A stretch of DNA of 29,285 bases from a virus. Location: the IMG/VR virus record IMGVR_UViG_3300025010_000649, positions 1-29,285 of that record; one strand, given 5' to 3'. The stretch's first letter is position 1; each line of letters starts with the position of its first letter. Made by a program: the position numbers and the translations under genes. Shown piece after piece: positions 1 through 29,285 of this stretch. The notes under the pieces are model-generated. The model worked only from the letters and a program-made list of their open reading frames with translations, was not told where the DNA came from and did not search any database.

Positions 1-1
1 T

Positions 2-295
2 GATGCACAAGCAGTTGGCGATGACTTTGTAGTTATCGGAACTGGGGTAAGGCGCTACACGCTATTTGAAAACAACAAGTTTATTAACTTGGCAGCGGGT
101 ACGGCTTCGGCATCAGCGCTAACGGGTGCAGTTTTAGCTGACCATCCTGTTTTATCGTCTTACGATATTCTTATCAATGCGACACAACTGGGAACAGATA
201 CAGAGGTATTTGTCGCACCAGCGTCATCCGGTACGAGAGCCGCTATCTACAACACAGGTATTGCTATCGGCACTGCGAGCTTAGTAGCAGCTTAA
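2..295 (+). CDS. Probable virion protein, C-terminal part (5' end outside window)
   Basis: The frame is open from the first bases of the window with no convincing start, so this is the last 97 codons of a longer gene. The visible TTG at position 89 is not needed as a start. The protein is rich in Ala, Gly, Ser and Thr with short beta-prone stretches, and ends in an Ala/Ser/Leu-rich tail. This composition matches the small virion-like proteins at 6546-7638. It lies just upstream of a promoter-like site and the accessory cassette, where a capsid or head-decoration gene would be expected. No family motif was recognised; capsid, decoration or head-fibre protein are all possible. Confidence 0.55.
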   Translation, partial: DAQAVGDDFVVIGTGVRRYTLFENNKFINLAAGTASASALTGAVLADHPVLSSYDILINATQLGTDTEVFVAPASSGTRAAIYNTGIAIGTASLVAA

Positions 296-298
296 AAC

Positions 299-328
299 TT
301 GCAATAGTTTTTCTGTTGTTGCTATAAT
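299..328 (+). promoter_or_regulatory. Sigma70-type promoter upstream of the FkbM/GroESL/GT cassette
   Basis: A -35 hexamer TTGCAA (299-304), an 18-base spacer and a perfect -10 TATAAT (323-328) lie in the gap after the virion gene. Transcription would start near 335, inside the hairpin that follows. It would drive the tightly overlapping genes that run to the terminator at 6504-6532. Confidence 0.6.
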
Positions 329-367
329 GGTGGCAGGCAGGTTGGCAAGTGGGCTTGTCCTGCCACC
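329..367 (+). promoter_or_regulatory. Long hairpin at the start of the cassette mRNA
   Basis: GGTGGCAGG (329-337) pairs perfectly with CCTGCCACC (359-367). A second short stem, CAAG (346-349) with CTTG (354-357), lies in the loop. No T-run follows, so it does not look like an intrinsic terminator. It begins one base after the TATAAT box and overlaps the expected transcription start. It could stabilise the mRNA, act as a protein site, or be an operator. Confidence 0.5.
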
Positions 368-375
368 ACACTTGC

Positions 376-1047
376 ATGGATGATAAGAAACTAGAATTTC
401 ACGGCATCTTCTTTGTGCCTCCTATAACCGAAAATTTTATCGGACATCAATGTTCAGAGATTTGGCGAGACAATGTCTATGCACCTTTCTTACAAGGTAA
501 AAGTGGATTAACCATAGTAGATTTGGGTAGTAATATAGGACTTACTACTTATTACTTTTCACAATTTGCCGATAAAGTTTATTCAGTAGAACCCTCAAAA
601 GAACATTTCCAAACTCTCACAAGAATGCTCACGTTTAATAACATTCAAAATGTAGTCCCGATAAATAAGGCAATTTACATTAAAAGTGGAAAATTATCGC
701 TTTACCACGATGTTAAAAACAAAACCATGTATAGTTTGCACTCCGCAATAGGGAGTGCTAATAAGTTTATAAGCGAGGAGGTTGAAGCTATTACGCTCGG
801 CGAGCTGTTTAAAGAACACGATATTAAGCACGTTGATTTTATGAAGTGCGATATCGAAGGGAGCGAGACGGAATTGTTATCTTCTACTAGTTTTATGGAT
901 GTAGCGGACAAAATAAGCACAATTGTAGTAGAAAGACACGACTGGGCAGGCAGACAACCCCAACAATTAGTAGATGCGCTTAAAAACGCAGGGTTTAACG
1001 TAGGCCAAGTTTCAACAAGCGCGGATTTGTTAGTAGGTACTAAATGA
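376..1047 (+). CDS. FkbM-family SAM-dependent methyltransferase (first copy)
   Basis: This 223-residue protein has the Rossmann SAM-binding signature VDLGSNIGLTT (about residues 48-58), then an acidic residue in YSVEPS (about 70-74), and the FkbM-like motif MKCDIEGSE near 156-164. FkbM-family enzymes usually O-methylate sugars or similar small groups. I start at ATG 376, where similarity to the following paralogue begins. A GTG at 349 would add nine residues but lies inside the upstream hairpin. It overlaps the next gene by an ATGA junction and sits beside a second FkbM gene and two glycosyltransferases. A role in methylating glycans is inferred; the substrate is unknown. Confidence 0.85.
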   Translation: MDDKKLEFHGIFFVPPITENFIGHQCSEIWRDNVYAPFLQGKSGLTIVDLGSNIGLTTYYFSQFADKVYSVEPSKEHFQTLTRMLTFNNIQNVVPINKAIYIKSGKLSLYHDVKNKTMYSLHSAIGSANKFISEEVEAITLGELFKEHDIKHVDFMKCDIEGSETELLSSTSFMDVADKISTIVVERHDWAGRQPQQLVDALKNAGFNVGQVSTSADLLVGTK

Positions 1048-1796
1048 AAAAAAGAAAGATTAAACACGAACTTTTAAACGGCGGTAAAGAAACCGAGATT
1101 CACTATCCGATTAAAGATGATGAGTTTGACAACCAAGTTGAAGAGATATTTGTTAATGGGAATTACGGCTTCCATTTACCGAAAGATGGTGTTTATATGG
1201 ATTTAGGAGCCAATGTAGGAATGGCTACACTTTACTTTGCCAACTTCGCTAAAAAGATTTACGCGATTGAGCCAAACCCCGACATATATGAGGCATTAGT
1301 AGAAAACACGAAACACTTAAAAAATGTAGAAACATTCAATGTAGCTTGGGCAAACGGAACGGGCAAAGAGTTTCTTTACGGAACTAAGTTGGGTGATTTA
1401 CCTCAAACTTTTTGGGATAGAGGTTCGAATAAAGGAACAAGCGCAATAGTCGTTGATTGCATAACACCGAAGGACTTTTGGAAGGATAATAAAATAGGCC
1501 ATATTGACTTATTGAAAGTAGATATCGAGGATGCGGAATATATTATATTTCCAAGTGATAACTTTGGTGAGATAACAAAAGATATAGACGCAATAATAGG
1601 TGAGGCACACTTTGGGGTTAATGGGGGCTTTCCTGAGATAATACCGGAACTTCTTAAACCGTGGGGCTACAAAACTACTTTTCCTAAACTCAAAAAACAC
1701 AACTATAGAAGATTTTTTAAGTACACGGATTTACTTAAAGGCATGACAAAAGAATACCTACATGATAGCGATACTATATTTTTAAGTAAGAAATGA
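1044..1796 (+). CDS. FkbM-family SAM-dependent methyltransferase (second copy)
   Basis: This 250-residue protein carries the SAM-binding motif YMDLGANVGMATLYF (about 51-65), then IYAIEPNP (about 72-79), and a downstream LLKVDIEDAEY segment that matches the FkbM acidic motif. It is a diverged paralogue of the gene before it, with the same domain order. The start overlaps the preceding stop (ATGA), and its own stop overlaps GroES, so translation is probably coupled. Two adjacent copies suggest methylation at two positions or on two sugars made by the nearby glycosyltransferases. That pairing is an inference from position. Confidence 0.85.
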   Translation: MKKRKIKHELLNGGKETEIHYPIKDDEFDNQVEEIFVNGNYGFHLPKDGVYMDLGANVGMATLYFANFAKKIYAIEPNPDIYEALVENTKHLKNVETFNVAWANGTGKEFLYGTKLGDLPQTFWDRGSNKGTSAIVVDCITPKDFWKDNKIGHIDLLKVDIEDAEYIIFPSDNFGEITKDIDAIIGEAHFGVNGGFPEIIPELLKPWGYKTTFPKLKKHNYRRFFKYTDLLKGMTKEYLHDSDTIFLSKK

Positions 1797-2047
1797 TAAA
1801 TCCGTTTCCGAAATATTTACTAGTACTTCCGATTAAGGAAGAACAAATGACTTCGGGGGGCATTGCATTGCCTGAAATCTCGCAAGACAAACCGATGAAA
1901 GGCGAAGTTGTCGCTATCGGTGAAAAAATAAAAAATGTAAAAGTTGGGGATATTATTGTGCATAAAAAGTGGATAAATGAAACTTATAAACATGAAGGCA
2001 CAGAATATATATTTGTCAGGAAAGAAGATTTGTTAGCAAAGTTATGA
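1793..2047 (+). CDS. groES: GroES co-chaperonin (phage-borne)
   Basis: At 84 residues it is slightly shorter than a typical 95-residue GroES. It keeps the main features: a first strand ending in LVLPI, a mobile loop around residues 18-28 containing SGGIALP (the hydrophobic triplet that contacts GroEL), a GEVVAIGEKI strand, VKVGD, and a C-terminal EYIFVRKEDLLAKL. It would cap the GroEL ring made from the next gene, which it overlaps by four bases. Phage T4 gp31 is a known phage GroES analogue, but this one is recognisably GroES by sequence. It sits between sugar-modifying genes rather than beside capsid genes. Confidence 0.93.
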   Translation: MINPFPKYLLVLPIKEEQMTSGGIALPEISQDKPMKGEVVAIGEKIKNVKVGDIIVHKKWINETYKHEGTEYIFVRKEDLLAKL

Positions 2048-3624
2048 GCAGATTTCCTATAAAAATTGTCTCTGGAACTAACGCTAGAAAGAAATTGCTG
2101 GAAGGAATAAATATTTTGGCCGATGCAGTTTCTAGCACATTAGGCCCTCGTGGTCGAAATGTGGCTATTAATCAATCAAACGGCGCACCAAGAATAATTC
2201 ATGACGGAGTCGGTGTAGCTTTACGAATTGACTTGTTTAATGAGTTTGAAGATATGGGCGCACAACTCTTAAAAGAGGCGGCTATCAAAACAAACGATAT
2301 CGCAGGAGATGGTACTACAACTGCAACCATACTTGCACAATCGCTAATCAGTAAAGGTTTGGAAGATATTACGGCAGGCAAAAACCCCATGACCTTAAAG
2401 GCCGAGCTTGAAGAAGCTACTAAGTTACTTTTAAAAGAATTAAAGAAATTATCACGTCCTGTTGATAACGACAAGGAGGTTGAGCGTGTAGCTACAATTG
2501 CTTCAGCAAACCCCAAACTTGGTAAGATGGTGGCTAGCGCGATTAAAAAGGTAGGTAAAGACGGAGTGATTGACGTTGAACGGGGTAATAAGGCCGAAAC
2601 TGAAATTGAGTATAAACAAGGCATGGAGATAGACAGGGGCTACAAATCGCCTTATTTTGTAACTAATAAACAGACAGTTGAGGCGGTAGTTGATGATCCT
2701 TACATTCTTCTTACAAATAAAAAGATAAATCACAGCCAACCGGAGTTGGTGCCTTTTATGGAGAAGTTTTTAAAGGTAAGCAAGAACTTAGTAATTATCG
2801 GTGAGGTTGAGGAAGAGGCACTAGCCACTTTAGTTGTTAATAGACTAAAAGGAATATTGAATGTAGTAGCAATTCAACCACCAGCGTTTGGCGACAGGCA
2901 AATAGATGAGTTGGAGGACTTGGCTATATTAACGGGCGGTACTGTAATAAATGTGGATTCAGGTAGAAAACTTGATAGTGTTGAAATTGAAGAATTGGGC
3001 CGTGCTGATAGCGTTAAATCTGATAGGGATAAAACTACAATTCTAGGTGGTAAAGGAAACTCTGCGCTAATTAAAGAATACACTGATAAGTTAAAAGAAC
3101 AGATTAAGAGAGGTAACACCGAATATGATACAGGAATTAAAAAGCAACGATTGGCTAAAATGATGGGTGGGGTTGCAATAATTAAAGTAGGTGGGATTAC
3201 CGAAGTTGAGCTGGATGACAAACGGGAACGCGTTATAGACGCTGTTAGAAGCGCGCAGGCATCAATTGAGGAGGGAATAGTAGCAGGAGGGCAGGTAGCT
3301 TATTTGGTGCTCTCACAAGGCGACTGGTGGCCTGATACTTTGGGTGCTCAAATACTGCGTGAGGCTATCAAGAAGCCATTTAAAATCTTAATGGAGAATA
3401 CGGGTTATGACTACGCCGAGGCATTAGGTAAAATAACACCGATTGAGTACCCCAAAGCGATAGATGTAATGGATGGAGAGGTTAAGGATATGATTGAGGC
3501 AGGAGTAATTGATTCAGCATTAGTAGCTAAAAGTGCGGTAGAAAACGCGGTAAGTGTGGCGGGGATGGCTTGGACGCTTTCTTGTATGATTAGTGAACCC
3601 TATCAGAATAAGGAAACAAAATGA
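2044..3624 (+). CDS. groEL: GroEL chaperonin (phage-borne)
   Basis: At 526 residues this is close to full-length GroEL (about 545). The N-terminal equatorial domain has TLGPRGRNV (about 32-40) and the nucleotide-binding NDIAGDGTTT (about 84-93), with Asp89 matching the catalytic Asp of bacterial GroEL. The apical domain (about 180-370) has PPAFGDRQ, and the C-terminal equatorial part keeps RVIDAV and EEGIVAGG. The usual third Gly of VAGGG is replaced by Gln, and the flexible Gly-Gly-Met tail is absent; the protein ends in a charged tail. It folds client proteins inside a double ring with the GroES encoded just upstream. Clients may include phage virion or glycosyltransferase proteins (inference). 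Confidence 0.96.
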   Translation: MSRFPIKIVSGTNARKKLLEGINILADAVSSTLGPRGRNVAINQSNGAPRIIHDGVGVALRIDLFNEFEDMGAQLLKEAAIKTNDIAGDGTTTATILAQSLISKGLEDITAGKNPMTLKAELEEATKLLLKELKKLSRPVDNDKEVERVATIASANPKLGKMVASAIKKVGKDGVIDVERGNKAETEIEYKQGMEIDRGYKSPYFVTNKQTVEAVVDDPYILLTNKKINHSQPELVPFMEKFLKVSKNLVIIGEVEEEALATLVVNRLKGILNVVAIQPPAFGDRQIDELEDLAILTGGTVINVDSGRKLDSVEIEELGRADSVKSDRDKTTILGGKGNSALIKEYTDKLKEQIKRGNTEYDTGIKKQRLAKMMGGVAIIKVGGITEVELDDKRERVIDAVRSAQASIEEGIVAGGQVAYLVLSQGDWWPDTLGAQILREAIKKPFKILMENTGYDYAEALGKITPIEYPKAIDVMDGEVKDMIEAGVIDSALVAKSAVENAVSVAGMAWTLSCMISEPYQNKETK

Positions 3625-4370
3625 AAAGAAAACCCGTAGTTTGCTTTACCATTGCCGATCACAATAATGTTAAGTGGGCGTTAATGCTTGAAAAGAGCCT
3701 GAGAAAATTCCACACTAAACAGGAGCTTCCCTTAGAGATAATAGCGGGGCACATTCTTGACAATGCTCTAAAACAAGATAGTCAATTTTTCTATCGAGCG
3801 AAACCAGTTGTTGCCAGTCAACTAATTGAAAATTACGAAGTTGTAATCGGAGCAGATGCCGATAGTATTATCACCGCGCCGATTAACGAAGCGTGGGAGG
3901 GGGATTTTGACGTTAAACTGGTTTTAAATAGTAATCCACGAGAACACAAAGCATATCCTGTTGGCGTGTGGGACATTGACCCCATACACGAATACGTTAA
4001 TTGTGGCTTTGTGTCTATGCGCTCAAAAGAGTTCGTTGACCATTGGCACAGGCTTTGCTATTCACCAAGATTTGAAAGATATCCCATGCGGGAGCAGGAT
4101 TTTTTAAACATAATAGTTCACTATGGAAACTATAACTGTCAGTTATTAGAGAATACTGATCAGTTTTGGGGTTTAAGTTCAAAGGGGTATTGGGCTGATA
4201 TCAAGTTAGACAAAGATAAATTAATTTTACCCGCTAATGATGAATGGAATAAAAACGATAGGATAATTCGCGTTATCCATTGGGGTGGCGGCAACGATCC
4301 AAATAAAATGAATTTCAATACACGATTCCAGCCTGAAGTGGCTAAGTTTCTAAATGATTTAGTTAAATGA
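3621..4370 (+). CDS. GT8-like/GT-A fold glycosyltransferase
   Basis: This 249-residue protein begins with VVCFTIADHNNVKWA, typical of the first strand of GT-A glycosyltransferases. It has a metal/nucleotide-sugar-binding DXD motif as DAD (79-81) within VVIGADADSII. NCGFVSMRS near 127-135 resembles the acceptor-side motif of GT8-type enzymes, and a late VIHWGGG supplies a His as in that group. It overlaps GroEL upstream and the GT4-like gene downstream by four bases each. It probably transfers a sugar from an NDP-sugar in the cytoplasm. Donor and acceptor cannot be read from the sequence; a virion protein or host glycan are both possible. Confidence 0.75.
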   Translation: MKRKPVVCFTIADHNNVKWALMLEKSLRKFHTKQELPLEIIAGHILDNALKQDSQFFYRAKPVVASQLIENYEVVIGADADSIITAPINEAWEGDFDVKLVLNSNPREHKAYPVGVWDIDPIHEYVNCGFVSMRSKEFVDHWHRLCYSPRFERYPMREQDFLNIIVHYGNYNCQLLENTDQFWGLSSKGYWADIKLDKDKLILPANDEWNKNDRIIRVIHWGGGNDPNKMNFNTRFQPEVAKFLNDLVK

Positions 4371-6469
4371 AAAGACGTGACTTAAAAATAATATGGCACA
4401 GTAATAGCGTAAATGTTAATAGTGGTTACGCAACCTTTAGTAGGGATTTATTATTTAGGTTACTCAGGGATGGCTGGAATGTGGCAAATATAGGCTTTTT
4501 CGGAGTGGAAGGATATCACACATTTATGAATGGTGAAGATCTTATTGACGATAGATTTAAAGGATTAAAATTAAAGGTTTATCCTAAAATGAACGACCCT
4601 TACGGATCGGATGCTTTAGTTAGCCATTCAGCAGATTTCGGCGCTCATGTTGCTTTTGCGATGTTGGATATCTGGACGATTCAACCGCAAGCACTTCAAG
4701 AATTAAATAACAATGGAACTAAATTCATACCATACTTACCGATTGACCAAGAACCTATTTACACACCGATATTAAGTAATTTAAACCATGCTTATAAGAT
4801 AATTACTTTCGCGAAATACGGCCAGAAACAACTTCAGAATGCGGGATATACTTCAACTTTAATCTTAGAAGGAGTGGATACTGAGATATTTAAACCAATG
4901 GATAAAGCAGAATGTAGAAAAGAGCTTGACTTACCGCAAGAGAATTTCTTTTTTGGAATGATAGGTGCTAATAAAGAAAATCCGCCAAGAAAGGGTTATC
5001 AAGAGGCTATTGAGGCTTTTAAAATGTTTTTAGACAAACATCCAGAGGCGAGAATGTTTTTCCACACTCAACAAGTTGCGCCAGGAGGCTTTCCCATACT
5101 TGAGTTTGGTAAGTATCTTAATATCCACGACAAGATGTACTTTTTAAATCCTTATAAGAGTTCTTTTGCGTCAGACTCACACAAGATAGCGAGAGAAATA
5201 AACACTTTTGATATTCTTCTACACCCTTCACAAACCGAAGGCTTTGGACTTTTACCGGTTGAAGCTCAGTCGTGTTTTCCTGAAGAGATTAAAGTTTCTA
5301 TGGATAATATATTATCTGGACAAGTAAGAAAATTTACTGGTGAGTTGGTTGAAATAAAAACCAGCAGAGGAACCATCAGGTCAACACCAGAACATCCGTT
5401 CTATACAGATAATGGGTGGGTTAAAGCGGGAGAATTGACCAAAGAGTATCACCTATTGTATAATAACGAACATGACAAGAGGGGCGTTTACAAAGGAAGA
5501 ATCAAGGAGGTTTTTGAGTCTCTATCGAGAACATACACTAGAGGAAGTGGCAAGAATCATGAACAGGACATACAGTTCAGTTCTATGGCACAAAAAAAAG
5601 GCGGGCTATCGAAAAACAATGAAAGAGAGATTGAAAATGAAAAAAGTAAAGCTAACAAAGATAGATTTGTCGTATTTAGCGGGGATGATAGACGGAGACG
5701 GCCAAGTCACAATAAGAAAAATGAGTGGTGGGAAATGGAAACCCTTAATATCAATAACAAACGATTCAGAAACATTGATGAATTGGTTAAGACAAAAAAT
5801 ACCAACGAAATCTTCCTATATAGAAAAAAGGGGGTTGAGGGAAAATGGTCAAATGGGTTATTTGTTTCATATAACAGGGATTTCTTATCTCAATTTTTTC
5901 AAGGATATTTTGCCTTATCTGGTGATAAAAAAAGAGAGATTGAAACTAGTAATCAAATGGACAGAAATGAGACTAAAACAAGGAAACAACGAACCAGCAA
6001 ATTCAGAGAAATTTCTAACGATAGTGAAAACGATAAGGCATTTGAACTCGTCAAAATTGAGAGCATACAAAGAAGTACAGTAAAAAATCTGCTAGTTTAT
6101 AATTTTACAACAAATAGCAATGTTTATCTGGCAAACGGGTATCTCGTTCATAATTGTGGAGTCCCGCCGATTGTAAATAATTGCCACTCACAACCTGAGA
6201 TGATAATTGATGGCAAAACGGGTGAGATTTGCGAAATAGGTAAAGGTTGGTTTAGAAATATGAGCGCTTATGTTTATCCCGCTGACGTTAATTCTTTATA
6301 CGACAAAATGGAAACTTTATACGCTAAAGTAAAAGACGAAAAAACAAGAAAGCAGATCGCCAAAGACGCCAGACAAAATGTACTAGATAATTACAATATC
6401 GAAAAAGTGGCCGATAAATTCATTAGTTTCTTGGAAACTTTACAAGACGAGATTCTTCCTATAAAATAA
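4367..6469 (+). CDS. GT4-type glycosyltransferase interrupted by an in-frame intein
   Basis: The 700-residue product consists of two extein parts around a 294-residue intein. Extein N (1-302) starts with HSNSVNVNSGYATFSRDLL, the Gly-rich donor-site start of GT4 enzymes. It continues through FFGMIGANKENPPRKGYQEA and ends in PSQTEGFGLLPVEAQS, the E-x7-E motif (Glu291, Glu299). Extein C starts at Cys597 with CGVPPIVNN. Joined together, EAQSCGVPPIV is the normal unbroken GT4 active-site segment, so the host protein should be about 406 residues after splicing. Without splicing the active site is broken. It is the last gene of the cassette and is followed by a terminator. Confidence 0.88.
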   Translation: MKRRDLKIIWHSNSVNVNSGYATFSRDLLFRLLRDGWNVANIGFFGVEGYHTFMNGEDLIDDRFKGLKLKVYPKMNDPYGSDALVSHSADFGAHVAFAMLDIWTIQPQALQELNNNGTKFIPYLPIDQEPIYTPILSNLNHAYKIITFAKYGQKQLQNAGYTSTLILEGVDTEIFKPMDKAECRKELDLPQENFFFGMIGANKENPPRKGYQEAIEAFKMFLDKHPEARMFFHTQQVAPGGFPILEFGKYLNIHDKMYFLNPYKSSFASDSHKIAREINTFDILLHPSQTEGFGLLPVEAQSCFPEEIKVSMDNILSGQVRKFTGELVEIKTSRGTIRSTPEHPFYTDNGWVKAGELTKEYHLLYNNEHDKRGVYKGRIKEVFESLSRTYTRGSGKNHEQDIQFSSMAQKKGGLSKNNEREIENEKSKANKDRFVVFSGDDRRRRPSHNKKNEWWEMETLNINNKRFRNIDELVKTKNTNEIFLYRKKGVEGKWSNGLFVSYNRDFLSQFFQGYFALSGDKKREIETSNQMDRNETKTRKQRTSKFREISNDSENDKAFELVKIESIQRSTVKNLLVYNFTTNSNVYLANGYLVHNCGVPPIVNNCHSQPEMIIDGKTGEICEIGKGWFRNMSAYVYPADVNSLYDKMETLYAKVKDEKTRKQIAKDARQNVLDNYNIEKVADKFISFLETLQDEILPIK
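5273..6154 (+). mobile_element. Intein (294 residues) in the GT4 gene, with an out-of-frame endonuclease gene
   Basis: The element starts at Cys303 of the host protein. Block A is CFPEEIKVSM, block B contains TPEHPFYT (the Thr-x-x-His motif), and WVKAGEL follows. The C-terminal splicing half begins near FELVKIESI and includes LLVYNFTTNSNVYLANG and LVHN, ending in the His-Asn pair followed by the +1 Cys (codon 6155-6157). All expected splicing residues are present, so it is probably active. Between the halves, roughly 200 in-frame codons form a hydrophilic, low-complexity-looking region rather than an endonuclease. The +1 frame of the same DNA encodes a LAGLIDADG endonuclease. Confidence 0.9.
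5472..6083 (+). CDS. LAGLIDADG homing endonuclease encoded in the +1 frame inside the intein
   Basis: This 203-residue ORF lies wholly within the intein DNA but one base out of frame with it. Residues 5-47 look like a SANT/helix-turn-helix DNA-binding domain (FTKEESRRFLSLY, then EEVARIMNRTYSSVLWHKK). Residues 69-77 are LAGMIDGDG, a clear LAGLIDADG motif, followed by ISITNDSE and FFKDILPYLVIKKERLKL, typical of single-motif enzymes that act as dimers. The frame is open only from 5439, and ATG 5472 is the first usual start. No good ribosome-binding site is visible, so it may need translational coupling, frameshifting or an internal transcript. The last part (about 6049-6083) overlaps the C-terminal splicing domain. 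Confidence 0.82.
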   Translation: MTRGAFTKEESRRFLSLYREHTLEEVARIMNRTYSSVLWHKKKAGYRKTMKERLKMKKVKLTKIDLSYLAGMIDGDGQVTIRKMSGGKWKPLISITNDSETLMNWLRQKIPTKSSYIEKRGLRENGQMGYLFHITGISYLNFFKDILPYLVIKKERLKLVIKWTEMRLKQGNNEPANSEKFLTIVKTIRHLNSSKLRAYKEVQ

Positions 6470-6503
6470 ATTACTACATAAGATGTAGGCAAGAGAGGTA
6501 ATA

Positions 6504-6532
6504 AGCACTCCGAAAGGGGTGCTATTTTTTTT
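6504..6532 (+). terminator. Intrinsic terminator after the GT cassette
   Basis: AGCACTCC (6504-6511) pairs with GGGGTGCT (6516-6523) around a GAAA tetraloop, with one G-U pair, and is followed by an eight-T run (6525-6532). It separates the accessory cassette from the virion genes. The next gene's ribosome-binding site GGAGGTGA (6533-6540) directly abuts the T-run. Confidence 0.9.
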
Positions 6533-6545
6533 GGAGGTGAGTTTA

Positions 6546-6884
6546 ATGATTTATCAACTTAAACAAGGAACACTAACAGTAGCACTTTCAGGAACCGTAG
6601 CAACAGGTCAGGAAATTCTAGACGGAGAGCTAAGCCACATTGTTGTCAGGGTTCCTGCACTTACAGGAACAGGCACAATTACAGTTAGGGGAACGGATAG
6701 TCTTGGAGGGACAATTTATCCTTTAACTACTATTACAGAAGCTACCGTAAATAGTGTTGCGCCTATCGGCACACCTACACATTTTTCAGGAACTCTTTAC
6801 TTTAGAGTTGAAGAAACAAGCGGAACACAGGATGCTGCTGCAGATATACTTTACAACCTTTACTACGCAACCAAACACGGTTAA
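6546..6884 (+). CDS. Small beta-rich virion-type protein
   Basis: This 112-residue protein starts at ATG 6546, six bases after a strong GGAGGTGA site. An upstream GTG at 6519 lies inside the terminator and is unlikely. The sequence is dominated by Thr, Gly, Val and Ile in alternating beta patterns (for example VRVPALTGTGTITVRG), as in phage head-decoration, fibre or neck proteins. It has no membrane segment or catalytic motif. It opens the late virion block and overlaps the next gene by one base. The exact role is not recognised. Confidence 0.65.
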   Translation: MIYQLKQGTLTVALSGTVATGQEILDGELSHIVVRVPALTGTGTITVRGTDSLGGTIYPLTTITEATVNSVAPIGTPTHFSGTLYFRVEETSGTQDAAADILYNLYYATKHG

Positions 6885-7114
6885 TGCCAAAAAACGCAAA
6901 GATTATAGATTACAAACCAAGCAACGAAGGAATAATCGACTATAAGCCTCAAAACGAGGCTGTACTTGATTACAAGCCAAGAAATGAAAATATTGCACCG
7001 GATACAACAGACCAGTTATACGAAGTAACTTTAGGTGCTGGGATGTTAATAGGATTAGGCCCGCACATAACTTATTCTAGTGATATAGATATAATAACGC
7101 CAAAATCAAAATGA
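6884..7114 (+). CDS. Small protein with three tandem DYKP repeats
   Basis: This 76-residue protein has three near-identical ten-residue units in its N-terminal half, followed by a charged linker and a Gly-rich hydrophobic segment (LGAGMLIGLGP, about 51-61). It sits between two beta-rich virion-type genes, with its start overlapping the previous stop and its end overlapping the next start. The repeats are hydrophilic and Tyr/Lys/Pro-rich, which suggests an extended binding peptide rather than a globular fold. A minor virion or assembly factor is possible. No known family was recognised. Confidence 0.55.
   Translation: MPKNAKIIDYKPSNEGIIDYKPQNEAVLDYKPRNENIAPDTTDQLYEVTLGAGMLIGLGPHITYSSDIDIITPKSK
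6899..6988 (+). repeat. Three tandem 30-bp repeats encoding (K/G/A)-x-(I/L)-DYKP-x-NE
   Basis: The encoded units are KIIDYKPSNE, GIIDYKPQNE and AVLDYKPRNE, each exactly 30 bases. The protein repeat is better conserved than the DNA, since synonymous third positions differ. This suggests selection on the peptide rather than a recent slippage event. Confidence 0.85.
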
Positions 7115-7638
7115 CAATCGGAATTAACGAAGGAACAGCCACAAATTTAAAATCTACTACAGACACAGGCGAAGAAATAAGCCACGTAAGACCCGATGGC
7201 GGCACTGTTGGTGTTGTAAGTAATTTAACCAATGGTACTGTTAGGGTTTCAGTAGGCACGGTAACTACAGGTTCTTTAACGGATATAGCCAACTTACATG
7301 CGGGCACGATTCTTACAATCGGCCAAAGACACGCAGACGCTTTTGCAACCGTGGTTTCAACAGGAACAAACACTCTCGGAACAATCAGGGCAGGGGTGGC
7401 AGGATCAGCAATATATGTTACCGACCTTGTAATATCGGCGGGTTCTGCAACTAATGTGGAAATAGCATCAGGGGGAACTTCGACTGGAATTTTAGGAACA
7501 CTTTACTTGGCTGCAAATGGCGGGGCTGTAATGAATTTTACAACACCAATAAGGACGGCTTCGGGTTCTGCATTAGTCTATAAACAATCTGCGGCGGTCT
7601 CTCCTTTAAGTATAACCTGCGGGGGTTATATTGACTGA
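7111..7638 (+). CDS. Beta-rich virion-type protein (decoration or fibre-like)
   Basis: This 175-residue protein consists almost entirely of Gly, Thr, Val, Ser, Ala and Ile in repeating beta-strand patterns. It includes NLTNGTVRVSVGTVTTGSL, and a second half (from about LVISAGSATNVEIASGG) that looks like a compact beta-sandwich. No catalytic or membrane feature is visible. It overlaps the preceding small gene by an ATGA junction and belongs to the same block of virion-like genes. A head-decoration or receptor-contacting role is plausible but not shown. Confidence 0.6.
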   Translation: MTIGINEGTATNLKSTTDTGEEISHVRPDGGTVGVVSNLTNGTVRVSVGTVTTGSLTDIANLHAGTILTIGQRHADAFATVVSTGTNTLGTIRAGVAGSAIYVTDLVISAGSATNVEIASGGTSTGILGTLYLAANGGAVMNFTTPIRTASGSALVYKQSAAVSPLSITCGGYID

Positions 7639-7660
7639 AATTTGGGTTATATAGAATAAT

Positions 7661-8596
7661 ATGTTTGATAAACGTTTTTTTATAGACAATCAAAGATTTC
7701 TACTTTTCTTTGCTAATACTCAATATGGTAAAAGCATCTTAGGTCACGGGCTGGATCATATTGATTTAATTCTTCCAAATGCCGTATTTCAAAAACTAGA
7801 CAAAAATACTTATAAAGCAGAGTTCAGGACACACGATAAATACTCCAAAAGGCTCTTTTGCGAATACAAACCGATTTGGAAAGCATTTCATTGGTTTGAT
7901 ATGGTTGTTGCAAATGTATTTATTCCAAGATTAAATTTAGGATTTGATTCATTAGAAGTTAACCCCAATGCCGATCCAGAAAGTACGTCTGTTGATGGCA
8001 GAGCCTTTAGAGACGCTGTTGACGAAGCGTGGGCAACTATACACGATTCTACCGGAACCGGCGCGCAAGACAGTGGTGGCCAAATTCAACATATATACTT
8101 AAGATCAAGTACAACTTCAAACCAATGGGGAAACTTATATCGAAGTTTTTATTTATTTGACACATCACCTTTGAGCGCAGGCGCAAGTATAAGTGCAGCA
8201 ACATTAAGTGTTTGGGTTGCTTCTGTTACATCACAATTTGGGGGTGCAATGGGAATTGTCACTACAAATCCGGCATCAAATACCGCGCTTGCGGCGGGGG
8301 ATTACACCACTTTTGGAAGCGTAAGGCAGGCAAGCGATATCACCATCACAAGTTTAACGACCAGCGCATATAATGATTGGGCTCTGAATGCCACCGGATT
8401 AGGAAATATAAGTAAAACAAGTATAACCAAGTTTGGTTCAAGGACAAGTTTCGATATTGACAATTCCCCTCCAGCTTGGGCTTCTGCTCAAGACAGTGGC
8501 GTTACGGCCGATTATGCGGAAGGAACTAATGATCCTAAATTAGTAGTTACTTATACGGTGGGCACACCCTTTGATTTAACGAGTAAATATTGGTAA
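7661..8596 (+). CDS. Virion protein with a DNRLRE-like C-terminal domain
   Basis: The 311-residue protein has two parts. Residues 1-105 are aromatic-rich and of unknown fold. Residues about 125-305 resemble the DNRLRE-type beta-sandwich, with RSFYLFDTSPLSAGASI followed by SAATLSVWVASV, a central YTTFGSVR, and a late YAEGTNDPKLVVTYTVG strand. Domains of this type are common in surface-exposed or virion-tail proteins and may bind glycan or other proteins. TTGACT lies at 7631-7636 upstream, but no well-spaced -10 box follows, so I do not call a promoter. It is probably a tail-tip, fibre or head surface protein. Confidence 0.6.
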   Translation: MFDKRFFIDNQRFLLFFANTQYGKSILGHGLDHIDLILPNAVFQKLDKNTYKAEFRTHDKYSKRLFCEYKPIWKAFHWFDMVVANVFIPRLNLGFDSLEVNPNADPESTSVDGRAFRDAVDEAWATIHDSTGTGAQDSGGQIQHIYLRSSTTSNQWGNLYRSFYLFDTSPLSAGASISAATLSVWVASVTSQFGGAMGIVTTNPASNTALAAGDYTTFGSVRQASDITITSLTTSAYNDWALNATGLGNISKTSITKFGSRTSFDIDNSPPAWASAQDSGVTADYAEGTNDPKLVVTYTVGTPFDLTSKYW

Positions 8597-8599
8597 ACC

Positions 8600-9109
8600 A
8601 TGTCGTTTAAAAAAGGAAAACTAAATATAAATTGGAAGGGCGGTAAGCCAAATTGTTTAGATTGTGGAAAAAAATTAGCAAGTAGACAATCTAAAAGATG
8701 TAATTCTTGTGGACAAAAAGGTAAGAACAATTCTGGTAAGGGGAAAAATAGTCATAAGTGGAAGGGTGAAAATGCTAGATATGAAACAAAACACCAATGG
8801 CTATACAACAATTTTGGACAACCAAACTTTTGTGAAGCATGTGGAGCAGATAATGCGTCGATATTTGATTGGGCTAATATAAGTGGGGAATATAAAAGAG
8901 ATAAAAAAGACTGGATAAGATTATGTAGGATGTGTCACTGGAAGTATGACAATAAAACAAAGTTATATTCTTATATGGGAATACAAGATGGTTTGACTAA
9001 CTGGTCAAAATATTTCGGTATTAAAAGAAGCACACTATATATGAGAGTAGAAAAATATAATTGGGACATGGGAAAAGCATTACATACATCAGTGGAAGGG
9101 GGGAATTAA
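8600..9109 (+). CDS. Free-standing HNH-type endonuclease with zinc-finger N-terminus (paralogue 1)
   Basis: This 169-residue protein starts with a four-Cys zinc ribbon (CLDC near 19-22, CNSC near 34-37), then a Lys-rich segment. The core contains FCEACG, FDWANISGEYKRDKKDW and LCRMCH, matching the Cys-x-x-Cys and Cys-x-x-Cys-His pattern of HNH-like nucleases, and ends with WSKYFGIKRSTLYMRV, a helix-turn-helix-like tail. It shares this core with the genes at 14808 and 16183. It is wedged between two virion genes with no visible ribosome-binding site. It probably acts as a selfish homing nuclease rather than in virion assembly. Confidence 0.8.
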   Translation: MSFKKGKLNINWKGGKPNCLDCGKKLASRQSKRCNSCGQKGKNNSGKGKNSHKWKGENARYETKHQWLYNNFGQPNFCEACGADNASIFDWANISGEYKRDKKDWIRLCRMCHWKYDNKTKLYSYMGIQDGLTNWSKYFGIKRSTLYMRVEKYNWDMGKALHTSVEGGN

Positions 9110-9110
9110 T

Positions 9111-10235
9111 TTGTCACTCATTAGAAGCAGAAATTTATTACACTTAAATATTCCTTACACCCGCCTTCGGGAAACTGAAGCGGCGGGCACTACTTCATTG
9201 CGAGTACAAAACACCGAAGGATTAACTACAGGTTGGGGTATTCAAATAGGCGGTGTCGGACACGAACAAACTGAGGTTGTAATAGGTACTAACTCAAATG
9301 GAACGACAATAACTTCACCCGCAACTACTTACGAACACCCTGAAGATACTCCTATCTACTTTATTAAATACAATCAAGTAGTTTTTGAAAGAAGCACGGC
9401 AGGTACTACGGGCACGGCAACCCCAATGACTAATGGCACAGTTACTTATCAACCTAATGATTTCTTTACAGTATTCGATGACACAAGTGGATCTTCTACT
9501 TACGGATATAGGACTTATTTCAGAAATTCGGTTTTAGCAGTCAATTCAACTGAAAGTGATTGGACTACTTTTGCGGGACATGACTTTTATTCACTTGGAA
9601 AAATGCGCGACAGAATGAAAAGAAAACTTTGGAACTCAACTTACTTAGAAGATCAGGACATAGACGATTGGATAAACGAATGTAAAGACAAAATGGCCAA
9701 TAAAGTAACCTCGGCCAATGAGGATTACACAATGGGTACGGTTAATGTGGGTTTCGGAACTGATGGACTTGGAACTATCACACAAGCGGACTTTACTTTT
9801 CCAAGACGTGTTTGGATAACTTATAACGGATCGGATAAATTTGTATCGACTAAATTCGGAATAAATGATATTACGCCTAATCAAATCTATTCAAGTTCGC
9901 ATCCATATCATGCTTGGATTGATAACAATGTATTTGTAGTTGAACCCGAAGGTCCGGGAACTGCTGAGATCGTTTATCAAAGATTTGGTACAACAATGGT
10001 AAACGATACGGATATTTTACCAGTGCCAATGAGAAGCTATACGGATATATTTGTTGACTATTGTAAAAGTCAGGCTAAAAGCAAGGACGGCAAAGAAGAA
10101 GAAGCACAGATTATTTTACAAAGAGTTGGAACAGCGGTTGATGATTTCGCACTTAATATTGCGCCAAGAGATCGCACGGGCGTAACACTTGTCGATTTGG
10201 TCGAGCCTGTACAGGGCGATTCATTCGGGTTTTAA
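9111..10235 (+). CDS. Probable head-tail adaptor/connector protein
   Basis: This 374-residue protein starts at TTG 9111 after a GGAAGGGGGGAA ribosome-binding stretch. The N-terminal third is beta-rich and repetitive. The middle contains KMRDRMKRKLWNSTYLEDQDIDDWINEC (about 164-191), a helical segment like that found in phage adaptor proteins at the head-tail junction. Later beta-rich parts include VFVVEPEGPGTAEIVYQRFG. The position just before the tail-tube-like gene fits a podovirus connector complex. The family is not certain, and a tail-completion or neck protein is an alternative. Confidence 0.55.
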   Translation: MSLIRSRNLLHLNIPYTRLRETEAAGTTSLRVQNTEGLTTGWGIQIGGVGHEQTEVVIGTNSNGTTITSPATTYEHPEDTPIYFIKYNQVVFERSTAGTTGTATPMTNGTVTYQPNDFFTVFDDTSGSSTYGYRTYFRNSVLAVNSTESDWTTFAGHDFYSLGKMRDRMKRKLWNSTYLEDQDIDDWINECKDKMANKVTSANEDYTMGTVNVGFGTDGLGTITQADFTFPRRVWITYNGSDKFVSTKFGINDITPNQIYSSSHPYHAWIDNNVFVVEPEGPGTAEIVYQRFGTTMVNDTDILPVPMRSYTDIFVDYCKSQAKSKDGKEEEAQIILQRVGTAVDDFALNIAPRDRTGVTLVDLVEPVQGDSFGF

Positions 10236-10236
10236 T

Positions 10237-11634
10237 ATGCCAATTTTACGCCAATTCAATATACCAGCGCTCCAATTGAAGTTGAGCCCTCTTGCGCAAC
10301 CAGAAGGCGGGATACTTCATGCATTAAATGTCAAAAGAGACGTAATCGGAGGTTTCAAAAAAAGATCAGGCTATACTACACTTTTATCGGCAATTGATAA
10401 CGGCCAGATAAATAGTTTGTGGAGTTGGCAGCAAAACGACGGAGGTGTTTTTCTTTACAGATCGTCGGGGTCTATTCTTTACCATTCTATTGCGGGAACG
10501 GGTGCTTGGACTATATCTGGTAACGGAACAATTACTTCGGGGAGCCAGGTTCATCACGGAGTAACCGCAGACACTATGCTTGTAAGCCAACACGGGGGCA
10601 CTACAAGACATACCACAAATGGTACGGGATTTACAGATACAACAGGTGCGCCAACTGAGGCTTTGGGATTTGAGGAGTATCAGGGCAGAATATGGGCACT
10701 AGGTACCGCAAGTAATGCTTTTTTCAGTGAAGTTGGAACACCTACTACATGGACAGCAACAGATGATTTAAATGTACCAGGCGCAGGCAGGCTAAATTCA
10801 ATTTTTAAAGCAAGTGATAGGCTAATATTTGGCAAGACTTCAGGCAAAATGTTCAGGTATGACGGATTTAGTTTGGTTGATTTATCCACAAATTTGTCTC
10901 CAAGCTCACCATTTTCGACGGGCGAAGTTGAAGGATATAAATTATATCTTACAAGGCAGGGCTATTATGGTTATGGAGGCGGTTTTCCTGAAATTATCTC
11001 AAACCCATTAGAAAGACTTGTTTACAATAGTTTGGGTTCAGGAATACCGGGCGCCAGATTTGATGACGCACCGGGAATTGTTTACAAATATGATTATCTT
11101 AATTCAATAGTGGGTACGATAACTGATAATCTAATAGGTGAAACTTACGCAAATCCAACCTTTAAATATGATTATCAATTAGACGAATGGAGTGTATGGA
11201 AATTTAATAACCATCCTACGGCGTTAGGAACTTATGAGGATGCGGGTGGAAATGAACAACTTATCTGGGGTGATTTAAACGGACAGGCGTATCAGTTTTC
11301 GGGAACAGCAACAAGCGATAACGGGGCGGCAATTCCAAGCGGTTTAGTAGGTTTTATTCATGGAGGTAGTTTGGAAGAAAAAGACTGGAAGTATATAAGA
11401 GGATTATTTAATCCCGGATGCCGTGCGATGATTAGCTTTGCGATAAGCGATACTTTTACACCAAGAACGCTTAACTGGAAAGATATAGGTGATGCGGTAG
11501 ACGGAGTTGTTGAGTATCGTTTTCCTTCAGGCACACGAGGAATATTCTTATTCTGGAAGATATATGAGAGTAGCCGCGACCAGCCATGGGAATTTTATGG
11601 TTTTGAAGTTGAGGTTGAACTTGTATCGCATTAA
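10237..11634 (+). CDS. Propeller-like tail tube/nozzle protein
   Basis: This 465-residue protein starts at ATG 10237, directly after the preceding stop. An upstream in-frame ATG at 10189 would overlap that gene by 47 bases and is less likely. It opens with FNIPALQLKLSPLAQPEGG and LNVKRDVIGGFKKRSGYTTLL, as seen in phage tail-tube B or nozzle proteins that begin with a short list-like region. Repeated blades such as IWALGTASNAFFSEVGTPTTW follow, indicating a beta-propeller. The C-terminus is a beta domain (WEFYGFEVEVELVSH). It is consistent with T7 gp12-like tail proteins, which is a family-level guess from layout and pattern. Confidence 0.65.
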   Translation: MPILRQFNIPALQLKLSPLAQPEGGILHALNVKRDVIGGFKKRSGYTTLLSAIDNGQINSLWSWQQNDGGVFLYRSSGSILYHSIAGTGAWTISGNGTITSGSQVHHGVTADTMLVSQHGGTTRHTTNGTGFTDTTGAPTEALGFEEYQGRIWALGTASNAFFSEVGTPTTWTATDDLNVPGAGRLNSIFKASDRLIFGKTSGKMFRYDGFSLVDLSTNLSPSSPFSTGEVEGYKLYLTRQGYYGYGGGFPEIISNPLERLVYNSLGSGIPGARFDDAPGIVYKYDYLNSIVGTITDNLIGETYANPTFKYDYQLDEWSVWKFNNHPTALGTYEDAGGNEQLIWGDLNGQAYQFSGTATSDNGAAIPSGLVGFIHGGSLEEKDWKYIRGLFNPGCRAMISFAISDTFTPRTLNWKDIGDAVDGVVEYRFPSGTRGIFLFWKIYESSRDQPWEFYGFEVEVELVSH

Positions 11635-11635
11635 T

Positions 11636-12136
11636 ATGGACTATTCACACCTAAACTTAAATTCAAGGATGCAAAAAGTCGGAAGTTTACCTGAGAGAGT
11701 TAAATTTACCGACTCGGTGAGTTTCGAGTCTTTATTCGAGCCGAGGTCGAAATCTTTAAGAGCAAGTAGTTTTGTGCAAAATTCAGGAGTTGGAACGGCA
11801 AGTGGTTCATTTGATACTGCCACTTCGGTAACGATTACAGCAAGATACACAAACGAAAATCAGGGTGGACTTAGAACTTTTGGGATTCCTTTTATCGCAG
11901 TTTATACGGGAACTACGGCGGTTGCTAATAATCAAATTTATCCGAGATTTGGGACAATAGCTAATGATCTGTACTCAATTCATTCAGGATTTGATTACCG
12001 TGGGTGGAATGGAGTTGATACGGTTTTTAGAATTAATATAGAAAACAATTCGGGAACAACAAGTTCAATTTATGCGGAAGTACAATGGAAAAAGGCCAAT
12101 TATTTGGGAGAGACTGAAGCATTATCAGGTACATGA
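11636..12136 (+). CDS. Virion-associated protein of unknown function
   Basis: This 166-residue protein starts at ATG 11636, one base after the preceding stop, matching the same TAATATG junction used at 10235. It begins with a short helical part (SHLNLNSRMQKVGSLPERV) and continues as a beta-sandwich with Thr/Ser-rich strands such as VTITARYTNENQGGLRTFG and TVFRINIENNSGTTSSIYAEV. No catalytic residues are evident. It lies between the tail-tube-like gene and the ejection-like genes. A tail or neck surface protein is plausible. Confidence 0.55.
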   Translation: MDYSHLNLNSRMQKVGSLPERVKFTDSVSFESLFEPRSKSLRASSFVQNSGVGTASGSFDTATSVTITARYTNENQGGLRTFGIPFIAVYTGTTAVANNQIYPRFGTIANDLYSIHSGFDYRGWNGVDTVFRINIENNSGTTSSIYAEVQWKKANYLGETEALSGT

Positions 12137-12351
12137 GAAAAAAAATAGTTATTAAATATAAAGATGGAAAAGTATTTTTAAATGATGGAATCGGTATGCG
12201 TATTAATAATCTAAAACCAGAAATAGAAATAGATGTATCGGAAGATGAATTTCAAAAGATAAAAAACAATCCCAAAGAAATTGATAAATTGACTAAAGAC
12301 AAAAAAAATATTAACATAAAGACATCGGATATATTCGACAATAGTGAATAA
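12133..12351 (+). CDS. Small charged protein of unknown function
   Basis: This 72-residue protein overlaps the previous gene by four bases (ATGA). It is rich in Lys, Asp, Glu and Ile, with short strands at the start (KIVIKYKDGKVFLNDG) and a predicted helix near SEDEFQKIKNN. It is followed directly by an intrinsic terminator, so it closes the first virion transcript. Small size, charge and position suggest an assembly or accessory virion protein. No family was recognised. Confidence 0.5.
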   Translation: MRKKIVIKYKDGKVFLNDGIGMRINNLKPEIEIDVSEDEFQKIKNNPKEIDKLTKDKKNINIKTSDIFDNSE

Positions 12352-12352
12352 G

Positions 12353-12378
12353 AGGCACACATAATGTGTGTCTTTTTT
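12353..12378 (+). terminator. Intrinsic terminator between virion transcripts
   Basis: AGGCACACA (12353-12361) pairs with TGTGTGTCT (12365-12373) around a three-base loop with one G-U pair, followed by a T-run to 12378. The next gene's ATG at 12385 is only six bases beyond it and has no visible ribosome-binding site. The gene after it is therefore probably reached by partial readthrough. Confidence 0.88.
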
Positions 12379-12384
12379 ATTTAA

Positions 12385-13257
12385 ATGCCACAATATTACA
12401 ACTTACCTGAACAGTATGGGGGAATGAACCTGTACGATATTCAAAATAAAACGGGTCAACCTTTCAGAGCCGATGTTCTAGCTGGTTTTCTTGGTGTTGA
12501 CCCAAGACAAGCCTTAACTTCGGGGCAGAGCTTTAGTTATTCAAGGAATGATCCGAGAAGTGCAGAACAGCAAGCGCTACAAAAACTATTTACTCCGGGT
12601 ATTGCTCCCGAAGTCAAAGCAGCGCAGGACTTCGCAGCACAGCAACAGCAAACATTACAAGGCGCTAAAACTGAGGCGGTTGGTACACTTGAAAGCGGTA
12701 AGGCACCACTTAAACAAAGATACGATGATATTATAGCGAGTATTAAGGGGACGGCAGACGTGAGAAGGGAAGAAATAGGCGCTGCCACAGCTGAAAGTTT
12801 TGGCAAACGTGGGATTCCTTTAACTTCAGGAATTTACGGCCAGGAGTTACAAAAAGGTTACAGGCCTGTAGATGTAGCACAAGCCAGCTCACTAGCGGGT
12901 GTTGGTTTACAAGAGCAACAGGGAATGAATGAAATTAATAGTGCGATAGCCAGTATTCAATCGACTACAGGCCTTAATCAAGTACAGGCGGCAATACAAC
13001 TATACCAAATCGGCCAACAAGCACAACAATTTGGCCTTACATTTGAAGAGGGTATAAGACAATTCAACGAATCACTTAAACAGGAAAGAGAATTATCTCA
13101 GCCACAACAACAGCAAGATCCTTTCGCACAATATAAAGTTTTGGGTGAAGGTCAATCTATTTTTGACCTAAGCACGCTTCAGAATTTGTTTAAGAACCCT
13201 AAGACTTATAAAGGAACAAGCGGTGGCGGTGGATTTAATGAAGGTGATTACGACTAA
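12385..13257 (+). CDS. Gln-rich probable internal virion (ejection) protein
   Basis: This 290-residue protein is very rich in Gln and Ala with long helical segments, for example AEQQALQKLF, the AAQQQQTLQ region and IQLYQIGQQAQQFG. It ends in a Gly-rich tail (SGGGGFNEGDYD). Phage internal virion and ejection proteins are often long, helical and Gln/Ala-rich, and this gene sits between the tail-tube-like gene and the lysis genes, where podoviruses place them. It has no membrane helix and no enzyme motif. The call rests on composition and order, so a scaffold or tail-fibre shaft is an alternative. Confidence 0.5.
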   Translation: MPQYYNLPEQYGGMNLYDIQNKTGQPFRADVLAGFLGVDPRQALTSGQSFSYSRNDPRSAEQQALQKLFTPGIAPEVKAAQDFAAQQQQTLQGAKTEAVGTLESGKAPLKQRYDDIIASIKGTADVRREEIGAATAESFGKRGIPLTSGIYGQELQKGYRPVDVAQASSLAGVGLQEQQGMNEINSAIASIQSTTGLNQVQAAIQLYQIGQQAQQFGLTFEEGIRQFNESLKQERELSQPQQQQDPFAQYKVLGEGQSIFDLSTLQNLFKNPKTYKGTSGGGGFNEGDYD

Positions 13258-13259
13258 TT

Positions 13260-14678
13260 ATGGAACCAATACCTATTCAATTCACAAACAAAAAGACAGG
13301 GCAGGTGCTTAAGTTCAATACCCCACAGGAGGCATTGGACTACGGATTTAGTCCGGAAAAAGTACAATCTAAACTTGAAGCCACGAAAAAGGTACAGACG
13401 ACAGTAGAAACAGGTGACCCTTTTGCTTTTGAGACACAACAGGCAGTTTCCCTGCAACAAGCAAAGGCCGCAGCAGAAGAGGAGACATCCAGAATGTCAG
13501 CCCAAAAAGAAAAGGCAACAACAATTGGTCTAGTAGACACTATTCTTGAAAGGGATACGGGTGCAATAACTGGTGTGCGAAATCCTTTTAAATATCTAAC
13601 CGGAGAAAATCAGTACACCAAAAATTTAGTAGATCAATTAACTTCCAGTTTGTCGGTAGATGCGAGAGAGAAGATGAAAGGGACGGGGCAAATATCCGAC
13701 TTTGAGTCTAAATTATTAGCAAAGTCTGTTTCTGCTCTAAACACAAATTTATCAAATAAAGATTTTCAAACAGAACTAAACAGAATTAGAAATATATTAA
13801 GTGATAAAGAAGCAGATGCAGGATTAGAAGAAGGTGGGGGAAAGGGGATAATTGAAAGTTTATTGTCTCCTCTAATAACTACAGCCGGAAACGTCGGTGC
13901 TTTAGGACAAGTTGGGCTGTCAAGTTTAGTGGGTAAGTTTAATCCACAAGCTGGTGCACAATTAGCTCAAGAAGGACGGGGTGTTATTGGAGGGGAACTT
14001 GCCAAGAGACAAAGAATGGCTTCAGAGCAACCACTTCAAGCGGTTGGTGAACAAGCTGGTGCTTCTGCGGAACTAGCACTGCCCAAACTATTAGGTATGG
14101 CTGGTAGAGTTCCTGCGGTAGCGAAAGCAACCGGTGCAGTTAAAGGTGTAGCAGGTAGAGCAGTACCAAGCACAATTAAAAACATTCTTAATCCGATTGG
14201 GGCACTTGGTGAATCAAGAACTGCTGCCGGTGCTACGGCTGAAGCGGGTGGTAAGGCATTATCTAACGATAAAATTCTCAAAGGTGTTACAGAAAAAATA
14301 GCCAAGTCCGGTATTACAGAAAGCAAAAAGAAAGCCGCTATTCAAATAGCCGAAAACGCTTTTAAGAAAGGTGGCAAGACAGGAATACAAGAATCTATTG
14401 GCGAGTTTTCAAACGCCGTGGGTTATACAAAAGGGGGTTCAGCTCTGCGCTCTGCGGAAGGACAATATGCAGTCGCTCTTAGGAACACGCTTAAAGAAAT
14501 ATGGCAAAAGGAATCTCCGGAAGTTTTAAAGATAACAGGACAAATGGCAAAGACATTCCAAGTACAAAAAGGTGTTGGGAAAACATTAAGGAATGTTGGT
14601 GCTTTAGCAGGAGGAATAGGTGGGGCTCTTTATTTAAAAGATTTGCTATCGGGTAGAGGTAGGAGTGATAATGATTAA
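13260..14678 (+). CDS. Large Gly/Ala-rich probable ejection or internal virion protein
   Basis: This 472-residue protein begins with a short soluble segment (IPIQFTNKKTGQVLKFNT) and continues as amphipathic helices. The middle (about 195-330) is Gly/Ala-rich and hydrophobic, including SLLSPLITTAGNVGALGQVGL, as expected of proteins that enter or cross membranes during DNA ejection. The end contains a hydrophobic segment, VGALAGGIGGALYLKDLL. It follows the Gln-rich gene by only two bases. The gene is followed by 129 bases without a supported gene before the next HNH endonuclease. The role is inferred from composition and position. Confidence 0.5.
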   Translation: MEPIPIQFTNKKTGQVLKFNTPQEALDYGFSPEKVQSKLEATKKVQTTVETGDPFAFETQQAVSLQQAKAAAEEETSRMSAQKEKATTIGLVDTILERDTGAITGVRNPFKYLTGENQYTKNLVDQLTSSLSVDAREKMKGTGQISDFESKLLAKSVSALNTNLSNKDFQTELNRIRNILSDKEADAGLEEGGGKGIIESLLSPLITTAGNVGALGQVGLSSLVGKFNPQAGAQLAQEGRGVIGGELAKRQRMASEQPLQAVGEQAGASAELALPKLLGMAGRVPAVAKATGAVKGVAGRAVPSTIKNILNPIGALGESRTAAGATAEAGGKALSNDKILKGVTEKIAKSGITESKKKAAIQIAENAFKKGGKTGIQESIGEFSNAVGYTKGGSALRSAEGQYAVALRNTLKEIWQKESPEVLKITGQMAKTFQVQKGVGKTLRNVGALAGGIGGALYLKDLLSGRGRSDND

Positions 14679-14807
14679 AGCAACCTATTTCTATAAATCT
14701 TTATTCCTGTGTAAATATGATAAGCAATATAAAACACCCAAGAGATAATCACAGACATTATTAGAATAAAAGCTATCCATAACATACCCATATTATAACT
14801 CAATCGT
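14679..14807 (+). other. AT-rich gap, possible weak promoter only
   Basis: This stretch has no supported ORF. A -10-like TATAAC (14794-14799) lies eight bases before the next ATG, but no matching -35 is visible at normal spacing. No strong hairpin was seen. Confidence 0.35.
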
Positions 14808-15218
14808 ATGAATAATTCAAAAAAATTTGTGCTAATAACAGGTGAAAAGAATGTTAACTGGAAAGGTAAAAATGTTGGCTATGGTACATTACATAAATGG
14901 GTTGAAAGAAGGCTCGGAATATCGGGTACTTGTGAAGGTTGTGATAAAAGAAAATTAAGCGGCCATCAAATACATTGGGCAAACTTATCCGGAAAGTATA
15001 AAAGAGATACAAACGATTGGAAAAGGCTTTGTGCTTCTTGTCATGCTTTACATGACGGCCGAAGTAAAAAAATTTACTACAAAGGTATTGAAGATTCTCC
15101 ATCTAATTGGTCTAAGTTTTTGAAAATGAAAAGACGCATCCTTTGTTCAAGAATCTATAAATACAATTGGGACATAGAAAAAGCCTTTTTTACACCGATA
15201 AGAACCCATAATTATTAA
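14808..15218 (+). CDS. Free-standing HNH-type endonuclease (paralogue 2)
   Basis: This 136-residue protein lacks the N-terminal zinc ribbon of its paralogue at 8600 but keeps the core: CEGCDKRK, HWANLSGKYKRDTNDW and LCASCHALH, then WSKFLKMKRRILCSRI as a DNA-binding tail. The Cys-x-x-Cys and Cys-x-x-Cys-His pattern and the WANLSGKYKRD block are the same as in the genes at 8600 and 16183. It lies between the ejection-like gene and the XhlA-like gene. The ATG has no obvious ribosome-binding site. It is probably a selfish homing nuclease. Confidence 0.78.
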   Translation: MNNSKKFVLITGEKNVNWKGKNVGYGTLHKWVERRLGISGTCEGCDKRKLSGHQIHWANLSGKYKRDTNDWKRLCASCHALHDGRSKKIYYKGIEDSPSNWSKFLKMKRRILCSRIYKYNWDIEKAFFTPIRTHNY

Positions 15219-15234
15219 AAATCAAGTTTTACCA

Positions 15235-15555
15235 ATGACTATGCCGAAAAATCAAATAAGACAGATAAGAAGCGATCACGACACGCTTGTGCGCTTAGAC
15301 GAAAAGTTTAATTTATTTACGCAACAATACGCTCTTGATATGAAAGAGCTTAAAGACGGAATGTTTGTGAGAATAATAACTTTAGAAAACAAAGTTGACT
15401 TAATAGAGCTTTCGCACTCGGGGTTTGACCCACAAAAAACGGTACAGGAGTTTTTGGTTTGGAAAGACAGACTAAGAATAGTAAGTTGGTTATTAGCGCC
15501 GATTTATATAGCAGTAATAGGCCTTATTGTAGATAGGTTTTTTGGAATGTTTTAA
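15235..15555 (+). CDS. XhlA-like membrane protein of the lysis module
   Basis: This 106-residue protein has a long N-terminal coiled-coil-like helix (about 10-65, with IRQIRSDHDTLVRLDEKF and MFVRIITLENKVDLIEL). It ends in a single membrane segment, IVSWLLAPIYIAVIGLIVDRF (about 82-102). This layout matches XhlA/holin-associated proteins found next to phage endolysins. It overlaps the lysin start by one base (TAATG). A holin accessory or membrane anchor is likely; a spanin-like function is an alternative but no lipobox is seen. Confidence 0.6.
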   Translation: MTMPKNQIRQIRSDHDTLVRLDEKFNLFTQQYALDMKELKDGMFVRIITLENKVDLIELSHSGFDPQKTVQEFLVWKDRLRIVSWLLAPIYIAVIGLIVDRFFGMF

Positions 15556-16190
15556 TGACAAGACAACAATTAAGTAAAAGGGTTGACGACTTTATAAAAA
15601 AGTATTCGGGTAAAACCAAAGGCTACCCGATAGACTCTAGTTTTAATGGAGAGTGCCTTTCTATTGTCAAACTCTATATTCAAGAAGTGTTTGGAATTAA
15701 CGCCCCTCCAAGCGGCTCTAATTCAGCTTACGGCTATTGGGCAAACTTTCCCAGCCCGTTACCGACAATATTTAACAAAGTACAAAATACCCTTATGGGA
15801 GTTCCTAGAAAGGGCGACATACCTATTTGGAATACAAGTGCTGGAGGAGGGTTCGGACATATTGCGATATTTACTTCAGGTGATGTAAACGCTTTTACCA
15901 GCTTTGACCAGAATTGGAATGGCAGACAAGCACACCTGCAACCTCATGATTATACGAACATAGTTGGTTGGTTAGAGCCAAAGTTAGACAAAAATGCTAC
16001 AATTCCACCAGAAGAAGATATGCCAATTAATGACCAAACTTTGATTCACATAGGTGGCGACTTTGGGATTTTAGAAGTACAGGCGATACGTTCTTTACTT
16101 TCTGATATGAAAAGAGATTTAGATAATACAAAAAAGGAACTCCAGGAAATAAAAAATGAAATTGATTTGATTTACAAAGACCATGTGTAA
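15555..16190 (+). CDS. CHAP-domain endolysin
   Basis: This 211-residue protein has an N-terminal CHAP domain. The catalytic Cys is Cys34 in NGECLSIVKLYIQEVFG, and the catalytic His is His102 in FGHIAIFTSG, followed by FDQNWNG. CHAP enzymes cleave peptidoglycan as amidases or peptidases. The last roughly 55 residues leave the CHAP fold and become a coiled-coil-like tail, VQAIRSLLSDMKRDL onward. That tail overlaps the HNH gene at 16183 by eight bases. A closely similar segment starts the protein at 16697, so the lysin's original C-terminal tail may have been cut by the endonuclease insertion. Confidence 0.88.
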   Translation: MTRQQLSKRVDDFIKKYSGKTKGYPIDSSFNGECLSIVKLYIQEVFGINAPPSGSNSAYGYWANFPSPLPTIFNKVQNTLMGVPRKGDIPIWNTSAGGGFGHIAIFTSGDVNAFTSFDQNWNGRQAHLQPHDYTNIVGWLEPKLDKNATIPPEEDMPINDQTLIHIGGDFGILEVQAIRSLLSDMKRDLDNTKKELQEIKNEIDLIYKDHV

Positions 16191-16710
16191 TTGCATAAAC
16201 CATGTCCAAAAATCTTGTAAAACTTGTGGTGAGAAGTTCGAGGTTTGCAAATCAATGGTCAGTAGAAGATTCACTTGTAGTAGAGAGTGTAGAAAAATGC
16301 CAGAACACGTTAAGGAGGCAATTATAAAAGCTAATACGGGGAGAATCCCCTGGAATAAAGGAATGAGGGGTTGGCAATCCAATAATGCACTAGGGGAATG
16401 GAGAGAAGCTGGGGGAACTCTCAAGGGTAGAAAAGTTCCTTGGATGGAAGGTAAAAATAATCCAAAATGGACAGGCAGATATCCTAAATATAGCACTTTA
16501 CATACGTGGATAAGGAATAAAATGGGCAAAGCCAAATTTTGTGTAGTTTGTGGAGAAAAGGAGAAGAACTTTGAATGGGCCAATTTATCTGGCAAATACA
16601 AGAGAGATGAGAAAGACTTTATATCATTGTGTGTAAAATGCCACCGACTTTGGGATTCTAATCGTTTGCCCATAAATTTAATGGAATGGAGGGAACGTGT
16701 CTACGCTTGA
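16183..16710 (+). CDS. Free-standing HNH-type endonuclease with zinc-finger N-terminus (paralogue 3)
   Basis: This 175-residue protein starts with two Cys pairs (CKTCGEKF near 12-19 and CSRECR near 32-37), followed by a Lys/Arg-rich NUMOD-like region. The core has FCVVCGEKEKNFEWANLSGKYKRDEKDF and LCVKCHRLW, shared with the genes at 8600 and 14808. It overlaps the end of the lysin and the start of the coiled-coil gene at 16697, so it sits exactly between two pieces of similar coiled-coil sequence. It is probably a selfish endonuclease inserted into the lysin locus. Confidence 0.8.
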   Translation: MCNCINHVQKSCKTCGEKFEVCKSMVSRRFTCSRECRKMPEHVKEAIIKANTGRIPWNKGMRGWQSNNALGEWREAGGTLKGRKVPWMEGKNNPKWTGRYPKYSTLHTWIRNKMGKAKFCVVCGEKEKNFEWANLSGKYKRDEKDFISLCVKCHRLWDSNRLPINLMEWRERVYA

Positions 16711-16999
16711 ACAATTAGAAAAGTTAAGGAGTATTTTAAATGACCAAAAACGAGATCTTACCGCATTAACAAACTCTGTTAGAACTCTTAGCGAAACTAT
16801 TAGTGAAAATAGAAAAGAGATTGACCGCCTTACTCAAGAACTTGCGAAGGCGAGAGAGGGGATTCAAATACTTAGCGAGGATAGAGAAAAACTTACAAAG
16901 AAAGTTGAAGAACTTCTAGGACAGGTAGCTTCAGGAGAACCAATTTTTAATAATTCTATAGCGAAATTACTTTATCAACTAGCTAAAAGCTTAGGATAA
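16697..16999 (+). CDS. Coiled-coil protein, possible detached lysin tail
   Basis: This 100-residue protein starts at GTG 16697 after a GGAGGG site (16688-16693). Nearly the whole length (about 3-75) is a coiled coil with heptad-like Leu, Ile and Val. Its first residues, LEQLEKLRSILNDQKRDL, resemble the end of the lysin (LEVQAIRSLLSDMKRDL). The endonuclease at 16183 lies directly between them. It may be the former lysin C-terminus now made as a separate protein, or an independent lysis-module coiled-coil protein. The C-terminal SIAKLLYQLAKSL is amphipathic. Confidence 0.6.
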   Translation: MSTLEQLEKLRSILNDQKRDLTALTNSVRTLSETISENRKEIDRLTQELAKAREGIQILSEDREKLTKKVEELLGQVASGEPIFNNSIAKLLYQLAKSLG

Positions 17000-17004
17000 T
17001 AAAT

Positions 17005-17199
17005 CTGAGAAAAAACAATGTCAAATACCCTATCGAAATCGCAATTGAGAAATTCTTTATAGAATTGCGAAGATTTGTACGTAGATCAGGTAATTTTTTC
17101 TTTGAAATACCGAAAAAGAAAATGGATAAGTATATTTATTTGATGGAAACACTAGCATGGTTACTTTTAACAGCAGCATTAATTTTTAGAATGAGATGA
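17005..17199 (+). CDS. Possible small membrane protein before the holin (start unresolved)
   Basis: A frame is open from CTG 17005 to TGA 17197-17199 (64 codons). It has a basic aromatic part (FIELRRFVRRSGNFFFE) and a C-terminal membrane-like segment (LAWLLLTAALIF). There is no ATG until 17122, which would leave only 25 residues; TTG at 17065 is another option. The stop overlaps the holin's GAGGTGAT ribosome-binding site (17198-17205), consistent with coupling. It may be a second small lysis protein or a decayed gene. Confidence 0.4.
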   Translation: MRKNNVKYPIEIAIEKFFIELRRFVRRSGNFFFEIPKKKMDKYIYLMETLAWLLLTAALIFRMR

Positions 17200-17208
17200 G
17201 GTGATATT

Positions 17209-17421
17209 ATGAAAGAAAGTAAAAGATTTACACTAAATTCTTTTGATTTCAAAAGATCTTTTAAGAATGCACTAATTTTTGCTACGCCGGCACTCTTAGT
17301 TCTTTTTGCTGATGTAACTAAATCTTTACCTGAATGGTTTGAAGGCCCATGGCTTTTAGTTTTACTTTGGTTAGTAAACTGGTTAACAGATTTATTGCGT
17401 AAGTTTTTGCAAGGCAGGTAA
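17209..17421 (+). CDS. Probable holin
   Basis: This 70-residue protein starts at ATG 17209 after GAGGTGAT. It has a charged N-terminus and two membrane segments, ALIFATPALLVLFADV (about 24-39) and WLLVLLWLVNWLTDLL (about 48-63), and ends in a basic RKFLQGR. Small size, two membrane helices, a basic tail and a place after the CHAP endolysin fit a phage holin. It would form the inner-membrane lesion that releases the lysin. No known holin family was assigned. Confidence 0.7.
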   Translation: MKESKRFTLNSFDFKRSFKNALIFATPALLVLFADVTKSLPEWFEGPWLLVLLWLVNWLTDLLRKFLQGR

Positions 17422-17470
17422 TTCTCCACAAAAAAAGTGGAGACTCAGGAAAGCCCTAATTCTCCACTTT
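17419..17470 (+). terminator. Terminator-like region with alternative hairpins
   Basis: TAATTCTCCAC occurs twice (17419-17429 and 17457-17467), with GTGGAGA (17437-17443) between them. GTGGAG can pair with either copy, so two mutually exclusive hairpins can form. The downstream one ends in TTTT and resembles a terminator. The layout resembles an attenuator or anti-terminator switch, although no sensor or leader peptide was found. Confidence 0.55.
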
Positions 17471-17478
17471 TAACATCC

Positions 17479-17507
17479 TTGATATTTTAGTGATATGTCG
17501 CTATAAT
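17479..17507 (+). promoter_or_regulatory. Strong promoter giving a leaderless mRNA for the AP2-HNH gene
   Basis: TTGATA (17479-17484), a 17-base spacer and TATAAT (17502-17507) form a near-consensus sigma70 promoter. The ATG of the next gene is at 17514, seven bases after the -10 box, so the mRNA should begin at or within a base of the start codon. There is no room for a ribosome-binding site. Confidence 0.8.
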
Positions 17508-17513
17508 TAGTTA

Positions 17514-18014
17514 ATGAAAACAATTCCATTAACACAAGGATACTTCACGAAAGTTGATAATGAGGACTACGAAAAATTTGCTTCAATAAGATGGCATGCG
17601 GCCTTTGGTGCAGATAGTAAACCAAGAGCATGCAGAAAAACAGATTTAAATGGCAAAAAGGTAACACAACACCTCTCTCGTGTAATAATGGAAGCAAAAA
17701 AGGGAACTAATGTAGATCATATTAACCATGATACATTAGATAATAGAAAATCAAATTTGCGATTTTGTAATCCAAGCGAAAATCAAGCAAATATGATTAA
17801 ACCAAAAAACAATACTTCAGGATATAAAGGTGTTTGCTGGAATAAAATGGCTCACAAATGGCAAGTTAATATCTGTAAAGATTGTAAAAGATATTATTTT
17901 GGACTTCATAAATCGAAGAAAAAAGCAGCCAGAGTTTATGATGATGCTGCAATTAAGATGTTTGGAGAATTTGCAAAGTTAAACTTCCCTAAAAGAAAAA
18001 GTCCAGACAATTAA
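17514..18014 (+). CDS. AP2-HNH homing endonuclease
   Basis: This 166-residue protein has an HNH part with VDHINHDTLDNRKSNLRFC (about 64-82), including the His and Asn of the HNH motif. A complete AP2-like DNA-binding domain follows, from SGYKGVCWNKMAHKWQ to AKLNFPKR. Both are typical of phage free-standing homing endonucleases. It is led by a near-leaderless promoter and its stop lies in the loop of a hairpin terminator, so it looks like a self-contained expression unit. Unlike its relative at 23520 it keeps the normal end of the AP2 domain. Confidence 0.85.
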   Translation: MKTIPLTQGYFTKVDNEDYEKFASIRWHAAFGADSKPRACRKTDLNGKKVTQHLSRVIMEAKKGTNVDHINHDTLDNRKSNLRFCNPSENQANMIKPKNNTSGYKGVCWNKMAHKWQVNICKDCKRYYFGLHKSKKKAARVYDDAAIKMFGEFAKLNFPKRKSPDN

Positions 18015-18025
18015 TCTGGACTTTC
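17998..18025 (+). terminator. Hairpin terminator at the end of the AP2-HNH gene
   Basis: AAAGTCCAGA (17998-18007) pairs with TCTGGACTTT (18015-18024) around a seven-base loop that contains the gene's TAA. The T-run on the + strand is short (TTTCT). On the - strand the same stem is followed by a longer T-rich stretch, so it may work in both directions. Confidence 0.65.
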
Positions 18026-18170
18026 TCGGCGCCTTCGAGTGAACTTTGTCTTTGATTGCGACAAAGTATTCCACAGCTCCGGCGTTACCTAGTATTGCAT
18101 TTATACCAAAGAAAAAGCAAGTATTGACTTTTGGTCGCCACTTGCTTAATCTAAGTTAAGATTTAACTAT
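18015..18170 (+). other. Intergenic stretch with a GC-rich hairpin
   Basis: No ORF is supported here. ACTTTGTC (18043-18050) pairs with GACAAAGT (18060-18067), and a later CTCCGGCGTTA resembles CTCCGGCATTA downstream of the related AP2-HNH gene at 23520. TTGACT (18124-18129) is a possible -35 element, but the matching TAATCT (18147-18152) is weak. Confidence 0.4.
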
Positions 18171-18944
18171 ATGTCTATTTTACCCCAAAAGAGCAACAAA
18201 CTTCAACAGCCACTTAGGTTAAAAGCAATTATTACCTCAGTTAGAAGCCGGACATACTTTTCTAAGTGTATGACTTGTGGTAAAAAATTCTCCTATTTTC
18301 CAAGCAATCATACGGGCAAATATTGCTCAAAACAGTGTTGCTATAAATCATCGGAGTGGAAAATTAAACAGAGACTTGCAAAAATTGGCAGAAGACATTC
18401 TTTAAAAACACGATTGAAAATGAGTTTGGCTAAAAAAGGAAGAATGTTTTCAAATGAACACAAAAAGAATTTATCTTTATCGCAGAAAGGAACACAAAGA
18501 TTAACAATAAGAGGAAAAAATCATTGGAATTGGAAAGACGGAAAAACCGAAAAACTTAGAGGGACTAGAAGAGGGAGAAAATTTAGAGTATGGAGAACTG
18601 GTGTTTTATTGCGAGACAATTATGCTTGTATTTTTTGTGGAAGTAAAAAAAATATTTGTGTAGACCACATTGTTCCATTTGCCTCGATCTTATATGAAGC
18701 AAATATATTAAAAACAGATGGCGCCTTATATAGTATTAACAATGGTAGAACTCTTTGTAAAAAATGTCATTTAGCAACGCCGACTTATAATTCAAAACTA
18801 GAAAATCAAACAGAATATAAATACATGTTTTTATTAGAAAAACTATGGAAACAAACTAAAAGTAATGATATAGAATTTGAAACTTTTTATCGCCAGCAAA
18901 CCGAGAGGTTTATTGATATTATAAAGGAGAAATTACATGAATGA
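18171..18944 (+). CDS. HNH endonuclease with zinc-finger and NUMOD3-like motifs
   Basis: This 257-residue protein starts with a Cys-rich ribbon (CMTCGKKF near 34-41, CSKQCC near 55-60). A NUMOD3-like DNA-contact region follows (KIGRRHSLKTRLKMSLAKKG). The catalytic part has LLRDNYACIFCGSKKNICVD, then DHIVPF and LCKKCHLATPTY, which is a full HNH motif with two Cys pairs. The order of ribbon, NUMOD3 repeats and HNH is that of free-standing homing endonucleases. It overlaps the next gene by eight bases. Its target is unknown. Confidence 0.85.
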   Translation: MSILPQKSNKLQQPLRLKAIITSVRSRTYFSKCMTCGKKFSYFPSNHTGKYCSKQCCYKSSEWKIKQRLAKIGRRHSLKTRLKMSLAKKGRMFSNEHKKNLSLSQKGTQRLTIRGKNHWNWKDGKTEKLRGTRRGRKFRVWRTGVLLRDNYACIFCGSKKNICVDHIVPFASILYEANILKTDGALYSINNGRTLCKKCHLATPTYNSKLENQTEYKYMFLLEKLWKQTKSNDIEFETFYRQQTERFIDIIKEKLHE

Positions 18945-19917
18945 ACTTCAGGTCATAGATGTTTCCAAGGATATTCTTGTAAGCGGATTTGTATTACATA
19001 AGTATGGAATTGAAGCCAGTGGCGAACCAACTTTTGAACAATGGTTAGAATGTGGAGACTTTGTTAAAAAGGTTAATAGTGCTAACCACTTTTGGATAGG
19101 TGATTGGATAAACTATGGTGAACACAAGTGGGGGGAAATCTATTCTCAAGCGTTAGATGAAACCGATTTTGAATATCAAACATTAAGAAATGATAAGTGG
19201 GTAGCAAACGAGATACCTTTGTCTTGGCGCCAAGACAATTTAAGATATAGCCACGCATTGATAATTGCATCTTTGCCACAAAAAGAAAAGGAATATTGGT
19301 GTAACAAACTAAAAGATGAAAAACTTACCGTAGATGAATTAAAAGAGCAAATAAAAGAAAAAAGAAAGAAAGAATTACCAGAACCTAAAACTCCAGTAGG
19401 TAAATATCAAACAATTATAATTGATCCCCCATGGCCGGTTGAATATATGCACCTAAAAATGCGACCTCACCAAGTTTTAATGGAGTACCCAACAATGACG
19501 GTAGAAGAAATTAAGAATTATAAAGTTGTTAAAGATATTGCGGACGATAATTGTAATTTGTTTATATGGACTACGCATAAATTTTTACCAGATACTTTCG
19601 AGATATTAAAAGAATGGGGTTTTGACTATCATGTTTGTTTGACTTGGGACAAAACTAATGGCCGTTCATTATTTGGGTTTAACCGCAGAACAGAATTTTG
19701 TTTATATGCACATAAAGGAAAGATAACGGTCAATCAAAGGGGAAAATTTATAGATACTATATTTGTAGAAAAATTAAGAGAACATTCCAGAAAGCCGGAT
19801 ATCTTTTATCAGATAATTAAAAATAATACACCAGAGCCGAGAATCGATGTTTTTAGTAGAGAAAAAAGAGACGGCTTTGATCAGTGGGGAAACGAGGAGG
19901 ACAAATTTAATGGGTAA
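18937..19917 (+). CDS. MT-A70-type adenine methyltransferase
   Basis: This 326-residue protein has an N-terminal region (about 1-150) ending in a charged coiled-coil segment (LKEQIKEKRKKELPEP), then an MT-A70 catalytic domain. The motif IIDPPWPVEY includes DPPW (163-166), the adenine N6 methyltransferase signature. WGFDYHVCLTWDKTNGRSLFGFNRRTEFCLYAHKG and the late REHSRKPDIFY are also typical of the family. It overlaps the upstream HNH gene and the downstream possible nuclease. DNA protection from host restriction is the usual explanation, but RNA methylation cannot be excluded. Confidence 0.92.
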   Translation: MNELQVIDVSKDILVSGFVLHKYGIEASGEPTFEQWLECGDFVKKVNSANHFWIGDWINYGEHKWGEIYSQALDETDFEYQTLRNDKWVANEIPLSWRQDNLRYSHALIIASLPQKEKEYWCNKLKDEKLTVDELKEQIKEKRKKELPEPKTPVGKYQTIIIDPPWPVEYMHLKMRPHQVLMEYPTMTVEEIKNYKVVKDIADDNCNLFIWTTHKFLPDTFEILKEWGFDYHVCLTWDKTNGRSLFGFNRRTEFCLYAHKGKITVNQRGKFIDTIFVEKLREHSRKPDIFYQIIKNNTPEPRIDVFSREKRDGFDQWGNEEDKFNG

Positions 19918-20425
19918 TCAAGAATGGAAAGATGATATAGGTTTTTCGATCGCAATGAATAAATATATTGATGAAATATACAAAGAGATATATCCAGTTA
20001 AGGCAATCACAAGACTTACAAGAGAAACTACACCCCACATACTAGATAAACACTTCCACATAGACACAATCCTGCAATTAGAAAACGGAATGCAAATAAC
20101 CGCACAAGAAAAAATAAGACGAAAGAAATATATAAAATTTCAGGACTTTACTCTTGAATATATGAGTAATCAATTCGGAACTCCAGGTGAATTTACTAAA
20201 CTTTGTACTGATATTTACTTTTATGGATATGGAGAACCAGAGGAAGGAATAGTATGTGCCTATGTTTTTAAGCCAATAGATGTAAAAAACGCAATTATAA
20301 ATGGAGAACTTTTGGGAACATTAGAACAGAACCAATATCACTCAACAGCAAATTTTTATGCTTATCCTTTTAACCAATTCAAAGACGAATGGTTTATTTA
20401 TAAAAGACCGTATAAAGACAATTAA
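19910..20425 (+). CDS. Possible PD-(D/E)XK-like protein next to the MT-A70 gene
   Basis: This 171-residue protein starts at ATG 19910 after GAGGAGG (19894-19900) and overlaps the methyltransferase by eight bases. It contains HFHIDTILQLENGMQITAQEK (about 48-68) and DFTLEYM. The Asp, then a short loop and a Gln-x-Lys or Glu-x-Lys arrangement resembles a PD-(D/E)XK nuclease core. The middle has YFYGYGEPEEGIVCAYVFKP, which may be the third strand region. A restriction-like partner to the methylase is possible, but the pattern is short and the call tentative. Confidence 0.4.
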   Translation: MGNQEWKDDIGFSIAMNKYIDEIYKEIYPVKAITRLTRETTPHILDKHFHIDTILQLENGMQITAQEKIRRKKYIKFQDFTLEYMSNQFGTPGEFTKLCTDIYFYGYGEPEEGIVCAYVFKPIDVKNAIINGELLGTLEQNQYHSTANFYAYPFNQFKDEWFIYKRPYKDN

Positions 20426-20716
20426 CAATCATAACCATGAAGTATTACGTAACACTTAAAGTATAAAGGAGCTACCTATCGCATATCCGAAGCTCGTCTC
20501 AACGGAAAGGGACTATAAACTAACCGAAGCGGATGCAAGGGGGTGACGCTACTCAAACACAGCGATACAGCGTTTATATTTGTACGTTAAACCGCAATTC
20601 GGCATAAGCGCGTGAGCTCGTAAGCAGCCGTTTGTAAAAACAAATACCAATCTAAAAAAAAGACAAACCTTATCCTCCTATAAGGGGCTCTTCTATCTAA
20701 ACTAGCGATTATCATT
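20426..20716 (+). other. Gene-free stretch, GC-richer, possible structured RNA
   Basis: This 291-base gap has no ORF of note and is visibly more GC-rich than its neighbours. GCATATCCG (20481-20489) can pair with CGGATGC (20530-20536) with a two-base bulge, and ACGCT (20546-20550) pairs with AGCGT (20569-20573). CCTTAT (20668-20673) pairs with ATAAGG (20680-20685), leaving a loop of CCTCCT, which resembles the anti-Shine-Dalgarno sequence. A -10-like TATAAA (20462-20467) has no clear -35. No tRNA T-arm or acceptor was seen. Confidence 0.45.
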
Positions 20717-20944
20717 ATGATCTGTAATATACCTTATTGTAATAATAGACTAGATAAACTTTGTTATCGGATACAAAAGAATAATACAAAGCATCTAGTT
20801 GGTTTTTGTGTTTTACATGGTTGGCGTTATTTAGAATTTCGGTCAAATTTAGATATCCCGGTAATTCTAACTAAACTTAAAAGTAAAATTAAAAACGGCG
20901 TGCGAATAATTAAAGATGATGGTATGCAGCAAGAATTATTATGA
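20717..20944 (+). CDS. Small Cys-containing protein of unknown function
   Basis: This 75-residue protein has an early CNIPYCNNRLDKLC region and a later FCVLHGW, giving a Cys/His pattern that could bind zinc. The rest is basic (LTKLKSKIKNGVRIIKD). It follows the gene-free stretch and overlaps the next gene by four bases (ATGA), starting a run of very small early-type genes. A DNA-binding or regulatory role is possible; nothing specific was recognised. Confidence 0.5.
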   Translation: MICNIPYCNNRLDKLCYRIQKNNTKHLVGFCVLHGWRYLEFRSNLDIPVILTKLKSKIKNGVRIIKDDGMQQELL

Positions 20945-21093
20945 ATAAATACCAAATATTAACTAAGATAGCCGAGTTAATTAAAAAGTGGAAAAATAAT
21001 GTGCCGGAAAAAGATACAAATATGTGGTGGCGTTGGCGTGCTGATCAATTATTGTATCAGGCACTTAAAAGAAAATTAAAAACGACGAAATAA
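20941..21093 (+). CDS. Short basic protein
   Basis: This 50-residue protein overlaps both neighbours (ATGA upstream, one base downstream). It is basic and helical, with KIAELIKKWKNN and a Trp-rich MWWRWRADQLLYQALKRK segment. Clustered Trp and Arg with a helical tail suggest binding to nucleic acid or to another protein. No family was recognised. Confidence 0.5.
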   Translation: MNKYQILTKIAELIKKWKNNVPEKDTNMWWRWRADQLLYQALKRKLKTTK

Positions 21094-21260
21094 TGTATAA
21101 AAGAAAACCAATGTTTGCTGATTGGGGTTATGGCGAAACAAGGGCAAACAAAGTTATTAAAGCTCTTCAAAGAAAATGTCCTGTATGCGGTAAAGGTTTC
21201 TCTATTTTCGAGCCACGCTTAAAATACCACAAGAAATGCAAGATTAAAGTTGGGGGTTGA
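21093..21260 (+). CDS. Small zinc-finger-like protein
   Basis: This 55-residue protein contains KCPVCGKGFSIFEPRLKYHKKC, which has two Cys, one His and one Cys spaced like a C2HC zinc finger (about 29-50). The first half is YGETRANKVIKALQ. It overlaps the previous gene by one base. The downstream promoter's TTGACA starts within this gene's last codons and stop. A small regulatory or DNA-binding protein is likely. Confidence 0.6.
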   Translation: MYKRKPMFADWGYGETRANKVIKALQRKCPVCGKGFSIFEPRLKYHKKCKIKVGG

Positions 21261-21285
21261 CAGCAAAGACTTAATAGACTATACT
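21257..21285 (+). promoter_or_regulatory. Strong promoter giving a leaderless mRNA for the ribbon-helix-helix gene
   Basis: A perfect TTGACA (21257-21262), a 17-base spacer and TATACT (21280-21285) precede ATG 21294 by eight bases. The expected transcription start is within two or three bases of the ATG. The -35 box overlaps the end of the previous gene. Confidence 0.85.
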
Positions 21286-21293
21286 TCTACTTA

Positions 21294-21446
21294 ATGAATA
21301 CAAAAAGAGTTACTTTTAGATTAGATCCTGATTTACGCGAAGCACTTGAGGATGCTAAGTGGAAAGAGAAAACTTCAATGAATGACTTAGTTAATAGAAT
21401 TTTAAGAGAATACTTTGAAAGGAAAATCCATGAAAATAAAAGCTAA
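21294..21446 (+). CDS. Ribbon-helix-helix repressor-like protein
   Basis: This 50-residue protein begins with KRVTFRLDPDLREALEDA, the single beta strand and first helix of an Arc/MetJ-type ribbon-helix-helix protein, then SMNDLVNRILREYFER as the second helix. Such proteins bind DNA as dimers and often repress their own promoter. A strong leaderless promoter is directly in front, which fits autoregulation (inference). It overlaps the next gene by 17 bases. An antitoxin-like role is another possibility, but the neighbour is not a recognised toxin. Confidence 0.82.
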   Translation: MNTKRVTFRLDPDLREALEDAKWKEKTSMNDLVNRILREYFERKIHENKS

Positions 21447-21585
21447 AGATTTAAAACCGGTAACTAAACAAGACAAACTTTTAAAGCACTTACTGGATAC
21501 CAAAAGGGATCAAGCTAATATAACTTACGACAAAAGCATAGACGGACTTAGAAAGTCAATGGTTGAAAGGGAGAATTATGACTAA
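21430..21585 (+). CDS. Small helical protein
   Basis: This 51-residue protein follows the ribbon-helix-helix gene with a 17-base overlap and a GAAAGGAAAA site in front. It is charged and helical, with QDKLLKHLLDTKRDQ and SIDGLRKSMVERENY. It overlaps the following gene by eight bases. It may be a partner of the repressor-like protein. The function is unknown. Confidence 0.5.
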   Translation: MKIKAKDLKPVTKQDKLLKHLLDTKRDQANITYDKSIDGLRKSMVERENYD

Positions 21586-21871
21586 TTTAAAATATTTCGA
21601 CAATATCAGTAAAGCTATTCTGAAAGCACAAGAGAAACTTGGAAAAGATGCAACACTTTCTTACTTGGAAGGTTATATAAGCTCGCTTAAAAGAATAAAA
21701 GACTTACACGAAAAATTTGACAATGCAAGGCAGTATGTAGACTTCAACATTAAAGAAGGTGTTTTTAATGAAAGCGATTGGGAGAATTTATCAATGAATG
21801 ATTTTATTAAGAAAGCTGAATATGAAATGGAGAGAGCCGATTTTTATGCCAATGATTATGTACAAGATTAA
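21578..21871 (+). CDS. Helical protein of unknown function
   Basis: This 97-residue protein starts at ATG 21578, preceded by AAAGGGAG; a TTG at 21563 in the same frame is less likely. It is almost all alpha-helical and charged, for example LKYFDNISKAILKAQEKLG and IKRIKDLHEKFDNARQ-like segments. It ends in a region that overlaps the membrane-anchored lysozyme-like gene by 14 bases. It is probably an early accessory protein. No motif was recognised. Confidence 0.5.
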   Translation: MTNLKYFDNISKAILKAQEKLGKDATLSYLEGYISSLKRIKDLHEKFDNARQYVDFNIKEGVFNESDWENLSMNDFIKKAEYEMERADFYANDYVQD

Positions 21872-22415
21872 TTACACCAAAAATCTACACTATTTAATTA
21901 TCTTTATTTTATTTGTTGCATTTTTGGGATTTGATCACAAATTACTTGAAAACTCACAATTAAGTGAAGTATCTGCATCAACATTAGCCGTTGACCCCCT
22001 CCCCTCTTCATTACCTGGGCAGGTAAAACAATTAGGTAGCGGGGAGGGCGAGTCAACGGTCACTTTAACGCCTACACCTAGCTTAGAATTGATTAAGGAA
22101 AGTCACAGCATAGAAGAAATAGCTGAGGAAGTATTTAATGACGACGCTAATTTAATGTTAGCCATAGGTAAAGCTGAAAGCGGGCTTGATCCAAACAAAT
22201 GCCATATAGACGAAAATGAATATTCATGCGGCTGGCTGCAGATAAATTTGAGAGCACATTTTGATAAAGTTCCCGGCGAAACTTTCGAAGAAAAAGCCGA
22301 ATATTTAAAAGATTCAAAACACAACGCTTTAGTAGGTAGGTTTATTAAAGCCACAAGCGGATTAAGAGCTTGGAGTGTATACACAAATGGTTCTTATGAG
22401 GATTTTTTAGAATGA
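21858..22415 (+). CDS. Membrane-anchored or exported lysozyme-like protein
   Basis: This 185-residue protein starts at ATG 21858; an earlier in-frame start at 21798 would lie deep in the previous gene. It has a membrane segment YLIIFILFVAFLGF (about 12-25), then a Pro/Thr/Ser-rich linker containing TLTPTPS. The catalytic-type domain includes LMLAIGKAESGLDPNKC (Glu107 in the lysozyme/transglycosylase position) and CGWLQIN, with two Cys that could form a disulphide. It lies in the early-type region, separate from the late CHAP lysin, so it may act at entry or on the surface (inference). Confidence 0.7.
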   Translation: MYKINYTKNLHYLIIFILFVAFLGFDHKLLENSQLSEVSASTLAVDPLPSSLPGQVKQLGSGEGESTVTLTPTPSLELIKESHSIEEIAEEVFNDDANLMLAIGKAESGLDPNKCHIDENEYSCGWLQINLRAHFDKVPGETFEEKAEYLKDSKHNALVGRFIKATSGLRAWSVYTNGSYEDFLE

Positions 22416-22426
22416 GGTGATTGAAT

Positions 22427-22960
22427 ATGAGCGTAAATATTCACGGAAAAGAATACATCACTGTAGCTGAAAGAGTGCAACAAGCACATAACGAAAAAGC
22501 CTTCGAGAAACTCGAAACTAAAGTTTTAAGTCACAATCCAGTTGTTATCAAAGCCATAGTTACCATTAAAGGATTTACTTACACTGGCATAAGTGCGGCT
22601 AATCCAAACAAAGCCATAGAAAAACAATCTCCTTACGAAGTAGCCGAGACTTCCAGTGTTGGCCGTGCTCTGGGTTTTGCCGGATACGGAATAATTGAGG
22701 GAATAGCAAGTGCCGACGAAGTAAAAAAAGATGAACAAAGCGATCCGATAATGGAAGTCACAAAAGGAATGGGTAGTGATAAGCCGGCAAGTGAAGGCCA
22801 AAGAAAAATGATATTTGCGGTAGCTAAAGAATTAGGTTTTGACGCCGACAAGACAAAAGAAATAGTCAAGACTAATTTCAACTTAGATAGTTTTAATGAC
22901 TTAACTATAGCTCAAGCAAAAACGGCAATAGAGGGTTTTCTTAAAAAGGCAAAGAAATGA
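22427..22960 (+). CDS. Single-strand annealing/recombination protein
   Basis: This 177-residue protein starts at ATG 22427, six bases after GAGGTGA (22414-22420); the TTG at 22421 directly abuts that site. It has the phage annealing-protein pattern: KEYITVAERVQQAH, then VVIKAIVTIKG, then ETSSVGRALGFAGYGI and IASADEV. A separate C-terminal helical domain, SEGQRKMIFAVAKELGFD to TIAQAKTAIEGFLKK, is common on phage recombinases. It would pair single strands during replication or recombination, working with the NinG-like nuclease just downstream. The exact family (Rad52-like or ERF-like) is not settled. Confidence 0.8.
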   Translation: MSVNIHGKEYITVAERVQQAHNEKAFEKLETKVLSHNPVVIKAIVTIKGFTYTGISAANPNKAIEKQSPYEVAETSSVGRALGFAGYGIIEGIASADEVKKDEQSDPIMEVTKGMGSDKPASEGQRKMIFAVAKELGFDADKTKEIVKTNFNLDSFNDLTIAQAKTAIEGFLKKAKK

Positions 22961-23160
22961 AAATTAAGACAGAAGAGCTTACACAAATAAAGAAAACTAA
23001 AAGTGTCGAAATTGACGCAAACGAAAACTTGGTTCTTATAAGGATGGTTGATTCCGGCCAAACCATAACCATACCAGTGTCCAAAGTGTTTCAGGTTCAT
23101 CGAGGGTTAATCAGCTATATTCAAAAATACTATCGTAAACATGCTAAGAAAACCAAGTAG
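22957..23160 (+). CDS. Small basic protein between annealing protein and NinG
   Basis: This 67-residue protein overlaps the previous gene by four bases and the next by twenty. It is strand-rich in the middle (NLVLIRMVDSGQTITIPVSK) and ends in a basic helix (RGLISYIQKYYRKHAKKTK). Its place in the recombination operon suggests a single-stranded DNA or recombination accessory factor. No family was recognised. Confidence 0.5.
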   Translation: MKIKTEELTQIKKTKSVEIDANENLVLIRMVDSGQTITIPVSKVFQVHRGLISYIQKYYRKHAKKTK

Positions 23161-23542
23161 AAAAGGACTTATAACCAAGTTAGACGAATTAGTAAGCAAG
23201 ATCGTACGTTTACAAGAAAAAGAATGCGTAATTTGTCACTCTAAAGAAAAATTAGGCAATAGTCATTTATTCAGTAGAAAGAATTTAAGTCTAAGGTGGG
23301 ACATCAGACCAAATGGAAATTGTCATACTAATTGTTGGGGTTGTAATTTCCGGCATTCGAGTAGAGACTCATATCCATATTTTAACTGGTACATTACAAA
23401 GTTCGGTAAAGATAAATTCGATGAATTACACGCCGAATGGGTTGGGGTTAGTATTATAAAGCAGTTTCAGCTAGAGTTACTTCGAGACAACTTACGGGTG
23501 GTTTTAGAACAAATGCAAAATGAGGAAAATAAAACTTACTAA
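23141..23542 (+). CDS. ninG: NinG-like recombination nuclease, C-terminus altered by insertion
   Basis: This 133-residue protein has the NinG/Rap layout: ECVICHSKEKLGNSHLFSR (Cys29, Cys32, His42), then RWDIRPNGN and CHTNCWGCN (Cys65, Cys68), and Tyr/Phe-rich YPYFNWYITKFGKDKFDELH. The family has HNH-like zinc pairs and acts on recombination structures. Residues 107-125 (KQFQLELLRDNLRVVLEQM) closely match residues 142-160 of the endonuclease encoded from 23520. The last seven residues read through that gene's start, so the original end of NinG was probably replaced by the insertion. Confidence 0.78.
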   Translation: MLRKPSRKGLITKLDELVSKIVRLQEKECVICHSKEKLGNSHLFSRKNLSLRWDIRPNGNCHTNCWGCNFRHSSRDSYPYFNWYITKFGKDKFDELHAEWVGVSIIKQFQLELLRDNLRVVLEQMQNEENKTY

Positions 23543-24014
23543 AAATAAAGTTGCATTAGTTGATGATAAAAACTATCAATGGTTATCAGAGTTTAAGTGG
23601 TCTTTCGATGGAAGATACGCAGTTAGGGCTACTTATCGTAAAAACGTATACACAAAAATATATATGCATCGTTTGATACTAAAGGTACCAGTTGGTTGTG
23701 AAGTAGATCATATAAATAGAAATAAACTGGACAATAGAAGTTCTAATTTGAGAATGGTTACGAGAAGTCAAAACTCATTTAATAAGCCATTACTTAAAAG
23801 TAATACATCTGGTTACACTGGTATTCGGTGGCATAAACAGGCAAAAAGATGGCAAGCATATATAAATGTAAATTACAAACAATACTCACTTGGTCTTTTT
23901 ACTAATATTCTATTAGCAAATCGAAAACGAGAAGGTTTAGTTAAGCAATTTCAACTTGAATTATTAAAAGATAATTTAACTGCAATTTTAAAAGAATTAG
24001 AGTCTGCCGGCTAA
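23520..24014 (+). CDS. AP2-HNH endonuclease fused to a duplicated NinG tail
   Basis: This 164-residue protein has an HNH part, EVDHINRNKLDNRSSNLRMV (about 61-80), and an AP2 domain starting at SGYTGIRWHKQAKRWQAY. Where the AP2 domain should finish, it instead ends in KQFQLELLKDNLTAILKEL (142-160) plus ESAG. That tail matches the NinG C-terminus (12 of 19 aligned residues identical), while the codons differ at many third positions. It starts inside the end of NinG (23-base overlap). It appears to be an endonuclease that inserted near the end of ninG and carries the displaced tail, fused in frame. Confidence 0.82.
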   Translation: MRKIKLTKNKVALVDDKNYQWLSEFKWSFDGRYAVRATYRKNVYTKIYMHRLILKVPVGCEVDHINRNKLDNRSSNLRMVTRSQNSFNKPLLKSNTSGYTGIRWHKQAKRWQAYINVNYKQYSLGLFTNILLANRKREGLVKQFQLELLKDNLTAILKELESAG

Positions 24015-24058
24015 TGCTGGTCGGAGCGTCATAACTCCAACACTCCGGCATTAGCTGG
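24007..24058 (+). promoter_or_regulatory. Long hairpin over the end of the AP2-HNH gene
   Basis: CCGGCTAATGC (24007-24017) pairs with GCATTAGCTGG (24048-24058), eleven pairs with one G-U. Within it CGGAG (24022-24026) can pair with CTCCG (24043-24047). The gene's TAA stop lies in the 5' arm, and the next gene's GGGAGG site (24057-24062) starts at the 3' arm, so translation could be affected. No T-run follows. Confidence 0.55.
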
Positions 24059-24067
24059 GAGGCCCTA

Positions 24068-24280
24068 ATGAAAGAAAAACCGAATTATCAATTACTGTGG
24101 GAGGATAAATGCCCCGTTTGTGGTGTTGTCTGGAGCATGAATCACAACTATTCATTCAGTCCAAGAGAATACTATTGCAAGCGTTGTAATTTCAGAATAA
24201 GCGAAACTCTTTATAGAGAAATTAAAAACTTAGGAAATGCGGCCGAGATGAAAGAGAAACTGAGAAAAAAATGGAAATAG
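24068..24280 (+). CDS. Zinc-ribbon protein
   Basis: This 70-residue protein has CPVCG (15-19) and CKRC (about 37-40), a two-knuckle zinc ribbon, with basic helices at the end (MKEKLRKKWK). It follows the hairpin after a GGGAGG site. Small zinc-ribbon proteins in phage early regions often bind DNA or assist transcription. The partner is unknown. Confidence 0.65.
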   Translation: MKEKPNYQLLWEDKCPVCGVVWSMNHNYSFSPREYYCKRCNFRISETLYREIKNLGNAAEMKEKLRKKWK

Positions 24281-24345
24281 TTTACTTAGCCAGTTCTGAA
24301 AAGAATGTTTGGAAGAAGGTGGAGAATTGTAAACGGTATCAGTAA
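24271..24345 (+). CDS. Possible 24-residue peptide
   Basis: ATG 24271 overlaps the end of the zinc-ribbon gene and gives MEIVYLASSEKNVWKKVENC plus four more residues. The ribosome-binding site is weak (GAGAAAC). It could be a small peptide or the remains of a longer gene; I cannot tell which. Confidence 0.25.
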   Translation: MEIVYLASSEKNVWKKVENCKRYQ

Positions 24346-24407
24346 AAGTGCCTACTCAATATGAAAAATTTAATCCTATTGAAACGGTTAAAGGGCGGTG
24401 AAACGAA
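24346..24407 (+). other. Short gap with possible leader peptide
   Basis: This gap holds a 16-residue frame from ATG 24361 to TGA 24409-24411, overlapping the next start in an ATGA junction. A GGGCGGTGA stretch (24393-24401) would serve as the ribosome-binding site of the following secreted-protein gene. No strong hairpin was seen. Confidence 0.3.
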
Positions 24408-25355
24408 ATGAAGAAAATATTAATTGGTATTATAGTTTTGGCGGGTTTGTTTTTACTTGCAAAAACTATCTTTGCGAGTTTATCAGGATATACGGCTTCA
24501 GAATTTGCGCAATTTTGTGCAGACAATCCATTGACTTGTAAAAAAGTGGATATAAATGAGCAATGGGGAATTGTTTCTTGTCCGAGTGACGACCAGACTG
24601 TTGGGTCAACTTATGTTCATGCAGGAAACATAGGACAAGGCGGAAGTGCGGTTTATTTGTTGCCACATTTCCCACCATTTGTTCATTTTTATCTTAATGA
24701 GGGCAACTCAGTAAAAGTAATATCTGGTTCTAATACAATAAGTTGGATTGGTGTTGTGTGTCAGAGTCCTGAACCGACGGCTACTCCGACGCCGACAGAA
24801 GAACCGACCCCTACTCCGACTGAGACGTTGACTCCTACTCCGACACCAACTCCTACGGAAGAACCGAAGGAAGTTTGTGAGGACGAGGAAGCATTAAATT
24901 TTGGCGAGGAGGGTGATTGTGAGTATGAGGAAGTAACTCCAACGCCTACTCCGACACCAGAAGAACCACAAGAACCGGAAGGTAGTATTGAACTTACTCC
25001 TGCTGGTGCTCCGACTTGTGTAGGGGTTGATTTTGTGTTGCTTCCTGCAAATCCTATTGTTAAAAGATCAGGAGACAATGCTCTTTTGCAATGGCAACCA
25101 ACTCAAGGTAGCGAGGCGGTATTTTATTACCGAGAAGTAGGTAATCCTTCAAACGCACACTCGCTTCCGAATCCAGTTCCTAATGACGGAGTTGAAGACA
25201 ACTTCCATTTATTAGGTTCTACGGATTGGGAGTTTGGATTCCAACAGAAAGACGGTTGTGCTTTCTCTGGAATAGTGTGGGTAGTTGACGGCGCAGTAAC
25301 GTATCAGGAGTTCTATTTGCCGGCTTATGATTTGATAACCGGTGAGTGGTTGTAG
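24408..25355 (+). CDS. Exported Thr-Pro-rich repeat protein
   Basis: This 315-residue protein has a signal peptide (ILIGIIVLAGLFLLAKTIFA, about 4-23). An N-terminal domain of about 100 residues with several Cys follows. Then comes a Thr-Pro-rich linker (about 123-150), a short acidic Cys motif (CEDEEALNFGEEGDCEYEE, about 158-176), a second Thr-Pro stretch and a C-terminal beta domain (about 195-315). It should be on the cell surface or secreted. Such Thr-Pro linkers are common in secreted proteins of Microgenomates-type candidate-phyla bacteria, and may reflect acquisition from the host. A superinfection or attachment-related role is a guess. Confidence 0.75.
   Translation: MKKILIGIIVLAGLFLLAKTIFASLSGYTASEFAQFCADNPLTCKKVDINEQWGIVSCPSDDQTVGSTYVHAGNIGQGGSAVYLLPHFPPFVHFYLNEGNSVKVISGSNTISWIGVVCQSPEPTATPTPTEEPTPTPTETLTPTPTPTPTEEPKEVCEDEEALNFGEEGDCEYEEVTPTPTPTPEEPQEPEGSIELTPAGAPTCVGVDFVLLPANPIVKRSGDNALLQWQPTQGSEAVFYYREVGNPSNAHSLPNPVPNDGVEDNFHLLGSTDWEFGFQQKDGCAFSGIVWVVDGAVTYQEFYLPAYDLITGEWL
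24774..24865 (+). repeat. Thr-Pro-encoding imperfect repeats
   Basis: The DNA consists of near-repeats of ACTCCGAC(G/A)CC and CCTACTCCGAC, encoding PTPTPTEEPTPTPTET-like linkers; a shorter second run follows near 24940-24962. Length may vary by slippage between related genomes. Confidence 0.8.
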
Positions 25356-25362
25356 GTTGATA

Positions 25363-25398
25363 ATCGGGATTGGGTTGTCGAAGTGTCTCAGTCCCGAT
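25363..25398 (+). terminator. Hairpin after the secreted-protein gene, possible weak terminator
   Basis: ATCGGGATTG (25363-25372) pairs with CAGTCCCGAT (25389-25398), ten pairs with one G-U, around a 16-base loop. No T-run follows directly; the nearest T-rich stretch is about 15 bases further on, so terminator strength is uncertain. Confidence 0.5.
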
Positions 25399-25455
25399 AC
25401 TTGAGCTTATGATTATTTTTCTACTGCTTTTGGTAAAGACTAGAAATAATCTTAA

Positions 25456-25581
25456 ATGAAAAAGAGAATAAAAAAAATAACCTATTACCCGAAATCTTTT
25501 CAGGAAGTTTGGAACGCTGTTATGCAATACTTGCGTGAAGGGAAAATAGATATTTATATTGAAATAAGCCAACTTAAATAA
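25456..25581 (+). CDS. Small protein of unknown function
   Basis: This 41-residue protein starts at ATG 25456 with a basic N-terminus (KKRIKKITYYPK), then FQEVWNAVMQYLREGKID, an amphipathic helix, and a final strand. It stands alone before the sugar operon. Its compactness and basic start suggest a small regulatory protein. Nothing specific was recognised. Confidence 0.45.
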   Translation: MKKRIKKITYYPKSFQEVWNAVMQYLREGKIDIYIEISQLK

Positions 25582-25601
25582 CTTATTACCAAAGAGAGAA
25601 T

Positions 25602-26057
25602 ATGAAAATAGAAACGCTTGCTCAACATTGTATAGATGCGATTAAGAGTGGAAATAAAATAATAGTTTGTGGTAATGGAGGTAGTGCAGCCCAAAGTCAG
25701 CATTTTGTCGCAGAGCTTGTTGGTAAATATCAACACGAAAGAAGGGCTCTACCAGCATTATCTTTGACTGTAGATACAAGTATTCTGACTTCAATAGCAA
25801 ACGACTTCAGCTTTGAAATGGTATTTGTGAGGCAACTAGAGGCACTGGGTAAAAAGGGAGATGTTTTTATAGGAATATCAACTTCGGGGAAATCTAGAAA
25901 CATTAATTTAGCCTTAGATTGGGCAAGGAAAAACGGTTTAGTAGTTTGTGACTTTGAACGAGCGGGCGACTCGACAACCGAAATTCAGGAAAACCAGTTG
26001 GTCGCACTTCACGAAGTTGCGGAGATTATTGAAAACTATTTCGTTAACAATAAATAA
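25602..26057 (+). CDS. gmhA: Sedoheptulose-7-phosphate isomerase (SIS domain)
   Basis: This 151-residue protein has the full GmhA signature: CGNGGSAAQSQHFVAELVGK (about 23-42), TVDTSILTSIANDFSFEMVF (about 56-75), GDVFIGISTSGKSRNI (about 86-101), and HEVAEIIENYF with the late His (His137). GmhA converts sedoheptulose-7-phosphate into heptose-7-phosphate. It is shorter than usual (about 190) but keeps the phosphate-binding Ser and the catalytic region. It opens a sugar operon with the HAD, kinase, nucleotidyltransferase, epimerase and transketolase genes. Confidence 0.93.
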   Translation: MKIETLAQHCIDAIKSGNKIIVCGNGGSAAQSQHFVAELVGKYQHERRALPALSLTVDTSILTSIANDFSFEMVFVRQLEALGKKGDVFIGISTSGKSRNINLALDWARKNGLVVCDFERAGDSTTEIQENQLVALHEVAEIIENYFVNNK

Positions 26058-26058
26058 C

Positions 26059-26163
26059 ATGGGATTTAAAATTAATAAATCTAGGGAAAAAACCGCAAGA
26101 TTTTGTTCTGGAGAATGTAGATTGAGTTGGTTCAGTGGTTTAAATAGGAGGGCATTTATATGA
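26059..26163 (+). CDS. Small peptide with a Cys-rich motif
   Basis: This 34-residue frame overlaps the HAD gene by four bases (ATGA). It reads KINKSREKTARFCSGECRLSW and a short tail; CSGEC looks like half a zinc finger, as seen in HNH proteins. It may be a small gene or the leftover end of an endonuclease. Confidence 0.3.
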   Translation: MGFKINKSREKTARFCSGECRLSWFSGLNRRAFI

Positions 26164-26426
26164 ATATTTGTTTCGATACTGATGAGTGTTTGGTTGATGG
26201 CGGCAAACCAATACCGGCGAATGTTGAACTTTTAAAATTATTATCCAAAACACACAAAGTGTTTATATGGTCGGGAAATGGTTTTGTCCACGCTTTTGAT
26301 GTCGCAAAAAAACTTTACTTATTAGAAGTAATTAGTGGTGTATTGAATAAATATTCGACATTTGTCCCAGAGATAGCGTTTGACAACCAAGAAATAGATT
26401 TAGGCAAAGTAAACATAAAGCTATGA
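26160..26426 (+). CDS. Short HAD-like phosphatase
   Basis: This 88-residue protein has an N-terminal CFDTDECLVD (motif I, Asp6 and Asp8), then VFIWSGNGF (motif II region, with Ser), and EIAFDNQEID near the end (motif IV-like). It lacks a clear cap domain and is about half the size of GmhB. Between GmhA and the kinase it could serve as the phosphatase of the heptose pathway, but this is an inference. It overlaps its neighbours by four bases on each side. Confidence 0.65.
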   Translation: MNICFDTDECLVDGGKPIPANVELLKLLSKTHKVFIWSGNGFVHAFDVAKKLYLLEVISGVLNKYSTFVPEIAFDNQEIDLGKVNIKL

Positions 26427-27340
26427 AATATTTGTGTGAGGCTCCAGTCAGAATTAGTTTATTTGGATCGGGAAGTGATGTTGGAGAATACGCATCTAAA
26501 TATGGCGGTGTTTGTATAAATATGGCGATAAATATAAGGCAAAGGTTTATTTTAGGAGATGATGAAAAAGTAGATTTTGGTTATTTAGAGAATACCAATC
26601 CTAAATTTTATGAGGCATTTTTTAAAGAGATTTATAGACCAAACTACTTTTTACAAGAGTTTGATGGATTTATACATAGCGGTTTAGGCACATCAGCATC
26701 AGCCGCGGTTTGTTTGGTGGCCGGACTATCTAAATTAAAAGGAGAAAAACTAATAAGGTACGAAATAGCTGAGAAGGCATGGGATATAGAGGTCAATAAG
26801 TTAAATTTATTCGGAGGTAAGCAGGATCAATTTTGTGCGACATTTGGCGGGTTTAATTTAATGAAATTCAATGATAGGGTTGAGATACAAAGTATTCATA
26901 GAGAAGTGGCAGAAAAAGTCACAGAGAATTTATTATTGTTTGATACAAGGATAAGACGCAAAAACCCCAAACTTCAGGAGAATCTAAAAACAATATCTAG
27001 TGGGCAAAAACAAGCACTTGATATAATTAAGAACCTAGCAAATGATGCTTACCACAGAATTTATAAAGGCGATATAAAAGGATTAGGCAAATTATTAGAC
27101 GATACATGGAGATACAAAAAGCAAAGCAACAATGTGACCACGCCGGAAATTGACACAATCTATTACAAAGCAAGAGATTTAGGTGCTTATGGGGGTAAAT
27201 TGTGCGGTTCAGGAGGTGGAGGTTACATGGTATTTATAGTTCCTATGGAAAAACAAGAATACTTTAAAAACCAAATAGGTCTTGAATGGGTAGATCATGG
27301 TGGTATAGATTGGAATGGAGCAACAACACGATTTATATGA
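26423..27340 (+). CDS. hddA: GHMP sugar kinase, HddA-like (heptose-7-phosphate kinase)
   Basis: This 305-residue protein is a GHMP kinase. It starts with CEAPVRISLFGSGSDVGEY, has the ATP-binding loop GLGTSASAA (87-95), and the C-terminal motif GGKLCGSGGGGYMVF (about 258-272). HddA-type enzymes phosphorylate heptose-7-phosphate at C1 for later nucleotide coupling. It is in a run with GmhA and the HddC-like gene, which supports the assignment; other sugar kinases are possible. It overlaps the HAD gene and the next gene by four bases each. Confidence 0.88.
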   Translation: MKYLCEAPVRISLFGSGSDVGEYASKYGGVCINMAINIRQRFILGDDEKVDFGYLENTNPKFYEAFFKEIYRPNYFLQEFDGFIHSGLGTSASAAVCLVAGLSKLKGEKLIRYEIAEKAWDIEVNKLNLFGGKQDQFCATFGGFNLMKFNDRVEIQSIHREVAEKVTENLLLFDTRIRRKNPKLQENLKTISSGQKQALDIIKNLANDAYHRIYKGDIKGLGKLLDDTWRYKKQSNNVTTPEIDTIYYKARDLGAYGGKLCGSGGGGYMVFIVPMEKQEYFKNQIGLEWVDHGGIDWNGATTRFI

Positions 27341-27882
27341 AGGCTTTGATTTTATCGGCGGGGAGAGGTACACGGCTTGGCAAATTAACAAAAGAAATAC
27401 CAAAGCCGATGATAACTGTGGGCAATTACCCTGTATTAGAACATTTAGTTTTTCACCTATCAAAGTTCGGCATTACACAGATTATGGTAAACTTACATTA
27501 CAAACCCGAAGTTATTATGAATTACTTTGGTACAGGACTTCTTTACTCTTACGAACCGACGCTTCTCGGCGAGGAGGGAACAATACAATCACTTAAACAC
27601 TGGTTATTTACCGATTACACGGTAGTTATGAATGGCGATACATTAACTGATATAGATATTGGTCAAATGTTCAGGTGGTCGCAAGGTAAAAATATAATTA
27701 GTATGGACGGAAATATTTATACTGGTACAAAAATAATAAGTCCAAGATACTTTTTTGGCGAGAAAGAATTTGTCAAATATTATGATCCTACTATGTATTG
27801 GAAAGATATAGGTACTTTTTCTGGCCTAAAGTCGGCTAGAGATTATTATGAAAAAATTCATAATTTATCTGCAAGCAATTAA
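27337..27882 (+). CDS. hddC: Nucleotidyltransferase, HddC-like, compact
   Basis: This 181-residue protein starts with ALILSAGRGTRLGKLTKEIP, the nucleotide-binding signature (G-x-G-T-R and PKPM), continues to VVMNGDTLTDID (metal Asp), and ends with MYWKDIGTFSGLKSARDYY, the family's closing motif. It is shorter than usual HddC (about 230) because the central part is missing some strands. It would attach NMP, probably GMP, to heptose-1-phosphate. ATG 27337 overlaps the kinase stop (ATGA); an earlier frame start would run far into the kinase. Confidence 0.85.
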   Translation: MKALILSAGRGTRLGKLTKEIPKPMITVGNYPVLEHLVFHLSKFGITQIMVNLHYKPEVIMNYFGTGLLYSYEPTLLGEEGTIQSLKHWLFTDYTVVMNGDTLTDIDIGQMFRWSQGKNIISMDGNIYTGTKIISPRYFFGEKEFVKYYDPTMYWKDIGTFSGLKSARDYYEKIHNLSASN

Positions 27883-28233
27883 ATGAAGAAGTTTATTATT
27901 TGTTCTACTTGCGAGGTGAGCGGTCAAGAAAATGCAAAAGATGTAATGCTTCGCTCAAGAATGGGCGATAAATATTTATCGTTAAAAATGAGGGGCGGTA
28001 TTGAGTTACTTGGTGAAATACGTGATGACGGCACAATTCTAGTTAAAAGAGGTAATGATAGGTATACGGTAATACAAGGTAGTGAATTTACAATACTCTG
28101 TTCAAGATGTTGTCAACCAGTTTTTAGAAGGGAGGTAAATGGAACGCTACAAATCAGCGAGTACCGGTTCGCATGGGCTGTTGGGGGAAGCCTTAGTCAG
28201 TCGGTTGGAACAAGCGAACAACAAAGTATTTAG
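27883..28233 (+). CDS. Zinc-ribbon protein of unknown function
   Basis: This 116-residue frame has CSTC (7-10) and CSRC (73-76), forming a split zinc ribbon around a beta-rich middle (LSLKMRGGIELLGEIRDDG). It starts directly after the HddC-like gene. The last 31 residues lie over the start of the SDR gene in another frame and look unlike the rest. Its natural end may be shorter, or an indel may have extended it. The function is unknown. Confidence 0.5.
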   Translation: MKKFIICSTCEVSGQENAKDVMLRSRMGDKYLSLKMRGGIELLGEIRDDGTILVKRGNDRYTVIQGSEFTILCSRCCQPVFRREVNGTLQISEYRFAWAVGGSLSQSVGTSEQQSI

Positions 28234-28927
28234 ATTGGGTAGGGATGGTGTTATACCTGAAGGTCTAAATGTTGTATTTGATTGTGCCGCATTCGGTAAT
28301 CTAGCAGGCCATAGGGGTGATCCTAAAGAAATATACAAAGCTAATCTGATGAGAGTGATAACCGAAATGGATTACCTGGATGATAAAACGAAGTATATCT
28401 ACATAAGCTCAAGTTCTGTTGCAAGGCCGACTCAAATTACTTACTCATTAAGCAAAAAGGCCGCCGAAGAATTTTTGCAGATACAAGATAAAAAGATAGC
28501 AATAGTTAGGCCGTTTAGCATGACAGGTATAGGCGACCAGCCCGAACACTTAATTCCTACGCTTATTAGATCTTGTTTAAAAGGCGAGGAAATGCCATTT
28601 GTACCAGAGCCTCACCACGACTACATAGATGTGGATGATGTTGTGGATGCTTTGTTGATAATTGCGGATAAAGGATTATTTGAAGGCGAGGTATATCAAG
28701 TAGGCAGAGGCAAAAGCTACTCAAATCAAGAGGTAAGAGAAATGGTTGAAAATGCAACGGGTAAGAAAGCCAATGTACAATTAGTAGAGAGCATGAGGTC
28801 ATACGACAGCACGGATTGGGTAAGCGATAACACAAGAATATGGAGTTTGGGCTGGAAGATAACTAAATCACTCGAACAAACTATTCAGGAAATGGTGAAT
28901 TATGCACGAAAGAATATTACAGATTAG
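28139..28927 (+). CDS. SDR-family NAD-dependent sugar epimerase/dehydratase
   Basis: This 262-residue protein starts at ATG 28139 after a GGAGGT site. It has the nucleotide-binding loop STGSHGLLGEAL (about 8-19, TGxxGxxG), then VVFDCAAF, the catalytic YSLSK (Tyr102, Lys106) and YISSSS. The C-terminal part includes DYIDVDDVVDALL and YQVGRGKSYSNQEV, typical of extended SDR sugar enzymes. Its place after the nucleotidyltransferase suggests it acts on an NDP-heptose or another NDP-sugar. It overlaps the previous gene by 95 bases. Confidence 0.85.
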   Translation: MERYKSASTGSHGLLGEALVSRLEQANNKVFRLGRDGVIPEGLNVVFDCAAFGNLAGHRGDPKEIYKANLMRVITEMDYLDDKTKYIYISSSSVARPTQITYSLSKKAAEEFLQIQDKKIAIVRPFSMTGIGDQPEHLIPTLIRSCLKGEEMPFVPEPHHDYIDVDDVVDALLIIADKGLFEGEVYQVGRGKSYSNQEVREMVENATGKKANVQLVESMRSYDSTDWVSDNTRIWSLGWKITKSLEQTIQEMVNYARKNITD

Positions 28928-29285
28928 TAAGGATGAACAGTTAAGCCACGTGGGTAGTTGTCTTGGCATGGCTAAAGTTCTTGAGGAGATTTATCAAATT
29001 AAACAACCAGAGGATATCGTTATCCTAGACGCTGGCCATGCACATTTGGCACACTTGGTAGCTCAAGAGAAATATGAAGACAAAGAAATCAAACTACCAT
29101 TGCATGATATCCACTGTAATTTAGAGGATGGGTGTGAGGTGGCAACGGGCAGTTTAGGAAGCGGGGCGGTGATAAGCCTGGGCAGGGCAGTAGGCAACCC
29201 CGATAGAGATGTTTATTTGGTTCTTTCAGACGGCGGGGCTATGGAGGGGTCGGTTTGGGAAGCGTTAAGACTAAGGACTGACTTG
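28902..29285 (+). CDS. Transketolase, N-terminal TPP-binding part (cut by window end)
   Basis: From ATG 28902 the frame is open to the window edge (128 codons), starting inside the end of the SDR gene. It reads ILQISKDEQLSHVGSCLGMA, then DAGHAHLAHLVAQEKY, CEVATGSLGSGAVISLGRAV, and VYLVLSDGGAMEGSVWEAL. The last is the thiamine-pyrophosphate-binding GDG-type motif, and SLGSG is the partner motif. It is the N-half of a transketolase, which can make sedoheptulose-7-phosphate, the substrate of GmhA in this operon. Confidence 0.85.
   Translation, partial: MHERILQISKDEQLSHVGSCLGMAKVLEEIYQIKQPEDIVILDAGHAHLAHLVAQEKYEDKEIKLPLHDIHCNLEDGCEVATGSLGSGAVISLGRAVGNPDRDVYLVLSDGGAMEGSVWEALRLRTDL

Follow-up and report, generated by a model that had tools for sequence, protein, structure and literature searches.

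An intein in a viral glycosyltransferase gene with a LAGLIDADG homing endonuclease encoded in its +1 frame

The glycosyltransferase gene, its intein and the endonuclease reading frame

The stretch of DNA analysed here, referred to as the window, is the virus record IMGVR_UViG_3300025010_000649 (29,285 bp). It is likely to be a fragment of a larger genome, because a 43-kb contig that is identical to it over 10,267 bp (IMG/VR record IMGVR_UViG_3300002223_000004) extends further upstream; it is not assured that the two were assembled from independent reads. The ORF at positions 4367-6469 on the forward strand encodes 700 aa without an internal stop codon, and is a GT4 glycosyltransferase gene (Pfam Glycos_transf_1, E=5.8e-11). 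It includes an intein of 294 aa (positions 5273-6154) inserted between EAQS and CGVPP. The empty site is seen in the GT4 proteins of phages Mae-JY09 and phiPsal1, which lack the intein and read uninterrupted from EAQA into CG. The features of the locus are listed in Table 1.

Table 1. Features of the intein-bearing glycosyltransferase locus (positions in the window)
Feature	Position	Strand	Evidence or comment
N-extein, GT4 glycosyltransferase	4367..5272	+	C-terminal end ..EGFGLLPVEAQS; Pfam Glycos_transf_1; comparison with intein-free GT4
Intein N-terminal splicing block (Cys1, TPEH, ..LLYN)	5273..5464	+	PF14890; AlphaFold2; conserved residues
Promoter-like site, TTGACC-18-TATAAT (11 of 12)	5435..5464	+	Ends 7 nt before the endonuclease ATG; function inferred
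Homing endonuclease ORF, +1 frame, 203 aa	5472..6083	+	Stop codon 6081-6083; Pfam, PHROG, AlphaFold2, Foldseek, PDB profile search
Intein-frame reading of the endonuclease DNA (intein aa 88-254)	5534..6034	+	Stop-free, hydrophilic, pLDDT <50
LAGMIDGDG motif of the endonuclease	5676..5702	+	Asp74 invariant in 10/10 loci
Dual-coded segment, last ~14 endonuclease codons (including stop) over first part of the C-terminal splicing strand	6041..6083	+	Frame geometry, identity test, AlphaFold2
Intein C-terminal splicing block	6041..6154	+	..VYNFTTNSNVYLANGYLVHN; conserved residues, AlphaFold2, PF14890
C-extein, remaining GT4	6155..6469	+	Begins with Cys+1 (CGVPP)

The insert is identified as an intein by its residues, splicing domain and fold, and by its precise insertion relative to an intein-free homologue; these are shown in sequence and model, and splicing itself is inferred. 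It includes Cys1, TPEH, LVHN and Cys+1, which we take to be the residues required for splicing. The intein splicing domain PF14890 exceeds its Pfam cut-off on the 700-aa ORF (E=1.5e-9) and gives E=5.2e-11 with the intein alone, and the intein profile matches the NrdJ-1 intein (E=8e-13). In the AlphaFold2 model, both splicing halves are folded, with block means of pLDDT mostly 75-96 (75-95 in the N-terminal block). The best Foldseek matches to this model are mini-inteins; owing to the disorder in most of the model, these matches are weak (top E=3e-3, none at <=0.001).

An initial annotation, made without database searches, had placed a homing endonuclease with a helix-turn-helix (HTH) and a LAGMIDGDG motif in the +1 frame of the intein, and both the coordinates and the domain content were found to be correct. 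The protein consists of HTH-like helices (aa 8-44) and a single LAGLIDADG domain, in which we take Asp74 to be the catalytic residue. All of its Pfam scores are below the curated cut-offs, including that for LAGLIDADG_3 (E=5e-4, 20.7 bits, cut-off 22.5), and it matches PHROG 5046 (phrog_5046) with E=5.8e-16. The AlphaFold2 model, built with ten sequences as input, has a pLDDT of 88.9 and its top Foldseek matches are to I-CreI (E=5e-8). A profile search of the PDB found chains of I-MsoI and I-CreI, and no match was found in the plasmids searched. Hence, as judged from its sequence and model, the product of the +1 frame is an I-CreI-like LAGLIDADG homing endonuclease with an N-terminal HTH; that it cleaves an intein-free site is inferred.

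The intein halves and the exteins share one frame that runs stop-free through the endonuclease gene, as had also been claimed. The further description of the intein-frame reading as low-complexity and hydrophilic was only partly upheld. The stretch is hydrophilic, with 73% of residues D, E, K, R, N, Q, S, T, G, P or H, and 'low-complexity' was loose wording. It has no match up to E=0.1 in Pfam or PHROG and, over about 167 residues, is predicted by the model to be a disordered linker.

Further loci with the same arrangement

Searches with the intein and with the endonuclease recovered nine further distinct loci with the same arrangement (L018/L179, L019/L097, L178, L180, L181, L182, L183, L184 and L237). 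L184 is identical to L185 and holds the L092 intein. All ten loci are from metagenomic virus contigs or, for L237, a Bathyarchaeota metagenome-assembled genome (MAG), and none is from a sequenced isolate. The host gene encodes a GT4-like protein in seven of the nine, all with a Pfam glycosyltransferase group 1 match (best E per protein <=2e-4), a DUF2201 metallopeptidase/VWA protein in L183 and a DUF5131 protein in L237. The overprinted arrangement is thus common to at least ten loci and three kinds of host gene. The endonuclease frame is +1 relative to the intein in every case, starting at intein codon 65-95 and stopping 8-28 aa short of the intein end. The nine endonucleases are 26-36% identical to that of the window, and pairwise identities across the ten range from 19 to 50%. 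As the ten loci are related, they represent one old arrangement kept by selection rather than ten origins.

The residues of both proteins are retained across this group. In the intein, Cys1, His41 of the block B TxxH motif and the terminal His-Asn are present in all ten loci; position 38 is Thr in eight and Ser in two, and the +1 residue is Cys in nine and Ser in one. PF14890 is detected at E up to 0.1 in 8/10 loci, of which only four (the window, L182, L183 and L237) pass its curated cut-off, and there was no match up to E=0.01 in L178 and L180. LAGLIDADG_3 is detected at E up to 0.1 in the endonucleases of eight loci, and 14 columns of the ten-member endonuclease alignment are invariant, including Y68, A70, G71, I73, D74 and G77 of the motif. 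A pseudo-palindromic target, as might be favoured by an I-CreI-like homodimer, was considered and rejected, as the insertion sites of the ten loci gave no such signal.

When viral contigs were ranked by similarity to the endonuclease, the top ten rows were all overprinted inteins (L185 via its identity to L184), and the top rows of a viral scan with the ten-member endonuclease alignment gave only contigs that were already known. The 57 loci examined are a subset of those retrieved, in which contigs are partly shared, and weaker rows were excluded. Ten of the 57 are overprinted inteins, counting L177, a contig identical to the window. No ORF with intein motifs in another frame was found in the 47 others, the best of which has E=4e-13. 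L240 includes a 194-aa +1 ORF without intein motifs, and was excluded from the overprinted count.

Two outcomes had been named in the initial annotation as refuting an out-of-frame endonuclease, namely related inteins with the endonuclease fused in frame, or a pair of indels. For the former, the 57 relatives were screened with a simple motif test, and none scored as an in-frame fusion of this endonuclease family. For the latter, assembly or sequencing indels at both ends would disguise an ordinary in-frame intein endonuclease. In favour of this, the ten loci are all metagenomic, and the identical contig of the same virus may share reads with the window. However, all ten loci are alike in the +1 relation and in having an intein frame free of stops, and an indel pair would be expected to leave stops in the intein frame. 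Because nine further diverged loci keep the same relation, an indel pair is untenable and this explanation is all but excluded.

Removal at the RNA level, by a group I or group II intron with an incidental intein-like frame, is also all but excluded. Introns often carry homing endonuclease genes in other frames, which is a point for this alternative. Against it, the splicing domain is found in 8/10 loci, the splice residues are kept, the frame is stop-free, and neither the window nor any of the nine related loci matches an Rfam intron family at gathering score.

Constraint on the two frames and signals for endonuclease expression

If the endonuclease protein is fixed and its codons are redrawn, the window would be expected to contain 19.7 intein-frame stops with host-gene codon usage or 9.9 with the endonuclease's own usage. 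None is observed, and none of 20,000 recodings was stop-free with either usage. Across the ten loci, the expected means are 6.0-20.6 stops with host-gene usage, with 0 observed in each and stop-free fractions of 0 to 0.00095 per locus (20,000 recodings). With the endonuclease's own usage, they are 6.1-12.9 stops and the stop-free fractions are at most 0.001. As controls, the third frame holds 36 stops across the window endonuclease (9-36 across the ten loci), and the corresponding frame was stop-free in 0/32 other relatives of the endonuclease, with 3-28 stops each. These 32 are a subset of the 47 non-overprinted loci (L106, L107, L110, L111, L194, L197, L202, L204 and L238-L244 were omitted), and some lie antisense to another ORF, hence not all are free-standing.

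The mean pair identity over the ten loci is 0.326 for the endonuclease versus 0.171 for the middle of the intein frame. When the latter is recoded without allowing stops, the value is 0.147-0.149 (sd 0.003), and 0/60 simulations reached 0.171 with either codon usage. As the observed value is near that from recoding, the conservation of the intein-frame middle is mostly a shadow of that of the endonuclease. By reading, the recurrent intein-frame DRRRG or DRWRG is GLIDGEG shifted by one base. The small excess may reflect either codons shared by descent or extra constraint on the loop. dN/dS could not be determined for the two frames, because there is no close-but-different pair among the loci (L184 and L185 are identical).

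An alternative is that the endonuclease is a decaying passenger, its open +1 frame a relic, and that only the intein is functional. The absence of endonuclease activity data leaves room for this. However, it is very unlikely, given that the endonuclease frame is the better conserved of the two (0.33 versus 0.17) and that 14 of its columns are invariant in all ten loci.

The initial annotation was also correct in stating that the end of the endonuclease overlaps the C-terminal splicing block, by about 14 codons. The intein-frame identity in this overlap is 0.194, versus 0.131-0.136 under recoding (0/60 and 1/60 simulations as high), though the test rests on few residues, at most about a dozen per pair (6-12 in the rows shown). 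Where the C-terminal splicing strand (intein residues 257-280) begins, the DNA also encodes endonuclease residues 197-203, the sole run of three or more with pLDDT <50, and the superposition of the two codes therefore involves little conflict. Thus, in the models, the endonuclease is folded where the intein frame is disordered, and its tail is disordered where the splicing strand is needed. Identities of the endonuclease and of the splicing domain are correlated over the ten loci (Mantel r=0.56, P=0.006). The overprinted family is a natural example of dual coding in which constraint is clearly divided.

Each of the ten members has its own ATG directly before the HTH. In the window, the Tyr-Asn codons of LLYN supply the TATAAT of the promoter-like site (Table 1). 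The region does not hold more promoter-like sites than shuffled sequences do (5 versus a mean of 4.5), and this one is the best. TATAAT is also found 7 nt before the endonuclease ATG in L018 and L180, with TATACT in L019. In L181 and L178, TATAAT or TATACT is present at the equivalent codons and the ATG lies further down, after AGGAGGT or GAGGGG. In six members with an LLYN-type motif, the Tyr-Asn or Tyr-Thr codons spell TATAAT or TATACT, with a joint probability of about 1e-6 under host codon usage, to which the window and L181 add little because they are AT-rich. With the intein protein fixed, the summed promoter score of the ten loci is 80, versus 70.7 when recoded (sd 2.3, P=0.0003), and 0/4,000 synonymous recodings had as high a -10 score. 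At single loci the promoter P values range from 0.007 to 1.0 and are mostly unremarkable (0.07 for the window), and a good match is missing in four of the ten (L182, L183, L184 and L237). Both promoter tests are post hoc, designed after the window site was known, and the six LLYN-type members were chosen by eye. The sums are not independent because the loci are related.

There is no Shine-Dalgarno-like site before the window endonuclease. Such sites are found in L181 (AGGAGGT, 4 nt before the ATG), L178 (GAGG) and L182 (AGGA). A Shine-Dalgarno sequence as the common start signal was rejected, as the sum over the ten loci is not above synonymous recoding (P=0.14). In our reading, a promoter-like or Shine-Dalgarno-like site precedes the endonuclease in 7/10 loci.

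Programmed +1 ribosomal frameshifting from the intein frame would produce a fusion of the N-terminal part of the intein with the endonuclease, ending at position 6083. The constancy of the frame relation across loci, and the lack of a Shine-Dalgarno-like site before the window ATG, are consistent with this. Against it are the ATG just before the HTH in each member and the promoter-like or Shine-Dalgarno-like sites in most of them. In the window, the endonuclease frame stays open for only 33 nt before the ATG, which leaves at most 11 codons for a shift site, and no shared slippery sequence was seen, though by inspection by eye only. We consider frameshifting unlikely. In the absence of expression data, we lean towards separate expression of the endonuclease from an internal promoter, leaderless in the window. 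The earlier suggestion that its production is separate from splicing is thus supported by anatomy (the ATG and the promoter-like site), not by experiment.

Taken together, we consider it very likely that the phage GT4 gene carries a mobile intein, with the endonuclease encoded by a gene of its own that is overprinted in the +1 frame; splicing, endonuclease expression and cleavage are all inferred. In this scheme, the endonuclease would be translated from its own ATG, probably via a promoter inside the N-terminal splicing block, from an mRNA that would be leaderless in the window, whereas some relatives would have a short leader that includes Shine-Dalgarno-like sites. Translation of the long frame would yield the precursor, which would splice, and the excised intein would carry a disordered loop that is mainly a shadow of the endonuclease gene. 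The endonuclease would cut intein-free GT4 alleles between EAQ(A/S) and CG, and repair would copy the intein in. As the endonuclease is read from its own frame and the intein from the long frame, endonuclease production and splicing would each have their own protein, and probably their own transcript. In the usual description of inteins, the endonuclease is a domain in the same frame as the splicing halves, which couples the two. The timing of endonuclease production, decay in the homing cycle and the origin of overlapping genes become testable questions in this family. It is also a warning for annotation, in that endonucleases may hide inside large intein-bearing ORFs.

Antisense ORFs in related phage inteins and comparison with known systems

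A survey of short-type phage inteins covered 80 loci, 71 of them distinct. In the annotated phages among the first relatives, which do not cover IMG/VR hosts, the inteins are in MuF-like or minor head genes, and in the portal gene in some. An antisense ORF of at least 180 aa was found in 57/71 distinct loci and, where any antisense ORF was counted, the best was codon-aligned in 58/61. For alignment, 55 of the 57 were used; L039 and L078, which look like near-copies of L034 and L063, were omitted. The alignment has one invariant Asp and one invariant Glu, 33/55 ORFs match the Pfam MTES_1575 restriction-like nuclease family (E<=0.01) and many match HTH families. The antisense profile matches PDB entries 3hrl (E=6e-7) and 3r3p (E=8e-4); the latter is labelled 'mobile intron protein' and we take it to be I-Bth0305I. 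By reading, the sense DFHGDG is the codon-aligned mirror of the nuclease SVAVEV. Gordonia phages such as Nordenberg and SchottB have an antisense LAGLIDADG-like ORF in the MuF intein, an assignment based on weak tblastn matches (E=1e-3 to 3e-3) and a FIDGEG motif; the Nordenberg ORF has no Pfam match. In L024, a DUF559/MTES_1575 nuclease is in the +1 frame. In GC-rich DNA, chance alone often leaves antisense frames open, so the evidence here is domain content and not openness. The survey does not provide an estimate of frequency, because the intein alignment used as query contained members of the antisense class.

A bolder reading is that overprinting is a general design of viral inteins, with endonucleases of at least two folds, LAGLIDADG and PD-(D/E)xK, laid over mini-inteins in the +1 or codon-aligned antisense frame and expressed from promoters within the splicing-domain code. 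We put this forward tentatively, as the balance of the evidence falls slightly short of it. If it were true, the timing and dose of the endonuclease would be freed from the host gene, a co-infecting genome could, for example, be targeted early by the endonuclease even though expression of the host gene is late, and the spliced intein would keep a disordered loop that is mainly a shadow of the endonuclease gene.

In the open-access literature, with most subscription journals and bioRxiv outside the scope of the search, this theme was met in one article, and without splicing domains. It describes the ShiLan domain, an HNH endonuclease encoded out of frame in a phage methylase (Arsenault, Gosselin and Gogarten 2025, PMC11855218), which is the closest published case. 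Out-of-frame endonuclease insertions in phage genes were therefore already known, and the description of the locus in the initial annotation as an unusual type of mobile element is fair, but the arrangement is not unique to the window virus. PMC11855218 cites bioRxiv 10.1101/2025.01.02.630785, on actinobacteriophage inteins with a 'non-canonical architecture', for frequent overlapping frames in actinophages. Priority for overlapping endonucleases in inteins may thus lie with that work. It concerns actinobacteriophages, whereas the family described here is from metagenomic virus contigs and one archaeal MAG.

As in ShiLan, a phage gene carries an insertion with the endonuclease in a different frame of the same strand, and the host frame is open throughout. 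ShiLan has no detectable ribosome binding site and leaderless initiation was suggested by its authors (PMC11855218); the window endonuclease likewise lacks a Shine-Dalgarno-like site and a leaderless start is inferred. However, ShiLan is an HNH endonuclease without detectable splicing domains, whereas in the window a splicing-domain intein surrounds an I-CreI-like LAGLIDADG endonuclease with an HTH. PF14890 is found in the window and, at E up to 0.1, in 8/10 loci, so the lack of a splicing domain that marks ShiLan does not apply. The promoter-like site before the endonuclease also sets the window apart from ShiLan.

The window endonuclease resembles the I-CreI/I-MsoI family in fold and profile matches. 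However, I-CreI is a group I intron endonuclease (PDB entry title), and the window protein is encoded within an intein and has an N-terminal HTH in addition. Fractured genes, in which an endonuclease gene of the I-Bth0305I type splits the host between two split-intein halves, have reportedly been described (Dassa 2009, Taylor 2011; references in PMC10448857). They share with the window an endonuclease that is not fused to the splicing halves, and the profile of the antisense class matches PDB 3r3p, which we take to be I-Bth0305I. Whereas the host of a fractured gene is in two ORFs, the window host is a single 700-aa ORF, continuous and overlapping the endonuclease.

Canonical LAGLIDADG inteins, like that of the window, have splicing halves with a LAGLIDADG endonuclease between blocks B and F. 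Canonical inteins such as PI-SceI carry the endonuclease in frame, and the mycobacteriophage TerL inteins have two LAGLIDADG motifs (PMC5050341). In contrast, the window endonuclease has a single motif, is frame-shifted and is inferred to be a separate product. With the endonuclease in the +1 frame in 10/10 loci, the defining in-frame position is absent, and the window very likely represents a mobile intein, its mobility being inferred, that lies outside the canonical in-frame class.

Antisense and overprinted ORFs within inteins

In short phage inteins (loci L020-L094), a long antisense ORF lies codon-aligned with the intein, and an HTH is frequent in these ORFs. A PD-(D/E)xK-type nuclease was matched in 33 of the 55 antisense ORFs (Pfam), and one Asp and one Glu are invariant across the 55 when aligned. 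The L024 intein carries a second kind of +1 overprinted ORF, where a cysteine-rich N-terminus (judged by eye) accompanies a DUF559/MTES_1575 nuclease.

In the MuF-gene inteins of Gordonia phages Nordenberg (L004) and SchottB (L005), the intein's own frame remains open across an antisense LAGLIDADG-like ORF; these loci are annotated only as head morphogenesis or minor capsid protein. Pfam returned no matches in the Nordenberg antisense ORF.

LAGLIDADG genes opposite other ORFs

In five homing endonuclease (HE) relatives (L101, L103, L190, L192 and L197), an ORF of 300-480 aa lies opposite the LAGLIDADG HE. The three of these ORFs that were translated (L103, L197 and L192) appear to run on into sequence tentatively labelled capsid-like. 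Pfam gave no matches for the five opposite ORFs, and no Rfam intron reached the gathering score in these loci.

Other genes of the window and a relative

Features recorded in the window and in related loci
Feature	Location	Strand	Basis
GroES-like and GroEL genes, tandem, virus-encoded	window 1793-2047 and 2044-3624		GroES-like by eye; GroEL, Cpn60 match, E=4e-53
Free-standing HNH-like genes	window 8600-9109, 14808-15218, 16183-16710, 17514-18014, 18171-18944, 23141-23542, 23520-24014		by eye
Apparent sugar-activation genes	window 25602-29285		by eye
+1 overprinted intein ORF, second kind	L024:3053-3808	+	DUF559/MTES_1575 nuclease
LAGLIDADG-like ORF, antisense	L004:2486-3565	-	weak tblastn match
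LAGLIDADG-like ORF, antisense	L005:2522-3106	locus orientation	weak tblastn match
Antisense ORF in short phage intein (example)	L030:3028-3777	-	
LAGLIDADG HE, antisense to ORF	L101, L103, L190, L192, L197, around 2000-3600	-	
int-alpA RNA	L018:2063-2126	+	Rfam, 41.3 bits

The int-alpA match lies upstream of the GT4 gene in L018, a locus sharing the window's overprinted design. Several HNH-like genes stand elsewhere in the window; among three scanned, only 17514-18014 gave HNH_3 and AP2 matches. The apparent sugar-activation run resembles, by eye, sugar isomerase, kinase, nucleotidyltransferase and epimerase genes, and it fits with the GT4 belonging to a glycosylation set.
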